From contig QEVR01000002.1 of the NCBI GenBank assembly GCA_003576745.1, positions 237,884 to 301,883 of the forward strand: a DNA stretch of 64,000 nt, in the 5' to 3' direction. The stretch is from Candidatus Uhrbacteria bacterium (lineage in GTDB: Bacteria; Patescibacteriota; Patescibacteriia; 2-12-FULL-60-25). The notes below the pieces were generated by a model. The model was not told where the DNA came from. It saw only the letters and a program-made list of their open reading frames with translations, and did no database searches. The first letter of the stretch is position 1; the number at the start of each line of letters is the position of its first letter. Below are positions 1 through 64,000 of this stretch, piece by piece. The translations under genes and the position numbers were made by a program.

Positions 1-344
1 GCCGCATCCTCGAATACGGCCAGTTCAAATATCAGAAAGAAAAGGAGCAGAGGGCAAAAAAAGTGAAAGCGAAAAAGGTGGAAGTGAAGGGCATCCGTCT
101 TTCCGTAAAAATGGGAGAGCACGATCTGGATGTCCGGCGCGGCAAAGCGGAAGATTTTCTGGAAGAAGGTCACAAACTCAAGATTGAAATCGTCATGCGC
201 GGGCGGGAAAAGGCCCATACGGATATTGCGGCGCAGCGCATTGAATCATTCATCAATACCCTCAAAGAAAAACACGATCTATTCATCGAACAGCCCGTGA
301 AGCGGCAGGGCGGAACCGTTTCCGCCATTGTCGGACGGAAATAA
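1..344 (+). CDS. infC: Translation initiation factor IF-3, C-terminal part
   Basis: IF-3 binds the 30S subunit, keeps it free of 50S and checks the start codon. The window opens inside the gene: the frame is open from base 3 (RILEYGQFKYQKEK...) and ends at TAA 342-344. What is visible is the end of the linker helix and the whole C-terminal domain, including the family-typical stretch GIRLSVKMGEHDLDVRRGKA and the ending GGTVSAIVGRK. The start lies outside the window. It is followed after 7 nt by rpmI, giving the classical infC-rpmI-rplT order. In many bacteria L20 represses this operon; I see no clear L20-binding fold here. Confidence 0.95.
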   Translation, partial: RILEYGQFKYQKEKEQRAKKVKAKKVEVKGIRLSVKMGEHDLDVRRGKAEDFLEEGHKLKIEIVMRGREKAHTDIAAQRIESFINTLKEKHDLFIEQPVKRQGGTVSAIVGRK

Positions 345-351
345 CATATAT

Positions 352-543
352 ATGAAGCAGAAGACAAAGAAGACCGTATCAAAACGTTTTCGCGTGAGCG
401 CGAAGGGCAAGCTCCTGCGACGCAAAGGCGGCCAAGATCACTTTAACAGCCGCGAACCCGGCAAGGTAAAACGGAATAAACGCCGCGATGAAACCATGTC
501 GGATTCGTACAAAAAAAGCATTAAGATGCTCATGAATGTCTAA
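352..543 (+). CDS. rpmI: Ribosomal protein L35
   Basis: Small basic 50S protein of 63 residues, close to the usual 64-66. It begins MKQKTKKTVSKRFRVSAKGK and contains the L35 motif KLLRRKGGQDHF. An ATG eight codons earlier in frame (328) would lie inside infC, and the conserved N-terminus fits 352. No Shine-Dalgarno sequence precedes it, so translation may be coupled to infC 7 nt upstream. The next gene, rplT, is separated by a family-1 repeat, which is unusual for a ribosomal protein operon. Confidence 0.93.
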   Translation: MKQKTKKTVSKRFRVSAKGKLLRRKGGQDHFNSREPGKVKRNKRRDETMSDSYKKSIKMLMNV

Positions 544-690
544 GGATCACGGGCTTAGGGCTAAGGGCATAGGCAAAGGGAACGGGTCTCGGGGTTCGGG
601 GAGAATTATGCTCCCCCTACGCAACCACGCAGCTACGTCCTACGCAACCCTACTCCCTACTTCCTACTCCCCTCCCATTAACCTACCCAT
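544..690 (+). repeat. Family-1 intergenic repeat (copy 1)
   Basis: Non-coding 147 bp between rpmI and rplT. The left arm is G-rich with repeated AAGGG and CGGGT words. At 598-616 lies a perfect hairpin GGGGAG-AATTATG-CTCCCC. The right arm is C-rich with repeated CCTACG, CTACGCAAC and ACTCCC words. The same order and core recur at least seven more times in the window. Lying inside a ribosomal operon, it could attenuate rplT relative to rpmI, but that is inference. Confidence 0.8.
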
Positions 691-1029
691 ATGCCACGAG
701 TAAAACGAGGAACATCCCACGTCAAACGCAGAAAAAACATTCTGGCCCGCACCAAGGGCATGATGTGGGGGCGAAAGTCCAAGATCAAGCTGGCCAAGAC
801 AGCTGCCGTGAAAGCCGGGGCCAATGCCTATCGCGATCGCCGGGCGAAGAAACGGCTGAACCGCGGCCTCCAGAATATCCGCATCAATGCCGCCGCGCGC
901 GATGCGGGAACCACCTATTCCAAACTTATAGGCGATCTGAAAAAACGAAACATCGCCCTCGACCGGAAGGTTTTGAGCGAATTGGCTGCAAAACATCCCA
1001 ATATTTTCAAAAACGTGATCCGGGCCTAA
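691..1029 (+). CDS. rplT: Ribosomal protein L20
   Basis: 112 residues, near the usual 115-120. L20 binds 23S rRNA early in 50S assembly and in some bacteria autoregulates its operon. Family features seen: N-terminus MPRVKRGTSHVKRRKNIL, the segment RAKKRLNRGLQNIRINAAAR, and the C-terminal ending LAAKHPNIFKNVI. No ribosome-binding site is visible before the ATG. A terminator-like hairpin follows immediately (1034-1056). Confidence 0.94.
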   Translation: MPRVKRGTSHVKRRKNILARTKGMMWGRKSKIKLAKTAAVKAGANAYRDRRAKKRLNRGLQNIRINAAARDAGTTYSKLIGDLKKRNIALDRKVLSELAAKHPNIFKNVIRA

Positions 1030-1033
1030 GCAA

Positions 1034-1056
1034 ACTCCCCCTCGCAGGGGATTTTT
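1034..1056 (+). terminator. Rho-independent terminator after rplT
   Basis: Five nucleotides after the rplT stop a short hairpin TCCCC-(6 nt loop)-GGGGA is followed directly by TTTTT (1052-1056). The stem is only 5 bp but GC-rich, and the position fits the end of the infC-rpmI-rplT operon. Confidence 0.6.
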
Positions 1057-1072
1057 GCTACCATGAACGCGT

Positions 1073-3235
1073 ATGCCAAGACGCAGAAACGTGTTTGAAG
1101 AACCTTCATCGCCCGAGGATATCGGACCGGGTTCCGAAGCTCCCAAGAAAAAAGCAAAGCGCCCCCTTGAGCTCATCGCCGGAACCAAGGGGCCTGAACG
1201 CGAAAGGCGTCTTCGGCGGCGGACAATGAAAGCCGAAAAACCGGAAGCGCTTGAAGCCGAGGTGGAAGCCGGTCTGGCCAAACTGGAAGAAGGCGATCGC
1301 AAACGCCGCGATGAAGCGCTTCGTGAAGAACTGTCCTATGTGGAGCATCGTGCGCTCGCGGACATCGCCAATGCGCGCGCCGCTTTTCATTCGAGCAATA
1401 TCGATTCGGGCAGGCTCACGAGCGACAATGCCTGGCAGATACTCGCGGAACTCCGAAAAACAGAAATTCAACTGCAGGAAGCCTTGGAAGAAGCGTGGAA
1501 GCGCCCCGAGGCTGATGCGAGCCTGCCAGCAGCGGAAGCAGAGCGGCAGGCCCTTCTTCATGCGCAATGGGGGGTGCGGGATGTTATCAATTCGGTCAAT
1601 AAACGCGTAGAAGAGCTGGCCGGCCATGATCCACAGGCATACGAACATGAACTCGCCGATGCGCAGTCGAAAGCTTATAAGGTGTATGAAAGCGAGATTC
1701 GGGACGCGCAGGCGTTTGTTGCAGATATGCGCGCGCACCGCACCACGCCGGAAGCGCGCGAACAGGTTCTTCAAACGCTCGAAGCGCGAGCGGGCGCCAT
1801 TGAATCCTCCATCGAAGATCTTGAACGGCTGGACGTACAAACGGCGCAGGAGCCGGAACACCTGGCCGCCCACATTGCGGCAACATACGCGTTTAACGAA
1901 CTCCGGCAAGTAATTTTCGAAATCCGCGAGCAGGTTCTGCAGGATCGGGGCATATCTGAAGCAATGGAGGAGGCTCTGCCGACCGAACGAATGATGGCGG
2001 TGCCGGAAGAGGTGGAACAGGTGCCGGATACCATCCGCGATCTGGAGACCGCGCCCGTCACTGAACGCATGCGCGGCTTAGAAACGCCCGCATCGCAGGT
2101 TGAGCGCTGGAAAGGCGTCATTGGAAAACTCGCGAAGCTGAAAAAGGATATTCTGCGGGGCGGGATACATGGCGGCGCCGTCGCCGAAGCGCGTGACGTC
2201 CTTGACGCGAATTACGCGAGCGCCGAAGAGCGTCTTGAAATTCTCCGCGGACTGGAGCGGACGGATGATTGGATTGCGCTGGAAAAAGAAACGCTCGCGG
2301 AAATGATGCACCTTATTGAGGATATCCGGCATGAACTTGAAAAGCTTGAGACGAAAAAGGGAGCGGCGCTATCCGTGGAACCATCCATACCCCCGAGCAT
2401 GGACGAACAGCTTGAAGCGTATCTGGCCACACAAAAACAGGAACTCGCGAATATCCGCCGCGCCCAGACGCGTCTGGCAAAGGAAATTGAGTCCGCATAC
2501 GGCAAGCCTCCCGAAGAATTCGTAGCAAAAGGCGGCATGGGATTGGGTAACTGGACCAAGAGGCTGTTTACGCGGCTTACAGGAGGCAAAGATGCGTATG
2601 CCGCATGGCTTGAATTGAGCAAAAAGGCGGATCGCATCGCTTCCGACATTGAGAGCCCGCTCGTCTACAGGACGGATGAGGGAGCGGCGAAGGCCGCCAT
2701 GCGGAGGACGGACATCGAAATGGAACGGGAACGCATACGCCAGCGCGAGGCGGCACGGGAATACCATGAAGCTCGCGGACGGAATGCACCCGGAACCGAA
2801 GAGGAGTTTTTCGGCGGCACATTGGAACAGCCGGAACCCGCATTCCTTGAGCAGGCCGATTATGCCGCAGAACGAGCGGTTCAACGGGCATCTCTTGAAA
2901 AGGCCGCTCTTTATGCGGAACAGCGTGGCGCGACGAATGCGAGGGAGATCGCGGCGAACCTGTCAACGAATGGCGCCATGGAATTTGCGAGTTTTGATCC
3001 GGAAGAATACGTTCGCCAGCTGGGAAACGCTGCGGAGGCGCAAAAGGCGGGAAATACACGAAAGTTGCTAAAAGCCCAACAGCTCCTACGGTCCATGCAG
3101 AATGAACTGCGCGAACTTGGCATTGATCCCGATACAGGCGTTGAAATACGCGGCGCCGGCGGGCGTGTGCCGCGCGACGTCAAACAAACAAAGCCGCCGC
3201 GTTCTTCCGGCGTAAGCGGAGGGATACAGGTGTAG
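1073..3235 (+). CDS. Long coiled-coil protein, unknown function
   Basis: 720 residues, extremely rich in Glu, Ala, Arg and Lys, with long helical heptad-like stretches through most of the length. I see no signal peptide, membrane helix or enzymatic motif. The N-terminus (about 1-60) is basic and proline-rich; the C-terminus (from about 690) is a disordered basic tail. It probably acts as a cytoplasmic scaffold or filament-like protein, but this is a guess from composition. The start at 1073 is preceded by TACCAT (1059-1064), eight bases upstream, which could be a -10 box of a leaderless or near-leaderless transcript starting just after the rplT terminator. I do not recognise a family. Confidence 0.8.
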   Translation: MPRRRNVFEEPSSPEDIGPGSEAPKKKAKRPLELIAGTKGPERERRLRRRTMKAEKPEALEAEVEAGLAKLEEGDRKRRDEALREELSYVEHRALADIANARAAFHSSNIDSGRLTSDNAWQILAELRKTEIQLQEALEEAWKRPEADASLPAAEAERQALLHAQWGVRDVINSVNKRVEELAGHDPQAYEHELADAQSKAYKVYESEIRDAQAFVADMRAHRTTPEAREQVLQTLEARAGAIESSIEDLERLDVQTAQEPEHLAAHIAATYAFNELRQVIFEIREQVLQDRGISEAMEEALPTERMMAVPEEVEQVPDTIRDLETAPVTERMRGLETPASQVERWKGVIGKLAKLKKDILRGGIHGGAVAEARDVLDANYASAEERLEILRGLERTDDWIALEKETLAEMMHLIEDIRHELEKLETKKGAALSVEPSIPPSMDEQLEAYLATQKQELANIRRAQTRLAKEIESAYGKPPEEFVAKGGMGLGNWTKRLFTRLTGGKDAYAAWLELSKKADRIASDIESPLVYRTDEGAAKAAMRRTDIEMERERIRQREAAREYHEARGRNAPGTEEEFFGGTLEQPEPAFLEQADYAAERAVQRASLEKAALYAEQRGATNAREIAANLSTNGAMEFASFDPEEYVRQLGNAAEAQKAGNTRKLLKAQQLLRSMQNELRELGIDPDTGVEIRGAGGRVPRDVKQTKPPRSSGVSGGIQV

Positions 3236-3269
3236 GGGGCACATCGACGTTACCAATTGCCCCGACAGT

Positions 3270-3656
3270 ATGAACTATTTCAAAAAGCATAAATTCCTTG
3301 TGTTTTTGAGTATTGTTATCGGTCTTGTCATCGCTCTCTCGACGAGAGCATCACTATTCGTCTTTACTCCGGATTTAAGATATTCCAGAATCATGGGAAC
3401 GCACTGTCCGCCCATCCAGGAATTTGATACGACACATCTCAATAAACGGATATTTGGGTTGTCCGGATTCCCCTTTACGGCATATTCCCATTGCGGAATG
3501 TTTGTCCACGGGACGTCCGTGAGTCCCTCGTGTAGGGATACCTCACGTATCGAAGAACTTTCTATTCTGCTTAACACGTTGTTCTGGGCATTGATTGTCC
3601 TGATCCCTTTTCTTTTCTTTTCGGAACGATATCATAAAAAACCGAAAAATCTTTAA
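3270..3656 (+). CDS. Small membrane protein with two helices
   Basis: 128 residues: a basic N-terminus (MNYFKKHK), a hydrophobic helix about 9-27, a central segment of roughly 75 residues with several cysteines (in THCPP, SHCGM and SPSCRDT), a second helix about 100-118, and a basic cytoplasmic tail. This predicts a double-pass protein with both ends inside and a Cys-containing loop outside, possibly disulfide bonded. Codon use is more AT-rich than its neighbours, which may indicate recent gain. It is convergent with thrS. I recognise no family. Confidence 0.6.
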   Translation: MNYFKKHKFLVFLSIVIGLVIALSTRASLFVFTPDLRYSRIMGTHCPPIQEFDTTHLNKRIFGLSGFPFTAYSHCGMFVHGTSVSPSCRDTSRIEELSILLNTLFWALIVLIPFLFFSERYHKKPKNL

Positions 3657-3694
3657 AACATTTTTTCTCGACAACAGAATCGTGCTGCCTTCTC

Positions 3695-5497
3695 CTACGT
3701 TTCAATCCTCCCCTTCGTCTCCTCCTTTACCCGATCAGCGAAGGCCTGTTTTTCAACGGCCTCTTGTTCTTCCTTTCCGCGAATGCGAAGCGTGAGCGGC
3801 TCGCCCGCCGCTTCCTTGTCCCCCACCACGAGCATATACGGAATCTTCTGCTTTTCCGCGCTGCGAATTTTCTTGCCGACGGATTCATTTGAACGGTCCG
3901 CGGACGCCCGAATCCCCTGCGCCGATAATTCCGCGGCAAGCGTTTCGGCGAATGCCAGATGGCGCTCCGCCACGGGAATGACGAGGACCTGCGTGGGCGC
4001 GAGCCATACGGGGAAGGCGCCCGCATAGTGTTCGATGAGGATGCCGAGGAAGCGCTCAACCGAGCCCAAAATGGCCCGATGCACCATGACCGGCCGCCGT
4101 TTTGATCCGTCGTCCGCCGCATATTCCAGACCGAAACGTTCTGGCTGATTGAAATCCGCCTGAATGGTGGCAAGCTGCCATTCGCGGCCGATGGCGTCCT
4201 TTGCCACGAAATCGAGCTTTGGCCCGTAAAAGGCGGCTTCCCCTTCCCCGATTTCCACCGAAACGCCCGCCTGCTTCATCACGTTCGCAAGAGCGGCTTC
4301 GGCTTTTTGCCAACTTTCGTCCCCACCGAGATATTTTTCCGGATGCCCCGGATCGCGCACGGAAAGCCGGACGCGGAGCGGCATGCGGAAGACGCCATAA
4401 AATGCTTCAATAATGCGATACATGCCCATAACTTCCGTTTGCACCTGATCAGCCATGCAGAATACATGCGCGTCATCCTGCGTAATGGAACGGACGCGCG
4501 ACAAGCCCTGAAGCTGGCCGGTGTTCTCGTCGCGATACACGGTAGTGACTTCGCTGTAGCGGAGCGGAAGATCGCGATAACTCCGCGGACGCGACGCGTA
4601 GATCTGCGCATGATGCGGGCAATTCATGGGCTTGAGCACGAATTCCTCGTCGGACTTTTTGGAAGAGACGTGAAAAAGGTCGTCTTCGAATTTGTCCCAG
4701 TGGCCGGAGGTCTTATAAAGCTCGGATTTTGCGAGATGCGGAATCCATACGCGCTCATAGCCGTAGGGCTTCATGAGCTCCCACACGAAATCGGTGAGCA
4801 GATTGCGGAGCAAAACGCCGCGCGGGGTAAAGAGCGGCAGGCCGGATCCCACAAGCGGAGAAAAGGCGAACAGATCGAGTTCCGCGCCGAGCTTGCGATG
4901 ATCCCGCTTTTCCGCCTCTTCGAGCATGCGCTCGAATGCCGCAAGCGCCTGCGGCGTTTCGAAGCACAACCCGTAGATCCTTTGCATTTGCGGGTTATTC
5001 TGATTGCCGCGCCAATAGGCGCCTGAAACTTTCCAAAGTTTCCATGCGCCGATATCGGATGCATGGCCAACATGCGGCCCGCGGCAAAGGTCCGTAAAAT
5101 CTCCCGTTTTATACACGGATACCGTATGAATATTCGTAGGATCGATATCGCCGGATTCTTCCTCGGAAAGCTTTGTCGTCCCTTTCGTTTTCAAATCATT
5201 CAGCAATTCGACTTTATAGGGCTGTCCCATGCGCTCGAAAAGCTGAATCGCTTCGTCGATAGGCATTTCCTGCCGTTCAAAGGCCGGATTCTCTTTAAGG
5301 ATATCCTTCATCGCATCAGCGATCTGTTTGACATTCTCCGGCGTAAAAGCGCGTCCAATGTCGATATCGTAATAAAACCCGTTTTCGACCACCGGGCCGA
5401 CGCCGAATTTCGCTGACGGGAACAAGCGGTGCACGGCCGCGGCCATGAGGTGGGCGGCGCTGTGTCTTTGCGTGTCAATCGGATACGGAATGGGCAT
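3695..5497 (-). CDS. thrS: Threonyl-tRNA synthetase, without TGS domain
   Basis: Class II synthetase charging tRNA-Thr. The 600 residues start directly in the N2/editing domain with the HxxxH pair (H12, H16) and contain DLCRGPH of the editing site. The catalytic core has MNCPHH (zinc-binding Cys and His), motif 2 around YRDENTGQLQGLSRVRS, and motif 3 near HRAILGSVERFLG. The C-terminal anticodon-binding domain includes ADRSNESVGKKIR. E. coli ThrRS has about 640 residues; the roughly 60-residue N-terminal TGS domain is absent here, and no upstream in-frame sequence could encode it. The gene lies behind a T-box leader (5522-5696) that probably senses uncharged tRNA-Thr. Confidence 0.96.
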   Translation of the reverse strand: MPIPYPIDTQRHSAAHLMAAAVHRLFPSAKFGVGPVVENGFYYDIDIGRAFTPENVKQIADAMKDILKENPAFERQEMPIDEAIQLFERMGQPYKVELLNDLKTKGTTKLSEEESGDIDPTNIHTVSVYKTGDFTDLCRGPHVGHASDIGAWKLWKVSGAYWRGNQNNPQMQRIYGLCFETPQALAAFERMLEEAEKRDHRKLGAELDLFAFSPLVGSGLPLFTPRGVLLRNLLTDFVWELMKPYGYERVWIPHLAKSELYKTSGHWDKFEDDLFHVSSKKSDEEFVLKPMNCPHHAQIYASRPRSYRDLPLRYSEVTTVYRDENTGQLQGLSRVRSITQDDAHVFCMADQVQTEVMGMYRIIEAFYGVFRMPLRVRLSVRDPGHPEKYLGGDESWQKAEAALANVMKQAGVSVEIGEGEAAFYGPKLDFVAKDAIGREWQLATIQADFNQPERFGLEYAADDGSKRRPVMVHRAILGSVERFLGILIEHYAGAFPVWLAPTQVLVIPVAERHLAFAETLAAELSAQGIRASADRSNESVGKKIRSAEKQKIPYMLVVGDKEAAGEPLTLRIRGKEEQEAVEKQAFADRVKEETKGRIET

Positions 5498-5521
5498 AGA
5501 TGCATGCGTTTAGAGAGGCTG

Positions 5522-5696
5522 AAAAATAAAATATCCCGACGATCTTTATGATGCCGGGACGAGCCCGTCCGACGAGCCCGCGGTTCCACCCGAATTGTCC
5601 GATGAGGATCGGACCGCTTTGTTCTCAAATTGTGTCGCCCGGGTGGTGAGGCCGGGAGGAAACAGCTCCACGCTGTACGTGACAATAGTATCGGAG
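5522..5696 (-). promoter_or_regulatory. T-box leader of thrS with terminator
   Basis: Read on the minus strand, the thrS leader contains the diagnostic T-box word GGGTGGAACCGCG (5591-5579). It is preceded by a stem III-like hairpin GTCCGAT-CCTC-ATCGGAC. It is followed by an intrinsic terminator (about 5559-5534, TCCCGGCATC pairing with GATCGTCGGGA) and the T-rich run TATTTTATTTTT. A compact stem I region of about 60 nt is closed by ATTGTC/GACACAAT; its 3' side carries ACCA, which could present the Thr codon ACC as specifier. The UGGA bulge would pair with a tRNA ending UCCA. The leader ends about 25 nt before the ATG. The T-box assignment is firm; the specifier is inferred. Confidence 0.85.
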
Positions 5697-5721
5697 CGCC
5701 GAAAGAACGTCAATGCGGAAT

Positions 5722-5813
5722 GATTGGTGGTTATTGGTTATTCGTTCTTGGTTTACGGAATCACCTCCGCCACGCAACAACGAACTAACAACCAATAACC
5801 AATAACCACACCT
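5722..5813. repeat. Family-1-like inverted repeat (variant)
   Basis: About 90 bp between the thrS leader and the next gene. The left arm TGGTTATTGGTTATTCGTT is mirrored by a right arm AACAACCAATAACCAATAACCA, giving a long imperfect hairpin with a loop of about 35 nt. The vocabulary (GGTTATTGG) matches the left arm of the family-1 elements, but the GGGG-AATTATG-CCCC core is missing. It could act as a terminator for the convergent or upstream transcript. Confidence 0.55.
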
Positions 5814-6974
5814 CTACTCCAACTTGATCGTAATATGATCGTGAAGCGTCGGAAGACGCCGCACCCAGCCGGGCCGCACCGTGATGGTGGCCTTTTCAAT
5901 CCCATTCTTTTGCTCAAGAAGCCTCTCGGCGTCGAGCACCGGCAGGCCCACAATGTCGTCTTTCGAAATAATGCTCGTATCCGTGATTTTCGTAAGAATT
6001 TCCGCCGTCACCCGTATAGTCGCCATTTCAGAACCCGCATCGGCAGATTCTACCGAAAAATCCATGCGCGTTGGGTCGCGAGAGGCGATAACTCGCCCTT
6101 CCGGCACCTTGGACTGAACTTTTTCGCGCACAAGCGCCTGTAGGTCGGTTTTATTGTAATAGACGCCTGTAACGTCGAGCTTCATGGACATGAGGAAAGA
6201 GTTTGCTTCTTCGCCGACTTGCACATCTGTTTTTTCCTCCGTACGCTTCACCACATAAACGGCTTCGGTAAATCGCCCGTCGGATACCTCGGCCTGCAAT
6301 GCCTGCCTGGCCTGTGCAAGAATGGCATCCTCGAGCACCTTGCCTGCGGCATCAATGTCGGCCTTTGTCAGCACCCGTACCAGGCTTTCCCCTCCCGTAA
6401 ACGCCGTAATGTTTTCTGCATACACGGACTGCTGGCGCGATTCGGACAGGCCGGGGACGGTCATCTTTTTCTTTTGATCAAAATCGAAGGACTTTCCGGG
6501 CGCATCGGCATAGGCGTCCACATCCACCGTTCCCTTTGCGGGGACGGTTACGCCATCGCTGATGTGATACAGACGGCCGTCGGAGGTAAGCAGCCGCGTG
6601 GTTTTTACGAGCGGCTGGTCGGATCCGCTCGTATTATACAAACGAACTGTTCCTTTGCTCGTTCCCTCCACGCTTTTTCCCTGCCCTTCCTGTACGCCGA
6701 ATTCCTGGATTTTCTCAAAGACGCCCTGAACCACGCGTCCGGCTAGCTGGCCCTCGCCCGGCGCCCGCGCCACGCTGACGTCCGCGGATACCTGCGTGGG
6801 CTCGCGCGTCACCCGAACCGAAACCGTGGCGCGCACCGACGAAAACCACAATGCCGCAAAGACCACAAGCAAAGTAAGCGCGACAAAGGAATACGCGATT
6901 TTTTTATATATCCCCGGGCTCGGCGGGGCCGGAAAAGCTTCTCGGGGTCTCAATTTTTGCCTTCGGAGCGTCAT
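5814..6974 (-). CDS. Membrane-anchored, baseplate-J-like protein
   Basis: About 386 residues from the preferred ATG at 6974 (MTLRRQKLRPREAF); the frame stays open to 7055, but that would overlap the upstream gene. It has a basic cytoplasmic N-terminus, one membrane helix (about residues 26-47), then an extracytoplasmic region of repeated beta-rich segments such as GTVRLYNTSGSDQPLVKTTR and KGTVDVDAYADAPGKSFDF. Proteins of this type in Patescibacteria are often annotated baseplate J-like; I rely on general resemblance only. A TATACT hexamer lies 14 nt upstream of the ATG. Probably a surface protein; function unknown. Confidence 0.6.
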   Translation of the reverse strand: MTLRRQKLRPREAFPAPPSPGIYKKIAYSFVALTLLVVFAALWFSSVRATVSVRVTREPTQVSADVSVARAPGEGQLAGRVVQGVFEKIQEFGVQEGQGKSVEGTSKGTVRLYNTSGSDQPLVKTTRLLTSDGRLYHISDGVTVPAKGTVDVDAYADAPGKSFDFDQKKKMTVPGLSESRQQSVYAENITAFTGGESLVRVLTKADIDAAGKVLEDAILAQARQALQAEVSDGRFTEAVYVVKRTEEKTDVQVGEEANSFLMSMKLDVTGVYYNKTDLQALVREKVQSKVPEGRVIASRDPTRMDFSVESADAGSEMATIRVTAEILTKITDTSIISKDDIVGLPVLDAERLLEQKNGIEKATITVRPGWVRRLPTLHDHITIKLE

Positions 6975-7020
6975 ACGGTCTAGGGCCCAGTATAGCAGAA
7001 AATCCGAAGTTGGCGCAGAG

Positions 7021-8511
7021 TCATTCTCCGGCAAACATCCGTTCCAAACTGGCAAGCGCCTGATAATCGGATATCGTCGCGCGCTTCCAATCTTGGTTCA
7101 TCCTTTCACGAAGTTCCTGCCGCTTCACCTTCAACAAGCCGAGGAACGCCTCCGCGACATCGAGCGGAATGTTTGACGCGACCTCGATCCGCGCGAAAGC
7201 GTCCGCAAGAACCGGGACGGCGTCAGAGGAAAGGCGCGCGCCAAGATACAGCGCGTCAAATTGCCGCGTGGGGTCGGACAAGAACCGCTCCGTATTCACG
7301 CGGACAATATGCGCTTCCGCATTGAACAGCAGGGTCGCGGAGAGCAGGCATACGGAGGACATGAACAGGGTATTGAAAAACCGGTAATGCGGCGCATGCG
7401 CGAGCATCGCCGCGAGGGTAACTGCGAGGGCGAGGGCTATAAGAACGATGGCGACGAACGCCCAATAGCGCGACAGTGTAAGACCGTAGGTATCGATGTA
7501 TAAAAGAAGGCGGCGAATGGCAGAGGCGATAATAACGCCGGTCTGGAGGATAAACGCCCCCGCGAGAATTCTGGTGAGCCAATGCCGAAGGCCGGTAAAG
7601 CGGTACAGCACTGCCACAATGCCAAAGACGATGGCGGAAACGCCCAAAAGCTGGAAGAACCCCTGGCGCGCATATTGCGCATAGGTGACGCTCGCTGCCT
7701 GCAGGAATTTCTCTCCGCCAAAGAGCGTAAAAAACTGCATGGCGATGAATCCAAGAAACAAGATGTTCAGAAGAACGAGGAAGGTATTCACAACCACGGC
7801 GTCGAGGGGTTCGGGGTCATCGCCGAATTCCGGGGAACGACGCTCCGTAATCCTGGAGGCTAGCGCGTATCCGGCTGATGCAAAGAACAGGAAGGAGATG
7901 ATGGTCCACGCGGATTTGTTCACGAAATACCAAAACAGACTCTGATCCGCGAACAGCTCCAGGAACATTTGGCGGATAACGCCGTCGGCGGAAATAAAAA
8001 GCATCCCGAAAAGAAGAAGAAAAGGAATGGCGATACCTGCGCCCACGAGCACTTTTGACATCTGTCCGCGATTCCGCACGAGCTCGCGTCCGAATGCGCC
8101 GAGCCGGGGAAACGGAATAAAGGATTCGAGGAAAAACGAGAATGGCCACAGGCTTTTGACGTCGCGAAAATCCGTACGTGGTACGGAGAACCAGAACGCG
8201 AAAAACGCAAGTGAAAAAACGGAGATGAGCAGGGACAACAAGCGAACGGGTTCGCTGGAATACAACATGGTTGCGGCGAGCGAAATCCCGAAGGGAACCA
8301 GAAAAAAATACGCCCACACATTCCCCCGCCCCCCGGCAAGCGCGGTAAGAACATGGATTCCCGCAAGAACAAACAGGAGGAAGAGCGCCAGCGCCACGCC
8401 GTATTGCTGGTCGTAAAAGAAATACTGGAATGCCGCGGCAGACGCCAGGGCCGTACAAAGAATGCCCACGGCAATGTGCGCGCGATGATGCGGGTGTGGC
8501 TGGGTTTCCAT
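7021..8511 (-). CDS. DUF4173-type polytopic membrane protein
   Basis: About 496 residues with some 12 hydrophobic segments spread over residues 15-400 and a soluble helical C-terminus (about 410-496). The segment QYARQGFFQLLGVSAIVFG matches the signature region of DUF4173 membrane proteins. The first ATG is at 8511 (METQPHPHH); the frame opens three codons earlier with TTG. Function unknown; similar proteins occur widely in bacteria, sometimes near sensor kinases, but none is present here. It lies between dnaE and the baseplate-J-like gene on the same strand. Confidence 0.7.
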   Translation of the reverse strand: METQPHPHHRAHIAVGILCTALASAAAFQYFFYDQQYGVALALFLLFVLAGIHVLTALAGGRGNVWAYFFLVPFGISLAATMLYSSEPVRLLSLLISVFSLAFFAFWFSVPRTDFRDVKSLWPFSFFLESFIPFPRLGAFGRELVRNRGQMSKVLVGAGIAIPFLLLFGMLFISADGVIRQMFLELFADQSLFWYFVNKSAWTIISFLFFASAGYALASRITERRSPEFGDDPEPLDAVVVNTFLVLLNILFLGFIAMQFFTLFGGEKFLQAASVTYAQYARQGFFQLLGVSAIVFGIVAVLYRFTGLRHWLTRILAGAFILQTGVIIASAIRRLLLYIDTYGLTLSRYWAFVAIVLIALALAVTLAAMLAHAPHYRFFNTLFMSSVCLLSATLLFNAEAHIVRVNTERFLSDPTRQFDALYLGARLSSDAVPVLADAFARIEVASNIPLDVAEAFLGLLKVKRQELRERMNQDWKRATISDYQALASLERMFAGE

Positions 8512-8552
8512 AGGATTCAAGCGTACTCCACGAAAACCCGGGCGCGCAAATA

Positions 8553-11500
8553 CTACTCTCTCGTTACCCGAAGTTTCACCGTATCCGGACCGAGCAGGGC
8601 TTCGAGTTCCCTGCAGATCTCCTCGTCAAACGCGATACGATACGAAGACTGGATGATGCGAGGACCCCGCTCATCGTCGATTTTGAAATACACGGGGTGT
8701 TGGCCGGGGCGCCTGTCGCAGCATTCGCGGAGACGGTGCAAAATAGAATCGGGAAGATGCGCGCGGAGATAGAGAATTATGGATGCCGGATCCTCCTGCG
8801 CCGCATGACGCACGCCGCGCGTTCCTCCGGCAGTATCCTGCGAATCCTCATTTTCCGAACGCTGAATATTGTTCTCCGTCATCATGATCTCGTCGATGTT
8901 CTCCGGCGTGATCTCGAAACAGGTCTCTGCGAGAAGTTTCATGTCCCCGTCTTTTTCCTGCGGCCGTCCGGTGACGCAAACAATCTTGTCGAGATCCCAT
9001 GCATCGGCCGTGTCTTTGAGCACGCGCGGGAACACTACGGTTTCCACGGAGCCGCTCATATCTTCGAGGGTCGCAAACACCATGGGATCGCCAGTCTTTG
9101 TATAAATTTTCTTAAATTCCGTAAGAACGCCGCCGCAACGCACGCGCTTGTCTTTTTTGTGCTCCGGTAGGGACGCAATCGGCACGAAATATCCGTCGAG
9201 TTTTTCCGCCACATCCTTGAATGGATGCGCTGATACGAAAAGGCCGAGAAGTTCCCGCTCCCACATGAGCACATCGCGGTTTGTGGCGGGCGGAGCGTGT
9301 TTGAGCTGGAGGCTCGGATGCGCCGCTTCCTCGGACACTCCGGCAAACAGGCTGGACTGCCCGCTTGCTGCCTCCTGTTCCATGCGTCGATGATACTCGA
9401 GCAAACTTTCGATATTGAACAGCAACTGATTGCGTTCCCCGAAAGTGTCGAGCGCGCCGGATTTGATGAGCACTTCCAGCATTTTCCGGTTAAATCCCCT
9501 TCCGGAAATGCGCCGGGCGAAATCCTGAATATCCTTGTACGGACCGCGCGCTTTCCGCTCGCGGACAATGGCCTGCACCACATCTTCGCCAAGGCCTTTA
9601 ATAGCGAGCAGACCGAAGCGAATCGTGGGGAGCGTGCCGATACGCCCCTTGATGACACCGAACCCGGCAAAGGATTCGTTCACGTCCGGCGGCAATACTG
9701 TCATGCCCATGCGCCGGCACTCTTCGACTTCAATGGTGATTCTGTCGGTGACGCTCGCATCCGAATTCATGAGCGCGGCCATAAAGCACGAGGGATAATG
9801 CGCCTTCAAATACGCCGTTTGATACGCAATCATGGCATAGCAGGCGGCATGCGACTTATTGAAGCCATACGCCGCAAACTCCTCGAACTGGTTGAAAATC
9901 TGTTCGGCGATGTTGCGCGCCACCTTGTTGGCCACGGATCCGTCGATGAATTTCTGCCGCATCTCGGCCATGAGCTTGGCGATTTTCTTTCCCATGGCCT
10001 TGCGGAGCGTATCGGCCTGCCCGCCCGTAAAACCCGCCATGTCCTTGGACACCTGCATGACCTGTTCCTGATACACGGGAATGCCGTACGTATTCGCGAG
10101 CGCATTTTCGAGCAATGGATGCGCGTAGGAAATTTTTTCTCTCCCGTGCTTGCGCTTAATGAACGATTCGATGAATTGCATGGGCCCGGGTCGGTACAAC
10201 GCCACCATGGCGATAATGTCTTCGATCTGCGTAGGCTTGAGCTCCTTGATATAGCGCTTCATGCCGTCCGATTCCAGCTGGAACACGCCCGTGGTCTCCG
10301 CGCGTCCGAGCAACTCATACGTAGCCTTGTCATCGAGCGGAATGGCGTCGATGTCCACGGTAACGCCATGCACGGCTTCCGTGATTTCGATGCAGTCGCG
10401 AATAACGGAGAGGTTCGAAAGACCGAGAAAGTCCATCTTCAGGAGGCCGACGACTTCGGTGGAATGCAGCGAATACTGCACCACCTGCTCCACGTCGCCT
10501 TTTTGCGCCTTCTGCAGCGGCGCAAAGCGGTCCAGCGCATCCGGGCCGATAACAATGCCGCAGGCATGCTGGGACGCGTGGCGCGCCGTGCCTTCCAGAC
10601 GAATGGCGAGATCGATAAGCTGGCGCACGCGCGGATCGCTTTCGTACAGCTCGCGGAGTTCGGGGTGCTCCTTTTTGGATTTTTCAAGCGGAATATGCCT
10701 CCCCTGCACGGGCGGAGGCACTGCCTTGGCCACGCGATCCACTTCCTGAAAACTCCAGCCGAGCACGCGGCCCACATCGCGCACGGCCGCGCGAGCCGCC
10801 ATGGTGCCGAAAGTGATAATACCGGCCACGCGGTCGCGGCCGTATTTGTCCATGACGTATTCGATGACGTCCTTGCGTTTAACGTCGTCGAAGTCCATGT
10901 CGATATCCGGCATGGAAATACGGTCCGGGTTCAGAAAACGCTCAAAAAGCAAACCGTACTTGAGCGGATCGAGATTGGTGATACCCAGCGTATAGGCAAC
11001 GATGGAACCGGCTGCGGATCCGCGACCCGGGCCTACCACGACGCCGTGATCCTTTGCCCATTTCACATAGTCGTACACAATCAAAAAGTAGCTGGCGAAT
11101 CCCATGCGCTCAATCGTTTCGAGCTCGAATCGCAGGCGTTCCGCCGCCTCGGCAGAGGCGGAAGGATATCGCCCCGCCAACCCCGCTTCACACAGCTCGC
11201 GAAGATAGCCGTCCGCGGTTTTTCCGAAAGGCAGATCAAAATTCGGAAGATGATTCACGCCGAGTTCGATGGTGACCGAACAGCGATCCGCGATGCGTCG
11301 TGTGTTTTCGACGGCTTCCGGCGCATGGCGGAATGCCTCGATCATTTCTTCCGGCGCGGACATGGAATAATCCACGCCCGCCATGGAGTGGCGGCTTTGG
11401 TCGGAAAGGAGTCTTCCATCATGAATGCACATGAGCGCGTCCTGCGCTTCGCTGTCTTCCGGTAGGAGATAGTGGATGTCCTTCGTGGCAACAATCGGCG

Positions 11501-12116
11501 CCCCCGTTTGTTTCGAAAGCGCGAGGAGCTTTTCATTCACGTCGTTCTGCGTGGGACTTTCGGGATGATATGCGAGTTCGAGAAAAAAATGCTCCTTGCC
11601 GAAAATGTCCTGATATTCGCGGACGACTTCCTCCGCTTTTTCCATGTCGCCCATGTGGAGCAATTTCGGAACTTCTCCCTTCAGGCATCCGGAAAGCGCG
11701 ATAATGCCCGCATGCTTTTCACGAAGCGCCTGTTTGTCCGTCCGCGCCCGATAATAAAAACCCTCTAAGAACGATTGTGAAACAATTTTGAGGAGATTGT
11801 GATACCCGTCATCCGTTTCCGCGAGCAAAGTAAGATGATAGGCCTGATCGTCCACGCGAGCGCGCTTGTCCGTAAGCTTCTCGCGCGCCACGTTCACCTC
11901 CACGCCGATAATGGGCTTGAGCCCCGCTTTTTTGCAGGCCTCATAAAATTCGATGGCGCCGTAGAGCGCGGCATGATCCGTAAGCGCAAGCGCATCATAG
12001 CCCAGCTCTTTCGCACGATCCACGAGATCGCCCACATCGCCCATGGCATCCGAGAGCGAATACATCGAATGGCAGTGCAGATGGACAAAGGGACTTTTGG
12101 CCGGAGTATCTGTCAT
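8553..12116 (-). CDS. dnaE: DNA polymerase III alpha subunit
   Basis: Replicative polymerase catalytic subunit, 1187 residues from the ATG at 12116 (MTDTPAKSPFVHLHCHS). Domains in order: N-terminal PHP domain with its metal ligands (HLHCHS at residues 12-17; ALTDHAALYG), the palm with the catalytic aspartates in PDIDMDF near residue 402, the thumb and fingers (YQEQVMQVSKDMAGF, GFNKSHAACYAMIAYQTAYL), helix-hairpin-helix, and the OB fold near RCGGVLTEFKKIYTKTGD. It is a DnaE1-type enzyme without an inserted exonuclease domain. A longer reading to 12236 encodes only intergenic repeat sequence, so I reject that start. No Shine-Dalgarno is seen. Confidence 0.97.
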   Translation of the reverse strand: MTDTPAKSPFVHLHCHSMYSLSDAMGDVGDLVDRAKELGYDALALTDHAALYGAIEFYEACKKAGLKPIIGVEVNVAREKLTDKRARVDDQAYHLTLLAETDDGYHNLLKIVSQSFLEGFYYRARTDKQALREKHAGIIALSGCLKGEVPKLLHMGDMEKAEEVVREYQDIFGKEHFFLELAYHPESPTQNDVNEKLLALSKQTGAPIVATKDIHYLLPEDSEAQDALMCIHDGRLLSDQSRHSMAGVDYSMSAPEEMIEAFRHAPEAVENTRRIADRCSVTIELGVNHLPNFDLPFGKTADGYLRELCEAGLAGRYPSASAEAAERLRFELETIERMGFASYFLIVYDYVKWAKDHGVVVGPGRGSAAGSIVAYTLGITNLDPLKYGLLFERFLNPDRISMPDIDMDFDDVKRKDVIEYVMDKYGRDRVAGIITFGTMAARAAVRDVGRVLGWSFQEVDRVAKAVPPPVQGRHIPLEKSKKEHPELRELYESDPRVRQLIDLAIRLEGTARHASQHACGIVIGPDALDRFAPLQKAQKGDVEQVVQYSLHSTEVVGLLKMDFLGLSNLSVIRDCIEITEAVHGVTVDIDAIPLDDKATYELLGRAETTGVFQLESDGMKRYIKELKPTQIEDIIAMVALYRPGPMQFIESFIKRKHGREKISYAHPLLENALANTYGIPVYQEQVMQVSKDMAGFTGGQADTLRKAMGKKIAKLMAEMRQKFIDGSVANKVARNIAEQIFNQFEEFAAYGFNKSHAACYAMIAYQTAYLKAHYPSCFMAALMNSDASVTDRITIEVEECRRMGMTVLPPDVNESFAGFGVIKGRIGTLPTIRFGLLAIKGLGEDVVQAIVRERKARGPYKDIQDFARRISGRGFNRKMLEVLIKSGALDTFGERNQLLFNIESLLEYHRRMEQEAASGQSSLFAGVSEEAAHPSLQLKHAPPATNRDVLMWERELLGLFVSAHPFKDVAEKLDGYFVPIASLPEHKKDKRVRCGGVLTEFKKIYTKTGDPMVFATLEDMSGSVETVVFPRVLKDTADAWDLDKIVCVTGRPQEKDGDMKLLAETCFEITPENIDEIMMTENNIQRSENEDSQDTAGGTRGVRHAAQEDPASIILYLRAHLPDSILHRLRECCDRRPGQHPVYFKIDDERGPRIIQSSYRIAFDEEICRELEALLGPDTVKLRVTRE

Positions 12117-12239
12117 AGGAGTTCCCCGCTGACGGCACAAGGCCTGCGGAAGAATGGGATGAGAGTAACCAATGCGCGGGAGGGATGGAAGGGCGGGACA
12201 GCAATTGGCGACTGACCATTGGCCATTGACGACCATTAG

Positions 12240-12400
12240 TGCATTTTTCCTGAATCCGGCGTAACCGGGATGAAGGATACCTCTCTCGGCTTGAACGCCT
12301 CTGCTTGTACCGATTCCCCGGAGAAAAAGGTGTTCGCGTCTCGACAGGGATCCCTCGTCACGCCTGTGGCGCTCCTCGGGAAGGAAGAATTGAAGCGTTG
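12240..12400 (+). repeat. Family-2 repeat (copy 1)
   Basis: Non-coding stretch between dnaE and the next gene. It contains GAAGGATACCTCTC near 12271 and ends with GACAGGGATCCCTCGTC near 12343-12361, forming imperfect inverted ends. The shared internal word CTGCTTGTACCGA (around 12302) also occurs in the copies at 37.7 and 40.7 kb. Total length is about 100-150 bp. No ORF of its own; it resembles a miniature inverted-repeat element. Confidence 0.6.
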
Positions 12401-12441
12401 GATGCTGATTCGTATATTCGTATTATATGTATGTATTCGTA

Positions 12442-12470
12442 ACAAAAAAACAGGATCGCTCCTGTCTTTT
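12442..12470 (-). terminator. Rho-independent terminator of the 12483-12824 gene
   Basis: On the minus strand, hairpin ACAGGA-GCGA-TCCTGT (12465-12450) is followed by a run of seven T (12449-12443). It lies 18 nt after the stop codon of the minus-strand gene ending at 12483. Confidence 0.8.
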
Positions 12471-12482
12471 CGTCGGTGAATA

Positions 12483-12824
12483 TTATCGCCTTCTTGATGA
12501 CCTCCGCCTCCGAGGCGTCTCGTCCTCTTCTTCATCCTCGTCCATCCAGTCACTTCGACGGTGTTCGAGATATTTCGCGAGGCTCTTGCCGCCCTTGGCA
12601 AGAATGCCGAGATAGCCCGCGGAAGATTCCAGTTTCCCGCGCATGCTGGTGAGCGCATCTTCGATGCGCGACACCTTCCGGCGCACGTCGCCCACAAAGC
12701 GATTGGCATTGCGAAGAAGCAGAGCGACTTCGAACAACAACCATGTAAGCATTGCGGCGATCCAAATGACGCCGATCGCAAGCACGAGATATAACAGGTC
12801 TCGCGTGGAATCTAATGTGATCAT
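12483..12824 (-). CDS. Small membrane protein with coiled coil
   Basis: 113 residues from ATG 12824 (MITLDSTRDLLYLVLAIG). One membrane helix (about 9-32) is followed by an amphipathic helical region (NANRFVGDVRRKVSRIEDAL) and a highly charged tail of acidic residues followed by arginines (DEDEEEDETPRRRRS). The layout resembles DUF948-type proteins, but I cannot assign it firmly. This is one of the few genes here with a plausible ribosome-binding site (GGAGGG 4 nt before ATG), and TATACT lies 18 nt upstream of the ATG. The frame open further upstream runs into family-1 repeat and is not used. Confidence 0.75.
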   Translation of the reverse strand: MITLDSTRDLLYLVLAIGVIWIAAMLTWLLFEVALLLRNANRFVGDVRRKVSRIEDALTSMRGKLESSAGYLGILAKGGKSLAKYLEHRRSDWMDEDEEEDETPRRRRSSRRR

Positions 12825-12879
12825 AACCCTCCGAGACAGAGTATAGCATACAAGTACCGCACGAGGTGAATGTGTATGC

Positions 12880-13230
12880 AAAAAAGGTGCTCGGGGAAGG
12901 TTGTCGCTGGGAGCTGTTGGCAATTGGCTATTGGAAAAAGAGGGCAAAGGGAACGGGTCTCGGGTTATACGGGGATCGGGTTACTGGTTACGGGTTATTG
13001 ATTATGGGGTTCGGGTTCTAGGATGAACAGCGCATCCTACAAACCTACGGTCTTACGGACCTACGATCCTACAGACCTAGGCTAAAGGGCAAAAGGTTCG
13101 GGTAGAATTTTGCTCCCCTACGCGACTACGCACTTTCCGCATACCGCATGGCCCGCGGCCCATACCTCACGACTCACGCCCTACGTCCTACGCAACTACG
13201 TACTCTTCCCCCCTACGCAACCCCCACTCC
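12880..13230 (+). repeat. Family-1 intergenic repeat (copy 2, long)
   Basis: About 350 bp with no gene. It starts with the conserved lead-in GAAGGTTGTCGCTGGGAGC and a GGCAATTGGCTATTGG segment, followed by an array of G-rich words (GGGAACGGGT, CGGGTTATAC, ACTGGTTACGGGTT). A middle section of CCTACGGTCTTACGGACC words follows, then a second G-rich run, the core GGTAGAATTTTGCTCCCC near 13101, and a C-rich tail of CCTACG, ACTCCC and CTACTTCCC words. It is the fullest copy and shows the whole modular order of the family. Confidence 0.8.
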
Positions 13231-14607
13231 CTACTTCCCACTCCTTGCGCCTTCATCCAATAACGTGCGGATACGGTAGCGCTGATAGGCGTCTTCATAA
13301 GCCATGAAGAGCGCGGTTTTGGTGTAAATATTCCCGGTGCCTTTCAATTGCAATGCTTCAAGAATCGGCTCATCGCCGCGGAGGAGGCCGGCAAGGATTT
13401 CTTCGGGAGACTTTCCGGCCCGGCGCTCTTCCGCATAGGCGCGGGCGCTGTTTGCAAAATCGTTTTTTGTCAGCTCACGGCTCAACGTTTTAATGGTTTC
13501 CGCCGGAACGGCGTACAGCGTCTTTTTTGCGGAATCGAGCGTATCATCGGCAATGTCGCTCCAATTGCCCTCTGAAACGTTTTCGATAAGCTTGGTGTCG
13601 AGGCCGGTTGCCGAACCCAGTCCGTCATGGACGAGCGCTTTTCCATCCTCACCGAGCAAGTTCTTTGCGCGGTCAAGCCATGTGCCGAGCGCTTCGCGCG
13701 CGGTGTCGAATTGCGCCTCCGGATCTTTGGCGGTTGCTTTGAGGGCTTGGAATGCTTTCGACGCGGCGTCGAGCATGGCCTGCCCGTCGCGCTGCGCATC
13801 CGGGTTCCCGGCCGTATCCCTGCCCGTGAATTTGCCGATGCCGAACCACATCCCGATGGTCCGCCGCATGTTCTCCCATCCCGTGCCGAGTTTTGTTAAT
13901 AAACCGGGACTCACGGCGTCTTTGACGCTCTCAAACCAGTTCAGGCCATTCGCCGTGAATACGTACTCCCCGTTCGGCAGACGAAGAATGCCGATGTGCA
14001 CCGGCTCCCCCTTTGCATTCCTGCCTTCAAAAACGGTTCCCTCCCCTTTTCCAAGACCTTCGATGGCGTCCTGAAAGGCGTCCGCGCTTTCCGCATCGAA
14101 TGACACGCCGCGCGACCCTTGAAAGCCGCAAGCGCCGTCTTCGTCCTTTCCATAGAGCGGTGCGCATTCGCACTGGCCGTCCTTGTTCTCGACTTCATGA
14201 TTCGCTTCATTGCATTGCGACGCGGCCTTTTTCGTTCCGTCATCATTGTCTCCCGCGTCGGATGAATCTTCTGTTTCCGCAGGTTCCGGCGGCATCATCG
14301 GTTCGGGCTCTTCGATTTCAGGCATGCGGCAGATATTGGCGTCCTTGATCCACGCACCGCCATTTTTTACGCATTCTTTTTCCCGTACCCAGACATCGAA
14401 TCCATGTTGCACATAGGCGTTCGCCGCCGTTTGCGACATGCCGACGCCCGCACAGAGCTGATTATGAAACGCGCATTTGCAGTATGCGGCTTTGACGATA
14501 ACGCCGCAGTAATCTTTTTTGATGTCATAAGCGCTTGCGGGCGCGGCAAAAAATACCAAGGCGGCGAGGGAGAACATCGCGAACACGAAAGTTTGAAGAG
14601 GTTTCAT
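13231..14607 (-). CDS. Secreted Cys-rich protein, unknown function
   Basis: About 458 residues from ATG 14607. A clear signal peptide (MKPLQTFVFAMFSLAALVFF, cleavage after APASA) is followed by a Cys-rich region (about 30-80), an acidic Glu/Pro/Asp linker (EEPEPMMPPEP), a short Cys-containing segment like an EGF fold (QCECAPLYGKDEDGACG), and a large alpha-helical C-terminal half with no Cys. In-frame ATGs at 14661 and 14643 would put extra polar residues before the signal sequence, so I prefer 14607. Probably exported and partly disulfide bonded; it may depend on the DsbA-like protein at 30.7 kb. Function unknown. Confidence 0.7.
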   Translation of the reverse strand: MKPLQTFVFAMFSLAALVFFAAPASAYDIKKDYCGVIVKAAYCKCAFHNQLCAGVGMSQTAANAYVQHGFDVWVREKECVKNGGAWIKDANICRMPEIEEPEPMMPPEPAETEDSSDAGDNDDGTKKAASQCNEANHEVENKDGQCECAPLYGKDEDGACGFQGSRGVSFDAESADAFQDAIEGLGKGEGTVFEGRNAKGEPVHIGILRLPNGEYVFTANGLNWFESVKDAVSPGLLTKLGTGWENMRRTIGMWFGIGKFTGRDTAGNPDAQRDGQAMLDAASKAFQALKATAKDPEAQFDTAREALGTWLDRAKNLLGEDGKALVHDGLGSATGLDTKLIENVSEGNWSDIADDTLDSAKKTLYAVPAETIKTLSRELTKNDFANSARAYAEERRAGKSPEEILAGLLRGDEPILEALQLKGTGNIYTKTALFMAYEDAYQRYRIRTLLDEGARSGK

Positions 14608-14715
14608 AGTAGCGTTAAATTCATCGTTCTTTTTCGAAAGCATGTTACGAGCATCTTCCATGACGGGAACGTACCGTATACATCCACGAATGCGGGGGCC
14701 GATGGAGCCGTCTTC

Positions 14716-17226
14716 TTATCGCATTTCTGCGCCGAACTTTTCCTTCAACCCCAAAAGAATCCTTTGCAAAAGGCCATCCACTTCCTCGGCCGTAAGCGTC
14801 CGATCCGGGGACGAAAAATCCAAATGCATCGCGACCGATTTTTTTCCGTCCGCAATGCCCTTGCCTGCATAGGTATCAAACCATTCCACGGCAGCTACGA
14901 GCGCATCCGCTTCGCGGATGGCGCGCGCGATATCGTCATATTCCACGTGCGTATCCACGATGACGGCAAGATCGCGTTTGGACTCCGGATACGGCGACGG
15001 CGCCGTAAAGCTCTTTATTCCCTTCGAAAGCGCGAAAATCTCTTTCAGAGGGCAGTCGATCATGGCCGCGCGTCCCTCAATCTTAACATTCGCGAGAATA
15101 TGCGGTGACACTTCTCCTACGGTTGCCAGCAGTTTCCCGTCCTTGAACGCCTGCGCCGTTCGGCCCGGATGCCAGAATCCCACCTGGGCAAATCGCTCCC
15201 AGATAACGTTATCAATACCGAACTCATAAAGAAGATGTTCCACAAATCCTTTTGCCTTTGCAAAACTGCCCTCACCGGCGAGGAATGCGCATCCGAGTTC
15301 CAACGATTCATCGGGAAGATCGGTCCACGCCTCCCCCCTCCGGTAATACACTTTCGCGACTTCGAACAAAGATTGTTCTCGATACCGTTCCTGATTCTCC
15401 GCGACGACCTGAAGAAGCGACGGAAGCAGGCTCGTGCGCATAAAGGCGAATTCCTCGGACAGCGGATTCTGCACATGCAGGCACGCGGACGAATCATACC
15501 CGGCTTTGCCGTAGAGCTCATCGGAGACGAACGAATAGGAATAGACTTCCGTGAGGCCGGCGCCTTTGGCGATGGTGCGGATATGGTCTTCCCAGACGAG
15601 TTCGGCATCCGTTCCGCGCGGCGCGGCATCGCCCACGGGAAGTTCGGCTGGAATGTTCGCATACCCGTACACGCGCGCGATCTCTTCCACCAAATCCTGC
15701 GCCTCCTCAATGTCATGGTCGCGCCACCAGGGAACCTGGGCGGCGATGACGCCTTTGGAGGCTTTGACGCCAAAACCGAGCGACGTCAAAATTTCGACCT
15801 GCTTTTTTTCCGGGATCTCCACGCCGATACGCGCGCTGACTTCCTTTGATGCGATAGAGAATGACAGCGGCTTGTAGACGTGAGTGCAGACGTCCGTGAC
15901 CGGGCCGGCGAGTTCGCCGCCGGCGAGTTCGAGCGTAAGTTCAATGGCGCGCGCGAGCGCGATAGGCGGAGCCTCCGTCGACAAACCTTTTTCGAATCGG
16001 AGCTGCGAGTCGGAATACAGATTGAGCCGGCGCGCGGTCCGCCGCACGGATACGGAATCGAAGGTCGCCGCTTCAAAAACGATATCCGTCGTGTCTTCAT
16101 ATGTACCTGAACGCTCACCGCCCATAATGCCAGCAACAGCCACCGGGCCTTCGGCATCGGCGATTACGAGCGTCTTGTCATCGAGCGCGTAGTCTTTGCC
16201 ATCCAGCGCTTTCACGGTCTCTTGGGGCTGGGCCAGACGGACGTGTATCTCTACTTCTTCCGCTTCCTGCTTCCCGCTTTCCGATTTCTTGCGAAGTCTG
16301 GCGACGTCGAAGACATGCAGGGGCTGCGCGTATTCGAGAAGCACATAATTGGTAATATCCACGAGCAGGTTAATGGAGTTCATGCCTGCGGCCATGAGCC
16401 GCTTTTTCATCCACCAGGGAGACGAACCGTTCTTCACGCCGTTGATGCGCGCGGCCATGTAACGCGGACAGAGGTCTTTGTCGTGCACGGTGACGGAGAG
16501 TTGCGAGTCGCGGGATTTAGATCGTGGGGAATCCAACACAGGCTCTTCCCAAAGAAAATCCCGCTCAAGAATGGCGGCGGCTTCGCGGCCGAAGCCGACC
16601 ATACCCATGGCATCCACACGATTGGACGTAACCTCAACATCCATAATGACATCGCCGGAAAGACCGAGGAGGTCGGCAAGGAGCGTGCCGGGCTTCATGA
16701 CATGTTCGAATACTCGTTTTTTTGAATGCTCGTCCTCGCTATCCGCCAATACGCCAATCCGCAATGCTTCTTCCAAGTCCAAAATCTCCCGTTCTTCGTG
16801 CGGAAACGCATCCGCAAGGCCAATTTCATTCGCCGCGCAAATCATGCCTTCGCTCTTTTCACCGCGAAGCTCCACCGGCTCAAGTTTTACGGGCTCTCCT
16901 TCCCCATGCCACTTCACATACGCACCCACAAGCGCAACAGCAACCCACTGATCCTTGCGGAGATTCGAACCTCCGCACACGATTTGTACAGGCGCAGTAT
17001 GCTGCGTTCCAACATTTACAATGGCAAGCTTCAGCTTATCGGCATTCGGATGCCGCTTCACCTCTAACACATGACCCACAACAACCTTGTGGAGCAATGC
17101 GTCCGCAGGAAAGATTTTTTCAACCGCCGGTCCGGACAAAGAAATACGCTTCGCAAACTCCTCGGGACTCACGTCCTCGAGGTCAGCATAGTGCTTCAGC
17201 CAATCGTAGCTCACCAAGCGATTCAT
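14716..17226 (-). CDS. pheT: Phenylalanyl-tRNA synthetase beta subunit
   Basis: 836 residues from ATG 17226 (MNRLVSYDWLKHYADLEDV). PheRS is an alpha2-beta2 class II enzyme. Domains in order: N-terminal B1, EMAP-like tRNA-binding domain (VVGHVLEVKRHPNADKLKLA), B3/B4 editing domain, B5, the catalytic-like B6/B7, and the C-terminal ferredoxin-fold anticodon-binding domain (PYPESKRDLAVIVD to the end). The full-length bacterial architecture is retained. An in-frame TTG 12 nt earlier is unlikely to be used. It follows pheS on the same strand after 73 nt, so the two probably share a transcript. Confidence 0.96.
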   Translation of the reverse strand: MNRLVSYDWLKHYADLEDVSPEEFAKRISLSGPAVEKIFPADALLHKVVVGHVLEVKRHPNADKLKLAIVNVGTQHTAPVQIVCGGSNLRKDQWVAVALVGAYVKWHGEGEPVKLEPVELRGEKSEGMICAANEIGLADAFPHEEREILDLEEALRIGVLADSEDEHSKKRVFEHVMKPGTLLADLLGLSGDVIMDVEVTSNRVDAMGMVGFGREAAAILERDFLWEEPVLDSPRSKSRDSQLSVTVHDKDLCPRYMAARINGVKNGSSPWWMKKRLMAAGMNSINLLVDITNYVLLEYAQPLHVFDVARLRKKSESGKQEAEEVEIHVRLAQPQETVKALDGKDYALDDKTLVIADAEGPVAVAGIMGGERSGTYEDTTDIVFEAATFDSVSVRRTARRLNLYSDSQLRFEKGLSTEAPPIALARAIELTLELAGGELAGPVTDVCTHVYKPLSFSIASKEVSARIGVEIPEKKQVEILTSLGFGVKASKGVIAAQVPWWRDHDIEEAQDLVEEIARVYGYANIPAELPVGDAAPRGTDAELVWEDHIRTIAKGAGLTEVYSYSFVSDELYGKAGYDSSACLHVQNPLSEEFAFMRTSLLPSLLQVVAENQERYREQSLFEVAKVYYRRGEAWTDLPDESLELGCAFLAGEGSFAKAKGFVEHLLYEFGIDNVIWERFAQVGFWHPGRTAQAFKDGKLLATVGEVSPHILANVKIEGRAAMIDCPLKEIFALSKGIKSFTAPSPYPESKRDLAVIVDTHVEYDDIARAIREADALVAAVEWFDTYAGKGIADGKKSVAMHLDFSSPDRTLTAEEVDGLLQRILLGLKEKFGAEMR

Positions 17227-17299
17227 ATGTTTATGCAATCAAACGAAGCCCGGCGCAGCCGAGTGAACGGTAATCGTAGGAAACGAGGACGTACATACT

Positions 17300-18358
17300 T
17301 CAAAACTGCTTCAAAAACCGCAAATCATTCTTATAGAGCACGCGGATGTCATCGAGTTTGGTGCCGCTTTTCATAAGCGCGGTTCGTTCCACGCCCCAGC
17401 CGAAGGCGAAGCCGGAATATTTTTTCGGATCCACATTGCCGGCCTTGAGAACATTCGGATGCACCATGCCCGCGCCGCCGAGTTCGAGCCATCCGCGTTT
17501 GCATACGCGGCACTTCTGCCTGTCCGGCCCCTCCCCCGTGCCTTTACATACGGCGCAGGACACGTCGATTTCGAATGAAGGTTCCGTAAATCGGAAATGA
17601 AATGGGCGCAGGCGAATGGCGCGGTCAGGCCCAAAAAATTCTTTTGCAAAATAATCGAGCACGCCCCGCAAATGCGTGATAGATACATGCGTGTCCACGT
17701 ACAAGCCCTCGAATTGATGGAACATAGGCACATGCGTCACGTCGATTTGCCGGCGATAGCATTTGGCGATATTGATCATGCGCACGGGAAATTGTCCGCG
17801 CTCAAGTTCCCGCACCTGCGCATTGGACGTATGCGGCGTAAGCACCATTTTTCCTTTTTTCGATTCCGGCGCATCCATAAAGAATGTCTCCCACTCATCG
17901 CGCGCCGGGTGGTCTTTGGGCATATTCAGACTTTCAAAGGCGTACCAGTCCCAATCCACCTCCGGATAACGCGTGCGAACGAATCCGATGCGGCTGAAAA
18001 TCTCGGTAACCTCGCGAATCGCCTGCGTCACGAGATGCAAATGCCCCTCCGGAGGCCGACGGCCGGGTTCGGTAACATCGACGCGTTCGGTTCTGCCGAT
18101 TTCCGTTAGACGATTTTCCAGCAACTGCCGGCGCACAGCCAAAAGCATGCGCTCGAGCTCGCCTTTGATATCATTCGCTTTGGATCCGAGGGATTTTTTT
18201 TCTTCATCCGGCAGACTGCTCAATTGCCGAAGCATGCCCGTGAGCTCCCCTTTTCTTCCCAAATAACAAATCTCGACATCGTCAAGGTCCTGGAGGGTCT
18301 TGGCTTCGCGAATGGCGATCTCCGCACGCTTCCGTATCTCCTCAAGTTTCTCCGTCAT
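17300..18358 (-). CDS. pheS: Phenylalanyl-tRNA synthetase alpha subunit
   Basis: 352 residues, the usual alpha-subunit length. It carries the N-terminal coiled coil (about 1-90), then the class II catalytic domain with motif 2 (HQFEGLYVD) and motif 3 region GGAGMVHPNVL. Inside the catalytic domain is a Cys4 element (CAVC and CRVC flanking GTGEGPDRQK), as in PheS proteins with a zinc-ribbon-like insertion. TAAGAT lies 9 nt upstream of the ATG and may be its -10 box; no T-box or leader peptide is visible. A perfect 20-bp inverted repeat upstream (18459-18528) separates it from rseP. Confidence 0.96.
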   Translation of the reverse strand: MTEKLEEIRKRAEIAIREAKTLQDLDDVEICYLGRKGELTGMLRQLSSLPDEEKKSLGSKANDIKGELERMLLAVRRQLLENRLTEIGRTERVDVTEPGRRPPEGHLHLVTQAIREVTEIFSRIGFVRTRYPEVDWDWYAFESLNMPKDHPARDEWETFFMDAPESKKGKMVLTPHTSNAQVRELERGQFPVRMINIAKCYRRQIDVTHVPMFHQFEGLYVDTHVSITHLRGVLDYFAKEFFGPDRAIRLRPFHFRFTEPSFEIDVSCAVCKGTGEGPDRQKCRVCKRGWLELGGAGMVHPNVLKAGNVDPKKYSGFAFGWGVERTALMKSGTKLDDIRVLYKNDLRFLKQF

Positions 18359-18458
18359 ATCGGCTGTATCTTACAGGAATGCGCGGGCTTGGCAATTGGG
18401 AATATCTGCAATGCAACCATCTTTTCTGCAGGTTTAACGATGAATGTATCGTTCCATG

Positions 18459-18528
18459 GTTCCAGAGTTTCAGGGTTCCGGCGATCGTGAACCAACCCTC
18501 AAACTCTAGAACCCTGAAACTCTGGAAC
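18459..18528. terminator. Perfect 20-bp inverted repeat, likely terminator of rseP
   Basis: Arms 18459-18478 and 18509-18528 are exact reverse complements of 20 bp (GTTCCAGAGTTTCAGGGTTC and its complement) separated by 30 nt. The right arm is also partly duplicated in tandem (CCCTCAAACTCTAGAA and CCCTGAAACTCTGGAA). It lies 8 nt after the rseP stop on the minus strand and about 100 nt before pheS. No T-run follows, so it may be a repeat hairpin, an mRNA 3' end protector, or a terminator. Confidence 0.55.
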
Positions 18529-18535
18529 AGCCCCC

Positions 18536-19663
18536 CTATCCTCCAAATACTCGTCCGATATCCCGAAGGGTAATGAGGATAATGAGGGCGATCAAAATAA
18601 GAAAAGCCGTATTGTGCACAATCGCTTCGACGCGACGATTCATGGGCTTCCGTCGCAGGCCTTCGAGAATGAGGAACATCACGCGGCCGCCGTCGAGCGC
18701 CGGAATCGGCAGAAAATTCAGGACGGCGAGATTGATGGAAAGAATAGCCGTGAACTGCAAAACATTCGCAAAGCCGCGCTCTGCCACGTCGCCGGTCATA
18801 GCCGCAATGCCTACCGGGCCGGATACCTGGGATGCGAGCGTGCCGTCTCCGTTCAAGAGTTCACGAAAAAGATCGAGAAAGGTAATGACGACGGCTTTGG
18901 TATAAAGACCCGTTAGGATGATGCCGTTTTTGACCGCGAGTACTGGCGGATAGGACACGATGCCGGTGTCTAACAGAGACACTCCAAGCCCCGTTCGTCC
19001 GAGCTCTTCAACGTATTTCGGCGTGACGGTAACCGCCATCCGATCCCTTCCCCGTTCAAAAACAATCTCCACCGGCGCTTCCCCGCGGGCGAATATTTCC
19101 TGCCGCGTCTGGTCGAGGGAGTTTGCCTGTACCCCTCCGATGCTCACGAGAATGTCCATGGGCTGCAATCCGGCTTCGGCGGCCGCTCCGCCCGGAAGCA
19201 CGCCACCGATGGTCACTTCCGTTTTGTGGACAATGGCTCCCTCCGGAATGCCGTCCGTGAGCGACGGGACGCCGATCATAAGTCCGGCGGAAAGCAGTAC
19301 GGCCGCGAGCGCCCAGTTCATACAGACGCCGGCCGCCAAAATAATGATGCGCTGCCAAATAGGCTTCACGTGAAATGAATCCGGATCTGTTTCATTCTCC
19401 CCGCTTTCGCCTTTAATGCGCACGAAACCGCCGATCGGCAGCCAATTAAAAGACCAGATGGTATTCGCGTATTTCTTTTGGTCTTTCGCGCTCACCTTTT
19501 TCCATGTCTTTCCAACCTTCACCATGCCCACGATGCGCGGCGGAAGGCCGTAGCCGAATTCATCGGCTTTGACGCCGAACAAACGCGCAGCAAAAAAATG
19601 TCCTGCTTCGTGGATGAGCACGAGAGCCGAGAGAATAATGAGAAAAATGATGGCGGCGGTCAT
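18536..19663 (-). CDS. rseP: RseP/S2P-family intramembrane metalloprotease
   Basis: 375 residues. Site-2 protease that cleaves membrane-spanning substrates, such as anti-sigma factors and signal peptide remnants, inside the membrane. Seen: HEAGHFFAARLFGV in the first helix (zinc ligands in HExxH), a membrane-associated segment with FGYGLPPRI, a PDZ-like domain around GGAAAEAGLQPMDILVSIGG, and the second zinc motif LPIPALDGGRVMF in the C-terminal helices. Membrane segments lie at about 2-22, 105-128, 300-325 and 350-370. TACCAT lies 7 nt upstream of the ATG. Confidence 0.93.
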   Translation of the reverse strand: MTAAIIFLIILSALVLIHEAGHFFAARLFGVKADEFGYGLPPRIVGMVKVGKTWKKVSAKDQKKYANTIWSFNWLPIGGFVRIKGESGENETDPDSFHVKPIWQRIIILAAGVCMNWALAAVLLSAGLMIGVPSLTDGIPEGAIVHKTEVTIGGVLPGGAAAEAGLQPMDILVSIGGVQANSLDQTRQEIFARGEAPVEIVFERGRDRMAVTVTPKYVEELGRTGLGVSLLDTGIVSYPPVLAVKNGIILTGLYTKAVVITFLDLFRELLNGDGTLASQVSGPVGIAAMTGDVAERGFANVLQFTAILSINLAVLNFLPIPALDGGRVMFLILEGLRRKPMNRRVEAIVHNTAFLILIALIILITLRDIGRVFGG

Positions 19664-19689
19664 GCGCGTGATGGTAGCACGGGGACTGT

Positions 19690-19825
19690 GTATGGTTGAA
19701 GGATTCGCGGGGTTGCGTAGGACGTGGGACGTGGGGCTTAAGAAAAACGATCCAGCCTGTTGTCTTCCTACGCAACCATGTACCGCGTCCTACGTCCTCT
19801 CCACCCTTGCGCTTCCCGTCGACCT
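19690..19825 (+). repeat. Family-1-related inverted repeat (copy 3)
   Basis: Between rseP and the divergent kinase gene. The left part GGTTGCGTAGGACGTGGGAC is mirrored by CCTACGCAACC and GTCCTACGTCC around 19770-19800, giving an imperfect hairpin of about 100 bp. The words CCTACGCAAC and CTACGTCC are those of the family-1 right arm, but the central core is absent. Treated as a degenerate copy. Confidence 0.5.
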
Positions 19826-19867
19826 CCTGTATTCTCCGCACTTGTACCTTGGAAAGGGAAGAGGGAC

Positions 19868-20485
19868 ATGATCATCACCATGAGCGGACGATCGGGGGTC
19901 GGAAAGACATCGATCATCAAACGGCTCCTCCGACGCCTCCCCGGCTCGCGCATGCTCCTAAGCTGGACCACGCGACCAATGCGCGCAAGCGACCATCCCG
20001 GCGAATATGAGCACGTCATTCGCGACGTGTTCGACCGCAAAGATGCAGACGGAGATTTTCTCTGGACAGTGGAGCTAGCCGGAGAACGGTACGGAACGTC
20101 CCGGTCCGACGTAACACGGGCTACCGAACAGCCGTCCAGGCTGTACGTCGCCGCCATGACCCATGACAAAGTCATGTACCTTCACGAGCTTTGCACGGCC
20201 GAAGGGATACAGAATCGTCTTCTCTCCTTTTATCTTCTTGCTCCGCCGCCCGCTATTCTGCGCATGCGAATGAGGCGGCGTGGCGATTCGGAAAACAGCA
20301 TCGAACGTCGCATGGAGATCGATGCGGACTGGGATATGCAGGCCCAGCAGTCGGGGCACCCGTTCATCTTTATTCCGGACATAGACGCGGATATCGAAAA
20401 CAAAATCACGCGCATCCGCTCCTATCTCGAACCGATCGCCGAAGAATATCTCACAACAACACTTTCTGAGAACCCGCCACCCTAG
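19868..20485 (+). CDS. Guanylate-kinase-like P-loop protein (first of two)
   Basis: 205 residues from ATG 19868, preceded by a purine-rich AGGGAAGAGGG that could serve as ribosome-binding site. P-loop GRSGVGKTS at residues 7-15, the GMP-kinase-like segment LSWTTRPMRASDHPGEYEHV, and FLWTVELAGERYGTSR where guanylate kinases have their substrate loop. Divergent from canonical Gmk, which has YTTRxPRxGExxGxDY. It could phosphorylate a nucleotide monophosphate or have drifted to another role. The TAG stop lies inside the terminator hairpin. A paralogue of similar length follows at 20788 on the same strand. Confidence 0.75.
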   Translation: MIITMSGRSGVGKTSIIKRLLRRLPGSRMLLSWTTRPMRASDHPGEYEHVIRDVFDRKDADGDFLWTVELAGERYGTSRSDVTRATEQPSRLYVAAMTHDKVMYLHELCTAEGIQNRLLSFYLLAPPPAILRMRMRRRGDSENSIERRMEIDADWDMQAQQSGHPFIFIPDIDADIENKITRIRSYLEPIAEEYLTTTLSENPPP

Positions 20486-20493
20486 GCGGGTTT
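20471..20493 (+). terminator. Terminator overlapping the stop of the first kinase gene
   Basis: Hairpin AACCCGCC-(6 nt)-GGCGGGTT, followed by T. The loop contains the TA of the gene's TAG stop (20483-20485), so a ribosome reaching the stop would cover the hairpin. The T-run is short. Confidence 0.65.
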
Positions 20494-20599
20494 CCGCTTG
20501 TAAAGAATCACGAATCATCCGCATGACGAATGAATATGTCCTCGCCGCGGCGGCGGATATACGAATCACGACTTTCAATCCACGCCTTCTCTGTCCCTG

Positions 20600-20735
20600 C
20601 CCAAGGCCCGACGCAGTCAAAAATGGAAATGACGTTGAGACATGGACGTCTTCTGTCTCCCGGGGACGGGTACAAGCAGAGACGTGCAAGCCGAGGTGGG
20701 GATCCTTTCCTCCGGGAAATCGAATTCGAGAAAGA
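20600..20735 (+). repeat. Family-2 repeat (copy 2)
   Basis: The gap 20486-20787 has no gene. It contains GGGTACAAGCAGAGACG near 20668, then CAAGCCGAGGTGGGGATCC ending near 20711. These match, in this orientation, the words GGTACAAGCAGAAACG and the GGATCC-containing end of the copy at 40.6 kb. The left end is degenerate. Confidence 0.6.
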
Positions 20736-20787
20736 ACAATGCCGTTTCCCGCTTACCACATACCGCCCCCCCTGATATCCTCACGCA

Positions 20788-21357
20788 ATGATTATTACAC
20801 TGACCGGCGCAAGCGGCACCGGAAAAACGACCATTGCGCGAACGCTCATGGAGCGCCTGCCGAATGCATTGCCGCTCATGAGCTATACCACACGCTCCCC
20901 GCGCCCAAACGATTTGCCTGGCGATTTTTCCTTTATCTCGAAACAAGAATTCGACGAGATCGCGTCCCGCGACGAATTCTTGTGGACGGCGAGGGTCGGA
21001 GATACGCGTTATGCCACCAAAAAAGAGGATCTCAAACAGGCATTCGCGGATGAAGGCGCTGTCCGCGTGATGATTCTGGTTCCGGAGCGCCTTCCGAATG
21101 TGCATGCCTTCGCGAAAGCATTGGGAATGAGCAATCACGTGCTCTCGTTTGCCATCGCCTCACCGGGAACGGATATTCTTCTGAAAAGAATGCGCGAACG
21201 CGGGGATGATGAAATAGCCATCGAAAAACGCATCGCCGCCACAGCCGACTTTGAAGAAAAAGCGCGGACAGCCGGCGTGCCGCTTGTTTGGATTCAGGAT
21301 GAAGGGGATCTGGACAAGAAGGTTTCTGCTGTTCTGCGGCGGATCAAAAGCTCGTAG
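20788..21357 (+). CDS. Guanylate-kinase-like protein (second of two)
   Basis: 189 residues, close to Gmk length. P-loop GASGTGKTT (7-15), substrate-binding LMSYTTRSPRPNDLPGDFSF, which matches guanylate kinase better than the upstream paralogue, FLWTARVGDTRYATKK, and a lid arginine region KRMRERGDDEIAIEKRI. It could be the cell's GMP kinase (GMP + ATP to GDP + ADP), but the usual GxxYGT element reads GDTRYAT, so specificity is not certain. TATCCT (20776-20781) ends 6 nt before the ATG, consistent with a leaderless mRNA. Confidence 0.78.
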   Translation: MIITLTGASGTGKTTIARTLMERLPNALPLMSYTTRSPRPNDLPGDFSFISKQEFDEIASRDEFLWTARVGDTRYATKKEDLKQAFADEGAVRVMILVPERLPNVHAFAKALGMSNHVLSFAIASPGTDILLKRMRERGDDEIAIEKRIAATADFEEKARTAGVPLVWIQDEGDLDKKVSAVLRRIKSS

Positions 21358-21745
21358 CTGTTGGCAATTAGCAAAAAGGAACAGGGCAAAGGGAACGGGT
21401 TACAGGTTATTGGTTATGGGTTACGGGGTTCGGGTTACGGGGCGCATGGCCCAAGGCTCATGATCTACGGACCTACGGTCTTACGGACCCAAGGGCATGG
21501 GGCAAAGGGAACGGGTTACGGGGTTCGAGGAAGATTATGCTCCCCCTACGCAACTACGCCCTACAGGGCGCGGCATGCCGCGCCCCTACATCCTACTTCC
21601 CACTCCCTACTTCCTATTCCGCATCCTACGCACCACATCCTACGCACTTTTCGCTTCCCCAAACCCGCATACCGCATAACTCACGACCTACGTCCTACGC
21701 AACCACGCAACCTTACTCTCTGCTCCCTGCTTTCCTTACGTACAT
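21358..21745 (+). repeat. Family-1 intergenic repeat (copy 4)
   Basis: About 390 bp without a gene. It begins AGCTGTTGGCAATTAGCAAA, continues with GGGAACGGGTTACAGG-type G-rich words, then ACCTACGGTCTTACGGACCC, a second G-rich run, the core region AAGATTATGCTCCCC near 21532-21546, and a long C-rich tail (CTACGCAACTACGCCC, CCCACTCCC, CTACTTCC). An inner hairpin GGGCGCGGCATGCCGCGCCC sits near 21567-21586 in the tail. Confidence 0.8.
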
Positions 21746-22306
21746 CTAATAATCCAGCCCCTCCCGCGCCGGCACGCCATGATAAAAATAGTGTTTCACC
21801 AGATTCACGTCTGACACGAGGTCCGCGAGATGCGTGAATGATTCGGGGCAGTTGCGGCCGGTCATAATGAGCTCCATCAGATCCGGCTTGGATGCGAGGA
21901 CGGCAAGGACGTCCGCTTCGTTCAGCATACCGAGTCCTGTTGCGGTATTGATCTCATCGAGGACGAGGAGTTGATGTTTGTTTTTTACAAAGAGATCGCG
22001 GACAATATCGAGGCCGCGCTCCGCCTCGCGCCTGTCTTCATCGGTGACGCCGAAACGGAATGTGCCCGTTGCCGAATCGATGCGGTCGAGACCCGTCGGA
22101 AAACAATCGATTTCCGGAAAACGGTCCGCAAACATGCGGCGTTCGGAATAATGTTCCCCTCCTTTGTCGAATGACACGATCGCGACCTTCCAGCCGTTTG
22201 CGACGGCGCGTATGGCCGTGCCGAGCGCGGCCGTTGTTTTTCCTTTGCCGTTTCCGGTAAACAGCTGAATGAGGCCGACGGATTTCGGCGTATTCGCGGA
22301 TTCCAT
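21746..22306 (-). CDS. CobO/CobA-type corrinoid adenosyltransferase
   Basis: About 186 residues from ATG 22306 (MESANTPKSVGLIQLF). Seen: P-loop variant TGNGKGKTTAALG (about residues 18-30), typical of CobA/CobO-type ATP:corrinoid adenosyltransferases, VLDEINTATGLGML (Walker B region), and ELIMTGRNCPESFTHLADLV, the conserved C-terminal signature. No other cobalamin gene is in the window, and Patescibacteria usually lack the pathway, so it may salvage corrinoids or have another ATP-dependent role. TAGTAT lies 5 nt upstream of the ATG. An open extension to 22426 overlaps the upstream terminator and is rejected. Confidence 0.8.
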   Translation of the reverse strand: MESANTPKSVGLIQLFTGNGKGKTTAALGTAIRAVANGWKVAIVSFDKGGEHYSERRMFADRFPEIDCFPTGLDRIDSATGTFRFGVTDEDRREAERGLDIVRDLFVKNKHQLLVLDEINTATGLGMLNEADVLAVLASKPDLMELIMTGRNCPESFTHLADLVSDVNLVKHYFYHGVPAREGLDY

Positions 22307-22336
22307 ATCCGATACTATGACTCGCGAGCGCAAACG

Positions 22337-22360
22337 AGAAAAGCGCCCCGGGAGGCGCTT
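22337..22360 (-). terminator. Terminator after the interrupted small gene
   Basis: On the minus strand AAGCGCC-TCCCGG-GGCGCTT is a perfect 7-bp stem followed by TTC, starting 4 nt after the TGA of the gene ending at 22365. Confidence 0.7.
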
Positions 22361-22364
22361 CTGA

Positions 22365-22766
22365 TCAGAAGACATAGAGCGTCGAGAATGTGCAGGAAAG
22401 AGATCCGAGGTTTTTGGGATCGACATCCATGTCGCGGCAGGCAGACACTAGTTCATTCGCCCACCCTTCGATGGTTTTATCTCCCCGATACAGCATTCCG
22501 GAGGAATCCACGAGATCGATGCGGCCCCGCGAGGCGCGGACCACGGCGAGCAGAGAGGTTTTGGCGGCATAGATGTCCGCGCTCTGCGTGTGAACCGCCG
22601 CGAGAAATGTGGCAGACGACCCGTTCTCCGCGATCCGTGAGAATACGACGCTCGGCGGAAGACTCTTGCGCGTCTGCCGGAATTAAGGAATGAGATAAAC
22701 GCGAACCCATTGCTTCAGTTCCGCGGCGGTGATCAATTTTTCTTTCGGTGGTTTCCTGCGTGGCAT
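22365..22766 (-). pseudogene. Small hypothetical gene interrupted by in-frame TAA
   Basis: One frame encodes 134 codons with a single TAA at 22685-22683. The first part, from ATG 22766 (MPRRKPPKEKLITAAELKQW), runs 27 residues. After the stop the same frame continues for about 105 residues without another start codon near the beginning: SVVFSRIAENGSSATF, VVRASRGRIDLVDSSG, EGWANELVSACRDMDVDP, and ends LSCTFSTLYVF-TGA. Both parts look like real protein and the whole is followed by a terminator. Either it is a recent nonsense mutation, a sequencing error, or a read-through case. No family recognised. Located between murI and the CobO-like gene on the same strand. Confidence 0.55.
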
Positions 22767-22818
22767 GACCCGCCTCACAAAAGGTGCGGCAACATGGAAA
22801 CCGTATTTCCATTTCGTG

Positions 22819-23598
22819 TCAAACGCCGCGGTCTCGAGAATCAATATCCGCACGCCGGGCAACAAACGGCCTGCCGAACCAATCGCGGAAATATCGCGCA
22901 TACTCGTTATTGTCCGTAAAATACATATTCTGCTCCCCTCCCTCCGGGATCGACAGCTCGCGCTCCATGTGGTCAAGAAGCGCCGAGGGGCTGTCGAGAA
23001 TGGATACGCCGTCCCCCACGACCTTGCGGATGACCTTGAAGAGCAGAGGATAATGCGTACAGCCGAGAATGAGGCTTTCGATGCTCTTCTCCAAAAGCGG
23101 CGCGAGATAAACGCGTGCGATCGTTTCCGTTTCCGGACGATCTGTCCACCCTTCCTCCACGAGCGGTACAAAAAGCGGGCATGCCGCGGATACCGCTCGC
23201 AAATCGGGATTCGCCGCACGGAGCCGCGTCTCATACACGCCGGATGCGATAGTGGCTTTTGTGCCGATAATGCCAATACATTGCTCGGGCATGGCCGCGG
23301 CCGCATCCACGGCCGGCTGAATAACGTCAAAGACGGGGATGTCCGGGTATGTCGCGCGAAGAACGTCCGCGGCATACGACGATGCCGTATTGCAGGCGAT
23401 GACGATGACCGTTGCCCCCTTTGTCACGAGGAATGCGGCATCTTCCAGGGCATACTCGATAATGGTGTCCGGACTTTTATTGCCGTATGGCGTGCGCGCC
23501 GTATCGCCGAGGTACACGAATGACGCTCCGGAATGGCGTTTCAGGAGTTCTTTGACGACCGTGAGGCCGCCGATACCGGAGTCAAAAATGCCAAGCAT
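22819..23598 (-). CDS. murI: Glutamate racemase
   Basis: 259 residues from ATG 23598 (MLGIFDSGIGGLTV); an in-frame GTG 12 nt earlier is possible. Converts L- to D-glutamate for peptidoglycan. The two catalytic cysteines are seen in VIACNTASS (about residue 70) and LGCTHYPLL (about 182), with the substrate-binding FDSGIGG near the start and PYGNKS. Its presence argues that the organism makes its own peptidoglycan. Confidence 0.95.
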   Translation of the reverse strand: MLGIFDSGIGGLTVVKELLKRHSGASFVYLGDTARTPYGNKSPDTIIEYALEDAAFLVTKGATVIVIACNTASSYAADVLRATYPDIPVFDVIQPAVDAAAAMPEQCIGIIGTKATIASGVYETRLRAANPDLRAVSAACPLFVPLVEEGWTDRPETETIARVYLAPLLEKSIESLILGCTHYPLLFKVIRKVVGDGVSILDSPSALLDHMERELSIPEGGEQNMYFTDNNEYARYFRDWFGRPFVARRADIDSRDRGV

Positions 23599-23610
23599 GG
23601 GTCGATTCAC

Positions 23611-23752
23611 GATTCGTAAATGGGATCGGGTCTAAGGGCAAAGGAAAATTATGTCCCCCCTACGCAACCACGCAACTACGTCCCACGCAACTACCCTTAT
23701 GGCTCACGGCCCACGACCCATGCCCTACGTCCTGCGCAGCTTCCCGCACGGC
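23611..23752 (+). repeat. Family-1 intergenic repeat (copy 5)
   Basis: Short copy between murI and the phosphohexomutase gene: a brief G-rich left arm (GGATCGGGTCTAAGGGCAAA), core GGAAAATTATGTCCCC near 23642-23657, then CTACGCAACCACGCAACTACG and further C-rich words to 23752. Confidence 0.75.
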
Positions 23753-25147
23753 TCACGACCGGATAAGATCGAGAAGCTCCTCACGCTTCGCTTCCATTAC
23801 ATCGGGCCGTACCGCTTCAACGATGAGGCGGATCAGCGGTTCGGTGTTTGATGCGCGTACGGAAAACCACCAGGACAGGTCATCCTTGCTTCCATCTTCG
23901 CGCACATAAAACTCCATGCGAATGCCGTCGATTTCGCGTATATCCGTTGCCTCGGATTGATACTGTTTCCGGATGCGATCCAAAACCGCGTCCTTGTTCC
24001 TGACCTCGGAATTCACCTCTCCGGAATTGGCGTAGCGTTTGAGCGGCTTCCAGAGCGAAGAAAGGGGCTGTTCGGTTTCGGATAAAATCTTCATGAGCAG
24101 CAGAAGACACAAATCGCCGGATTCCACGCCCCACAGATCGCGAAAATAGTAATGCATGGATAGTTCTCCGCCGAAAAGCCCGCCGCGTTCGCGAAGCTGC
24201 CGCTTGATGAATGCGTGGCCAACGCGCGTCATGTCCGTGCGGCCTCCGGCCGCGAGAATGGCTTCTTCCGTACTCCAGGAACACCGGAGGTCGCGCAGGA
24301 TCAGCGCGTCCGGATGGTCTTTCAGGAGCCCGCCCGCGAGGATCGCCGTCATGAGATCCCCCGGTATTGGCTCTCCGTTTTCATCCACGAATCCCACGCG
24401 GTCCCCGTCGCCGTCAAAGGCGACGCCGAAGCGGCAATGGTTTTTAACAACAGTTTCTGAAAGCGTTGTGAGCGTCTCGATTTTGAGGGGATTTGCTTCG
24501 TGATTCGGAAATCGCCCGTCCAGCTCCCAAAACAGCGGCAATATGTGCATCGACGGCAGACGCTTTGCGAATTCGGGCAGAACAAGGCCGTTCATGCCGT
24601 TTCCCGCGTCGGCGGCAATGGTCATGGCGGGGAATTCGGACGTATCGACCAGATCAAAAATGCTATCAAGATATGCGCGCAGGGCTTCCGTATCGTCGTG
24701 GACGTCTCCGGGCGTAGCCGCATCTTCATACAGTTCACCGGAAATATATGCATCGCGCAATTCCTCCATGCCGCTCCCCTCGCCCACCGGATACACATTG
24801 CCGTCCACCATTTTAAAACCGTTATACTTCGGAGGATTGTGCGATGCCGTCACCATAACGCCGAAATCATAGCGGCCGGCTGCGCGCCCCATGCTCACAT
24901 TGAACATCGGCGTTGAACACAGACCGATGCGCGTCACATCCGCCCCCTGACTCGTTATGCCGCGCACCAACGCATCTTCAAGCTCCGGCGAACTCTGCCG
25001 CATATCACGTCCGACCATTACATGTTTGCACCGGAAACGGCGGACCAGAGCCCGCCCAAGGCGCTCTGTGAAATCTGCCGTCAGCTCTCCGGGCGAGAGT
25101 CCGCGGATATCATAGGCTTTAAAAACCTTAGAAATGTCTTTTGGCAT
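23753..25147 (-). CDS. Phosphomannomutase/phosphoglucomutase
   Basis: 464 residues, the usual length of the alpha-D-phosphohexomutase family. It interconverts hexose 1- and 6-phosphates for sugar-nucleotide and cell-envelope synthesis. The four domains are represented by VGRDMRQSSPE, the phosphoserine loop TASHNPPKYNG (about 98-108), the metal-binding DGDGDRVGF, the sugar-binding region GGELSMHYYF (cf. GGExSGH), and the C-terminal phosphate-binding RASNTEPLIRLIVEA. The ManB/AlgC type fits best; mannose versus glucose specificity cannot be read from sequence alone. Divergent from lemA. Confidence 0.93.
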   Translation of the reverse strand: MPKDISKVFKAYDIRGLSPGELTADFTERLGRALVRRFRCKHVMVGRDMRQSSPELEDALVRGITSQGADVTRIGLCSTPMFNVSMGRAAGRYDFGVMVTASHNPPKYNGFKMVDGNVYPVGEGSGMEELRDAYISGELYEDAATPGDVHDDTEALRAYLDSIFDLVDTSEFPAMTIAADAGNGMNGLVLPEFAKRLPSMHILPLFWELDGRFPNHEANPLKIETLTTLSETVVKNHCRFGVAFDGDGDRVGFVDENGEPIPGDLMTAILAGGLLKDHPDALILRDLRCSWSTEEAILAAGGRTDMTRVGHAFIKRQLRERGGLFGGELSMHYYFRDLWGVESGDLCLLLLMKILSETEQPLSSLWKPLKRYANSGEVNSEVRNKDAVLDRIRKQYQSEATDIREIDGIRMEFYVREDGSKDDLSWWFSVRASNTEPLIRLIVEAVRPDVMEAKREELLDLIRS

Positions 25148-25204
25148 GGGAGAATGGAATCAATATCAGGATTCGAAGAGAGCCGGGATACTGCCGTCTG
25201 ATGA

Positions 25205-25233
25205 TTGACTGACGGCCATTCCTCGCGTACTCT
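25205..25233 (+). promoter_or_regulatory. Candidate sigma-70 promoter of lemA
   Basis: TTGACT, 17 nt spacer, TACTCT. Near-consensus -35 and a plausible -10, located about 70 nt upstream of the lemA ATG in the intergenic space shared with the divergent phosphohexomutase gene. Confidence 0.5.
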
Positions 25234-25300
25234 AGCCAAGTGTACGGACTTGCGCCAAAAGCGCCAAGCCGGAACCCCTCATTCCCAACACTTGTAACGT

Positions 25301-25855
25301 ATGACACCTATTTTGTGGGTTATTATCATTCTCGTTGCCGTACTAGCCATATGGTTCATCGGAACCTATAACGGCCTCATCACGCTCCGAAACAAACTGG
25401 AGGAAGCCTGGTCGGACATCGACGTGCAAACCAAGCGTCGCTATGACCTAATCCCGAATCTCGTGGAAATGGTCAAGGGATACGCAAAGCACGAGGCAAC
25501 CGTGTTCCAAAACGTCACAGAGGCGCGCAACGTCGCCATGAATGCCAAGGGTCCGCACGAAAAAGCCGAAGCCGAAAACATGCTCGCCGGAACGCTCAAA
25601 ACGCTTTTCGCCGTTGCGGAGAACTATCCGGACCTCAAGGCCAATGTGAATTTCCTGGATCTTCAAAAGACGCTTACGGACATCGAGGACAAAATCCAAG
25701 CAGCGCGGCGCTTTTACAACGGCAATGTGCGCGACTTCAACACCAAGCTCCAGGTGTTCCCGACCAATATGATTGCCGGCATGCTCGGTTTTTCCGCCCG
25801 AGAATTCTTTGAAGCGGAAGCAGAAGCCAAGCAGAATGTGCAAGTGAAATTCTAA
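25301..25855 (+). CDS. lemA: LemA family membrane protein
   Basis: 184 residues. One N-terminal membrane helix (about 3-24), then the LemA helical domain with the signatures TYNGLITLRNKLEEAWSDID, KRRYDLIPNLVEMVKGYAKHE and NGNVRDFNTKLQVFPTNMIA. LemA proteins are widespread in bacteria including Patescibacteria; the function is poorly defined. No adjacent partner such as an HtpX-like protease or TPM-domain protein is seen; the next gene is a ClpC-type ATPase 109 nt downstream. Confidence 0.93.
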   Translation: MTPILWVIIILVAVLAIWFIGTYNGLITLRNKLEEAWSDIDVQTKRRYDLIPNLVEMVKGYAKHEATVFQNVTEARNVAMNAKGPHEKAEAENMLAGTLKTLFAVAENYPDLKANVNFLDLQKTLTDIEDKIQAARRFYNGNVRDFNTKLQVFPTNMIAGMLGFSAREFFEAEAEAKQNVQVKF

Positions 25856-25920
25856 CGGAAACGCCGGAGCGACAGAACGGTAAAATACTCCGCGCCGGAG
25901 ACGTGCACAGAAACCAATGG

Positions 25921-25943
25921 AACGCGGCGCGCATACGCCGCGT
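25921..25943 (+). promoter_or_regulatory. Hairpin between lemA and the Clp ATPase gene
   Basis: Perfect 9-bp stem AACGCGGCG-CGCATA-CGCCGCGTT, 65 nt after the lemA stop and 21 nt before the clp ATG. It has no strong T-run, so it could be a weak terminator of lemA or a 5' UTR structure of the clp mRNA. Confidence 0.45.
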
Positions 25944-25964
25944 TCGTTGCATCTTCCCCCTCCT

Positions 25965-28448
25965 ATGCTCGAACCAGACTTTATCGCACGATTCACCACC
26001 CATTTGCGCGAAGCGCTCCAACACGCGCTCGAGTTTGCCGTACGCTCCGGCCGCGAGCTCGTGGCGCCGGGAGATTTACTTGTCGGACTCCTTCATGAAA
26101 AAGGGTCCATCGGGACTGAACTTCTCATGAAAGCCGGCATCACCCTTGAAGCTGCCGAGCGGGCGTTCCGGGGAACGCCTGATGCCAATCCGAAAGGCGA
26201 AACGCTCACGCCCGACTTGTCCGTGCCGGTAAAGCGCATTCTGGAACGCTGCATTCTTACCGCGCATTTGCATGAGCATAAATACGTGGGCACGGAACAC
26301 TTGGTGGGCGCCTTACTCGCCATCGACCTGCCGGATGTCGCCCGCTTTCTTTCCTCGTCCGGCGCATCTGCGGAACAGCTCAAAGAGCATGTGGGCAATA
26401 TCCTGACGTCCACGAGCAGATTTCCGGACATCGCGGTGCCGCATCTTTCGCTGGAGGAGGATGTCGGAGAGGCGGCCGCGCAAAAGGCCCAAACCGTTCC
26501 CCGTCCGGGGCGCATGCCATCTGCGCTCGAAGCCTTTTCACGGGAACTTACTGAACAGGCCACGGCGGAACAGCTGGATCCGGTGATCGGACGCGAGCGC
26601 GAGCTGGAACGCGTGGTGGAAATTTTGTGTCGGCGCACCAAGAACAATCCCATTTTGCTGGGCGAGCCCGGGGTAGGAAAAACCGCCATCGTCGAAGGAC
26701 TCGCAAAACTCCTCGCCGCGGGCGATGTGCCGGATGCTCTGCATGGAAAACGGCTGCTCTCCGTAGACTTGGCGCTCACGGTAGCCGGCACCATGTATCG
26801 CGGCGAATTCGAGGCGCGGCTGAAACAGCTCGTTGACGAAGTCAAAACAGACCAGAATATTATCCTGTTCATCGACGAGGTTCACAATATTGTGGGCGCG
26901 GGTTCGACATCGGGATCGCTTGATGCCGCGAATATCCTAAAGCCGGCGCTCGCTCGCGGAGATATTCGCTGCATCGGCGCGACCACCTGGGGGGAATATA
27001 AAAAATTCATCGAGGCGGACGCGGCTCTGGAGCGCCGTTTTCAACCGGTAAGCATCGAAGAGCCCTCGGCTATGCAGGCTCGCGCCATGCTGGAGGGACT
27101 GCGCGAACGCTATGCCAGGCATCATGGCGTGTCCTATGACGATGACGCGCTGGATGCGGCGGTATACATGGCAGAACGGTACATGACGGACCGCATGTTC
27201 CCGGACAAAGCCATAGACCTTATCGACGAAGCGGCGGCGAGCGTGGTTGCGGCGCGCAGAAATCACGAGGTGATGGAGCGCCTCCGTACACTCGAAGCGG
27301 CGCGGTCGGCAACCGGCCTGGCGAAAGAAGAGGCGGTCTCCCAGGAACGCATGGATGAAGCCGCGGCATTCAAGCGGGAAGAAGACGCCCTGAACACGGA
27401 ATGGGAGCACTTGCGGTCTTCCCTCGAACAAAAACGCGATGACCATGCTCCCCGCGTGACGGTGCGCGATGTGGCATCTGTTGTTGCGCGTATCGCGAAC
27501 ATCCCCGTGGAGACCATTTTGGCCACCGAACGCGAACGCATGAAGGATCTCGACATACGCCTGGGCGCCGCAATTATCGGCCAGACGCGCGCGGTCGCCG
27601 ACGTGGCAGATGCGGTGCGCAAGGCGCGCCTCGGTCTGAACGATCAGCGCCGTCCGAAAATTTCCATGCTCTTTGCCGGCCCCTCCGGCACGGGAAAAAC
27701 AGAAATGGCAAGAACGCTGGCAGAGGAGCTCTTCGGCCGGAAGGATGCCCTACTCAAACTCGACATGTCGGAATTCGCCGAAGGATTCTCGGCGTCCAAA
27801 CTGCTTGGTTCCCCCGCGGGCTATGTGGGATACCGAGAATCCAACCGCTTTACGGATGCCGTGCGCAAACGCCCGCATTGCGTGGTGTGTTTCGATGAAA
27901 TCGAAAAAGCGCATCCGGAAGTGCTGAACCTGCTCCTCCAACTTTTGGAAGACGGCCAGGTGACGGATTCCACGGGAAGACCCGTAAGTTTCCGGCAGAG
28001 CTATATCATCCTCACGTCGAATGTGGGCGCAGATTCCCTTGGAAAAAAGACGCTCGGCTTTGGGGATGCATCAGGTCACGGTTCCGCCTTTGAGGCGCTT
28101 GTGCGGAGCGACATCGAGGAACGCTTCCGTCCCGAACTCTTAAACCGTCTGGATCGGGTGGTTGTTTTTCAGCCGCTTCAGGAAGCCCATCTCAAGGAAA
28201 TCATCCGTCGGGAGCTCGAGCTTGCCCTTGAACGCGTGCGCCAGGCCCAGCGCGTGGCCTGCACGGCTGGTGACGACGTGCTGGACTGGCTCCTGACGCG
28301 TCCGATCCCGGAAAAAGAGGGGGCGCGCGCCGCGCGTCGGCTGGTGGAATGCGAGATTACGAATCTTGTCGGCAACCTTCTGTCCCGCCAGCCTGGAAAA
28401 CGGAAAATAACCCTGAAGATCACGAAAAAAGGCCTGCAGGCTCTGTAA
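25965..28448 (+). CDS. clpC: ClpC-type AAA+ unfoldase
   Basis: About 827 residues from ATG 25965 (MLEPDFIARF); the in-frame ATG at 25917 would overlap the hairpin. Hexameric ATPase that unfolds proteins, usually for ClpP. Domains: N-terminal Clp repeat pair (1-150), first AAA+ with Walker A GEPGVGKTA (near 232) and IILFIDEVHNIVGAG, a short middle coiled coil (about 420-490), second AAA+ with Walker A GPSGTGKTE (near 572) and VVCFDEIEKAHPEVLN, and the D2 C-terminal domain. The short middle region fits ClpC better than ClpB. I do not see a clear LGF-type ClpP loop, so partnership with ClpP is not proven. No clpP is in the window. Confidence 0.88.
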   Translation: MLEPDFIARFTTHLREALQHALEFAVRSGRELVAPGDLLVGLLHEKGSIGTELLMKAGITLEAAERAFRGTPDANPKGETLTPDLSVPVKRILERCILTAHLHEHKYVGTEHLVGALLAIDLPDVARFLSSSGASAEQLKEHVGNILTSTSRFPDIAVPHLSLEEDVGEAAAQKAQTVPRPGRMPSALEAFSRELTEQATAEQLDPVIGRERELERVVEILCRRTKNNPILLGEPGVGKTAIVEGLAKLLAAGDVPDALHGKRLLSVDLALTVAGTMYRGEFEARLKQLVDEVKTDQNIILFIDEVHNIVGAGSTSGSLDAANILKPALARGDIRCIGATTWGEYKKFIEADAALERRFQPVSIEEPSAMQARAMLEGLRERYARHHGVSYDDDALDAAVYMAERYMTDRMFPDKAIDLIDEAAASVVAARRNHEVMERLRTLEAARSATGLAKEEAVSQERMDEAAAFKREEDALNTEWEHLRSSLEQKRDDHAPRVTVRDVASVVARIANIPVETILATERERMKDLDIRLGAAIIGQTRAVADVADAVRKARLGLNDQRRPKISMLFAGPSGTGKTEMARTLAEELFGRKDALLKLDMSEFAEGFSASKLLGSPAGYVGYRESNRFTDAVRKRPHCVVCFDEIEKAHPEVLNLLLQLLEDGQVTDSTGRPVSFRQSYIILTSNVGADSLGKKTLGFGDASGHGSAFEALVRSDIEERFRPELLNRLDRVVVFQPLQEAHLKEIIRRELELALERVRQAQRVACTAGDDVLDWLLTRPIPEKEGARAARRLVECEITNLVGNLLSRQPGKRKITLKITKKGLQAL

Positions 28449-28476
28449 ACATCCCGGTTTGCCGGGATGTTTATTT
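28448..28476 (+). terminator. Rho-independent terminator of clpC
   Basis: Perfect 10-bp hairpin AACATCCCGG-TTTG-CCGGGATGTT followed by TATTT, beginning at the last base of the clpC stop codon. Confidence 0.85.
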
Positions 28477-28499
28477 CGGGCTGGGACGCGCGCGCATGC

Positions 28500-28505
28500 T
28501 ACACT
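28500..28505 (+). promoter_or_regulatory. -10-like box directly before the 28512 start
   Basis: TACACT ends 6 nt before the ATG at 28512 and just after the clpC terminator, so transcription would begin at or next to the start codon. The same spacing is found before several other genes in the window. Confidence 0.45.
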
Positions 28506-28511
28506 TTTCTC

Positions 28512-29381
28512 ATGCCAGACGGGAGACGAACGGGTCCTGAATCCGGAGCGCGGCCGGCGCCGCGCGGTGCACCTGCGGGAGATTCGTCGCGGATGCGATT
28601 CGCATCCACACTCGCGGCCCAGCAGGCCGGAGACCGCATTGCCGGAGGAGGTGCCGCCGATGAAATCGGCGGCGAAGTTGGGACGGGACGGAGCGCCGAA
28701 GAACCCGTGTTTCTGGAGCTCCCGACCAAAAGCTATACGGCGCGCTCCACCGAAGAGGAACAGGAAATCGCCCGCCAGCAGGCTATGCTGCAAACGGCGA
28801 GACGCTTTGTGGAACCCGGCGGTCCGCCGCCGCAAACCGAAGCCGCACCGGGAGAAGAACGGCAGCGGCAAGGCGAAGCTCCGGCCGAAGCGGGCCCCTC
28901 CGTGGCGGAGCCTGCAAGGCAAGCACGCATTCAGGCGATGCTTCAAGAAGCACAGCAGGATGCCCGCGGCCAAGAGGAACAGGAGCAATTGAGTAAGCTT
29001 GAGGAGGCGGCAAAGCGCTTTCAGAGCCAGCGCCAGCAGGCAATACGGATAAGCAAAATGTCCCGTAATGTCATGAAGGCAGTTCAGATCGGCGGCGGGG
29101 CATCCGTTATCACGATTATTACCCTCATTATCCAGGTGAATCTGGAAACCCTGAATAAATGGATCACGCAGATACGAATTCCCTTTCTCTATGAAGTAGA
29201 GAAACCTCCGAAACTCGGACTGGATGACGGGTTTACCTGCTGCGTGGACTGCATTGTGTCTTACATGTGCCTAACAACGCTTGCGCAATTCATCCTGATC
29301 GTCATTATCATCGGCGTCATTACCGCGGCACTCACCCAGCTTCTTGGACCTTTGTACGACTTTTTGCGCCCTCTCTTTTAG
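28512..29381 (+). CDS. Membrane protein with disordered N-terminus, secretion-cluster
   Basis: 289 residues from ATG 28512 (MPDGRRTGPESG). The first about 130 residues are Gly/Ala/Glu/Pro-rich and probably disordered; residues about 130-190 form a Gln/Glu/Arg-rich coiled coil (ARIQAMLQEAQQDARGQEEQ). Two hydrophobic helices follow (about 195-215 and 255-280), with a short segment between them holding CCVDCIVSYMC. The C-terminus ends in a hydrophobic LLGPLYDFLRPLF. No family recognised. Its place at the head of the pilin-like cluster and two-helix C-terminus suggest a membrane component of the same machine. Confidence 0.65.
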   Translation: MPDGRRTGPESGARPAPRGAPAGDSSRMRFASTLAAQQAGDRIAGGGAADEIGGEVGTGRSAEEPVFLELPTKSYTARSTEEEQEIARQQAMLQTARRFVEPGGPPPQTEAAPGEERQRQGEAPAEAGPSVAEPARQARIQAMLQEAQQDARGQEEQEQLSKLEEAAKRFQSQRQQAIRISKMSRNVMKAVQIGGGASVITIITLIIQVNLETLNKWITQIRIPFLYEVEKPPKLGLDDGFTCCVDCIVSYMCLTTLAQFILIVIIIGVITAALTQLLGPLYDFLRPLF

Positions 29382-29419
29382 TGGGAATTTCTGCGCAAAG
29401 ACGGTATACTTAATTTTGT

Positions 29420-30649
29420 ATGTCCGATCGACTCAAACGGATTCTTTTTATCGCATTTTTCATTGTCTTCTCTATTGGCATCGGAGGCGCTATCTACATG
29501 TATTTTTTCCGGCCCGTACCGGCCCCGACTCCGGTTGTGCCGCCGGAGGAGCTTGGCGGCGCATTGCCCGGCGCCGGCGAAGGCGCTCCCGGCATCCCCG
29601 GCGAAGTCCTTCCGCCTGGCGCGCTCCCCTCGGCCGAGGCCGTACCGGGCGCCGTCGCGCCCACGCCAGTGTCAGAGCTTCAAACGGTCATTCTGAACGA
29701 GGGAATCTCCAACAATGTCTCGCTCTCCTCCGACGGCAGAAGCGCGCGCTATTACAGTCCGGAGGATTCAAAATTCTATAAGGTGAATGCGGACGGGCTT
29801 ATTACCGCCTTAAGCGACCAAACATTTCCGAGCGTGGAATCGGTTTCATGGGGGCATACAAGAGATCAGGCAATTCTCTCATTCCCAGACGGGTCGAATA
29901 TCTATTATGACTTTGCGAGCGGAAAGCAAAAGACGCTTCCCCAGCACTGGAATGACTTTGATTTTTCGCCGGATGACAAGAACATCGTGGCAAAGAGCGA
30001 TGCCGTAGCGCCGGAATCCCGCTTTCTCATTGTCGCCGATCCGGACGGAAGCAACCCGCGCGCCATCGAACCGCTCGGAAATAACAGTAATAAAACCTTC
30101 CCCGTGTGGACAGACAATAAACAGATTATCGCCTATGCCACGGTGGGCGAGGCCAAGGGGTTCGACAGGCAGGAAATCATCATGATCGGGCAGAACCATG
30201 AAAACTTCAAAGGCCTCCTCGTGGAAGGACGAGGCTTTACGCCGCTCTGGTCTCCCACGGGACGGCAAATCGTGTACAGCGTATGGAATGCGGAAAGCGG
30301 TTTTCGTCCGGAACTGTGGACAAGCGGCGGATCAGCGGAAAATATGAATCAGAACCGCATAAAGCTGGGCATACAAACATGGGCGGATAAATGCGTCTGG
30401 GCCAATGAAACAACGCTCTATTGCGGCGTCCCCTCATCACTCCCCTCCGGTGCGGGCCTTGAACGCAGTTTATTTACGAATACCGTGGATAATGTGATGA
30501 AAATTGATCTTGCTACCGGCGAACAAATTCAACTCGGGTCGCCCGGCACGGGCTTAAGCGTCACGAATCCCGTTATTGTCGATGAGGGCAGATATCTGAT
30601 GTTCCGCGACGCCGCCACAGGCGGCCTGTATCGCTTCCGCCTATTCTAA
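29420..30649 (+). CDS. Membrane-anchored beta-propeller (TolB/WD40-like)
   Basis: 409 residues: N-terminal membrane anchor (about 8-29), a Pro/Gly/Ala-rich stalk (30-85), then a beta-propeller domain with TolB-like repeat words such as SLSSDGRSARYYS, VSWGHTRDQAILSFPDGS, DFDFSPDDKNIVAKS and PLWSPTGRQIVYS. It should sit on the outer face of the membrane and bind protein or glycan. TATACT (29405-29410) lies 9 nt before the ATG. The downstream DsbA-like gene follows after 8 nt, so they are probably co-transcribed with the pilin-like genes. Confidence 0.75.
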   Translation: MSDRLKRILFIAFFIVFSIGIGGAIYMYFFRPVPAPTPVVPPEELGGALPGAGEGAPGIPGEVLPPGALPSAEAVPGAVAPTPVSELQTVILNEGISNNVSLSSDGRSARYYSPEDSKFYKVNADGLITALSDQTFPSVESVSWGHTRDQAILSFPDGSNIYYDFASGKQKTLPQHWNDFDFSPDDKNIVAKSDAVAPESRFLIVADPDGSNPRAIEPLGNNSNKTFPVWTDNKQIIAYATVGEAKGFDRQEIIMIGQNHENFKGLLVEGRGFTPLWSPTGRQIVYSVWNAESGFRPELWTSGGSAENMNQNRIKLGIQTWADKCVWANETTLYCGVPSSLPSGAGLERSLFTNTVDNVMKIDLATGEQIQLGSPGTGLSVTNPVIVDEGRYLMFRDAATGGLYRFRLF

Positions 30650-30657
30650 TCCATACC

Positions 30658-31389
30658 ATGAGTCGCCAGCGCTTGGTGCTTTTCAGCCTCCTCACCGTCC
30701 TCTTCGTGGGCGTGGGCATGCTGTATTTCACCATGGTGTGGAGGGAGTCAACGACGCGCTTTCGTACCGGACTCCCGATTCCGAAACATATCCTCCCCGA
30801 CGAATTGAAAACCGCGAATGACCTGATTCCGCAAGGACCGCCGCAGGCTCCGGATATCCGCCCCACCGACCCCGTGCTGTCCGGCAATGCGCAAAGCCCG
30901 GTAACCCTCATAGTATTCGGCGACTTTGAATGCGGGGTATGTAAAGACCAAGCAGTCGCCATTGAGGAGAGCCTTGCAGCTATCGGGAACCGGAATCTTG
31001 TGCGTGTAATTTGGCGAGATCTTCCCCTGATAAACCAGCATGCTCGCGCCATGTCAGCCGCAACGGTCGCGGAATGCGCCGGACGCCAGGGCCGATTCAA
31101 ACAGATGCACGATCTCCTGTTTTCCCAAGCGAATACCTTTTCGGATGATGAGTACCTCTCCTTTATGCGCCGTCTGAACCTGAATCAGGAAGATTTTCTC
31201 GTGTGCCTGCGCGACCCGGCCATTTCGTTCCGTCTGAATGGAGACATCGAAGATGCGCGTAAGCGCGCCATCGGCGAAGTACCGACCATGTTTATCAATG
31301 GCCAGCCGATCGCGGGCTATGTGGACGCGGACACCCTCACGGCCATCTTGAAACGCGAAACGCAAAAGGCTTCCTCCAATCCATCATAA
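30658..31389 (+). CDS. DsbA-like thiol oxidase, membrane anchored
   Basis: 243 residues: N-terminal membrane helix (about 6-26), then a thioredoxin-fold domain of the DsbA/DSBA-like (thioredoxin_4) type. Active site FECGVCKDQ, Cys94 and Cys97, and the cis-proline loop EVPTMFINGQP near residue 211. It probably forms disulfides in exported proteins. Its TAA overlaps by one base the ATG of the next gene, a Cys-rich secreted pilin-like protein, so the oxidase is translationally linked to its likely substrate. No DsbB/VKOR partner is seen in the window. Confidence 0.88.
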   Translation: MSRQRLVLFSLLTVLFVGVGMLYFTMVWRESTTRFRTGLPIPKHILPDELKTANDLIPQGPPQAPDIRPTDPVLSGNAQSPVTLIVFGDFECGVCKDQAVAIEESLAAIGNRNLVRVIWRDLPLINQHARAMSAATVAECAGRQGRFKQMHDLLFSQANTFSDDEYLSFMRRLNLNQEDFLVCLRDPAISFRLNGDIEDARKRAIGEVPTMFINGQPIAGYVDADTLTAILKRETQKASSNPS

Positions 31390-32882
31390 TGCCATTGTTC
31401 GCCGCGCGGATGCTCATCATCGGCGGATGCGCATCCGCCCTGTTTTTTGCAGGTGCGCTCGAGGTACGAGCACAGACAGCATGCTGTGAATGCCACCCTC
31501 CGAATGATCCGAATACCTCAAGCTGCCTGACCGTGCAGGTATCAAAACTGAATGCGGAGGACGATTGCGTTCCGCTTCCGAACAATGTAGGGCTCGCGAA
31601 TGGCTGGACATGCAAAAAAACGCCCCTTTCCTCAACAAAATGCAAAGCCGTAAGCGCCGGGGGCGTGTGCAAAACCACGCCGGTGGATGCGTATTCCATG
31701 GTGGGCGAAGCCGTCGCCGGCTCGACCGCCGCGCCCGCGCAATCGAAACCGGCCCCTGCCATTCTTCCGCAGCTCAACACCAAGATTCCCGGACTCGTGT
31801 TGAACGCAGGGGACGGAGAATCATCCAGCTTGCTCGCGCAATATATTTCAGGCGTCTACCGGTATGCCGTTTCCATTGTAGCCATTGTCTCCGCAATCAT
31901 GTTCATTTACGGCGCCTTTTTGTATCTCGTGTCCGGCGCCACGTCGCAGCAAATCCAGAAAGGAAAAGATATTATGCTCGACGCCGTTGTGGGGCTGATT
32001 CTCGTCCTTTCCGCAACAGCCATTCTCCGAACGATCAATCCAGCAACGATACGCCTGAATGCGCTCAACATCTCTTTGATCGTTCCGATCGATTATCAGT
32101 TCCGCGGCGATGAGGGCCTAGAGGGGACTGGGGCCGCGGGCGAACCAAAAGAAGCGATCGTCCAGGCGGTGATCGAAGGCTCGAAACTGGCGGGGGTCGA
32201 TCCCTGTATCATGCTTGCCATTTGCGAACACGAAACCGGCTTGCGCTCCATCTGGAACGGATGGCCAAACAACCCCAAAGAAAATGCCATCGCCTTTGGT
32301 CCGTGCCAGGTGCTTGCCACAAACTTTCACGATCAAAGTCCGCTCGCCAAAAGACTTCGAAAAGAATTTCCAGATTTTCCCGAAGGGGTAGCGCCGGATC
32401 CGCGGCAAATGTCAAAAACCGCGAAACTTGTTATCGGCGACTGGTTTTTGCAGAACCCAAAAGCCGCCGCCTTTGCGGCAGCGGACATTTTTCGGAGCGC
32501 CTCCTATCGCGGCAATGAGCTCGTGGGCGTGGCAGCCTTCGGAGCCGGAGGCGGGTCCATACAAACCTGGAGAACCGCGACGGCGTGCAGCGTCAAAAGC
32601 GGCGTGAAGATTTCCGGCGGCGGTGATGCCAAGGCATTCGCCGATTCCTGCATTCCAAACGAGGTGGCGATCGTTTCGAAGATAACAGACAAGAGACCTG
32701 AAAAATGCCCGGAGAGCAATTATGAATGTGTTGATTTGAAAGCCGACAAAACCGCGACGCTGCGAGGCCATTGCCGGAACAATCCGAACCAGGAATGCAA
32801 AGGCATGAAAACCAGGGATTTCGTTCAATATGTGATTAAAGCGTATCCGAGAATGGTTCAAAAATACCGCTGTGCTGGTTAA
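31389..32882 (+). CDS. Pilin-like (VirB2/TrbC) protein fused to lytic transglycosylase-like domain
   Basis: 497 residues. Signal peptide (1-29, ending EVRAQ). Cys-rich domain about 30-100, opening CCECHPPNDPNTSSC. A conserved lead-in (AILPQLNTKIPGLVL), then a VirB2/TrbC-like core of two hydrophobic helices at about 156-184 (YAVSIVAIVSAIMFIYGAFL) and 197-216 (DAVVGLILVLSATAILRTI) joined by a short polar loop with GKD. From about 255 a soluble domain starts with AVIEGSKLAGVDPCIMLAIC and CEHETGLRSIWN, resembling SLT lytic transglycosylases (candidate catalytic Glu280 or Glu282), with AFGPCQVL after it. Related to the two following genes through the first half only. I infer a secreted membrane subunit carrying a peptidoglycan-cutting head. 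Confidence 0.75.
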   Translation: MPLFAARMLIIGGCASALFFAGALEVRAQTACCECHPPNDPNTSSCLTVQVSKLNAEDDCVPLPNNVGLANGWTCKKTPLSSTKCKAVSAGGVCKTTPVDAYSMVGEAVAGSTAAPAQSKPAPAILPQLNTKIPGLVLNAGDGESSSLLAQYISGVYRYAVSIVAIVSAIMFIYGAFLYLVSGATSQQIQKGKDIMLDAVVGLILVLSATAILRTINPATIRLNALNISLIVPIDYQFRGDEGLEGTGAAGEPKEAIVQAVIEGSKLAGVDPCIMLAICEHETGLRSIWNGWPNNPKENAIAFGPCQVLATNFHDQSPLAKRLRKEFPDFPEGVAPDPRQMSKTAKLVIGDWFLQNPKAAAFAAADIFRSASYRGNELVGVAAFGAGGGSIQTWRTATACSVKSGVKISGGGDAKAFADSCIPNEVAIVSKITDKRPEKCPESNYECVDLKADKTATLRGHCRNNPNQECKGMKTRDFVQYVIKAYPRMVQKYRCAG

Positions 32883-32929
32883 GTCTGCATGCTAAAATGG
32901 CTACCAGCGGCTCTGCGCGGATGAGTTGC

Positions 32930-34636
32930 ATGAAAAACACCCTTCCGTTCCCCTTTTTTCTCTTCGCTCTTGGCATTGCCGTGGCGTTGTTTATGTTGCC
33001 GGGAGCGGCAAAGGCACAGGTTTGCTGTAAATGCCATCCCCCGAATGATCCGGCAAAAACAGTCTGCCTCCAGGCCGAGGCATCGGCGCTTTTGAAAGCG
33101 AATGACTGTTCCACGCTTCCAAAAAGCACCCAGAGCGAATCCGACTGGACATGCGAAACGACTCTCTTAAGCGCCGCATTCTGCAAACCTATTTCCGAGA
33201 ACGGGGTGTGTGCCGAGGGGCCGAAGGCGGCATCGGTAGTCTTGGCCGGAGAAACGGCGTCCCAGGCTCCGGCGCCGAAAAAACCGGGAGCGGCTATCCT
33301 TCCGGTTCTGAACGTGAATATTCCGGGCCTTCAGCTCAAAACCGAAGGCGGCGCGTCTACCCTGCTCGCCCAGTATATTGCCGCCGCGTACCGATATGGC
33401 ATTTCCATCGTGGCAATCGTGTCGGCGATTATGTTCATCTACGGCGCTTTTCTGTACCTCGTATTTTCCACGGCTGGCAGCGTAACACAAGGAAAGCAGA
33501 TTATGCTGGATGCGGTAATAGGCATGATGCTCGTTCTTTCCGCCCAGCTCATTCTCCGGACGGTGAATCCTGACCTGGTAAATCTGAAGGGCCTCGATAT
33601 TACGGAAATCAACCCGCGCGACGCATTTACCGACGCCGCCCTGGAGCTCGCCCGCGTGGAACGATATGCCCGAATCGGGCTCGTGGAAGTTCCCGTGCTG
33701 GACATAGAAACGGGCGAAATTGTGGCGCCGACCGCGCCCGTATCCGGCAAACCGGGAGAGGTCGCCAAGGATCAAAAAGGGGATCTTATTGCGCAGGGAA
33801 CATGTCCGCCGGACATGGTGCCGATTCCCTTTAGCGCCGCATATCCCAAAGGGCGCGTGGAATCGTTCTGCATGGACCGTTACGAAGCGCCGAATCAGCA
33901 AGGGGTCAAACCCATACGCGGCGCCACTGAATGGGAAGCGGAGTGGTATTGCAAGGAGCGCGGGAAACGGCTCTGCAATTCCAATGAATGGGTCCGCGCT
34001 TGTTTGGGACCGGATGGGGCGAATACGTACGGCTATGGTCCCACGTTCGTGCAGGGAAGAATAAAGGACGCGCTAAAAAAACGGCCTGACGGGCTCAATG
34101 TCGGCGCGACGGTGTCGACAGGAAAACCGCCCGCGCCGTGCAATTATGATACGAATACTCCGGGATTCTTTCCGGGCTATGAAACGACCTTTTCGCCATT
34201 CGCCATAAAATATCCCACAAAGCGCAATGCCGATTTGAGCATTCTGAATCCGGGCAATCCCCGGCTTTCGGATTCCGTATACGTTACGGCATTCGAAAAA
34301 TTCAAATCATTTTTGGCGAAATACGACGGTTCCGAACCGAGCGGCGCCAGGCCGGACTGCAAGACGCCGGAAGGCGTGTATGATTTGACGGCGAATGTGT
34401 CGGAAATGACCGTCAAAGACCAATACGCCAATTTATCTGCCGATGAACGCGTTGCGCTTCCGTCGCAGCCCAGGGCGTATAACTGGTCGGGATTCAACTG
34501 GAGTCCAATTCCGCACCTTGCGAATTTTGACGCGAAACCCGTCTGCACCTTTGTTTCAGGCGGCGGCCACGGCGCCGGCGATGCATGGCGCGATTACATT
34601 AACGGCTTCCGATGCTGTTTAAACCTGCAACAATAA
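32930..34636 (+). CDS. Pilin-like (VirB2/TrbC) protein fused to FGE-sulfatase-like domain
   Basis: 568 residues from ATG 32930 (MKNTLPFPFFLFALG); the frame opens at 32897, but the signal peptide fits 32930. Signal peptide ends GAAKAQ. A Cys-rich domain (CCKCHPPNDPAKTVC) is homologous to that of the gene before, then AILPVLNVNIPGLQL, and the two-helix core at about 150-215 (YGISIVAIVSAIMFIYGAFL, LDAVIGMMLVLSAQLILRTV). From about 297 an FGE-sulfatase/SUMF1-type domain: MVPIPFSAAYPKGRVESFC, FCMDRYEAPNQQ, WEAEWYCKERGKRLCNSNEW, YDLTANVSEM and the terminal GGHGAGDAWRDYINGFRCC. Such folds modify or bind proteins outside the cell, e.g. as C-type-lectin-like adhesins. Convergent with the next gene, 1 nt apart. 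Confidence 0.78.
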   Translation: MKNTLPFPFFLFALGIAVALFMLPGAAKAQVCCKCHPPNDPAKTVCLQAEASALLKANDCSTLPKSTQSESDWTCETTLLSAAFCKPISENGVCAEGPKAASVVLAGETASQAPAPKKPGAAILPVLNVNIPGLQLKTEGGASTLLAQYIAAAYRYGISIVAIVSAIMFIYGAFLYLVFSTAGSVTQGKQIMLDAVIGMMLVLSAQLILRTVNPDLVNLKGLDITEINPRDAFTDAALELARVERYARIGLVEVPVLDIETGEIVAPTAPVSGKPGEVAKDQKGDLIAQGTCPPDMVPIPFSAAYPKGRVESFCMDRYEAPNQQGVKPIRGATEWEAEWYCKERGKRLCNSNEWVRACLGPDGANTYGYGPTFVQGRIKDALKKRPDGLNVGATVSTGKPPAPCNYDTNTPGFFPGYETTFSPFAIKYPTKRNADLSILNPGNPRLSDSVYVTAFEKFKSFLAKYDGSEPSGARPDCKTPEGVYDLTANVSEMTVKDQYANLSADERVALPSQPRAYNWSGFNWSPIPHLANFDAKPVCTFVSGGGHGAGDAWRDYINGFRCCLNLQQ

Positions 34637-34637
34637 T

Positions 34638-35915
34638 TTACGGCGCAGACGTCGAGGGACCAGATACAATGGGACGGGCTATCAACGTAAGCGGATAATA
34701 ATTCCCGCATGTCGTTTTGAGGCAATACGTCGCAAATTTCGTTCCGGCACGGACGTCTCCTTGAATAACCCTAGCCAGCCCATTCCCGGACCACCCAAGA
34801 AAAACCGACGCATGTTCTCCTGTACAAGAAGAATTCCCTGTATAAATAAAAATGATATCTCCAGGCTGAAGCAAATCTGCCCAGGAATTCGGATACCCGG
34901 ATCCGCCCGCGGCAATAATTACGGGTTTTGCACGTGCAATCGCGGCGCCGCGCCCTTCCACGCAGTCCGCTTTTATATAGGCTTTGCAATCTTTGTCCGA
35001 ATCACACCGTAACCCCCTGAGTTCCGAAGCTTTTATGCGATATGAAAGCGATTTGATCGCAGTGCTCGTTTTCGACTTTTCGTGAGGGAGACATATTGTT
35101 TTTGCTCCAAATAAGCATGACTGGTCTCCGACGCCCGCAAGTGTCCAGAGCGTGCCGGCTGTTTTCCCGCAAAAACCGAGATTTTTTTTACAGTCCGCCG
35201 CGATCTGGCTTACAAATAAGAGTCGTTCTTGAAATGTATTCCCCTGTATCAGGGGTATCACTTTTTTATAAAACTCGATGAGCCCGGTAGTTGACGCAAG
35301 TTCCGCGGGACAGGCTCCGGATGTTACGACCGGCGCCGGCGCGCCAGCTGGCGCTTCCGTACCGCTCACGGTAACCGATGGCGCAGTAATCGTAGGACCG
35401 GACGTATCATTCGGAGAAAGGCCCATATAGAAATCGGAGAATTCAATCGAACTAACTTCCGTGACTGTAAGCCCCTTCACCTTCAACAGGTCGGGATTCA
35501 CGATATTCAGAATGGTATGCGCCGCCAGAATAATGAGCATGCCGATGACAGCGTCGGACATGATTTTCTTCCCGCTCTGGATCTGCGGAAGCGCTGAACC
35601 CATGAGATACAGAAAAGCCCCGTAAATAAAAGCTATCGTGGCAACGACCACGGTTACGGTGATCAGATAGCGATACGCGGCATCCACATACGCGGCAAGA
35701 AATGGAATTTGTATGACATTCCCCGACCGAAGAATGGGATATTTCGTAAAATCAAGGCCGGGAATCTGAACATTCAATGCCGGCGCATAATACTTTTGCG
35801 TCGATTGGGCAAAAACCGATTGAGCAAAAACCGTCAAAAAAAATCCAAGGAAAACCATGCAAAAAAGAAGCCGTGCGCAATGAACAGCGGCCCGGATGAT
35901 TTTATCCGCATTCAT
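34638..35915 (-). CDS. Pilin-like (VirB2/TrbC) protein fused to NlpC/P60-like domain
   Basis: 425 residues. Signal peptide (1-36, ending SVFAQ), no Cys-rich N-domain, then NVQIPGLDFTKYPIL and the two-helix core (YLITVTVVVATIAFIYGAFL; SDAVIGMLIILAAHTILNIV), clearly homologous to the two genes on the opposite strand. From about 205 a soluble region with ten or more cysteines; the end (about 340-425) has WADLLQPGDIIFIYTG and GEHASVFLGWSGNG, the strand-loop-His arrangement of NlpC/P60 or CHAP amidases. The catalytic Cys is not certain. Probably a third exchangeable head on the same membrane core, acting on peptidoglycan. Confidence 0.7.
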   Translation of the reverse strand: MNADKIIRAAVHCARLLFCMVFLGFFLTVFAQSVFAQSTQKYYAPALNVQIPGLDFTKYPILRSGNVIQIPFLAAYVDAAYRYLITVTVVVATIAFIYGAFLYLMGSALPQIQSGKKIMSDAVIGMLIILAAHTILNIVNPDLLKVKGLTVTEVSSIEFSDFYMGLSPNDTSGPTITAPSVTVSGTEAPAGAPAPVVTSGACPAELASTTGLIEFYKKVIPLIQGNTFQERLLFVSQIAADCKKNLGFCGKTAGTLWTLAGVGDQSCLFGAKTICLPHEKSKTSTAIKSLSYRIKASELRGLRCDSDKDCKAYIKADCVEGRGAAIARAKPVIIAAGGSGYPNSWADLLQPGDIIFIYTGNSSCTGEHASVFLGWSGNGLARVIQGDVRAGTKFATYCLKTTCGNYYPLTLIARPIVSGPSTSAP

Positions 35916-35929
35916 ATATTGATTTTACC

Positions 35930-36122
35930 TCGGGGCTACAAGACCGTACAGGAAGGAGTACGGATTATGGGGAAGATTGTCGCTGGGCGCTTTTTGGCAA
36001 TAGGTAATGAGCAACTGGTGAAAGGGAACACGTGAGTGGTAAGTTGTGAGTAGTTAGGGATTTCGGGCGCCTCCCGCCCGCACGACTCACGACCTACGCC
36101 CTACGCAATTGCCTCCCCTCCC
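35930..36122 (+). repeat. Family-1 intergenic repeat (copy 6)
   Basis: About 190 bp between two divergent genes. The lead-in GGAAGATTGTCGCTGGGCGC and GGCAATAGGTAATGAGCAAC match other copies; the centre is degenerate, with a hairpin GGGCGCCTCCCGCCC instead of the usual core. The C-rich tail ACGACCTACGCCCTACGCAA ends just before radA. Confidence 0.65.
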
Positions 36123-36143
36123 ATGCCATGCCAAGATACGGAA

Positions 36144-37514
36144 ATGCCGAAATCTCCGAGACAGGTTTATGCCTGCGCAACATGCGGCGCACAATACCCG
36201 CGATGGACGGGGCGCTGTTCGGAATGCGGGGCCTGGGGAAGCGTTGCGGAGGGGTCGGAAGCGGAACCGGACGAAAGACCATCGCGCCTTTCCGGCGCAA
36301 AAAAAGGCGTGGTTCAACCATTCGCGTCTCTCAAAGCTCAAAATAATGGCCCGATGCAGTCTTCGGGTCTCGCGGACATTGATCGCGTACTCGGAGGCGG
36401 CTTTGTGACCGGAAGCGTCACGCTCGTGGGCGGCGAACCCGGCATTGGAAAATCCACGCTTCTCGCACAGGTGGCCTTGAATCAAAGCGCCGCCGGAAAA
36501 CGCGTGCTCTATGTGACGGGAGAAGAATCGCCGAGCCAAGTGGCGCTTCGCCTTCAGCGCATGATCTCGAAGGTACCCCCGTCTCTGGCATTCTTGGATG
36601 CGACCGACGCATCTGTGATTGCAGGAACGATTCAGGATGAAAAGCCGGAACTGACCATTGTGGATTCTGTGCAGTCGCTTCGCGTGCAAGATATTCCGGG
36701 AGAGGCCGGAAACATATCGCAGGTGAAAGCGAGCGCGGCCGTGGTCACCGAAGCTGCCAAACGCGCGAATGTTCCGGTCGTCCTTGTGGGACAAGTGAAT
36801 AAAGAAGGCGATATTGCCGGACCGAGACTTTTGGAACATCTTGTGGATACCGTGTTGATGCTGGAAGGCGAGCCCCAGCACCAGTTCAGGATTTTACGGG
36901 CGATCAAACACCGCTTCGGCCCCGTGGATGACGTAGCTGTGTATCGCATGAAAGAAACCGGGCTTGAGCCGGTACTTGATCCTTCAGCGGAGCTGTTGCG
37001 CGACAGGCCCAATGCTGTTTCCGGCTCCGTCGTTACCTGCCTGCTCGAAGGACATCGTCCCCTGCTTCTGGAATTGCAGGCGCTTGTATCGCCGGCAGGC
37101 TATGGCACGCCGATACGCCGCGCCGCAGGCGTGGATACCGGACGCCTCGGTTTGCTCCTTGCCGTGCTCGCCCGCCGTGCGGGCGTAAACGCGTTGGATA
37201 AGGACGTGTATGCGAATGCGGCCGGAGGCCTAAAGGCGAAAGAGCCGGCCGTGGACCTTGCGCTCTGCCTCGCGATTGCATCCGCCGTATCGGATATTGC
37301 CGTCCCATCGAAAACCGCCGTCTTCGGCGAAATCGGCCTTGGCGGCGAGGTGCGCCCTGTCGCCCTGCCGGATATGCGCATAAAAGAAGCCGAGCGCCAC
37401 GGATTTACGACCATTCTGCTTCCGAAGGGGTCGGAATATCGTGACGCGGATATGGCGCGTATCATCGAAGTCTCGACCTTGCGCGAAGCCATCGACAAAG
37501 CGTTTGGAGGGTAA
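36144..37514 (+). CDS. radA: DNA repair protein RadA
   Basis: 456 residues from ATG 36144 (MPKSPRQVYACATCGAQYPRW), which aligns with the usual RadA start; an in-frame ATG at 36123 adds seven residues. RadA is a hexameric branch-migration helicase in recombination and, in some species, transformation. Seen: C4 zinc finger (CATCG and CSECGAW), RecA-like core with Walker A GGEPGIGKST (near residue 96), the RadA-specific KHRFG (near 255), and the C-terminal Lon-like domain (AVFGEIGLGGEVRPV). Confidence 0.95.
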   Translation: MPKSPRQVYACATCGAQYPRWTGRCSECGAWGSVAEGSEAEPDERPSRLSGAKKGVVQPFASLKAQNNGPMQSSGLADIDRVLGGGFVTGSVTLVGGEPGIGKSTLLAQVALNQSAAGKRVLYVTGEESPSQVALRLQRMISKVPPSLAFLDATDASVIAGTIQDEKPELTIVDSVQSLRVQDIPGEAGNISQVKASAAVVTEAAKRANVPVVLVGQVNKEGDIAGPRLLEHLVDTVLMLEGEPQHQFRILRAIKHRFGPVDDVAVYRMKETGLEPVLDPSAELLRDRPNAVSGSVVTCLLEGHRPLLLELQALVSPAGYGTPIRRAAGVDTGRLGLLLAVLARRAGVNALDKDVYANAAGGLKAKEPAVDLALCLAIASAVSDIAVPSKTAVFGEIGLGGEVRPVALPDMRIKEAERHGFTTILLPKGSEYRDADMARIIEVSTLREAIDKAFGG

Positions 37515-37632
37515 CGGATTGGTACGCGGTCGGATAGGAAGCGCGAAGACGGCAGACGGAGACGTACCGCTCCCGTCCCACCGCTTCCCGTTTACCCCTT
37601 TTCTTCTTTCCTGAACCCCGCCAAAGGCGGGG

Positions 37633-37790
37633 TGAAGGATCCCTGTTTCAGCTTGGACGGCTCCGTGTGTATTGGTCATGGAGAAGCAGTAGCGATCAGC
37701 GTCTCGATTGGACGTTTCTGCTTGTACCGACCCCATGGAGACACATGCGGTCAGTGCCTCGACAGGGATCCTTCGTCCCGACATGCGTCA
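37633..37790 (+). repeat. Family-2 repeat (copy 3), with inverted ends
   Basis: Element bounded by GAAGGATCCCTG at its left and CAGGGATCCTTCGTCCCG at its right, which are inverted ends. A 61-nt internal stretch, 37680-37740 (GGAGAAGCAGTAGCG through CCCCATGGAG), is present exactly, in inverted orientation, at 40657-40717. It lies in the gene-free region 37515-38061. Confidence 0.75.
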
Positions 37791-37803
37791 AGAAAGTAGC
37801 CTT

Positions 37804-37954
37804 TTGTCATTCTGAGGAGTCCCGGCTTGCCGGGACCACGAAGAATCCCTTGGATGGCACAAAGGTTTTTTTGAACTGATACGTGGATAATGAAACTGCT
37901 ACTCTGCCAAGGGATTCTTCAACCGTCCGCACGCGGACGGTTGAAGAATGACAG
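37804..37954 (+). repeat. Family-3 inverted-repeat element
   Basis: Starts TTGTCATTCTGAGGAG and ends GAAGAATGACAG. The left half has AAGAATCCCTTGG (37840-37852) and the right half its complement CCAAGGGATTCTTC (37907-37920). Two nested perfect hairpins: GTCCCGGC-TT-GCCGGGAC (37819-37836) and CAACCGTCCGC-AC-GCGGACGGTTG (37920-37943). The GTCATTCTGAG...GAAGAATC vocabulary is that of a repeat seen in many unrelated bacterial genomes. No coding potential. Confidence 0.75.
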
Positions 37955-38061
37955 TATGTGTGTTATTCGCCGTACCAAGAATGTGCCAGACAAAACCAGA
38001 CCGATATCGCATAACGCAAAACTTATTCCCTTCCCGCTTCCCGTCCCACCGCTCACCGAGA

Positions 38062-40140
38062 TTATTCCTGATGGCTTGTTTTGCGGACTCGTTCGACGAG
38101 TGTATGGAGCTCTGGAACCTGCGCGAGTTCCGTATCCTTGTTGAGGAGTTCATCCGCGGCTTTGCCGGCCATGGCCATAAGATCGATATCACTCGTGCGC
38201 GCCGCGCGGAACACGGCCTGCCCGCTCTGCTCGGTACCAAGCACATTTCCCTCCCCGCGACGCTGTAAATCTTCTTCCGCGACGACAAATCCGTCATTCG
38301 TACGTTCCAGAACCTTAAGCCGTTCCAACGCAGGCCCATCCGCATCGGAGAGCAGATAACAAGATGATACGCGACTGGATCGTCCTACGCGTCCCCGCAA
38401 TTGATGGAGCTGCGCCAGTCCGAAACGTTCCGCCCCTTCGATAAGCATCACCGTGGCTTCGGGTACGTCCACGCCCACTTCAACAACCGTCGTTGCAATA
38501 AGAACGTCCAGCAATCCCTCCGCGAAACTTTGCATGACTCCATCTTTGTCCGCCGGCGGCATGCGGCCGTGCAGGAGTCCGATGCGAAGGCCCTTGAGCG
38601 GCCCTGCCGCGAGACGTTTCGCCTCTTCGGTTGCGGATTTCACGCCAAGTTTGTCGGATTCGTCGATGATCGGACATACCACAAAAGCTCGATGGCTTTT
38701 TTTCACTTCCGCGACCACGGCTGCATAAGCCTGCTCGCGGTCCGCGCCGGTGAGGACCTTGGTTTTGATCTCCATCCTCCCGCTGGGCTTTTGCCGGATG
38801 ACGGACACGTCAAGATCCCCATAGAGCGTAAGCGCAAGCGAACGCGGAATGGGCGTTGCGGTCATGGAAAGGAGATGCGGCACAAGGCCGTCCGGACGCG
38901 GCGCAACCGCAAGCGCCTCGCGCTGGGTTACGCCGAAACGGTGTTGTTCGTCCACAACCGCAAGCGCCGTATCCGGCGGCAGCATATCGCGCTCCAAAAG
39001 AGCATGCGTACCAATGACAAGAATGCGTCCTTCGCGGATACGCTCCCTTGCTTCATGGAGCTTCAGCGTTTTTTCTTCTCCTCCTTCCCAGAGCCGCTTC
39101 TCACTCGACGTAAGAAGCAAAACCGGCGCCTGTCCGGTTTCCTGTAAAAAGCGTCGGAGAGACCGTCCATGCTGTTTGGCAAGAATTTCCGTGGGAGCCA
39201 TGAGCGCGGCGCTTTCGCCCGCCCGATACGTTAGCGACATAAGGAAGGCGGCAACCACGGTTTTGCCGCTGCCCACGTCCCCCTGGAGAAGCCGCCGCAT
39301 CGGGCGTGTTTGCTGCATGTCCAGAATAGACGCCCAGGCCGCCCTGCGCTGGTCGTCCGTAAGCGGAAAAGGCAGGGAAGCCACGAAACGTTTTGCAAAC
39401 CGTTCGTCGAATGACACGGACGGCGCACCCGCCTTGTCCGCTTCGTGCCGCGCGGACCCGAGCGCCAGGCGGTACACCAGTAGCTCGTCAAAAGCAAGAC
39501 GCCGCCTTCCCTCCTCGGCAATGCCGAGCGTGCGCGGACGGTGAACGGCTTTGTAGGCATCCGTACGCGTAAGGAGGCCGCATGTTTCGCGAATGTCCGC
39601 CGGCAGCGGATCAGGCGCCTCGTCAAGATTTTCAATGACGCGCGCCATGAGTTCGCGCATGGTTTTTTGCGCAACCGATCCCATAAGGGGATATACCGGC
39701 GCAACCGTTCCGCTTGTCACTCCTTCGGAGTCAATGGGCTCCCAAATGGGATTGCTCATTTGTCGTCCGAATTTCGGGCGAAATTGGATAGTCCCCGACA
39801 AAAAAATCTCTTTCCCGGCCGGCAGTTTTTCCAAAAGCCACGGCTGATTGAACCAGATGACGCGAAGCGAGCCCGTGCTGTCCTTCAGGCTTGCGCGGAT
39901 AATGGTGATGCGCCGCCGGAATCCCGGCTGTTTACCGATGCTCTCGACGCGGACCTTGAGCGTCACTGGCTGGCCTATGGGCGCGTCCCCAATCGATACC
40001 GTGCGACTGTAATCGTCATATCGCCGTGGAAGCATGTCCAACAGGTCGCCGACGGTTTCGGCGCCATAGCTCTTGATGGCCCGTTTTTGCGCGGCATTTA
40101 GCTCCGGTATTTCGCGCACGGAATCGCCTGTTTTCAGCAT
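38062..40140 (-). CDS. recG: ATP-dependent DNA helicase RecG
   Basis: 692 residues, typical RecG length. It remodels stalled replication forks and Holliday junctions. Seen: N-terminal wedge/OB domain (about 30-170), Walker A LLQGDVGSGKTVVAAF (near 291), motif II as VVDEQHRFGVTQ (near 398), motif III LLSMTATPIPRSLAL, the motif VI region GRVGRSSRVSSCYLL, and the C-terminal TRG-like segment GEGNVLGTEQSGQAVFR. TAAGAT (40152-40147) ends 6 nt before the ATG, suggesting a leaderless transcript. The gene and the GIY-YIG gene are bracketed by inverted family-2 copies. Confidence 0.96.
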   Translation of the reverse strand: MLKTGDSVREIPELNAAQKRAIKSYGAETVGDLLDMLPRRYDDYSRTVSIGDAPIGQPVTLKVRVESIGKQPGFRRRITIIRASLKDSTGSLRVIWFNQPWLLEKLPAGKEIFLSGTIQFRPKFGRQMSNPIWEPIDSEGVTSGTVAPVYPLMGSVAQKTMRELMARVIENLDEAPDPLPADIRETCGLLTRTDAYKAVHRPRTLGIAEEGRRRLAFDELLVYRLALGSARHEADKAGAPSVSFDERFAKRFVASLPFPLTDDQRRAAWASILDMQQTRPMRRLLQGDVGSGKTVVAAFLMSLTYRAGESAALMAPTEILAKQHGRSLRRFLQETGQAPVLLLTSSEKRLWEGGEEKTLKLHEARERIREGRILVIGTHALLERDMLPPDTALAVVDEQHRFGVTQREALAVAPRPDGLVPHLLSMTATPIPRSLALTLYGDLDVSVIRQKPSGRMEIKTKVLTGADREQAYAAVVAEVKKSHRAFVVCPIIDESDKLGVKSATEEAKRLAAGPLKGLRIGLLHGRMPPADKDGVMQSFAEGLLDVLIATTVVEVGVDVPEATVMLIEGAERFGLAQLHQLRGRVGRSSRVSSCYLLSDADGPALERLKVLERTNDGFVVAEEDLQRRGEGNVLGTEQSGQAVFRAARTSDIDLMAMAGKAADELLNKDTELAQVPELHTLVERVRKTSHQE

Positions 40141-40231
40141 GCCACTATCTTACATGGGGGCGTGATTGCCACAAAGTGAGCGAAAATCCGCGCCTTTGAC
40201 CAGCTTTCGGATTCATGAGACGGAATAGAAT

Positions 40232-40546
40232 ATGGACCATATCTACGCCGTCTATATGATGGCCAGCGCCACCGGCACGCTCTATACGGGCGTTACGGGA
40301 GACCTATATGCGCGTGTCCTCTCCCATAAACAAGGTCTCATGGGAGGATTTACAAAGAAATACTGGTGTTATCGTCTCGTATACTTCGAGGAGTATGAAA
40401 CCGGAGATGAAGCCTATCAGCGCGAAAAGCAGATCAAAGGACTTAAACGCTGGAAGAAAGAGCGCCTTATTCGAAGTATGAATCCTCATTGGAATGACCT
40501 GAGCATCGGCTGGTACTTAAACGAATCACCCATATCACCTTCCTGA
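40232..40546 (+). CDS. GIY-YIG domain endonuclease-like protein (UPF0213 type)
   Basis: 104 residues consisting of a single GIY-YIG nuclease domain: VYMMASATGTLYTGVTGDLY replaces GIY...YIG, then RVLSHKQGLMGGFTKKY, RLVYFEEYETGDEAYQREK with the catalytic Glu, and the tail NPHWNDLSIGWYL. Stand-alone proteins of this COG2827-like group are common in bacteria and may act in DNA repair; targets are unknown. Divergent from recG. Confidence 0.88.
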   Translation: MDHIYAVYMMASATGTLYTGVTGDLYARVLSHKQGLMGGFTKKYWCYRLVYFEEYETGDEAYQREKQIKGLKRWKKERLIRSMNPHWNDLSIGWYLNESPISPS

Positions 40547-40599
40547 GTCCCCCGTCAGGATGTACCTTCCTGAGTCCCGACGCACGTAATGTTTTTTCC

Positions 40600-40720
40600 T
40601 GAGTCCCGACGGATGTCGGGACGAAGGATCCCTGTCGAGAAGCTGACGACTTGTGCCTCCATGGGGTCGGTACAAGCAGAAACGTCCAATCGAGACGCTG
40701 ATCGCTACTGCTTCTCCGTG
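40600..40720 (-). repeat. Family-2 repeat (copy 4), abutting a truncated gene
   Basis: Left end CGGGACGAAGGATCCCTGTCG, then GGGGTCGGTACAAGCAGAAACG and on to GCTTCTCC (40717). Bases 40657-40717 are an exact inverted copy of 37680-37740. The right inverted end is missing: the sequence passes at about 40720 directly into the tail of a broken DNA methyltransferase gene, so the element marks the edge of the foreign island. The rest of the gap 40547-40828 holds short CCTGAGTCCCGACG repeats. Confidence 0.75.
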
Positions 40721-40854
40721 ACGGGAGCATGTTGACGGCGTGCGAACAGATGAAGCGCACGGCCTATCTCTGCGATCACGAACCCATCTTCTGCCAGGTC
40801 ATGATTAACAGGTTTAAGAACGTCTCCAATGAAAAAATCATCAAGCTCAATTAA
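40720..40854 (+). pseudogene. C-terminal remnant of a DNA methyltransferase
   Basis: The frame GAC GGG AGC ATG... reads GSMLTACEQMKRTAYLC, DHEPIFCQVMINRF and NVSNEKIIKLN, ending TAA 40852-40854. This is the typical last segment of an N6_N4-type DNA methyltransferase, where FxGSGSTLxACEQxxR is the AdoMet-binding motif and the tail ends KLN. Everything before the GSM is missing and replaced by the family-2 repeat. It overlaps the start of the next methyltransferase by 26 nt, so the two were once adjacent overlapping phage genes. Confidence 0.75.
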
Positions 40855-41587
40855 ATACGGCGACGCGTTCCGTCTGGGATCGCATCTGCTTTTGTGCGCC
40901 GATTCCCGGAACAAGGAGATGGTCGCAGGGCTCATCGGCACGCGGAAGATCAAGGCCGTCATCACCGACCCGCCGTATGGCGTGGCGGTCACCGAAAGCA
41001 AAGAAGGCTTCCAGACGCTCGCGAAGAACAAGCCGATCTTAAACGACCATCTGCAAAGTGACGGGGAATATCGGGCGTTCACACGCGACTGGATGGAGGC
41101 GATACGTCCGCACCTTGAGCGCAAGAACTGCTTCTACGTCTTCAACTCGGACAAGATGGTATTCGCCTTGCGCGACGGCATGCACGACGCGGGATTGAAG
41201 TTCGGGCAGCTCCTAATCTGGGTAAAGACGCATGCGGTCATCGGGCGCATGGACTATGCGCCCCAGCACGAGCTTATCGCATACGGCTGGCACGGGACGC
41301 ACGAGTTCTTGAAATCCAAAGACAAAAGCGTCCTAGTCTGCCCGAAGCCGCAGAAAAGTGCGATGCATCCTTCCACCAAGCCGATTGATCTGATCAGACG
41401 GCTTGTCTTGAACAGCACACGGATTGACGACGTGGTCTTCGATGGATTCCTTGGATCCGGCACGACGCTCCTCGCGTGTGAACAGACCAAACGCATATGC
41501 GTTGGGGTCGAGATGGACACGGAATACTGCGAGACGATACTTGACCGCTTCGAGAAGCTGACAGGAATAAAGCCGGAGAAGCTATGA
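40829..41587 (+). CDS. DNA methyltransferase (N6_N4_Mtase family), phage-type
   Basis: 252 residues. It begins with the linker seen in ParB-methyltransferase fusions (KYGDAFRLGSHLLLCADSR), then catalytic motif IV as VITDPPYGV (residues about 45-53) and, towards the end, the AdoMet motif VFDGFLGSGTTLLACEQ. Order IV before I is that of the beta class. DPPY points to adenine-N6 or cytosine-N4 methylation. No restriction partner is present; with the terminase genes downstream (4-nt ATGA overlap) it is probably a phage-encoded methylase protecting DNA or regulating packaging. Confidence 0.9.
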   Translation: MKKSSSSIKYGDAFRLGSHLLLCADSRNKEMVAGLIGTRKIKAVITDPPYGVAVTESKEGFQTLAKNKPILNDHLQSDGEYRAFTRDWMEAIRPHLERKNCFYVFNSDKMVFALRDGMHDAGLKFGQLLIWVKTHAVIGRMDYAPQHELIAYGWHGTHEFLKSKDKSVLVCPKPQKSAMHPSTKPIDLIRRLVLNSTRIDDVVFDGFLGSGTTLLACEQTKRICVGVEMDTEYCETILDRFEKLTGIKPEKL

Positions 41588-42015
41588 GTAGAAAAGATTC
41601 GATCCAAGCGAGACAGGGCAAAATCAAGGATGCCCTTCTCGAACAGCTTAAGCGTACGCCGACCTTGGAAACCGCCTGCCAAAAAGTCGGCGTCGCCAGA
41701 GCCACCGTCTACCGCTGGATCGCGGCAAGCAAAAAGTTTGCCAAGGATATCGATGAAGCCCAGCGGGAAGGAAGGCTCTTCATGTCGGATGTTGCAGAAA
41801 ACCAGCTCTTCTCCTTGATCGGCGAGAAGAAGATCGAGGCGATACGGCTCTACCTCACCACCCATAACCCGCGCTACGGCAACAAGCTGGAATTGTCCGG
41901 TTCGCTCACGGCCAAGGACGAACAACTGAGTAGGTCGCAAAAGAAACTCATACGAGAAGCGCTCAGGCTCTCGTCACTCAATATCCATGGAAAAGACCAA
42001 AAGAAAAACGGATAA
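41584..42015 (+). CDS. Terminase small subunit-like DNA-binding protein
   Basis: 143 residues, mostly helical, with a helix-turn-helix near the N-terminus (TLETACQKVGVARATVYRWI) followed by FAKDIDEAQREGRLFMSDVA and YLTTHNPRYGNKLELSG. Size, HTH and its position overlapping the methylase (ATGA) and the large terminase gene (29 nt) identify it as the small subunit that recognises phage DNA for packaging. Confidence 0.78.
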   Translation: MSRKDSIQARQGKIKDALLEQLKRTPTLETACQKVGVARATVYRWIAASKKFAKDIDEAQREGRLFMSDVAENQLFSLIGEKKIEAIRLYLTTHNPRYGNKLELSGSLTAKDEQLSRSQKKLIREALRLSSLNIHGKDQKKNG

Positions 42016-43447
42016 CGAGGGTCAAATGTTCGAAGATATCCTTTCGGATCAGCTCTTGCGAAAAAGCTTGGTTCAGAAGAGCCTCGAATACTTCTTCCCG
42101 ATCTACCTCCATGAGTACATGGAGTTTGAAAACGCGCCCTTCCACAAAGAGATGATGCGACTATTGCAGGACGAGCGAATCAAATTCCTGACGTTCGTCG
42201 CCTTCAGAGGATCGGCAAAGTCGTCCATCGTCACCGTCGGATACGTCCTCTGGTCGCTCCTCGGCGTACAGCAGAAGAAGTTCATCGTCATCTGCTCGCA
42301 GACGGAACAGAAAGCGCAGGCGCACCTGGCGAACATCAAAGACCAGCTGAAGCATAACGATCTATTACGGAAAGACCTCGGGCCGTTCGAGGAGGAAAAG
42401 AATAAGTTCGGCACGGCGACCGCCATCATCGTGAAGCGGCTGAATGTGAAGATCATGGCAAGCTCGACCGAGCAGAGCATCAGAGGCGCGCTGCACAACA
42501 ACCACCGGCCTGACCTCGTGATCCTCGACGACATCGAGACGACGCAGTCCGTGAAGACGCGGGAAGGCAGGAACAAAACCTTCGAATGGCTTGTGGGCGA
42601 GGTGATCCCCGCCGGAAGCAAGAAAACCAGGTATGTCAGCGTCGGGAACCTGCTCCATGAGGATTCCGTGCTCAAGCGACTCCAGAAGCGCATGGAAAGC
42701 GGTGACATGAAGTATGTCCGAAGTGCCTACCGCGAATACCCCATCGTCGACAGCAAAGGCGATCCGCTCTGGCCCGGAAAGTACCCGACGCGGGAAGACG
42801 TCGAAGAAGAACGTGAGAAGACCATGGATGAAGTGGCGTGGCAGAGGGAGTTCATGCTCAAGATCATCTCCGCTGAAGAGCAGATCATCAAGCCCGAATG
42901 GATCGCTTTCTACGACAAGCACCCTACGGACAAGCTGCGCGGGATCTATATCGGCATCGATCTTGCCGTGAGCGAAAAGGAATCGGCGGACTGCACGGCC
43001 ATTGTCGTTGGGTACATATACGGCATCGGAAAGAACATGAAGATCTATATCCAGAGCCATCCGTACAACAGCAGGTCATCGTTTCCCGTCCATGCCGAAT
43101 ACATCAAGGACAAAATCGCGGCAGAGAAGCTCGTCCACAATCGAGTGAAGGTCTATATCGAGGACGTCGGCTATCAGAAGGCGCTCATCCAGTACTTTGA
43201 AAGCCAAAAGTATGACGTCGAAGGCGTGCCCGTCGGCAGGAGCGACAAGGCCGCACGGCTGCGGCTCGCAACCCCGCTCCTGAAAGAGGCTCGCGTCCTG
43301 TTCCCGGAAGACGGCTGCGAAGAGCTGATCGATCAGCTACTCGGCTTCGGCAAGGAGCGTCACGACGACCTCGCGGATGCGTTCTCAATGCTTGTACTAA
43401 AGGCCGTTGAGAACAATCCGTCGCACAACGGAATCATCTTCGGATGA
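41987..43447 (+). CDS. Phage terminase large subunit
   Basis: 486 residues. ATP-driven packaging motor and nuclease. ATPase domain: Walker A-like FRGSAKSSI near residue 74, FIVICSQTEQKAQAHL, Walker B VILDDIETTQS near 178. RNase H-like nuclease domain: YIGIDLAVSEKESADC near 322, VYIEDVGYQKALIQYF, and RHDDLADAFSMLVLKA near 460, supplying the acidic metal ligands. Complete by length and motifs. No portal, capsid, tail or integrase gene follows; the next sequence on this strand is a convergent gene fragment. It is therefore a packaging module without the rest of a prophage. Confidence 0.92.
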   Translation: MEKTKRKTDNEGQMFEDILSDQLLRKSLVQKSLEYFFPIYLHEYMEFENAPFHKEMMRLLQDERIKFLTFVAFRGSAKSSIVTVGYVLWSLLGVQQKKFIVICSQTEQKAQAHLANIKDQLKHNDLLRKDLGPFEEEKNKFGTATAIIVKRLNVKIMASSTEQSIRGALHNNHRPDLVILDDIETTQSVKTREGRNKTFEWLVGEVIPAGSKKTRYVSVGNLLHEDSVLKRLQKRMESGDMKYVRSAYREYPIVDSKGDPLWPGKYPTREDVEEEREKTMDEVAWQREFMLKIISAEEQIIKPEWIAFYDKHPTDKLRGIYIGIDLAVSEKESADCTAIVVGYIYGIGKNMKIYIQSHPYNSRSSFPVHAEYIKDKIAAEKLVHNRVKVYIEDVGYQKALIQYFESQKYDVEGVPVGRSDKAARLRLATPLLKEARVLFPEDGCEELIDQLLGFGKERHDDLADAFSMLVLKAVENNPSHNGIIFG

Positions 43448-43448
43448 G

Positions 43449-43631
43449 CTACTGAGCGATAACCTTGCCGTCGAAAATGATCTTTTCCGCCTTCCAGCTG
43501 GCGATATTGTCCGGGTCGCCGCCGGTGTAAATCATAACCACTTCCCAGTTTGAACGAACCGTCGCCCCGAAGCCGTTCTGGCTATCCACGCAGGAGGATA
43601 CTTGGTACTTATTCTCTCGGTACAGCGGATG
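43449..43631 (-). pseudogene. C-terminal fragment of an unknown protein
   Basis: 60 in-frame codons with no start: ENKYQVSSCVDSQNGFGATV, then RSNWEVVMIYTGGDPDN and ASWKAEKIIFDGKVIAQ, ending TAG 43451-43449. Composition and pattern look like the end of a secreted or lipoprotein-type beta-rich protein. Its frame begins right after a TGA and overlaps the end of the CD-NTase-like remnant by 23 nt in another frame, so a deletion has probably joined two different genes here. Confidence 0.5.
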
Positions 43632-43755
43632 TCAGCTTGCCTCGAATTAGCTTTTCGACATCATTCTTAACAGTTAACACGGCAGCGGCTTCGGAAGAAT
43701 TTTCATCCAGCTCATGAGCGGCGACTACGCTCTGGAGATATTCGTTGTCATTCAT
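43609..43755 (-). pseudogene. Truncated CD-NTase-like nucleotidyltransferase remnant
   Basis: 48 residues, MNDNEYLQSVVAAHELDENS... DVEKLIRGKLTSAVPRE, then TAA. The ATG (43755) overlaps the TGA of the Cap5 gene as ATGA, so the pair was a translationally coupled operon. The pattern YLxxVxxxxxLxxxSxE...V.KLI is that of the first helices of CBASS-type nucleotidyltransferases, just before the GGSxxKGT active-site loop; the loop and everything after it are gone. Family call is inference from the pattern and from the Cap5 neighbour. Confidence 0.5.
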
Positions 43756-44912
43756 ACATTTTCTTGACGCGTGACGATTAGTGCTTTGTTAAACCCACCT
43801 CTTGTTTTGTCCGCGTCGTAAATAACAAGGTTAGGGTGTACTTTTGGCAGCAGGTCGAAACCGCAGGATACCGCCACAGGAGCGGGCATGGCTGGATAAA
43901 TGCTGACCTCTGTCACTCCGGGATGATCTTCGCAGATTCGGGCGACCAATTGACCGTAGAGCTTCCGAAACTTAGTAAGGTCTCCTTGAGTTTTGAGAAA
44001 GAAGTAGTTTGGCCCTTGTTCGCCATCTTTTACTTCGATCTCGTAAACCGAGAACTCATCGGAAATCCCTGTGTCAGCAAGATGAATTTTGCCGCTCAAG
44101 GAAAAAATGATCGCAACCTGCTTTGGATCAGCTCCATCTTTTAGCTTCGTGAGAACATACTCCGCTACCCCCTCACCGTCACCCCATTTCCACGTGTCAG
44201 TTTCGCGATGTTTCTGATAGAAATCGGTGGGTATCTTATTAGTGAGGCTGGCTCCGAATTGAATAAGCAACGGAATCGGTCCGAGCGCGTATACAGAAAT
44301 GTGCGGTGGGCGTCCTCCCGCCGGTGGCTCACGGTAGAACCCATATAGGTGATCGTGGATAGCGTCTTGGCCTGCCGTCTTATACCAGTCTTCGCGATCC
44401 GGGATCGTCGAGAAATCGAGAGCGTTCGACCTACATGACGGATAGCGGTTCGGGAAAATTGACGTGAATACATCGGAATCGGAAACGCTTACGGGGTCTT
44501 TCCCAATATTCGCAATGAAAATGAGCGGCTTGGTTTTTCGTTCAGGACCAAAGCCCGTGATCAAGAAGACCCGCTCTTCGTGTTCTTTTTTGAACTCTTG
44601 CAACAGCTCTACAGGATATTCCTCTTCATGATCGTCAATCCTCTTGTGACACGCTTGGCACAACAGCATGAGATTTTCGATCGCGTTAACATCGATGATG
44701 GCTTCATTTGCAGGGCGCGGGCCACGGTCGCTGAACGCGTAAATATGAGCCTTCTCTGCGTAGTTGCCGTCCTGCTGCGTTGGCTCGTGACGAAGCGTGA
44801 ACTTATTGCAACCACGAAACTCGCATCGACCTGCCGTGAGGGCGTGTAAGCGATTGGTTGCGTTTGGTGGATACGATCGTTCTTTGGGTTTCGAGCCTTT
44901 TGTTTTCGTCAT
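43752..44912 (-). CDS. cap5: CBASS effector Cap5 (HNH-SAVED)
   Basis: 386 residues. In CBASS anti-phage immunity, Cap5 binds a cyclic oligonucleotide with its SAVED domain and degrades DNA with its HNH domain. Seen: HNH nuclease with Cys30/Cys35, KAHIYAFSDRGPR (His56), NLMLLCQACHKRIDDH (Asn80, Cys85, Cys88, His89); then a linker and a SAVED domain with HISVYALGPIPLLIQFGASL, TDFYQKHRETDTWKW, EVSIYPAMPAPVAVSCGFDL and LPKVHPNLVIYD. Both domains look complete. The gene that should make its activator, overlapping its stop codon, is truncated to 48 codons, so this is an orphan effector unless a CD-NTase lies elsewhere. It is convergent to the phage terminase gene. Confidence 0.88.
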   Translation of the reverse strand: MTKTKGSKPKERSYPPNATNRLHALTAGRCEFRGCNKFTLRHEPTQQDGNYAEKAHIYAFSDRGPRPANEAIIDVNAIENLMLLCQACHKRIDDHEEEYPVELLQEFKKEHEERVFLITGFGPERKTKPLIFIANIGKDPVSVSDSDVFTSIFPNRYPSCRSNALDFSTIPDREDWYKTAGQDAIHDHLYGFYREPPAGGRPPHISVYALGPIPLLIQFGASLTNKIPTDFYQKHRETDTWKWGDGEGVAEYVLTKLKDGADPKQVAIIFSLSGKIHLADTGISDEFSVYEIEVKDGEQGPNYFFLKTQGDLTKFRKLYGQLVARICEDHPGVTEVSIYPAMPAPVAVSCGFDLLPKVHPNLVIYDADKTRGGFNKALIVTRQENV

Positions 44913-44994
44913 ATCAGTTTAGAGTTGTTTCAAAGATCGAGGTCGCATCACAGGCGACAAAAAAGCAATGAGTGTCTCGATACATACGGTATAT

Positions 44995-45237
44995 TTAGTG
45001 GCGAGCGTCTTTCGGGGGATTGGGGTCATGGCCAGGCGCGACGGTATCGCTGTCTCGAATCGGTCCGTCTGGTCGATGGATTTTCACTTCGCCGCCCCCA
45101 CTGTTTTTCGAAAACTCTTTTGCGGCTTTTTCCGCTTCTGCCTGGGTGTCATAATGCCCCGCAGCGCGATCTGCGCCTTCCCGTTTCGCTTTCCAATCGC
45201 CCGTTTCTTTATCTTTCGTAACATGATAATTAGCCAT
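44995..45237 (-). CDS. DUF2188 small protein
   Basis: 80 residues from ATG 45237 (MANYHVTKDKETGDWKAK). Matches the DUF2188 pattern: HVTKD..GDWKAKREGADRA, HYDTQAEAEKAAKEF, GGGEVKIHRPDGPIRDSDT, then a proline-rich end. Function unknown; such proteins are frequent on mobile DNA. It lies 83 bp upstream of Cap5 on the same strand and behind a candidate promoter at 45334-45362, so both may be one transcript. Confidence 0.8.
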   Translation of the reverse strand: MANYHVTKDKETGDWKAKREGADRAAGHYDTQAEAEKAAKEFSKNSGGGEVKIHRPDGPIRDSDTVAPGHDPNPPKDARH

Positions 45238-45333
45238 ATTTTGTTGGTGCGCCGCATTAATGCACGGGACGCGGTTGATTATCGTGCGAGGCAGTGATAG
45301 GATAAAAGTATCCAAAATGTTACCTTATAAACA

Positions 45334-45362
45334 AGTATAAAACATATCGTTTTGTATAGCAA
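45334..45362 (-). promoter_or_regulatory. Candidate promoter for the DUF2188-Cap5 strand
   Basis: On the minus strand TTGCTA (45362-45357), 17 nt spacer, TATACT (45339-45334), about 97 nt upstream of the DUF2188 ATG. It faces away from the XRE/ImmA pair. Confidence 0.5.
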
Positions 45363-45396
45363 CCCTTTCTTGTCAAGGGAGCCTGGTTTGGCAGGC
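45363..45396. promoter_or_regulatory. Two adjacent small palindromes, possible operators
   Basis: CCCTT-TCTTGTC-AAGGG (45363-45379) and GCCTG-GTTTGG-CAGGC (45381-45396) stand side by side between the divergent DUF2188 and XRE genes, next to the -35 of the minus-strand promoter. They are the obvious place for the XRE repressor to bind, though binding is inference. Confidence 0.4.
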
Positions 45397-45413
45397 AAGT
45401 TAGTCCACTAAGT

Positions 45414-45725
45414 ATGGAAGAAATCAAAAAAGTTATAGGAGAAAAGATTCGCGAAGCCCGTGAAGAGAAGGGGCTGACGCAAAAAGAGCTAGCAGATTTC
45501 TTGGGATACTCGCCTATGGGTATTTCGCATTTTGAAAATGGCATCCGTGAAATGAAAATTTCTGATATCCAAAAAATAGCTGGTTACTTTGGTAAAGACC
45601 TCTCATATTTTCTCTCTTCAGGACTAACCATGTTTCGCGCAGAAGGAGGTGCTGGCAGCGATCCAGGGGTGTCCGAGTCTCTTTCTGATTTCAATCAATT
45701 TCTTGCAAAGCGTAAAAAGAATTAA
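45414..45725 (+). CDS. XRE-family HTH repressor
   Basis: 103 residues with a Cro/CI-type helix-turn-helix: KIREAREEKGLTQKELADFL, GYSPMGISHFENGIREM. The region after residue 70 is a short helical tail. More AT-rich than the surrounding genes, a sign of transfer. It is 2 nt upstream of an ImmA/IrrE-type peptidase gene, the arrangement of ImmR/ImmA-like repressor-antirepressor pairs on mobile elements and phages. Likely represses its own and the divergent promoter. Confidence 0.87.
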   Translation: MEEIKKVIGEKIREAREEKGLTQKELADFLGYSPMGISHFENGIREMKISDIQKIAGYFGKDLSYFLSSGLTMFRAEGGAGSDPGVSESLSDFNQFLAKRKKN

Positions 45726-45727
45726 AC

Positions 45728-46228
45728 ATGGATTCGCATATAAAATACATTGAAGAGATCGCTAAGCAGGCGTTAAAAAAAGCTCCCAATGATGAGCTGC
45801 CAGTGCCTGTGGAAGAAATTGTTAAAAGCCTCGGACTAGAGGTAGTCGCTTTCCCTTTTCATCAAAAAATATCGGGTTTATTGAAGAAAGAAGAAGGTAT
45901 CATCGCTATTAACAAAAATCATCATCCGATACGACAACGTTTCACTACGGCGCATGAATTGGGGCACTTCCTTTTAGGGCACGGCATGGAAGAGATGAAT
46001 GATTCTGGTGTATCCATTTACGAAGATGAGATCGTGGATGAGTCCTTTGATAAACCCGACCTCAGGGAACGCGAAGCGAACATCTTTGCATCGGCTCTTT
46101 TAATGCCGGCAGATAGAGTAAAAAACGTGGTAAAAAAGGAAGGCTTAGAGATCGATAAACTCGCCGCTTTGTTTGGAGTAAGTAGACAGGCCATGACAAT
46201 CAGACTGCTATCGTTAAAATTGATATAG
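45728..46228 (+). CDS. ImmA/IrrE-type metallopeptidase
   Basis: 166 residues. Zinc protease of the M78/DUF955 type: HELGHFLLGH near residue 76 (HExxH plus third ligand region), RFTTAHELG, LREREANIFASALLMP as the conserved second helix, and a C-terminal winged-helix-like segment (LAALFGVSRQAMTIRLLSL). Such proteins cleave their partner XRE repressor upon stress, e.g. ImmA acting on ImmR in ICEBs1. Immediate co-transcription with the XRE gene and AT-rich composition suggest a mobile regulatory pair. A strong terminator follows. Confidence 0.88.
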   Translation: MDSHIKYIEEIAKQALKKAPNDELPVPVEEIVKSLGLEVVAFPFHQKISGLLKKEEGIIAINKNHHPIRQRFTTAHELGHFLLGHGMEEMNDSGVSIYEDEIVDESFDKPDLREREANIFASALLMPADRVKNVVKKEGLEIDKLAALFGVSRQAMTIRLLSLKLI

Positions 46229-46233
46229 ACTAA

Positions 46234-46263
46234 AACAAATCCGCCCCAAAGGGCGGATTTGTT
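46234..46263 (+). terminator. Strong terminator after the ImmA-like gene
   Basis: Perfect 13-bp hairpin AACAAATCCGCCC-CAAA-GGGCGGATTTGTT, 5 nt after the stop codon. A-rich on the left and T-rich on the right, so it can work in both directions, also for the minus-strand tRNA-Ser. Confidence 0.85.
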
Positions 46264-46332
46264 GGTCACAATTGATACCGCACAGATTCCGCATATATTG
46301 AGGTATATGGGTCTGCCGATACTAAATTGTCA

Positions 46333-46427
46333 TGGCGGAGAGGGAGGGATTCGAACCCTCGCGCCGGGTTTAACGCCGACCTAGGAGATTAGCAATCTCC
46401 CCCCTTCAACCACTTGGGTACCTCTCC
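46333..46427 (-). tRNA. tRNA-Ser (anticodon GCU)
   Basis: Minus-strand sequence starts GGAGAGGTACCCAAGTGG and ends CCTCTCCG plus encoded CCA. Anticodon arm GGAGA-TTGCTAA-TCTCC gives anticodon GCU (codons AGC/AGU). Long variable arm (GGTCGGCGTTAAACCCGGCGC) as in class II tRNAs; T-arm GAGGG-TTCGAAT-CCCTC. Complete, 95 nt with CCA. Confidence 0.95.
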
Positions 46428-46474
46428 ACTTCTCGGCTTCGCCTCGATCAAAAAGTTGAGCCAAGTGTTTGCCG

Positions 46475-46538
46475 GGGCGGCTTTTTGCCGCCCGTATGCA
46501 TTGCCGCTGGCAATGCATACCCACTTGGGTACCTCTCC
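46475..46538. repeat. Two perfect hairpins plus an 18-nt copy of the tRNA-Ser 5' end
   Basis: GGGCGGC-TTTTT-GCCGCCC (46475-46493), directly followed by GTATGCATTGCC-GCT-GGCAATGCATAC (46494-46520), directly followed by CCACTTGGGTACCTCTCC (46521-46538). The last is identical to the 5' acceptor and D-stem part of the tRNA-Ser gene at 46410-46427, same orientation. It lies between the tRNA and the 3' end of the RND gene. Confidence 0.75.
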
Positions 46539-46558
46539 GTGAGGCGAGGCGAAGGGTA

Positions 46559-49500
46559 TCAATACTCCGCCGTTCGGGCAAGCCGTACCAGGAGGGCCCT
46601 GAACCACGTCCGCGGCTTCCTGTCGCGCTCGATCATCATGTAGAGGATGGGGACGAGGATGAGGGTGAGAATGGTGGAGAAGGTAATGCCGAATACAATG
46701 GTCCAGGCCAAATCGCCCCACAGTTCATTCGCGAAAGCGAGAGGGAGTACGCCGGCGGCCGTGGTAATAGACGTAAGAATAATGGGCTGAAGCCGCTCTC
46801 CCGCCGAATGAATTACGGCCTCGGCTTTTTCATAGCCAGCCGCAATATTATTGTTTATGCGGTCGATGAGAACGATGGCATCATTCACCACCACACCTGC
46901 GAGGGCAACGAGGCCAATAAAACCCGGGAATGAGAAATTGCGTCCAATGAGCGCCAGGCCGAAGAATACGCCAATGAAGGCCATGGGCAGTGTGAACATG
47001 ATAATAAAGGGCTGGCGATAGCTCTTGAACTGGAGTACGAGAAAAAAGACAATAAGGATGATGCCCACGATAAGCGCATTCCAGAGACTCTGGAATGATT
47101 CCGTAACTTCTTCGGTTTCCCCGCCGAAAGCAATACGGACGTCATCGGGATATTTTTTGTCTTTGAGCTTTTCCTGAAGCGCCGCGGTAATGTCCACCAC
47201 TGGAACATCGGCGCGGTTATAGGCGCGAACGCTCACGATATTATCTCGGTCATCGTGGCGGATGGCCGTGACGGAGGGACGAATGCGGATGTCGGCAAGC
47301 CTGCCAACGGGCACGGATCCCTGCGGCGTGGGGACGAGAAGATTCTCAATGTCCGCAACGCTCGTGGGGTGGGAAGCGCACAGCGTCACGCGGTCGCGGG
47401 TTTCGAGAAGTTTCGTCACGGGATCGTTCACGCAGTCGGGATCGCGAAAATCCATGCGCACCACAATGGGCGTTTCCTTGCCGTCGCGGATAATTTTTAT
47501 GGAGTCATTGCCGAACACGGCGGTGCGGAGCTCATTCGCCACCTGCGAGGCCGTAAGTCCGTAATACGACAGCTGGTCGCGTTTGAGCGTGAACGTAAAT
47601 TCACCGGTGCCTCGTTCGATGTCCGTGGACACGTCATACGCGCCGGGAATGGCTTTAAGCTCGGCTTCGATGTCCTTTGCCGCAATCTCAATATGACCCG
47701 GAGTATCTCCGTACACGCGTACTTCCACCGGCGCGCCCGTTGGCGGACCTGCCGCGAGCTGAACCACGTCAATCTTGGCATTCGTGATGCCCTTGAGATC
47801 TTGGCGCAGCAAGTCGGAAATATCATACGAAGCCATATCGCGCTCCTCTTTGGGAACGAGCGTAACGGTAATATTGGCTTTATTGGACCCAGCCACGCTC
47901 GAAATGGTGAATGTAATGTCGCTCGAAGCGCCGAGCACGGTGACGTAATTATCAATATGCGGCAGTTTTTTGATACGCTCTTCCACGCGCATCGCCGCCG
48001 CATCGGTATCGGCGAGCGTCGAACCCACCGGCAATTCAATGTTTACGAGAAAGAATTCCAGATCCACTTGCGGAAACAATTGGGCTTTGAGCACGCCTGT
48101 GAGTGGCAGAGCGAGCGCAAGGCCAAAGGCGACAAGCATGCCGAGAACCCATGCCCAACGGCGTCTCCGGGACGGAATCGTCTTGTCCAAAAGCCGACGA
48201 TGCGCGCGTCGAAGCGGTACCATGAGACGGCTCATAAGGGGTTCTTTGCGCGGCTTTTTGGGATCGAAATGTCGAAAAGCGCGTACGGCCATGGCGGGGA
48301 GGAGAAGGAGGGCGACAAAAAGTGACGCGGAAAGCGCAAGCGTAACCGTAATGGGAATATGCTTCACGAATTCTCCGGTAATGCCGCTCATCATGGCCAT
48401 GGGCACAAAGGCTGACACGGTTGTGAGCGTGCTGGAGAGAAGCGGCGCCCGATAGGTTTTAATGGATAAGAGCGCTGCGTCGGAAGCAGAAAGCCCGTAT
48501 CGCTTCATGTGCTCATGCACGCCTTCCATAATCACAATAGACGTGTCCACGATGAGGCCGAGAGACAGGATAAGGGAAAAGAGGACGAGGGAATTCAGGG
48601 TCTCGCCGAGCACGCCAAGTCCCAAAAACGCGATCAAAAAAATAAACGGGATGCTAAGGGATGTAACAATGGCCTCGCGAACGCCGATGGCAAAGAGAAA
48701 GATAAGGAAAATGATACCAATAGTCTGGAGGCCGTTCTGTCCGAGCGTACGAATGTCGTCGCGGATATACACGGAATAATCATTCGTCGAAACAATGGAA
48801 AGGCCCTTCGGTAATTCGCTCCGCTCGAAATCCGCGGCGGCTTTTTTGGCTGCATCGATGATATTCAAAATATTGCCGCCGGTGCGCTTGCGTACTTGCA
48901 GAGTAACGGAACGCTTTTCCTCTCCGTTCTCTGCAACGAACATGCGCGAAGCGCTCTCTGTTTCCCCAAAGGCGCGGCGCACCAAAGCAATATCGCGAAG
49001 ATGCACGTTTTGGCCGTTTACGGAGGCCACCGGGAGCTCCAACAAATCTTCCGGCGTCCGGAACTGTCCGTCGAGCGTTGCCTGATAATAATACTCATCC
49101 GCAAGCAAGGAACCGATCGGCGCATCCGCATGGTTCGCGCGAATGGCTGATACAATCTGCCCGATGGAAAGGCCGTATCCTTCGAGCGCTTTGCGATCCA
49201 CAAGCACCTGCATTTCCTCGCGCTCCAGACCATAAAGCTGTACGTCGGAAATCCCCGGAATTTCCTCGAGCTTCCGCTGGAACGCCTCCCCGTACGCCTT
49301 TAACGCATCCGGAGCCACATTGCCCAGCAACGAAAACGTGATAATCGGCGTATCGTCGAGGCGGATTTCCGTTACAACCGGATCAAGGGCATTTTCCGGC
49401 AACAGCGCTGAAGCATCCTCCACCTTGCTTCGAAGATCCCGAAGGGATGTATCCAAATCCGCGGAGGCCTCGAACTCCACCATAATAGATGAGAGCCCTT

Positions 49501-49801
49501 CCCGTGATGCGGAAGAAATGGATTTCACGTTTGCAAGCGATGCCAGCCGTTCTTCCATGCGGTCCGTGACGAGTTTTTCCACGTCCGCGGGTGATGCGCC
49601 CGGATACGGTATGCTCACGGCCGCCATGGGAATGGTCACTTCCGGGTCCGCTTCTTTGGGAAGGGTCACAATATTCATGACGCCGCCGATGACAATCGCA
49701 ACCAGAATCAAAAACGTGACATGCCAGTTATGCACAAAGAAGGCCCATGGGGTCTTCTTCATGCTTTCAGCATCCTTCAAAATATCCTCGCGCGATTTCA
49801 T
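46559..49801 (-). CDS. RND-family efflux transporter
   Basis: 1080 residues, full RND length. Proton-driven export protein with 12 membrane helices and two large extracytoplasmic loops. Seen: first helix near residues 24-45 (FLILVAIVIGGVMNIVTLP), porter-domain start DPEVTIPMAAVSIPYPGASP, TM4 region LGLIVDTSIVIMEGVHEHMK with the proton-relay Asp, FVPMAMMSGITGEFVKHIPI, and the second-half counterparts GFIGLVALAGVVVNDAIVLI and TAAGVLPLAFA. HAE/AcrB-like. The start overlaps the adaptor gene by 4 nt (ATGA). Patescibacteria are thought to lack an outer membrane, so the pump probably works without a TolC channel. Confidence 0.93.
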   Translation of the reverse strand: MKSREDILKDAESMKKTPWAFFVHNWHVTFLILVAIVIGGVMNIVTLPKEADPEVTIPMAAVSIPYPGASPADVEKLVTDRMEERLASLANVKSISSASREGLSSIMVEFEASADLDTSLRDLRSKVEDASALLPENALDPVVTEIRLDDTPIITFSLLGNVAPDALKAYGEAFQRKLEEIPGISDVQLYGLEREEMQVLVDRKALEGYGLSIGQIVSAIRANHADAPIGSLLADEYYYQATLDGQFRTPEDLLELPVASVNGQNVHLRDIALVRRAFGETESASRMFVAENGEEKRSVTLQVRKRTGGNILNIIDAAKKAAADFERSELPKGLSIVSTNDYSVYIRDDIRTLGQNGLQTIGIIFLIFLFAIGVREAIVTSLSIPFIFLIAFLGLGVLGETLNSLVLFSLILSLGLIVDTSIVIMEGVHEHMKRYGLSASDAALLSIKTYRAPLLSSTLTTVSAFVPMAMMSGITGEFVKHIPITVTLALSASLFVALLLLPAMAVRAFRHFDPKKPRKEPLMSRLMVPLRRAHRRLLDKTIPSRRRRWAWVLGMLVAFGLALALPLTGVLKAQLFPQVDLEFFLVNIELPVGSTLADTDAAAMRVEERIKKLPHIDNYVTVLGASSDITFTISSVAGSNKANITVTLVPKEERDMASYDISDLLRQDLKGITNAKIDVVQLAAGPPTGAPVEVRVYGDTPGHIEIAAKDIEAELKAIPGAYDVSTDIERGTGEFTFTLKRDQLSYYGLTASQVANELRTAVFGNDSIKIIRDGKETPIVVRMDFRDPDCVNDPVTKLLETRDRVTLCASHPTSVADIENLLVPTPQGSVPVGRLADIRIRPSVTAIRHDDRDNIVSVRAYNRADVPVVDITAALQEKLKDKKYPDDVRIAFGGETEEVTESFQSLWNALIVGIILIVFFLVLQFKSYRQPFIIMFTLPMAFIGVFFGLALIGRNFSFPGFIGLVALAGVVVNDAIVLIDRINNNIAAGYEKAEAVIHSAGERLQPIILTSITTAAGVLPLAFANELWGDLAWTIVFGITFSTILTLILVPILYMMIERDRKPRTWFRALLVRLARTAEY

Positions 49802-51696
49802 ACCGGGTCAGCAAGGACTTCGACCGGTGTCCCCTCTTCTTCAATAATGCGGCCGCCTTCTGTAATGATTTCCTGACCGGACGCGAGCCCGCTGATAATC
49901 TCGACAGTATCCCCCTGCAATTCACCGAAGATAACGGGCATTTTGGCCGTCTTGCCGTCCCGAATGGTCCAGACGAATGATCCGGTCTCCGCGATATGGA
50001 CGGCGGTTACCGGAACGAATATGCGCTCGATATTCGTGGCTTCCGCGACGGTAAACGTCACGCGCACGAATTGGCCGGGTTTCAGAGTTTCCGCAGACTC
50101 GGGGCGGATTTCCACCAGATATTTTTTGGTGCGCGAATCCGCGCTCTGCGCGATCGCGATAATGGTTCCCGCCGCATCGCCGATCTTCACGGCATCGCCG
50201 TACTGAACGCGGAGAATGTCGGTCTCGCCGAGCTGGGCTTCCACCTTTATGGATTCGGGGTTTTCAACGCTCACGAGCACAGTACCGGCATTCACTTCCT
50301 CGCCGAGATTCGCGTTTACCGATGCGACGCGTCCGGAGAATGTGGCTTTTACATCAAGTTTCGCGCGGGACAATTTCATCTGGTCCAAGGCATCTTGGCT
50401 GGACAGCAGGACATTTTTTGCGCCGAGCACCTGCAGATCCGCATTCTGTTTTGCATTCGCATAGGCAAGCGCAGCCGTTTCCGCCCCTTTGCGGGCCGCG
50501 TCTTCCGAGGCTTTCAGCTGGGAGATGATCGCATCGTATTGCGCCTGGGCGTTCAAAAGGAATTGCGACGTGCCACCCTGATCCTGTTTTGCCTGCGCCA
50601 AAGCGTTTTCCGCGGCTTCAATCTGCTGTTTCGCCGCCGTAAGGCTTGCGTCATTCGCCGTCATGGTAGCCATAAAGGATCCCTGCGCGGACTCAAGGCC
50701 GGACAGTCCTCCGCGAACCGCGGCGAGCGTCTGGGACACGGCCGAAAGATACCCGCTCAAAACCGTCTGTGTGAGATCGCCGGTCGGAATGGTGTAGTTC
50801 AGCATCTTCAGCGTTTTATCGAGCGCATCCTCCGCATCAATTGCCGCCTGTTTGGTGGAATCGTATGTTTCCTCCGATGCTTCATAGCTTGAAATGGCTT
50901 TTTTGAGGGCCATCTCCGCCTGCGGCTTCGAGTCCTGACTGCGCACCCCGAGACGATCCGTATACAACCCAGCATTGCCGCGATACCCCGCATCCACATC
51001 CAAAAGTTCGTTCATAATATTGAGCCCGCTGAACACGTCCGTACGCAGCGCGCGGACGGTATTCCGGAGCCCCGTTTCCGCCACCAGCCGGTTCGCTGTA
51101 TTGAGCGCAAGCTGATTCGTATACTGCTTCTGCGCTGTTTCCACGGCCGTCTGGGCAGACTGGACGGACAGCGTCAGATTCAGCTTTGCGCTGGCGAGCT
51201 GCTCTTCCGCGCGTTTCTTTTCGAGGACGTTCTGCGCCAGCGTATTCTGGAGCTGGAGCTGCGCGGTTTCCATGCGGAGGCGCTCGGTCTCCACCATGTT
51301 CCTCGCAACCGCTTCCGTGGTCGCGACATTCGCCTGCGCATTTGTATATAAAATAGTCGTATTCAAGAAACTGGATTCCAGCTCATCAGAATGGAGCCGC
51401 AAAAGCGTCTGGCCCTCTGCCACCGCATCGCCGGGCTTCACCAGAATCTCCTTGACTCTCGCGCGTCGGTCCGCAATGAGATTTGCGGACTGCCCGGCTT
51501 TTACGTCGGCCGTAACGCTGAAGCTGTATGCATACCCCGGCTCGACCTTTATGGTCTTTACCTGATAGGTATATGTTTTTTCTTCCGGCTCTTCTGCAGA
51601 GCTATTCTGCGCCCTGCTCTTGGCAGCCGTAAAAATAATTCCGCCCGCAATCACCGCGAGCAGAAGTCCTATACCCGCCTTTGCATATCCGTTCAT
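49798..51696 (-). CDS. HlyD/AcrA-type membrane fusion protein
   Basis: 632 residues, longer than the usual 370-420 because of an extended coiled-coil hairpin. N-terminal membrane anchor (about 6-26); lipoyl half-motif ADRRARVKEILVKPGDAVAE; helical hairpin from about 110 to 440, rich in Ala, Gln and Glu; second lipoyl half KATFSGRVASVNANLGEEV; beta-barrel (GDAVKIGDAAGTIIAIAQ) and membrane-proximal domain to the end. Encodes the adaptor of the RND pump whose ATG overlaps its stop. A perfect TTGACA lies about 40 nt upstream with only a weak -10 match. Confidence 0.9.
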   Translation of the reverse strand: MNGYAKAGIGLLLAVIAGGIIFTAAKSRAQNSSAEEPEEKTYTYQVKTIKVEPGYAYSFSVTADVKAGQSANLIADRRARVKEILVKPGDAVAEGQTLLRLHSDELESSFLNTTILYTNAQANVATTEAVARNMVETERLRMETAQLQLQNTLAQNVLEKKRAEEQLASAKLNLTLSVQSAQTAVETAQKQYTNQLALNTANRLVAETGLRNTVRALRTDVFSGLNIMNELLDVDAGYRGNAGLYTDRLGVRSQDSKPQAEMALKKAISSYEASEETYDSTKQAAIDAEDALDKTLKMLNYTIPTGDLTQTVLSGYLSAVSQTLAAVRGGLSGLESAQGSFMATMTANDASLTAAKQQIEAAENALAQAKQDQGGTSQFLLNAQAQYDAIISQLKASEDAARKGAETAALAYANAKQNADLQVLGAKNVLLSSQDALDQMKLSRAKLDVKATFSGRVASVNANLGEEVNAGTVLVSVENPESIKVEAQLGETDILRVQYGDAVKIGDAAGTIIAIAQSADSRTKKYLVEIRPESAETLKPGQFVRVTFTVAEATNIERIFVPVTAVHIAETGSFVWTIRDGKTAKMPVIFGELQGDTVEIISGLASGQEIITEGGRIIEEEGTPVEVLADPV

Positions 51697-51744
51697 AGAA
51701 GTTCCTTATCTTTCCCAAAAAAACAAGCTTTGTCAAGGGGAGAC

Positions 51745-52090
51745 GACGTTTAATTAAAGGCGTAGGGAGTTGGGTTGCGTAGGGGGGAAGAGTACGTAGG
51801 GCGTGGTTGCGTAGGGGGGACATAATTTTCCCCGAACCCTTTGCCCTTCGCTCTGTGCCCTTTTGCTAATTACCAATAGCTATCACCTACAATCTTCTCC
51901 ATAACCCATAACCCTTTGCCTTTTGTCCGTAGCCCTTGGGTCAGTAGGTTCGTAAGATCGTAGGTCCGTAGGTCATGAGCCATGGGCCATGCGCCGTGAG
52001 CCATACGCCTCGTAACCCGAACCCCATAACCAGTAACCAATAACTCGTAACTGGTTCCCTTTGCCCTTTTGCTATTCAGCATAGAAAAAA
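51745..52090 (-). repeat. Family-1 intergenic repeat (copy 7, inverted)
   Basis: About 345 bp, the only long copy in reverse orientation. On the minus strand it reads GGAGAAGATTGTAGGTGATAG, GGTAATTAGCAAAAGGGC, and the core TTCGGGGAAAATTATGTCCC (around 51834-51815), then CTACGCAACCACGCCC and ACTCTTCCCCCCTACGC. A second stretch (51905-52080) repeats the G-rich and CTACGGACCTACGATCTTAC modules. Orientation follows the transcription of the RND operon and tRNA. Confidence 0.78.
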
Positions 52091-52114
52091 CTCCCGCTAC
52101 GGAGAGTTCCTTCA

Positions 52115-52191
52115 TGGTGCGACCGGGACGATTCGAACGTCCGACCTCTTCCTCCGCAGGGAAGCGCTCTATCCAGCTGAGCTACGGCCGC
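52115..52191 (-). tRNA. tRNA-Arg (anticodon GCG)
   Basis: Minus strand: acceptor GCGGCCG pairing with CGGTCGC, D-arm AGCTCAGCTGGATAGAGC, anticodon arm CTTCC-CTGCGGA-GGAAG, T-arm GGACG-TTCGAAT-CGTCC, discriminator A and encoded CCA. The anticodon is GCG, reading CGC/CGU (Arg). A20 in the D-loop (TGGATAG) is the usual Arg identity base. Most bacteria use tRNA-Arg(ACG) with inosine here, so GCG is uncommon. Confidence 0.9.
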
Positions 52192-52260
52192 AGATCATGG
52201 ATCCAGAATTTCACGAATGACGAATAAGAGTTCGTAATTCGCATTATTCGCAATTCGTCT

Positions 52261-52770
52261 TTATATCTTGAAAAGCTTGCCGAGAATATCAGAAGCATGC
52301 TCATCGTGCAAGTCTAGATTCTCGCGCAGGTAGCGCCGCAAATGATTGCGTATTTCCACGGGATCCTGATCTCCCAGCAGCAGCCGATAGCGCGGCCGCA
52401 GGGGATTCTTTGATTCGACGTACAGCACGCGCACATGCGGCGGCTGGTACACAATGGAGAAATTATCGAGTTTCGTGAAGGGATGGAAGTCGCCATCCAC
52501 CACAATTCCGTTATCGCCAATTTGAATAAGAATCGTGTCAGGATGTTCATTGCCGGCAAGGACGAGAATGATGGCGGCAAGAAGAATGATGAACGCGAAC
52601 AAAAAATTCGCCGTCCACACGGCATAGCCAACGAGCAGGAGCGCCAAAAGCGAGACGACGGCATACCACCGAGGCCCGCGCTCATGGCGTTCATACATGG
52701 GCGATTCCCACACGAACTTATCCTGAAATTCGGCCATTTGGTCCATGAATTCCCTGTGCTCTACGGACAT
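52261..52770 (-). CDS. Membrane protein with two helices and a soluble C-domain
   Basis: 169 residues from ATG 52770 (MSVEHREFMDQMAEFQDKFV). A short cytoplasmic N-terminus, a hydrophobic hairpin (about 38-75: WYAVVSLLALLLVGYAVW, FLFAFIILLAAIILVLAG), then a soluble beta-rich domain (IQIGDNGIVVDGDFHPF, RVLYVESKNPLRPRYRLLL) ending in a helix. A small double-pass protein with a cytosolic PH-like domain is plausible; no family is certain. TATGAT lies 9 nt before the ATG. The open frame upstream to 53046 has no protein character. Confidence 0.7.
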   Translation of the reverse strand: MSVEHREFMDQMAEFQDKFVWESPMYERHERGPRWYAVVSLLALLLVGYAVWTANFLFAFIILLAAIILVLAGNEHPDTILIQIGDNGIVVDGDFHPFTKLDNFSIVYQPPHVRVLYVESKNPLRPRYRLLLGDQDPVEIRNHLRRYLRENLDLHDEHASDILGKLFKI

Positions 52771-53212
52771 ATTAGGTCCATCATAGCATGTAGGGGTGTC
52801 CTTCGTTAAACATCGGATCAGCCCGAGGGTTGGCTGACGGTAGGCTGTGCTATTTAAAAAAAACACGCCATGCCCGATACCGTTTATGACGGAGGCCTTT
52901 GGTTGTGTCTGTTTGAAAAAATCCGAATGGAACTGACCGGGCTCGGCGGGCGGAATTCCCACCAACATCCCCCTTCCGCCATGCCGGAGCGAATAAAAAT
53001 AGCAGCCAGCCCCGCCACCCTGCTCGTTCGGAGCAGATGCCAGCAAAAAAGTTTTCTTTTCCTTTTATGAGGAAAAAATCTGGCGCGGAAAAATAAAAAA
53101 TTGTTAAGAAAACTTTTTTGCGGAACAGCGAGCGGCGGCGGGGCGAAGCGTTCAAAATTCGCAGTACGGATTTTCTTCAATAAAGTTCGGATTTTAACCA
53201 AAAGGTACCGCC
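52771..53212. other. Gene-free region with inverted repeats
   Basis: About 440 bp between the small membrane protein gene and the tRNA-Ser(UGA) terminator, AT-richer than its surroundings in the right half. It contains a perfect 16-bp inverted repeat, GCAAAAAAGTTTTCTT (53043-53058) and its complement (53106-53121), with an inner hairpin TTTTCC-TTTTATGA-GGAAAA. I found no signature of tmRNA, RNase P RNA or SRP RNA. It could be a structured ncRNA or an AT-rich element. Confidence 0.4.
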
Positions 53213-53245
53213 ATAAAAAAACAACCCGCTGTTGCGGATTTTTTA
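53213..53245 (-). terminator. Terminator of tRNA-Ser(UGA)
   Basis: On the minus strand CCGC-AACA-GCGG (53237-53226) followed by GTTGTTTTTTT, directly after the tRNA's CCA. Confidence 0.7.
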
Positions 53246-53333
53246 TGGCGGAGAGGGTGAGATTCGAACTCACGGGCCCTTGCGGGCCGCCGGTTTTCAA
53301 GACCGGTGCCTTAAACCACTCGGCCACCTCTCC
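53246..53333 (-). tRNA. tRNA-Ser (anticodon UGA)
   Basis: Minus strand: acceptor GGAGAGG/CCTCTCC, anticodon arm CCGGT-CTTGAAA-ACCGG giving UGA (codons UCN), long variable arm CGGCCCGCAAGGGCCCG, T-arm GTGAG-TTCGAAT-CTCAC, discriminator G and encoded CCA. 88 nt. Confidence 0.95.
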
Positions 53334-53380
53334 GGCTCGCGGAGAATATCCGATTTCTGCATTCTCTTCAAGGGAAATCA

Positions 53381-53409
53381 TTGACGAATGCGCAGAAACA
53401 GCATATCCT
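53381..53409 (+). promoter_or_regulatory. Candidate promoter of the HAD phosphatase gene
   Basis: TTGACG, 17 nt spacer, TATCCT, about 44 nt upstream of the ATG at 53453 and divergent from tRNA-Ser(UGA). Confidence 0.5.
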
Positions 53410-53452
53410 CATGCTTCGTTCTTTCCGTGGAATAGATGAAAACAGGAGGCCT

Positions 53453-54145
53453 ATGAACCAATCCGTACGCGCAGCGATTTTCGATCTCGACGGCCTGCTT
53501 CTAGATACGGAGCGGCTGTATGATGAAGTCTTTCGGGAATACATCGTGCTCCGCACAGGAGCGCCCATGGAGGAGAAGGCATTCCTCGCCATGCGGGCGC
53601 AGATGTTCGGCGCAAGCCCTCTGGTGAATGCAAACAGGCTGCACGCCCTGATCGGCATCAATGAGCCGGGAGAGTGCTTTCTCGAGTGGCGGAAGCCGCG
53701 AATAACCGAGATGCTCCCGAAGGCTCGGCTGTTGCCGGGCGCCGAGAGCCTTGTCCGCATCCTGGCGCGAAAAAAAGTTCCTATGGCTATCGCCACAAGC
53801 TCGGACCGCGGGTTCTATACCCTCAAAACCGGGAGCCACCGCGAGTTCTTCTCCCTGTTCGGCAATCATATTGTCACGAGCGATGACGTGTACAACACCA
53901 AACCGGAACCCGATCTCTTTCTCATGGCGGCCGCGCATCTTTCCATCCCTCCCCGAACATGCCTGGTATTCGAGGATGCGCCGAGCGGCGTGGAAGCGGC
54001 GCTTCGCGCAGGCATGCGCGTGGTGGCCGTTCCGCACCCCCAGCTGGACCGTTCGCTCGTCGCGCGGGCGGACGAGGTGCTGGACACCCTCGAACAATTC
54101 GATCCTGCGCGCTGGAACCTTTTCTCGCAAAACGCCTCCGTCTGA
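53453..54145 (+). CDS. HAD-family phosphatase (beta-phosphoglucomutase-like)
   Basis: 230 residues from ATG 53453 (MNQSVRAAIFDLDGLLLD), chosen because a good Shine-Dalgarno AGGAGG lies 3 nt before it, rare in this window. HAD motifs: I FDLDGLLLDTE with nucleophile Asp and acid Asp, II IATSSD, III lysine in NTKPEPDLF, IV VFEDAPSGVEAA. A helical cap lies between about residues 17 and 85. Subfamily IA; it probably hydrolyses a small phosphorylated metabolite such as a sugar phosphate. Substrate not readable. Confidence 0.88.
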   Translation: MNQSVRAAIFDLDGLLLDTERLYDEVFREYIVLRTGAPMEEKAFLAMRAQMFGASPLVNANRLHALIGINEPGECFLEWRKPRITEMLPKARLLPGAESLVRILARKKVPMAIATSSDRGFYTLKTGSHREFFSLFGNHIVTSDDVYNTKPEPDLFLMAAAHLSIPPRTCLVFEDAPSGVEAALRAGMRVVAVPHPQLDRSLVARADEVLDTLEQFDPARWNLFSQNASV

Positions 54146-54164
54146 CGGGGGTGTTTCTTTTTTT
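54131..54164 (+). terminator. Terminator overlapping the HAD stop codon
   Basis: Stem AACGCCTCCGTC / GACGGGGGTGTT (with G-T pairs) followed by TCTTTTTTT. The TGA stop (54143-54145) is in the loop region, the same layout as at the first kinase gene. Confidence 0.8.
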
Positions 54165-54172
54165 CGGCGAGA

Positions 54173-54886
54173 TTATGCCCCGAGCGCGAGCGCGGCCGCA
54201 TACACGCGCGGCGCGCCGGCGCGCAAAAGCGCCCGGGCCGCTTCGGCCGCCGTCGATCCCGTGGTAATGACATCATCCACAAGAATGACGGGATGCGTCA
54301 CCCGTTCCGTTGCGATAAAATCTTGCCGGATATTATGCCGGCGTAGCGCTTTATCCTCGATGGATGCCTGCGGCATGGCTGATGGCAGTCGGGAGAGCGT
54401 ATGCGCCATGCATGCCTGCGGCGCCCATGCACAGCGCATGCGATCCGCCACCCATTCCGCCTGATTAAAACCGCGATCGCGCTCGCGGGCATCCGCGAGC
54501 GGCATGGGCTGGATATAAAGCTCCGTTTCGGTTTGCCAGGGAAAGGCGAGATTCCTTGTCATGCGAATATCCCGAAGCCACGCCTCCACGCTTTGCTCCG
54601 TTGCCGTAACGCCTTGATACTTCAAGGCATGAATGACGTGGCGAAGCGACGGGTTGTGATAGAAACCGGCAACAACCACGCCGGAAAACGGCAGATCTCC
54701 GGTACAGGCAAAAGGATGATGCGCATCATCCGTGCAAAGGCACTTGGGACACGGGTCGCGCAAGACGCGTTCTGTCCCTGTCTGGCACGCATCGCACCAC
54801 CATATTCCATGCGCTCCGCATGCCACGCAAAACGGCGGATACACGGCATCGAGAACAACGGACCGAATTTTCGCAAACCACTCCAT
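54173..54886 (-). CDS. comFC: ComF family protein
   Basis: 237 residues from ATG 54886 (MEWFAKIRSVVLDAVYPPFC). N-terminal zinc-binding region with four-Cys pattern (CVACG, CDACQ, CPKCLC) and the phosphoribosyltransferase fold with the conserved YHNPSLRHVIHALKYQG, ARERDRGFNQAEWVA and the PRPP loop VILVDDVITTGST near the C-terminus. ComFC acts in DNA uptake in transformable bacteria and is common in Patescibacteria, which mostly encode competence genes. TATACT (54898-54893) ends 6 nt before the ATG. Confidence 0.93.
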   Translation of the reverse strand: MEWFAKIRSVVLDAVYPPFCVACGAHGIWWCDACQTGTERVLRDPCPKCLCTDDAHHPFACTGDLPFSGVVVAGFYHNPSLRHVIHALKYQGVTATEQSVEAWLRDIRMTRNLAFPWQTETELYIQPMPLADARERDRGFNQAEWVADRMRCAWAPQACMAHTLSRLPSAMPQASIEDKALRRHNIRQDFIATERVTHPVILVDDVITTGSTAAEAARALLRAGAPRVYAAALALGA

Positions 54887-54894
54887 GGCTTCAG

Positions 54895-55182
54895 TATACA
54901 GGAGGTCTCGGTGTACGGGAGAGATTATGGCTGTGAGCATTTGGCAATTAGCAAAAGGGCAAAGGGAACCAGTTATTGGTTACTGGTTATGGGGTTCGGG
55001 TTACGAGGCGTATGGCTCACAGCGCATGGACCCATAGCCCAAGGCTCACGACCTACGGACCTACGATCTTACGAACCCAAAGGCATGGGGCAAAGGGCGA
55101 AGGGTTCGGGGAAAATTTTGTCCCCCCTACGGCAACCACGTCCTATGCACTTTCCGCATCCCGCAACCCTCCTTCCCACCCC
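54895..55182 (+). repeat. Family-1 intergenic repeat (copy 8)
   Basis: About 290 bp. Lead-in GAGAGATTATGGCTGTGAGC, GGCAATTAGCAAAAGGGCAA, then GGGAACCAGTTATTGGTTAC, CTACGGACCTACGATCTTAC, and the core TCGGGGAAAATTTTGTCCCC (near 55108-55127), with a 5-bp GGGGA/TCCCC stem. The tail is CTACGGCAACCACG and C-rich words to 55182. Confidence 0.8.
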
Positions 55183-55830
55183 CTACGGCGTAAACGGTTT
55201 CACATCGTATACGGTGGCGAGCCATTTCCCTCCCTGAAATCCGAATGTCACCGTTGATTCTCTATATTCCGTGCTGGTTTGTCCGCCGTCACGAATCTGA
55301 ACCTGCATTTGAACGCGGACGGAAAAAGCGTCTCCGCGTATGATATCGGGATTCTCCGGTATTTCCACCAGGCGCGTTGCAATGGTCAAATAGGTCTGCC
55401 CTGTGGGGGGATGCGCGGACAACAGGCGTTCTTTCATTGCGTCCAACTGCAATACGAGGGACGCGGATACGCCCACTTTTGCATTGTCCAAATTCTCAAA
55501 ACCATTCGCGCTCGAGCCGCTTTCGATGCGCTCGCTCAAAATGCCTGCCTGCCGCGACAAATCCAGAATACGCTGCTGGTCCGAGGTCAGCGCTGTCTGC
55601 GCCGGAACGGTCACCACTCCCGCGCCGCCTGCGCCATTCTGGGACTCCGTTCCCTCGGTACCGTTTATCTGGAATTGCGGCGCGCCCGGCGTTCCGAGCG
55701 CAGGCGGCTGTTCGGCGGACGGTATCGGCAAAACAGGACGGAGCGTGGGAATGACGATGAGCCAAATTACGGCTCCGAGCAAAAGGATGGAGGCGATGAC
55801 GAGCAAAATGAATTTGGTGCGTCTGTCCAT
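55183..55830 (-). CDS. Small anchored protein of the secretion operon
   Basis: 215 residues. One N-terminal membrane helix (about 8-28), a Pro/Gly/Ala linker (30-70), then an extracytoplasmic domain with helices (DQQRILDLSRQAGILSERIE) and a beta-sheet part (FSVRVQMQVQIRDGGQTS, ESTVTFGFQGGKWLATVYD). The size and fold outline recall VirB8-like or NTF2-like secretion components, but I cannot prove this. Three bases separate it from virB4, so it belongs to that operon. Confidence 0.65.
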   Translation of the reverse strand: MDRRTKFILLVIASILLLGAVIWLIVIPTLRPVLPIPSAEQPPALGTPGAPQFQINGTEGTESQNGAGGAGVVTVPAQTALTSDQQRILDLSRQAGILSERIESGSSANGFENLDNAKVGVSASLVLQLDAMKERLLSAHPPTGQTYLTIATRLVEIPENPDIIRGDAFSVRVQMQVQIRDGGQTSTEYRESTVTFGFQGGKWLATVYDVKPFTP

Positions 55831-55833
55831 AGA

Positions 55834-57765
55834 TTATTTTCCTGCTTCAATATCGGGCGCCGCCGGACCCTCACGTTCTTCACCGAGCGCTTTTTCAAAT
55901 TCGCGTTTTTCCTGCTCGATCTTAAGCAGCTGCTTGGGATCAGTCGTGACAATCTGGTCTTCCGCGTACGACGCCACAACCTGAATGGCCGCATGTTTGT
56001 CGCCGGCGAAGAAAATGCCTTCTCCCCTTCCGCTCTCGAGAAGCAGGTATTTTTCCGATTGCGTAAGCAAAAAGGTTTTCGCGATCAAGTCGATGGATGC
56101 CGGACTCTGACGGAGAAGCAGCTGAAGCGAAGAGTTTGTCACGATTGCCTGCCCGTACGGGGACGTAAGGAAGTCGTTCACATCTTGCGTAATGGTGGTA
56201 ACGCCGAGATAATATTTTCTGCAGCGCTTCACGAGGGCGAAAATAAATTTCGCGGAGTCTTCGTGCTGCATGAGCCACCAGGCCTCGTCGATCACGAGAA
56301 TGCGCTTTTTGCGTTCGGAACGGACGGTATTCCAGATATAGTTGATAATGGTGTAAATCGCCATGGGGCGGAGTTCGTCTTCCAGATCGCGCACCGAAAA
56401 GATCACCAGAATATTGTCCATGTTCACCGTGGTTGGCGAATTCAGAAGCCCCGAGAATGTTCCTTCGGTGTACTTGCGGAGACGAACCACAAGATCTTCG
56501 GTTCCCTGCATGCCCTCCAGAATATCCTGGAAATCCTGGAGAATGGGCGGCTCAACCGCGCTTAAGTCCGCGCCGGCTACGATGTCTTTTTTCGCGTATG
56601 TTTCGAGAAGCGCGCGGTCGAGAATGCTGTCCTCCTGCACCGTAAGCTTGCCGAGCATAAGGCGGAGCAGGCCTTTTAAAATGATGACCGCGCTGCGAAT
56701 GACGTCCTCGGTGGAAACGGCTTCGCCCGACGGTTTCGGCAAATCGAATGGATTGATTTTTGCGGACGACGCGAGCGAAATATTGATATAGGTTCCTCCC
56801 ACCGCGTCGGACAGATGTTTGTATTCCATTTCCGGGTCAATCACGATTACCTCGGTGCCGAGCATGAGCGACCGAAGAATCTCGAGCTTGATGGCATAGG
56901 ATTTACCGGCGCCGGAGGTGGCGAAAATGACGGCATTGCCGTTTTGCAGCGAAAACCGGTCGAAGATGATAAGCGAATTGTTGTGTCGGTTCACGCCATA
57001 CAGGATTCCCTGATCCGACGTAAGCTCCGCGGAGGTAAACGGAAAACTCGACGCAATGGGCGACGTGCTCATGTTGAACGTAATCATGAGCTCGTCATTT
57101 CCGAGCGGCATGGTGGCATTGAATCCTTGCTCCGCCTGGTAATAGGCGCGTTTCGTATAGATGAGCATGGAACCGAACGTGGTTTCCACCTGATTGGACA
57201 GCCGATTGAGTTCTTCCACGTCGGTAGAGTAAAACGTGCAGTAAAAGCCGAACTGGAAAAAGTGTTCGATCCCCTGCGTAAGGTCGTCGCGGAGCTGTTC
57301 GATATCCCGAAGTGCCGTTTCCGAGGCCGGATCGCGCGGCTTCCCCGCCTCCGCGTCCATGGTGATCTGGGCTTCCACCACACCTACCTTGCGCTTGAGT
57401 TCTTTTAAAATGACGTCGGCCTTGATGGGATAAAAGAACATGGCGATATCGAGCTGCGCAGACAGGTTGATGATCGGCGAAGCCCAGCCCACCGTGACAT
57501 AGCGCGGATAGGTGACGATGAACAGCGTCCGACAAAACACATCGCCCAGCCGCACGTATGACGGATCTATTTTCATGGAGGCCGGCGCGATCAGATCCTT
57601 GATGGATGCGATGCCCTTGCGGTACACGCGCGCCTCCTCCAGGGCGACTTTTTCTTCCTCGGCTTTCTTTTTTAATTCTTCTTCCTTTTTGGGCTTGGTG
57701 TATTTTACGCCCCCCGCCGTGAGCGCCGAGGCATCAAAACCCTTTTTCTGTACGTCAATGGCCAT
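55834..57765 (-). CDS. virB4: VirB4/TraC-family secretion ATPase (C-terminal ATPase part)
   Basis: 643 residues. The energising ATPase of type IV secretion. It starts with basic-acidic helices (KKEEELKKKAEEEKVAL) and a partial N-domain (RLGDVFCRTLFIVTYPRYV), then the RecA-like ATPase: Walker A VIFATSGAGKSYAIKLE near residue 285, EVIVIDPEMEYKHL, Walker B KRILVIDEAWWLM near 491, and VTTITQDVNDFL. C-terminal segment EKYLLLESGRGEGIFFAGDK is typical of TraC/VirB4 homologues in Gram-positives. The gene upstream encodes what looks like a separate N-terminal domain, so VirB4 function is split. Confidence 0.92.
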   Translation of the reverse strand: MAIDVQKKGFDASALTAGGVKYTKPKKEEELKKKAEEEKVALEEARVYRKGIASIKDLIAPASMKIDPSYVRLGDVFCRTLFIVTYPRYVTVGWASPIINLSAQLDIAMFFYPIKADVILKELKRKVGVVEAQITMDAEAGKPRDPASETALRDIEQLRDDLTQGIEHFFQFGFYCTFYSTDVEELNRLSNQVETTFGSMLIYTKRAYYQAEQGFNATMPLGNDELMITFNMSTSPIASSFPFTSAELTSDQGILYGVNRHNNSLIIFDRFSLQNGNAVIFATSGAGKSYAIKLEILRSLMLGTEVIVIDPEMEYKHLSDAVGGTYINISLASSAKINPFDLPKPSGEAVSTEDVIRSAVIILKGLLRLMLGKLTVQEDSILDRALLETYAKKDIVAGADLSAVEPPILQDFQDILEGMQGTEDLVVRLRKYTEGTFSGLLNSPTTVNMDNILVIFSVRDLEDELRPMAIYTIINYIWNTVRSERKKRILVIDEAWWLMQHEDSAKFIFALVKRCRKYYLGVTTITQDVNDFLTSPYGQAIVTNSSLQLLLRQSPASIDLIAKTFLLTQSEKYLLLESGRGEGIFFAGDKHAAIQVVASYAEDQIVTTDPKQLLKIEQEKREFEKALGEEREGPAAPDIEAGK

Positions 57766-57771
57766 ACCCTA

Positions 57772-58470
57772 TTATCCTTCAAGCTGGAGCTTATTAATCT
57801 CCTGCATGCGCTCGGATTCAAAGAGCTCCGGGTTATACACGGTGTAGTAAAGTTCAATCAGCGACTGCGTATCCAGCATGACGGCATTCAATGACATGGA
57901 GGCGAGTCCGCTGATCACCGAATTCACGCGAAGCATCAGCTGCTGTTTTTTGTCTTGAAAGCGCTTCTCCGACAGCCGGATCGCCACCGAAGGCGTGAGA
58001 ATCTCCTGAAGCCGCGTAAAAAAATTCCGGCGCTGAAGACCCTCGCCTTCTTCGGCAGCCGCGGGATCCAGCGGCACCACCACATAAAAGCGCTTTTGCA
58101 TAATCTCCCCGATCTCCACGAGCTGGCGGATATAATCGCGGTAATCGGCAATCTGATTCCGAAGCAGGTCATTTTTCTGCTTCTTCTCCGCGTCTTTCAA
58201 ACGGTTCAAATAGTCGTCGATATTCATTTTCCGGCTTTGAATGACCACTTGGATGGGAAAATCCAGGGAATTCAGAAAGCCCATATAGGATTGCACGATG
58301 GCATTCTGCTCATCCACGTTTTTCAAGGAAAAGTTGATGCTGGAAACCAGCAATACGGCGCGGATGGTGCCGTCCTTCAGAATGACCACATCCTCCTTGA
58401 TTTCGGCAATATCAAGAAATCGCTGTGTGGGCACTCCGGGTTTGGATCCTGCAAGCTTTTTACTCTGCAT
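57772..58470 (-). CDS. TraC/VirB4 N-terminal-like protein
   Basis: 232 residues, no signal peptide or membrane helix. The segment RFLDIAEIKEDVVILKDGTI and AVLLVSSINFSLKNVDEQNA is the start of the CagE/TrbE/VirB4 N-terminal domain, followed by long helices (DYLNRLKDAEKKQKNDLLRN) and KRFYVVVPLD. Gap of 6 nt to virB4 and 11 nt from prgI: one operon. Probably forms the N-terminal part of the ATPase complex as a separate polypeptide. Confidence 0.78.
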   Translation of the reverse strand: MQSKKLAGSKPGVPTQRFLDIAEIKEDVVILKDGTIRAVLLVSSINFSLKNVDEQNAIVQSYMGFLNSLDFPIQVVIQSRKMNIDDYLNRLKDAEKKQKNDLLRNQIADYRDYIRQLVEIGEIMQKRFYVVVPLDPAAAEEGEGLQRRNFFTRLQEILTPSVAIRLSEKRFQDKKQQLMLRVNSVISGLASMSLNAVMLDTQSLIELYYTVYNPELFESERMQEINKLQLEG

Positions 58471-58481
58471 ACATCATGCGT

Positions 58482-58970
58482 TCAGGCCTTTGCTCCGGTC
58501 GGGGCGCTCATAACCGGCCCCGATTCTTCTTCCCCTTCTTCCGGCACATACACTCCCCCTGTATTCACGGTTAGCGACAGATCGCGCAGACGCGTAGAGC
58601 CCGGACGCGCTTTTCGCGCAGGGCCTTTTTTCTCTTCCTCCACAATCAGCTGCGGTTTAATGATTTGACGCAGTTCCGCATCCGTATAGTCTTTATTCCA
58701 TACGCGCAAATTCGGCCTCGAAACGGTCTGAACGAAATTCAGGAAAAATACATGAAACGGCTGGCCGTTCACCTTGATGAAACCGAAGGCGCCGCCGATC
58801 CCCGCCGTGAGAAGCCCGAGGGGGATAAAATACGCCAATTTCAACAAACGGAATTCAAGGAACAGCAGGAAGAACGTGGCGAGGGACAAGACGAATTGCC
58901 GAACCGTAATGGGCCCGAGGATTTTATCCTCGTTTTCAATGAATTGAGGAACGATGAATTTATCCGGCAT
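58482..58970 (-). CDS. PrgI family membrane protein
   Basis: 162 residues. Starts KFIVPQFIENEDKILGPITV, the PrgI/DUF3761-like signature, with two helices (about 24-41 and 47-66) and the conserved NGQPFHVFFLNFVQ. After about 105 the tail is charged and disordered. PrgI proteins are small inner-membrane subunits next to VirB4 in Gram-positive type IV secretion. TACAAT lies 18 nt upstream of the ATG. Confidence 0.88.
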   Translation of the reverse strand: MPDKFIVPQFIENEDKILGPITVRQFVLSLATFFLLFLEFRLLKLAYFIPLGLLTAGIGGAFGFIKVNGQPFHVFFLNFVQTVSRPNLRVWNKDYTDAELRQIIKPQLIVEEEKKGPARKARPGSTRLRDLSLTVNTGGVYVPEEGEEESGPVMSAPTGAKA

Positions 58971-59466
58971 GTTTGACCCGTCACATTGTATCGTAAATGA
59001 AGAGAAAGGGGAAAAGGAGGGACAGGGGTTAGCGGGTTATGAGTTGTGGGTCGTGAGTCGCGGGTTAGGGGTCTGAGATGAAACCGCTTACCTACGAACC
59101 TACGATCTTCCGAACCTACGAACCCAAGGGCAAAGGGAACGGGGTACGGGTTATTGGTTACTAGTTAGGGGTTTCGGGTTACGGGACGCATGGCTTACAG
59201 ACTACGAACCTACGGACCTACGATCTTACGGACCCAAGGGCTAAGGGAAACAAGTTATAGGGAAGATTGTAGGCGGAAGCTGTTCACTGTTAGCAATGAG
59301 CAATTGGGAAAAGAGGGCAAAGAGCAAAGGGAACGGGTTCGGAGTTCGGGTAGAATTATGTCCCACCCTACGCAACGACGTACTCTTCCCACCAGCGCAA
59401 CTACGCAATTTCCCGCATAACTCACGTCCCCCGCCCTACGCACTCCTACTCCCTACTCCCTCCCCG
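58971..59466 (+). repeat. Family-1 intergenic repeat (copy 9, long)
   Basis: About 495 bp without a gene between prgI and the next gene of the cluster, so it may break the operon. The first half holds G-rich words and CTACGAACCTACGATCTTCC modules; a second lead-in GGGAAGATTGTAGGCGGAAG, GCAATGAGCAATTGGG and GGGAACGGGTTCGGAGTTCG lead to the core GGTAGAATTATGTCCC near 59346. The C-rich tail is CTACGCAACGACG, CTCCTACTCCCTACTCCC. Confidence 0.8.
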
Positions 59467-61761
59467 TCACATTCTCATCTGCGCATTGAGCGAAATAATC
59501 GCCGAAAGTTCTTCCGGGCTCGGAACATTTTCTCCGGCGGCTCGTTTAGCCGTAACAAGGTCGTTCACGGGCTTGCCGGATTTGAACGCTTCCGCAAGGA
59601 GCTTTAAATACATTTGCTGAAGCGGGCTTTGCTGCCAGGCCTGTATCCCCTGCACCTGTTTGTTGAAAGACTCTTGGCCAAGAAGATCTATTTTATCTTT
59701 TATTCTTGCGGCGGCTGCGGCCGGATCGGCGCTTAAGCGTCGAAACTGATCGAGCGTCAGACTGCCGATTTCCTGAAGCGGTCCGGTTAATCCCCGATCC
59801 GGGGGACGAATATCGGTCATCTTCGGCCTGCCGGCCTGCGCCCGGGCCTGTAAATCCGCCGTCGCCGCACTCACCTTTACCATGGGTTTTTCCGGAAGTT
59901 TTCTCGGCGGGGTCGGTTTTGCTCCCGGTGCCTGCGAAAAGGGTTTTGCCGGATGCATGACCGAAGGCGCTGCCGCGGTCGGTGTTGCCGCGGCAGGTAC
60001 CAGCTCCCCATACTTCGTACGCTCTTTCGCTTTTTCCTTCAGATCTACGGGGTGCGGAAGCGGCGTCGTGTACCCCTGCGCAATCACCTTCATTCTGGAA
60101 AGAAGCTGCTTTTTCTCTTCCTCCTCCACGCGTTTGGATTTGATCTTCTCCTCGTACCATAAGGCATGCTCTTCCGCCTCGCGCCGGCGGCGCCCTTCAA
60201 TTTTCTTTTCCTGTTCCGTAAGTTGCTGCTCGATTTTCGATTTCTCCTCCATGGCAATGCCGTCGCGGAATTCCTTGTACCCATCCTCGATGTGGTTCGC
60301 CACCTTCTCGGCAATCTCTCGCGCATATCCAAGCCCCCCCACTTTCACGTCGCGCATGAGCTTCATGAGCACTTCGTTCCGGCTGCGGACGTCCCGGAGG
60401 CGCGTCGACACGATGTTCTCGAGGCGACGGACGAGGTATTCATCGCGCGGCTTGTCCGCGATCTTGTCCATTGTTGCCCGCACAGAACGGTATAACACGC
60501 TGGTCGTATCTTTCGCGGGACGCGGCATGGTAGAAGCGATTTCCGCGATTTCCCGTTCGTCCTCATCCGATTCTTTCGGCGCGGAAGGTTCTGAGGGAAC
60601 GGCAGGTGCCGGCTTCGCGCGTTTGATCGCCGAGGAAAGCCAGCGGGAATATTCCTCTTCCGCCATGAGCTCAACGCGGCCGAGAATATCGTTCATGGCG
60701 TCTATGGCAGCTTTTGCTTTCTCCTTGGACAGACCGAGGCCGCCGAAATCTGCGGACCTCGCAAGCTGATCCTCCACCTGCGCATCGATACGTACGCCTT
60801 TGACCTTGCTGATCAGCAGGTCGCGGAGGCGTTCCTGCGCCTGCCCCATGAGCGGGATGCCGGCCATGCGCGCCACCTCGTGAGCCGCACCGCCATACGT
60901 CATCGGTTTGGTATAGACCTGATAATACGGCGCCGGCGGAAGGACAAGTCCTGCTTCTTTCGCAGCGTCCTGTGCGGACGGCGTCACGGTTTTTCCGAAC
61001 GGCAGATAACGATAGGCGAGCAGACTGCCGATGAGTTTTGATTTTTCCTCATCGTTGAAATTGGAAAACTCGCCGCGCAAGGCTGCGATATATTTCGGAA
61101 GATCGATGACGCCCGCGAGCACCGCGTGATCCATTTCATTCAAAAACTGGAGGTCGTCGTCCGTAAGCGCGAATGCCTGCTTGAGCGCGCGCTCCGACTC
61201 GCGGTAATGCGCGGACGTGACAAAACGGAATGATACCTCGTCCAATGGCGGCAGCTCGAGTCCTGCTTCGCTTTCGTCGGCCGGGGCATTTGCGGGCTGT
61301 ACCGATTCCGGGACGGATGAAGCTCCCGACTCGGAAACTTTGCCCACCTTCGGAGCCGATGGAGGTTGTGCCGCTTCCCGTATTGGAGACGAAGCTGTTG
61401 CGCTCAGCGCATCTGCCAAGGCAGGCGATGGAGGGGTCGGTTCTGACACGACGTCCTCGGAAGCCGCCCTTGAGGGGCGCGCGGAAGCTGGGAGTTCAGA
61501 AACGAACGCTACCGGAGAAGGAATCGGCGGCAATGGATGGACGGTTGAGGCAATAGGCGCTCCCGTGGCTTCCTCGATCTTCTCCGGAGCAACGCGGGAT
61601 GCCGAACGTATAAAAGCCGCCCGCGACTGCAATAATGGATCGCTCGAAGCATGTACCGGGCGGGATGTCGCATCTGCAGATTGAGAAACAGACGCCGCAC
61701 CGGTTGCGGCCGTTGCGGCTGGCTCTGCTGGGTTCGCGGACGGTTTCTGTTCTTCCTGCAT
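59467..61761 (-). CDS. Large cytoplasmic accessory protein of the secretion cluster
   Basis: 764 residues, no membrane helix. Residues 1-180 are Ala/Pro/Ser/Glu-rich and probably disordered; 190-400 is a helical domain (RFVTSAHYRESERALKQAFA, MDHAVLAGVIDLPKYIAALR); 400-600 coiled coil with many Glu/Lys (EEKSKIEQQLTEQEKKIEGR); the end (about 690-764) is helical with SLTDQFRRL-like text reading LTLDQFRRLSADPAAAAARI. Only 9 nt separate it from the VirB6-like gene upstream, so they are co-transcribed. It may bind the cytoplasmic part of the machine; function unknown. Confidence 0.7.
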   Translation of the reverse strand: MQEEQKPSANPAEPAATAATGAASVSQSADATSRPVHASSDPLLQSRAAFIRSASRVAPEKIEEATGAPIASTVHPLPPIPSPVAFVSELPASARPSRAASEDVVSEPTPPSPALADALSATASSPIREAAQPPSAPKVGKVSESGASSVPESVQPANAPADESEAGLELPPLDEVSFRFVTSAHYRESERALKQAFALTDDDLQFLNEMDHAVLAGVIDLPKYIAALRGEFSNFNDEEKSKLIGSLLAYRYLPFGKTVTPSAQDAAKEAGLVLPPAPYYQVYTKPMTYGGAAHEVARMAGIPLMGQAQERLRDLLISKVKGVRIDAQVEDQLARSADFGGLGLSKEKAKAAIDAMNDILGRVELMAEEEYSRWLSSAIKRAKPAPAVPSEPSAPKESDEDEREIAEIASTMPRPAKDTTSVLYRSVRATMDKIADKPRDEYLVRRLENIVSTRLRDVRSRNEVLMKLMRDVKVGGLGYAREIAEKVANHIEDGYKEFRDGIAMEEKSKIEQQLTEQEKKIEGRRRREAEEHALWYEEKIKSKRVEEEEKKQLLSRMKVIAQGYTTPLPHPVDLKEKAKERTKYGELVPAAATPTAAAPSVMHPAKPFSQAPGAKPTPPRKLPEKPMVKVSAATADLQARAQAGRPKMTDIRPPDRGLTGPLQEIGSLTLDQFRRLSADPAAAAARIKDKIDLLGQESFNKQVQGIQAWQQSPLQQMYLKLLAEAFKSGKPVNDLVTAKRAAGENVPSPEELSAIISLNAQMRM

Positions 61762-61770
61762 ACCAGTGAC

Positions 61771-64000
61771 TTATGGAGCATTTCCTCCTCTGGGCGGAGC
61801 AGCAGGAGGCGTACCCGGCGGCGGTGTTGCGGGCGGCGCGCCTCCGCCCCCGCCGGCAGGACCTTCCCCGCGATACCCTCCGCGGCGAAGCCTGCGCTCC
61901 AAGCGTCCCTCGGCCGTAAGGGTTTCACGAGCTGACGTTCCTGCTGCAGTGGTAGCGCTACCCGCGGCGCCGGCAAGAGACCGTGCGGTGCGTTCGGATA
62001 CGCTGCCGGTGAGATCCCGAAGCGAGCCCTTGCGGATTTGATCACGCTTCTTGAGAACATCCACATCGAGCATATTAATGTTCAGTCCGGAAGCGCCCAA
62101 TGCGGCCGCCAAATCCGCCTGACTCTTTGCGGTTTTGATGGTTTTCTTATCCACGAACACGGCGCCGGCCCCGAGCTTCTCCTGCGCCTTATTATGCTTG
62201 TCGATGACGGTTTCGATGCGCGCGCCTTCCTGATCCATAATGCGAGCCATGCGCCCGACGGACTCAAGCGCATTCTTATTGCCGGATCCTTTTGCCTGTT
62301 CGGCCGCGCGTTCAAGGGCGCCCACATCCGTTGCACCCGCAAAGCGGCGTCTTGCCTCATTGTAGCCCCGGGGATTCTGCTGGAGCGTCTGGAAGTCCAT
62401 TTGATTGTAAATATTCACGTCCTGTTTGGCTGCCTGATGAATCGCACTGATATTCGCCGTAAAGCTCTTGCCCTCTGCCTCGTTTTCGAAAGCGCCATTT
62501 GAAATCTTGTACGCTTCATCGAGCCGCGAGCCGGCGCGCATCATGCCGAGCTGGGCCTCCTGTACGCCGCGCGCGTCTCCGGCGGCGCGATAGCGTTCCA
62601 CCTCGGATTTTCCGGCCTCGATTTCGCGATCACGCCGCCGTGCGCGCGCCGGACCCGCGGCTGCGGCGCGAACCGCGCCTTCTTCCATTTCCTTGGCCGT
62701 ATACAGCCGATACTGGGAACGGCCGTTCGCATCCCTCCCGCCCGGCATATACATGCCGCCCGCCATTTCGCCGGACTGAATGAATGCGCCGACGGGCATA
62801 TTGCGGCTTGCCGCGGCAGCCGTAAGCTCGCCCACGCGCTGCCGCAGGAGCTGGCCCTTGGTGCCGCCCTTTTCCACGAGCTTTTTATAATACTCATTCT
62901 CCTTATTAAACTCGCCGCTCTCGTCCAGCATGCCGCTGCCGGTTAAAATCGCATCCAGCACGCGCGGATCCTGATAGGCGCGCGAATCCACGTTCTTCAT
63001 GAAATCATTCGCATCCCCGTCGTCGATCATGCGCGTCACCTGGCGACGCAGGGCGTCGTCGTCCTGAATCCAGTCGGGGCGCTTTTGCGATTCCTTGCGC
63101 GCCTCATCCAATAGCTTCTGGTCATTGGTCTCTTCGCCGATGCGCGTAATAAGATCGCGGTCCTGCGCGGCCATGCTGCGCGCATCGCGCTCCGCGAGCG
63201 CGGCTGCCATGTCGGCGCTCATGCCGGATGCTTTGTACTCGGCCTCTTTCTGCTCGCGCGTGGCCTTCATGCCGTCGGATGATGTCCGAAGCTGGGCGAG
63301 TTGAAGTTCGGCAGCGCGTTTTTTATCTGCATCAACGGAACGCGACGCATAGCGCTCAAGCGCCTGTATACGCTCGCCGGCGCTCATGTCCCGCGTAGCG
63401 CCTTCCATGCGTTCTTCGAATTCGCGACGACGCGCAACGCGACGTCCGCGCAACTGGCCGCCTGCCACGCCTAAGGCAGTAATGCCCGTTGCCGCGCCCG
63501 CGGCCTGAAGCACCCCGCCGGCTCTTCCTGCCAAATTCAAGCGCGATTCCGCCACCCGTCCAACAGCAACCGCTCCGCGCGCTCCTGCCCGCCCCGCCGC
63601 GCGCGCGCCGCGCTCAACTCCTCTCGCCGCCATTGCGCCGCCGGCAAGCAGTCCTCCGTAGCTTAAGAATCTTGCGGCCGCGACGCCTCCCCGCTGGATG
63701 CCGCCCGCCACCCGGCCGAGCGTCGGCGAGAAGGAAGATCCAATGGAGACGGCTGCCTGCACGCCCATCATGAGCATAATAATGGCCACAAAAAACGTAG
63801 CGACTTCCTGGACGTTTCCGACGGCGGTCGCGAAATAGCTTTGCTGAAGCTGGGCCGTTTCACCGGCGGCGGCCTGCTGCGCCGCAAAACTCCCGAATCC
63901 TCCCTGCTGAACCGTGGCAAGGGTGAGCCACAGGAAAAAGGCCATAATCGGTCCGCCCACGAGCATGGCCCCGAGTTTGGACCAATATCCTTCCGTAATG
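61771..64000 (-). CDS. VirB6/TrbL-like membrane protein, N-terminus outside window
   Basis: The frame is open to the window edge (ITEGYWSKLGAMLVGGPIM...), so the start lies beyond 64000. Visible are the last membrane helices (PIMAFFLWLTLATVQQG, YFATAVGNVQEVATFFVAII) and a very long Ala/Arg/Glu-rich cytoplasmic region of about 630 residues with helical segments, ending in a Pro/Gly tail (GGGGAPPATPPPGTPP). VirB6/TrbL proteins form the inner-membrane channel of type IV secretion; the large soluble extension is unusual for them. Heads the operon running into the 764-residue protein. Confidence 0.75.
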   Translation of the reverse strand, partial: ITEGYWSKLGAMLVGGPIMAFFLWLTLATVQQGGFGSFAAQQAAAGETAQLQQSYFATAVGNVQEVATFFVAIIMLMMGVQAAVSIGSSFSPTLGRVAGGIQRGGVAAARFLSYGGLLAGGAMAARGVERGARAAGRAGARGAVAVGRVAESRLNLAGRAGGVLQAAGAATGITALGVAGGQLRGRRVARRREFEERMEGATRDMSAGERIQALERYASRSVDADKKRAAELQLAQLRTSSDGMKATREQKEAEYKASGMSADMAAALAERDARSMAAQDRDLITRIGEETNDQKLLDEARKESQKRPDWIQDDDALRRQVTRMIDDGDANDFMKNVDSRAYQDPRVLDAILTGSGMLDESGEFNKENEYYKKLVEKGGTKGQLLRQRVGELTAAAASRNMPVGAFIQSGEMAGGMYMPGGRDANGRSQYRLYTAKEMEEGAVRAAAAGPARARRRDREIEAGKSEVERYRAAGDARGVQEAQLGMMRAGSRLDEAYKISNGAFENEAEGKSFTANISAIHQAAKQDVNIYNQMDFQTLQQNPRGYNEARRRFAGATDVGALERAAEQAKGSGNKNALESVGRMARIMDQEGARIETVIDKHNKAQEKLGAGAVFVDKKTIKTAKSQADLAAALGASGLNINMLDVDVLKKRDQIRKGSLRDLTGSVSERTARSLAGAAGSATTAAGTSARETLTAEGRLERRLRRGGYRGEGPAGGGGGAPPATPPPGTPPAAPPRGGNAP

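What the first reader, a model, noticed from the sequence alone, without database searches (positions are those of the whole stretch)
5522..5696. Compact T-box riboswitch before thrS in a Patescibacteria-like genome
GGGTGGAACCGCG followed by a terminator is a T-box signature. The stem I region is only about 60 nt, far shorter than the textbook 100-nt stem I, and the bulge UGGA would demand a tRNA-Thr ending UCCA. T-boxes are best known from Firmicutes and Actinobacteria.
Basis: partly seen in the sequence, partly recalled or inferred. Interest (0 to 1): 0.72.

Follow-up and report, generated by a model that had tools for sequence, protein, structure and literature searches.

The report
Minimal threonine T-box in Patescibacteria
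An RNA switch in front of the threonyl-tRNA synthetase gene of an ultrasmall bacterium appears to read the tRNA's anticodon with one tiny hairpin, without the extra arms that the described classes of this switch use to hold their tRNA.

Summary
On the minus strand, upstream of thrS (3695-5497), lies a T-box leader of about 157 nt: a short specifier hairpin, RRRNG-Stem III-AA, an antiterminator with bulge UGGAACC, and an overlapping terminator. RF00230 matches only the 3' half (32.2 bits; gathering score 93). All three tRNA-Thr genes found in the genome end UCCA, as UGGA requires.

Stem I is not about 60 nt. It is a 19-nt hairpin with the Thr codon ACC in a 9-nt apical loop. The 25 family leaders examined all have such a hairpin; 11 family thrS upstreams without a T-box do not. 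Its stem covaries, and ACC, ACG and ACA, all Thr, occupy the same place (ACU in one more distant relative). A linker (18 nt here, median 21) joins it to the discriminator domain; pattern scans found no K-turn or S-turn in 25 leaders, though the scans are insensitive.

It is a genuine T-box by anatomy, and predicted to be a transcriptional attenuator. It fits none of the four classes described in the passages I read: it has neither the tRNA-elbow module nor room for a typical Stem II. I read it as a new, minimal variant. tRNA binding is inferred, not shown.

The parts
5708..5713 (-). -35-like element TTGACG
   Evidence: a TTGAC-type pair was found in front of 20 of 21 family leaders with relaxed criteria and no control
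5685..5690 (-). -10-like element TACTAT; predicted +1 about 5678
   Evidence: the start site is inferred from spacing, not mapped
5660..5676 (-). small 5' hairpin ACAGC-GUGGA-GCUGU
   Evidence: fold; of two other leaders with a long promoter-hairpin gap, L248 folds a different hairpin there and L261 hardly any; role unknown
5638..5656 (-). minimal Stem I: CCCGG-CCUCACCAC-CCGGG
   Evidence: 25 of 25 leaders; 4 of 5 pairs with changes on both sides
5645..5647 (-). specifier codon ACC (Thr) in the apical loop
   Evidence: ACC 21, ACG 3, ACA 1 of 25 leaders; tRNA-Thr(GGU) gene in the genome
5620..5637 (-). 18-nt linker where other T-boxes have Stem II and IIA/B; holds ACAAU at 5633-5629, recurrent in relatives
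5615..5619 (-). RRRNG motif (AAGCG)
   Evidence: sequence; motif definition from PMC7778990 (passage)
5597..5614 (-). Stem III GUCCGAU-CCUC-AUCGGAC, followed by AA 5596-5595
5555..5592 (-). antiterminator: CGGG/CCCG helix, bulge, and GC-rich upper helix
5582..5588 (-). T-box bulge UGGAACC; UGGA 5588-5585 complements tRNA-Thr UCCA
5534..5559 (-). terminator-like hairpin UCCCGGC...GUCGGGA, sharing 5559-5555 with the antiterminator 3' strand
5522..5533 (-). U-rich tract UAUUUUAUUUUU
   Evidence: sequence
3695..5497 (-). thrS, threonine--tRNA ligase

Best explanation
The leader is a T-box that controls thrS by transcription attenuation. RNA polymerase first makes a tiny hairpin that presents the Thr codon ACC in its loop; the anticodon of tRNA-Thr(GGU) pairs with it. 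If that tRNA is uncharged, its free UCCA end pairs with UGGA in the antiterminator bulge, next to Stem III; this keeps CCCG in the antiterminator and lets transcription run into thrS. If the tRNA is charged or absent, CCCGG pairs downstream instead, the terminator forms and transcription stops. Shown by sequence and comparison: specifier hairpin, Stem III, T-box bulge, overlapping terminator, matching tRNA ends, promoter-like element. Inferred: the start site, tRNA binding, the charging test, and that one small hairpin plus the UCCA contact suffice without K-turn, Stem II or elbow contact.
For: RF00230 match E 1.6e-5. Three of 3 own tRNA-Thr genes end UCCA, and so do 29 of 30 tRNA-Thr genes read in relatives, the other apparently cut by a contig end. 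A hairpin with an ACN codon two bases before its 3' arm lies between the assumed -10 and the T-box in 21 of 21 leaders; in 200 dinucleotide shuffles the mean was 1.96 of 21, the maximum 7. A stricter pattern, written after seeing the leaders, is in 25 of 25 leaders and in 0 of 11 family thrS upstreams without a T-box. Stem I and Stem III covary: 49 cells with changes on both sides against a shuffled mean of 13.2, 0/500 shuffles as high, slid controls 1-9; 12 leaders not used to build the model give 23 against 5.6, 0/500 (for the number of pairs so changed 2/500). Synonymous codons ACC, ACG, ACA at the same place, ACU in L302; the three genomes with ACG all have a tRNA-Thr(CGU) gene. For 24 of 24 leaders examined the script found a hairpin before a U-rich run, without a shuffled control; in 19, by eye, it starts at the antiterminator 3' strand. 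In the window the terminator fold is favoured without tRNA: -58.6 against -50.2 kcal/mol with the antiterminator forced.
Against: No experiment and no mapped transcript. The T-box is absent from the 330 nt upstream of thrS in 11 family genomes, one of them in the same genus (G001), and these genomes have no match to the leader model, so it is dispensable over evolution. In four relatives (L236, L239, L244, L264) the best terminator overlaps the antiterminator 3' strand by few bases at most, and the hairpin picked for L266 is doubtful. In the window the promoter-hairpin gap is 28 nt, against 6-11 in 16 of 21 leaders, so a weak lower helix cannot be excluded here. The generic terminator scan does not list the window's terminator, and the promoter scan finds 2 sites against a shuffle mean of 1.8.
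Confidence: 0.87

Rival explanations
1. It is a Class III-like T-box (short Stem I, apical specifier) whose Stem II function is done by a cryptic element in the linker, such as the recurrent ACAAU, so that the architecture is not fundamentally new.
For: ACAAU or a near match recurs in the linker of many leaders (by eye). Some class relatives do combine an apical specifier with K-turn-like and S-turn-like sequence: my patterns found a K-turn in 10 and an S-turn in 5 of 27 Val, Ile, Asp, Gly and Pro leaders. TBDB applied its class II model to class I hits with a truncated Stem I (PMC7778990 passage), so short-Stem-I T-boxes outside Actinobacteria may already be on record.
Against: Linker median 21 nt, range 17-49; a typical Stem II domain is about 70 nt, with a 21-nt pseudoknot after the stem, although the region ranges from about 10 to 200 nt (PMC7583486 passages). 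The same patterns found a K-turn in 0 and an S-turn in 0 of 25 family leaders (shuffled leaders give a K-turn in 0.95 of 25 on average, so 0 is not notably below chance). Class III puts the specifier in a 5-6-nt loop, requires Stem II and mostly controls translation (PMC10482949 passages).
Confidence: 0.25
2. A decaying T-box: discriminator and terminator remain but the tRNA-reading part is lost, so it no longer responds.
For: RF00230 matches only the 3' half; 16 of 41 family genomes have no match to the leader model.
Against: Stem I hairpin in 25 of 25 leaders, only Thr codons, compensatory changes; a decaying element would not keep these.
Confidence: 0.04
3. The hairpin is not the specifier; the true reader is a longer Stem I further upstream.
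For: Textbook T-boxes have a long Stem I with an internal-loop specifier; long leaders of that look occur in the class before trp, arg and his genes (by eye).
Against: A promoter-like element lies 6-11 nt before the hairpin in 16 of 21 leaders, leaving no room; the codon at that place is Thr in 25 of 25.
Confidence: 0.04
4. A plain attenuator or terminator with a chance T-box-like motif.
For: Nothing beyond the Rfam score being under the gathering threshold.
Against: Conservation, covariation, tRNA end match and gene identity.
Confidence: 0.01

Closest known systems
Class III T-box (Nocardia farcinica / Mycobacterium tuberculosis ileS; ultrashort Stem I)
   Same: Short Stem I without elbow-binding module; specifier in the apical loop; same kind of discriminator domain
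   Different: Class III has a 5-6-nt apical loop, needs Stem II and the K-turn, and mostly controls translation (passages); here loop 7-9 nt, 18-nt linker, no K-turn found, terminator, Thr
Class II T-box (Bacillus subtilis glyQS)
   Same: Transcriptional; single-stranded linker instead of Stem II
   Different: Class II has a long Stem I with elbow-binding module and internal-loop specifier and is glycine-specific (passages)
Class I T-box (e.g. B. subtilis tyrS)
   Same: Stem III, UGGN bulge, antiterminator/terminator switch
   Different: Long Stem I plus Stem II in Class I; neither here
Staphylococcus aureus ileS T-box
   Same: A T-box proposed earlier to work without a K-turn (named so in PMC7583486, passage; the original not read)
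   Different: What replaces the K-turn there, and its Stem I and Stem II, were not looked at
Other Patescibacteria T-boxes found here (valS, aspS, glyS, proS, ileS)
   Same: Several have the cognate codon in the apical loop of a short hairpin
   Different: Part of them carry K-turn-like and S-turn-like sequence (10 and 5 of 27), not found in the 25 family thrS leaders

Membership tests
T-box leader (RF00230) | Score above Rfam gathering threshold | tested here: not met
   32.2 bits against 93, partial (148-216 of 219). The same search rings in 5 of 14 control genomes, over the cut-off in 2. I treat the threshold as a detection limit of a model with a long Stem I, not as a defining biological feature.
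T-box leader (RF00230) | T-box sequence with UGGN complementary to the discriminator base and CCA of the cognate tRNA | tested here: met
   UGGA; 3 of 3 tRNA-Thr genes UCCA
T-box leader (RF00230) | Specifier codon matching the downstream gene, upstream of the discriminator domain | tested here: met
   ACC; Thr codon in 25 of 25 family leaders
T-box leader (RF00230) | RRRNG-Stem III-AA | tested here: met
   AAGCG 5619-5615, Stem III 5614-5597, AA 5596-5595; definition from PMC7778990 (passage)
T-box leader (RF00230) | Mutually exclusive antiterminator and terminator | tested here: met
   Both need 5559-5555; folds -50.2 and -58.6 kcal/mol; prediction only
T-box leader (RF00230) | Binds tRNA and senses its charging | not testable with these tools
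   needs biochemistry
Class I or II T-box | Long Stem I with distal tRNA-elbow module | tested here: not met
   Stem I 19 nt with a promoter-like element upstream
Class III T-box | Stem II with S-turn, and IIA/B pseudoknot | tested here: not met
   18-nt linker; S-turn pattern in 0 of 25 family leaders, but in only 5 of 27 other leaders, so the pattern is insensitive. No pseudoknot program was run.
Class III T-box | K-turn at the base of Stem I | tested here: inconclusive
   Pattern in 0 of 25 family leaders, 10 of 27 other leaders, 0.95 of 25 in shuffled family leaders
Class III T-box | Specifier in a 5-6-nt apical loop | tested here: not met
   apical, but 9 nt here and 7-9 nt in 25 of 25
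Class III or IV T-box | Mostly translational control | tested here: not met
   terminator-like hairpin and U tract before the gene; 'mostly' is not strictly defining
Class IV T-box | Intermediate Stem I with specifier in a side bulge | tested here: not met
   single hairpin, apical specifier

The most novel reading that the evidence does not exclude
A fifth T-box architecture: an anticodon-stem-loop-like hairpin at or near the very 5' end of the transcript (7-nt loops of the form CU-ACC-AA in relatives resemble a tRNA anticodon loop) recognises the tRNA by a loop-loop contact, and with the UCCA end as the only second contact runs a transcription switch. tRNA sensing would then need neither elbow module, K-turn nor Stem II.
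Probability: 0.6. Interest if true: 0.82.

Novelty: new variant of a known kind. Interest (0 to 1): 0.72.

Why it matters
T-boxes are described as strengthening the codon-anticodon contact by an elbow module, by Stem II, or by both (PMC10482949, passage), and a review asks whether any T-box can work without a K-turn (PMC7583486, passage). This family is a natural test of both points and perhaps one of the smallest tRNA-sensing switches. It also shows that a search at Rfam's gathering threshold misses most T-box candidates here: in 192 genomes (own and relatives) RF00230 gave matches in 76 at E<=0.01 but over the gathering score in 7.

Tried and rejected
A long Stem I reaching into the -10 region (UUGUC pairing with GACACAA) was considered and dropped, because that stretch overlaps the -10 element and the expected start site. 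GCGG/CCGC as part of the antiterminator was my first guess and was replaced by the Rfam arrangement (CGGG/CCCG around UGGAACC). MAFFT alignment A1 shifted the 5' arms of the 7-nt-loop rows, so pairs were counted on A2 (9-nt loops only) and on the model-fitted A3 and A4, which lean towards the model.

Results that weigh against a sweeping claim. Outside the family the strict hairpin is in 20 of 33 thrS leaders (shuffle mean 0.87, maximum 4), so 13 have another form or were missed; 7 of 65 leaders classed as other also have it (shuffle mean 1.46, maximum 5). Of those 7 I looked further at five: a thrS motif follows an interposed gene in three (L204, L212, L228), none was seen in two (L205, L230). 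The permissive cognate-codon scan over 60 class leaders gave 54 against a label-permutation mean of 40.45, maximum 50; several of its hits look like chance hairpins. Matches to the leader model outside the family (151 of 380 class genomes at E<=0.01, family included; 20 of 286 in the phylum draw at E<=0.001, family included) may rest on Stem III and T-box rather than Stem I. The K-turn and S-turn patterns are insensitive, and in shuffled leaders K-turn hits are about as rare as in real ones, so absence of a K-turn rests mainly on lack of room in most relatives.

How the 25 leaders were chosen: 21 by the T-box core before thrS; L264, L266 and L267 by fetching thrS upstreams; L287 by the leader model itself, which includes Stem I. 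Rows dropped before counts: one search kept 104 of 106 RF00230 loci (L231 and L014 had no core under my pattern); L240, cut by a contig end, was left out, and L287 is the other contig of that genome; L260 was not located; L268 and L269 were too short to use. One search found no promoter for L239 and took a distant one for L249. One search miscounted the UGGN letter for Thr and Gly by a script fault and misread the base before CCA for several non-Thr tRNAs; one search mends UGGN.

Gene labels: nine class proteins and thrS were checked; the rest come from N-terminal sequence and clustering. The K-turn and S-turn consensus used, and the promoter consensus, are recalled.

Full report
Setting. The window lies in a genome of 1,064,618 bases held in 4 contigs. 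The nearest named thrS relatives (68-75% identity) are mostly Candidatus Uhrbacteria, so Patescibacteria. thrS lies at 3695-5497 on the minus strand (TIGR00418, 666.1 bits; Pfam tRNA-synt_2b, HGTP_anticodon and tRNA_SAD).

The observation. RF00230 matches 5630-5555(-), 32.2 bits, E 1.6e-5 in the stretch searched, and nothing else in the genome at E<=0.001; the gathering threshold of 93 is not reached. The alignment covers Stem III and the antiterminator only. A promoter-like pair TTGACG-17-TACTAT ends at 5685; the scan finds 2 such sites against a shuffle mean of 1.8, so by itself it is weak. With relaxed criteria a pair was found for 20 of 21 family leaders, one of them far off (no control).

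tRNA end. ARAGORN finds tRNA-Thr with anticodons GGU, UGU and CGU in the genome; all three end ..GGCUCCA. In relatives, genes like the own GGU gene (24 genomes searched, 23 with a match) and CGU gene (4 of 4) were read: 29 of 30 tRNA-Thr genes end UCCA, the other apparently cut by a contig end. In the RF00230 loci from the search of relatives UGGN follows the gene: Thr A 39 of 39, Gly A 4 of 4, Val U 12 of 12, Ile U 2 of 2, Pro U 2 of 2, AspRS C 6 of 7, TrpRS C 2 of 2.

Specifier. In the family 41 of 41 genomes have a match to ThrRS, but in G025 and G035 it is weak and probably to other synthetases, and in some it is a fragment. Between the assumed -10 and the T-box, 21 of 21 leaders have a hairpin of at least 4 pairs with a 7-9-nt loop and an ACN codon followed by two bases and the 3' arm; dinucleotide shuffles give 1.96 of 21 on average and 7 at most. 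With four more leaders the strict form is in 25 of 25; in 11 thrS upstreams of the same family without a T-box it is in none. Codons: ACC 21, ACG 3, ACA 1; the three ACG genomes have a tRNA-Thr(CGU) gene; the ACA genome was not searched for UGU. A phylum relative (L302) has ACU, with a thrS motif 1,320 nt downstream. Loops are 9 nt in 17, 7 nt in 7, 8 nt in 1. The 7-nt loops read CUACCAA or CCACCAA, like an anticodon loop with the codon in the anticodon's place; that likeness is my observation, and a loop-loop contact is inference.

Covariation. On 13 leaders (A2), 8 of 10 pairs have changes on both sides, 0/500 shuffles as high. A covariance model (R1) built from these matched 12 of 12 leaders not used in building (one of them, L287, had been found with the model), which give 93.2% paired cells and a covariation score of 0.641 against 0.232 shuffled; all 25 give 93.1% and 0.609 against 0.240. 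One Stem I pair never varies. In one search, 25 of 41 family genomes have a match at E<=0.1, one each.

What is missing. The 5' base of the hairpin is 6-11 nt after the -10 in 16 of 21 leaders, at or just after the expected start of transcription, so there is hardly room for a lower stem. The other five: window 28, L248 25, L261 23, L249 59 by the script, L239 without a promoter found. In the window the gap holds a small hairpin. The linker from Stem I to RRRNG is 17-49 nt, median 21, and 18 nt in the window. The review gives about 70 nt for a typical Stem II domain, although the region ranges from about 10 to 200 nt (PMC7583486 passages). My K-turn pattern is found in 0 of 25 family leaders, 10 of 27 leaders of other synthetase genes and 3 of 33 thrS leaders outside the family; the S-turn pattern in 0, 5 and 3; shuffled family leaders give a K-turn in 0.95 of 25 on average. 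So lack of a K-turn is likely but rests on insensitive patterns and on lack of room. Some thrS leaders outside the family do look K-turned by eye (L290, L292).

Switch. Stem III, antiterminator and terminator fold as expected; the unconstrained fold (-59.1) and the terminator state (-58.6) are more stable than the antiterminator state (-50.2 kcal/mol), which is the T-box logic: off unless tRNA holds the antiterminator. For 24 of 24 leaders examined the script found a hairpin before a U-rich run; in 19, by eye, its 5' arm starts at the antiterminator 3' strand, in four the overlap is a few bases at most, and one pick is doubtful (no shuffled control).

Comparison with print. PMC10482949 (passages) describes at least four classes; binding is augmented by the elbow module, by the Stem II S-turn, or by both. 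[quoted passage not shown] aureus ileS; so K-turn loss alone is not a new idea. TBDB (PMC7778990 passages) searched its class II model in Actinobacteria and also applied it to class I hits with a truncated Stem I, so comparable leaders may be in that database, which I could not search. PMC2494555 (passages) lists T-boxes in Firmicutes, Actinobacteria, Chloroflexi, Deinococcus/Thermus and two Proteobacteria. Searches pairing T-box with Candidate Phyla Radiation, Patescibacteria or Parcubacteria returned no paper; Patescibacteria with riboswitch gave one, whose passages propose riboswitches as tools (PMC11665869). Searches for short or apical-loop Stem I T-boxes gave papers of which I read passages only of those cited. 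The library lacks most subscription papers; Sherwood 2015 and Vitreschak 2008 were not read.

Verdict. A thrS T-box of transcriptional type with a minimal, apical-loop Stem I: a new variant of a known kind. The binding mechanism is inferred.

Noticed in passing
window 5633-5629; L256, L199, L261, L228: ACAAU (often GACAAUC or GACAAUUU) recurs in the linker before Stem III in family and class thrS leaders; function unknown.
   Followed up: partly
L091, L092, L105, L129, L156: In these thrS leaders of Patescibacteria and an unnamed bacterium the stretch before the U tract is complementary to the Stem III 5' arm and the bases before it, so the terminator may be a long-range helix enclosing the antiterminator (by eye).
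   Followed up: no
L015, L018, L021, L023, L031, L174: AspRS genes preceded by T-boxes with an apical AAC (Asn) codon in 6 of 7 (GAC in L017), as if a non-discriminating AspRS were tuned to tRNA-Asn; genomes not checked for asnS.
   Followed up: no
L315 1407-1482; L316 1311-1386 and 1407-1480: tRNA-Thr-like genes without CCA and with rebuilt anticodon arms (ARAGORN gives four-base anticodons GGUC, GGCU) just upstream of tRNA-Thr(GGU).
   Followed up: no
L204, L212, L220, L228: T-boxes with UGGA before a small gene (acetyltransferase-, NUDIX-, deacylase- and HAD-like by eye) followed by a thrS motif, apparent operons; L220 shows no strict Stem I hairpin (not among the hits).
   Followed up: partly
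L009, L010: RF00230 matches of 90.6 and 88.7 bits, just under the gathering score, with UGGG before a phosphorylase-like gene (by eye); specificity not worked out.
   Followed up: no

Follow-up and report, generated by a model that had tools for sequence, protein, structure and literature searches.

The window (the whole stretch of 64,000 nucleotides that was analysed) contains three genes whose products look like pilins of a type IV secretion system (T4SS) with large extra domains attached. Are these proteins really related to T4SS pilins, are the extra domains enzymes, and how might the two parts work together?

Three headed pilins

The three open reading frames lie where a first-pass annotation, made from the sequence alone, had placed them. 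Each encodes a signal-type N-terminus with a hydrophobic segment, a two-helix core, and a C-terminal domain, or head (Table 1). The cores have in common an xxIPGLxL lead-in and the motif FIYGAFLYLV...GKxIMxDAVxG...ILxxxNP. The annotation's main claim, that three pilin-like proteins combine one core with different heads, held, and the family turned out to be much larger than it said. Calling the cores nearly identical was slightly too strong, as the cores of P2 and P3 are 42–63% identical to that of P1. P1 scores above the curated cut-off for the T4SS_pilin family (PF18895; 32.2 vs. 26.6 bits), and P2 and P3 fall under it when searched at full length. In the AlphaFold2 model of P1, the core helices are residues 148–180 and 186–216. 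After the core, the window proteins continue for 266–341 amino acids, versus 25 or fewer in short pilins (n = 20). Because they do not end soon after the second helix, we classed them as a headed variant and not as ordinary members of T4SS_pilin. P1–P3 had no match among PDB sequences (phmmer), and headed proteins had no useful match in NCBIfam or PHROGs. A fourth relative (654 amino acids) lies outside the window, 3' of a second DsbA gene in the same Uhrbacteria-like genome.

Table 1. Features of the window, with head assignments as predicted
Feature	Positions	Strand	Remarks
Membrane protein, 304 aa	28467..29381	+	Homologue in 6 fetched loci, 5' of propeller gene; position kept in some relatives
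Membrane-anchored beta-propeller protein, PD40 repeats, 409 aa	29420..30649	+	PD40 match; conserved partner gene of slot
DsbA-like thiol oxidoreductase, 243 aa	30658..31389	+	Thioredoxin_4 6e-18, DSBA 9e-11; overlaps P1 start
P1, headed pilin, putative lysozyme-fold, lytic-transglycosylase-like head	31389..32882	+	497 aa; PF18895 1.2e-7
P1 pilin core, two helices	31761..32081	+	Core model
P1 head, cluster c6	32082..32879	+	Glu282 invariant in 8 relatives, then FG.C
P2, headed pilin, FGE-sulfatase / C-type-lectin-fold head	32897..34636	+	579 aa; PF03781 2.2e-5, above cut-off
P2 pilin core	33296..33610	+	Core model; 63% identity to P1 core
P2 head, cluster c7	33611..34633	+	FRCC close to end
P3, headed pilin, putative NlpC/P60-CHAP-like head	34638..35915	-	425 aa; core model; weak Foldseek matches
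P3 head, cluster c4	34641..35453	-	Cys249 and His368 invariant in 10 relatives
P3 pilin core	35454..35789	-	Core model
radA, fixed downstream flank of slot	36123..37514	+	Homologue in 41/99 loci, 40 genomes
recG, second fixed flank	38062..40140	-	Homologue in 31/99 loci
VirB4-like T4SS ATPase, 643 aa	55834..57765	-	NF045971 CD1110-family VirB4 5.7e-106, above cut-off; TraG P-loop
PrgI (VirB3-like) T4SS protein, 162 aa	58482..58970	-	PF12666 1.3e-8, above cut-off

The heads had been described as unrelated to each other, and as resembling lytic transglycosylases (P1), FGE-sulfatases (P2), and NlpC/P60 proteins (P3). That they are unrelated held, both by Pfam and by profile comparison: clusters c4, c6, and c7 show no relation (the best pair, c4–c6, has a probability of 9%). 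The individual assignments rest on unequal evidence. The P2 head is above the cut-off for the FGE-sulfatase family (PF03781; 24.7 vs. 23.3 bits), but this match carries no information about enzymatic activity. The P1 head itself has no Pfam match. Its AlphaFold2 model has a pLDDT of mostly over 85, and its closest Foldseek matches are MltE, MltF, and Slt (probability up to 0.97, but E = 0.2–0.6 only). From the model, we predict that the P1 head resembles lytic transglycosylases; its activity is inferred, with the invariant Glu282 as the candidate for the catalytic Glu of the lysozyme/SLT fold. The P3 head has no Pfam match, and its closest structures are CHAP/NlpC-type wall hydrolases, with weak scores (E = 0.16 or worse). 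Its invariant Cys249 and His368 are candidates for the Cys–His pair of a papain-like fold. The NlpC/P60-CHAP-like assignment of P3, which is also a prediction from the model with activity inferred, is the weakest of the three. In the searches for P1 and P3 the families were consistent but no match had E < 0.1, so we took them as support only. (We rejected the idea that the FGE head is the target of a diversity-generating retroelement, since no match to reverse transcriptase (RVT_1) was found in the genome, which is 97% complete.)

A family across related genomes

The core was found in 95 of 96 related genomes. All counts of cores and heads refer to a set of 146 headed proteins that we extracted, which have 170–660 amino acids after the core. 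As the architecture recurs in 146 proteins, the arrangement in the window is not due to chance.

The cores are homologous to T4SS pilins. PF18895 matches 119 of the 146 headed cores (E <= 1e-3), and TrbC/VirB2 (PF04956) matches 6. Profile comparison links headed cores to short pilins at 99.6% (E = 2e-23). When we searched regions of the genome that holds the window with the core model, no open reading frame other than pilins matched, even at E = 10, and these regions included AcrB and other membrane proteins. The model of P1 also matches a conjugation pilus subunit from Aeropyrum pernix (8dfu; TM-score of 0.71 by target length), with a weak E-value. An NP signature is present in 123 of the 146 headed cores versus none of 20 short pilins.

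The heads are diverse, forming 14 clusters and 27 singletons. Their families include SLT, VanY/M15, NlpC/P60, glucosaminidase, M23, Amidase_2, C39, and GDSL. By Pfam, the most frequent matches are to M15 (10 heads), C39_2 (9), FGE (7), SLT (6), VanY (6), NLPC_P60 (4), and glucosaminidase (4); Amidase_2, M23, and GDSL were also matched. (These families overlap, so the counts are not exclusive.) Single proteins that match PF18895 also match GH18 (8e-22), M15_4 (1e-16), or C39_2 (3e-12); the GH18 protein is one further protein beyond the 146. Profile comparison of the clusters, run to reveal any fold they might share, merges c2 with c8, c5 with c33, and a few others, but c4, c6, and c7 stay separate. 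The annotation's reading would have been refuted if the two-helix region were a generic membrane hairpin, or if the C-terminal regions shared one fold. The first possibility fails on the PF18895 matches, the likeness to short pilins, and the match to 8dfu, and the second on Pfam and profile comparison.

For many of the head families no enzyme domain is recognised, and the proteins also include some with heads of the FGE/lectin, Ig-like, and PKD types. One open reading frame (L053, 1175 amino acids) combines two cores and two heads.

The core phylogeny contradicts grouping by head type. Head type requires 59 changes along the core tree, and the AU test rejects a single core clade for c4 (1e-5), c6 (1e-47), and c7 (7e-7), that is, with p of about 1e-5 or lower. 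Within a genome, cores with different heads average 52% identity (c0 excluded), versus 45% for cores with the same head in different genomes. Several differently headed subunits occur per genome.

An N-terminal hydrophobic segment is present in 122 of the 146 proteins, while a later transmembrane segment is found in only 6. The hairpin is present in both structure models, and the loop between its helices has a net positive charge in 119 of 144 headed proteins. From hydropathy, charge, and the models, we predict an exported protein with two transmembrane helices, a short positive cytoplasmic loop, and both ends outside; this topology is inferred. Cysteines number 7.0 per 100 amino acids in the N-terminal part, 0.17 in the core, and 4.0 in the head. 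The cysteine-rich N-terminal and head parts agree with the presence of a DsbA homologue immediately 5' of 61 of 138 headed genes.

The locus and its link to secretion genes

Headed pilins occupy a fixed locus. In 32 loci, the order is propeller gene, dsbA (usually), one to five headed pilins, and radA, and the heads vary between genomes. A propeller homologue was found in 44 loci of 44 genomes. The annotation's DsbA and propeller genes were confirmed by Pfam, as were VirB4 and PrgI genes 20 kb away. Its VirB6 lacks such support, as that putative gene (59467–61761) has no Pfam match. (Two large genes do not belong to the T4SS: the one at 46559 encodes an AcrB pump, and the one at 49798 a protein of the HlyD type.)

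The annotation also predicted that many genomes would encode the core fused to a range of hydrolases, close to virB4. The fusions do occur in many genomes, but virB4 adjoins headed pilins directly in only four of the regions that were read. In three of these, from three other lineages, the order is virB4, headed pilin, propeller (L153, L190, L194); in the fourth (L192), virB4 adjoins headed pilins. In most class members, as in the window, the slot is not beside virB4.

What headed pilins might do

We lean towards the view, without great confidence, that headed pilins are exchangeable wall-remodelling enzymes anchored by a T4SS pilin hairpin. In this view, they are members of the T4SS_pilin superfamily that keep the VirB2-like two-helix hairpin. 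They would be exported by Sec with both ends outside, their C-terminus being extended by an interchangeable, disulphide-rich extracellular domain, prominently peptidoglycan hydrolases, and a dedicated DsbA would oxidise them. From the cytoplasmic membrane they would join the T4SS via the hairpin, either at the channel base or as minor pilus subunits. If the hairpin recruits them in this way, then the wall-cutting enzymes would act right at the contact between the secretion system and the wall, whether of the cell itself or of the host. VirB1 activity would in effect be built into VirB2-like subunits, and swapping heads at the fixed locus would alter the enzyme set, plausibly to suit the host. 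Recruitment to the T4SS, assembly into filaments, enzyme activity, and action on a host (including whose wall is the target, the cell's or the host's) are all inferred. Similarly, the annotation's idea that a pilus or pore subunit delivers these activities is supported as an interpretation, yet delivery remains an inference.

Several caveats apply to our preferred reading. In most class members the slot lies away from virB4. All Foldseek matches of P1 and P3 have E > 0.1, and heads of 200–650 amino acids may not fit into a helical filament made of these subunits alone. Because many head families lack a recognised enzyme domain and FGE-type heads may only bind ligands, "hydrolase" is not valid for all of them. 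And since the NP signature of headed cores is absent from short pilins, headed cores may have left the filament-forming role.

Perhaps, instead, the pilin hairpin has been co-opted as a mere tether, and these proteins take part in ordinary remodelling of the wall or in attachment to the host, without joining the T4SS or forming filaments. Consistent with this, the cores are a distinct subfamily with an NP exit motif, the majority of loci are not adjacent to virB4, the slot lies beside radA/recG and not T4SS genes, and separate short pilin arrays exist in the same genome. But a simple anchor would need neither a conserved pilin core nor the within-genome likeness of cores across heads, and virB4, headed pilin, and propeller genes are found together in three lineages. 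It could also be that headed subunits form part of surface filaments, given the pilin homology of the cores and the several differently headed subunits per genome. The FGE/lectin-type, Ig-like, and PKD heads would suit adhesion, and another filament offers a precedent in its modular type IV pilins (PMC8179133). However, there is no evidence of filaments, heads reach 650 amino acids, and the protein with two cores and two heads would be awkward in a regular filament. We consider it very unlikely that the cores are generic membrane hairpins joined to unrelated secreted domains, with a pilin likeness that stems from hydrophobicity. P2 and P3 alone are under the PF18895 cut-off, but 119 of 146 cores match this family and the core model finds only pilins among the own-genome open reading frames searched. 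A bolder version of our preferred reading, which we regard as no more than a possibility, is that the headed hydrolases (transglycosylase, D,D-carboxypeptidase, endopeptidase, amidase, glucosaminidase, GH18) are assembled into the pilus or channel and drill through the host wall, with heads swapped at the fixed slot to fit the current host.

A cultured Patescibacterium is reported to need its T4SS genes for epibiotic growth, yet VirB1 is rare throughout the phylum, and the way in which the host wall is passed is open (PMC12102498, PMC12857230). A hairpin joined to interchangeable outer domains, of which wall-cutting enzymes are the most recognisable, suggests how these ultrasmall, parasitic-type bacteria might breach a wall at contact, be it theirs or a host's, although this is inferred. 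A widespread hydrolase-pilin family would give a testable answer to how the wall is breached, account for the absence of VirB1, and supply candidate host-range determinants. Recent surveys of Patescibacteria T4SSs report arrays of short pilins and a scarcity of VirB1, but no headed fusion family, and we found no pilin-hydrolase fusions in T4SSs in the open-access literature that we searched (without subscription journals or preprints). If our preferred reading is true, these would be, as far as that literature shows, the first pilins of a type IV secretion system to be modular and to bear enzymes.

Headed pilins do resemble several known systems. The VirB1-type hydrolases of monoderm T4SSs (PrgK, TraG of pIP501, and Orf14 of Tn916) are likewise membrane-anchored and have SLT, CHAP, and LytM/M23-type domains, but these are one multidomain enzyme per system with an unrelated anchor (PMC12857230), whereas headed pilins spread single-domain enzymes over several proteins per genome. 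Extended VirB6 is likewise a membrane component of the T4SS that carries large added hydrophilic domains whose role is unknown, but it is a polytopic channel protein and its domains are not exchangeable hydrolases (PMC12857230). Modular type IV pilins, such as PilB of Streptococcus sanguinis, similarly graft modules onto a conserved filament core in minor subunits; they belong to the type IV pilus and carry an adhesin module (PMC8179133), whereas headed pilins are T4SS pilins and often carry a wall hydrolase. (The N_methyl models in Pfam for type IV pilins do not match the window proteins up to E = 1; the core is PF18895.) The short T4SS_pilin (PF18895) or VirB2-like arrays of Patescibacteria are of the same family and phylum, and there too a genome has several paralogues that diverge from each other (Quinonero-Coronel et al. 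2025, PMC12102498). Those pilins are described as small, come in arrays of 2–11, and have no reported enzymatic C-terminal heads, in contrast to the NP exit motif and long C-terminus of headed cores. Short pilin arrays stand apart from the headed pilins in the same genome.

Headed pilins form a family

The first-pass annotation had described three ORFs (P1, P2, and P3) whose products share a pilin-like two-helix core with a signal-type N-terminus. The ORFs held with their coordinates (see table), and so did the shared core, as judged by the core alignment and the hydrophobic segments. In each protein, an N-terminal signal-type segment precedes two hydrophobic helices with a short lysine-bearing loop. 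The cores of P2 and P3 align easily to that of P1, at 42-63% identity. P1 matches T4SS_pilin (PF18895) above the curated threshold; P2 and P3 match below it. We call a protein with this core and a C-terminal extra domain (a head) a headed pilin, and one without a head a short pilin.

Headed pilins are a family, not an oddity. A four-sequence core alignment has matches in 95 of 96 related genomes (one being a Candidatus Uhrbacteria record). A caveat is that, at the threshold used, some of these are short pilins. From 100 fetched regions, we collected 146 non-redundant headed proteins, with at least 120 amino acids after the core. At E <= 1e-3, 119 of the 146 cores match PF18895 and six match TrbC/VirB2 (PF04956). 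A headed-core profile matches short pilins with 99.6% probability (these were gathered with the same core model). Against regions of the window's own genome and the window itself, it matches only pilins, even at E 10. These results argue against an unrelated generic hairpin. An NP signature at the exit of helix two is present in 123 of 146 headed cores versus 0 of 20 short pilins.

Searching the entire 1.06 Mb genome with PF18895 gave 15 matches. These include a seven-gene pilin cassette on a different contig; a 654 aa sister of P1-P3, directly after a second DsbA gene; a core followed by a 486 aa region carrying a Big_5 Ig-like domain; and a core plus a long region in an ORF of about 4,000 aa in total (partly masked). 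Because the matches include both kinds, short and headed pilins coexist in one genome. The longest ORF, which adjoins the 615 aa pilin-Big_5 fusion, is a candidate for a giant pilin-anchored adhesin. Other unusual architectures are listed in the table. Also, at three loci (L188, L189, and L193), proteins of 310-370 aa with two or three cores in tandem adjoin a protein of 1,550-1,640 aa with a single N-terminal core.

Locations of the features discussed
Feature	Location	Strand	Description
Propeller	window 29420-30649		membrane-anchored PD40 protein
P1	window 31389-32882	+	headed pilin, head cluster c6
P2	window 32897-34636	+	headed pilin, head cluster c7
P3	window 34638-35915	-	headed pilin, head cluster c4
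Possible prophage or transposon remnant	window 41584-43447		small HTH/terminase-small-subunit-like protein (41584-42015), then 486 aa ORF
Giant ORF	own genome, C2:156458-168598 (L019/L020)		~4,046 codons; core near N-terminus, then Ig-like-looking sequence (part masked)
Cysteine-rich protein	L018:4963-7683 (own genome, C4)		906 aa; core near C-terminus; leads cassette of six short pilins
Double headed pilin	L053:1360-4887		1175 aa ORF, Candidatus Uhrbacteria record; two cores and two heads, single chain
VirB4	L192:2-2503		another Patescibacterium; Walker A region interrupted by intein-like (Hint-type) sequence, by eye

Heads vary and differ in history from their cores

BLAST clustering divided the heads into 14 clusters and 27 singletons. 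Pfam matches among all heads were Peptidase_M15 (10), C39_2 (9), FGE (7), SLT (6), VanY (6; overlapping with M15), NLPC_P60 (4), Glucosaminidase (4), and one each of Amidase_2, M23, and GDSL. Most members of the M15/VanY cluster keep the zinc-site motifs SxHxxGxAxD and ExWH. Additional proteins inside the class have GH18 and M15_4 heads, and PF18895-matching proteins outside it have C39_2 and PKD heads. Many clusters, including the commonest (c0), have no recognised domain, and several of these are merely cysteine-rich.

The proposed identities of the window's heads fared unevenly. The FGE-sulfatase-like head of P2 held: it exceeds the profile threshold and conserves the landmarks of the fold. 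The lytic-transglycosylase-like head of P1 is modelled confidently by AlphaFold2 (pLDDT >85 in most blocks), with MltE, MltF, and Slt-type lytic transglycosylases as the closest PDB matches, and the hairpin separately matched an Aeropyrum pernix conjugation pilus subunit (8dfu). Since no E-value was below 0.1, this support is consistent rather than strong. Glu282 is invariant across c6. The NlpC/P60-like head of P3 is weakly supported: the model is less confident (70.5) and its top matches, CHAP/NlpC-type hydrolases, are weak, with Cys249 and His368 invariant across c4. As had been claimed, the three heads are mutually unrelated, in that profile comparison found no relation among c4, c6, and c7. 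Given this and the varied Pfam families, the heads do not share one common fold.

The gene order around P1-P3 is clpC-like, membrane protein, propeller, DsbA-like oxidoreductase, P1, P2, P3, radA, recG. At 32 loci we found a fixed slot of varying content: the propeller, usually dsbA, 1 to 5 headed pilins, and radA, often followed by recG. Four further class members also have this order. The slot's heads are lytic transglycosylase, FGE, and NlpC-like in the window genome; C39 and one other in genome G005; glucosaminidase and VanY in G007; and two of NlpC type, one C39, and one glucosaminidase in G023. Heads of the c0 type predominate at a second locus, which has a dsbA of its own.

Cores and heads differ in history. 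The core tree requires 59 changes of head type, against a minimum of 13 and a mean of 87 after shuffling; on it, c4, c5, c7, and c9 are as scattered as shuffled labels. The cores of P1 and P2 are sisters. On a reduced tree, AU tests rejected a single core clade for c4 (1.4e-5), c6 (1.2e-47), and c7 (6.7e-7). Leaving out c0, mean core identity is 52% for different heads in one genome versus 45% for the same head in different genomes. A caveat is that the core trees were built from only 110 columns and leave many forks unresolved. The cause could be exchange of heads or homogenisation of cores within genomes, and the data do not tell the two apart. If all cores had to fit a common partner, homogenisation would be the expected outcome.

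Topology and the link to T4SS

Of 144 headed proteins, 119 have an inter-helix loop with net positive charge, and a further hydrophobic segment after the core occurs in only 6 of 146, so we infer that the heads are probably external. The N-terminal region has about 7 cysteines per 100 aa, the core 0.17, and the heads about 4. A DsbA homologue is directly upstream on the same strand for 61 of 138 headed genes, often with an overlap of a few bases. This pattern is consistent with dedicated disulphide formation.

The DsbA and propeller genes, and VirB4 (CD1110 family) with PrgI 20 kb beyond the slot, were confirmed. Gene neighbourhoods give direct but sparse support for placing headed pilins and the propeller in the T4SS gene set. 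Three loci, L153 (same class) and L190 and L194 (other classes), have a headed pilin flanked by virB4 and a homologue of the propeller; the head in L194 weakly matches SLT_2. In L192, virB4 is followed by two long proteins with pilin cores. The expectation of varied heads next to virB4 thus held in part: varied heads are widespread, but adjacency to virB4 is sparse.

For headed pilins, the architecture, homology, locus, and phylogeny are shown. The first-pass annotation had also proposed that a pilus or pore subunit delivers extracellular activities, and this role remains inferred. The most economical reading, which we favor by a modest margin, is that exported wall enzymes and binders reach the T4SS by way of the hairpin. 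Headed pilins would act as base or minor subunits, and hydrolysis would thereby be positioned at the contact site; recruitment, activity, and target are all inferred. The main rivals are that the hairpin is a plain membrane anchor, or that a headed pilin is a minor or tip pilin.

VirB2-like pilin arrays are known from Patescibacteria (PMC12102498, PMC12857230), and most pilin-bearing Patescibacteria reportedly lack VirB1 (PMC12102498). The same study reports that the cultured Ca. S. epibionticum needs homologues of peptidase and lysozyme, encoded immediately downstream of virB4, as essential genes; these may or may not be headed pilins. PG hydrolases are already known from monoderm T4SSs, as VirB1-type proteins, and modular pilins from type IV pili (PMC8179133). 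In our search of the open-access literature, which was not exhaustive, no account of T4SS pilins carrying exchangeable enzymatic heads turned up. These are likely new relative to that literature, with the enzymatic activity itself inferred.

The propeller accompanies headed pilins and virB4 across distant lineages and is a candidate for an unrecognised T4SS accessory. It and its homologues have a conserved EKC...YCxVP stretch.
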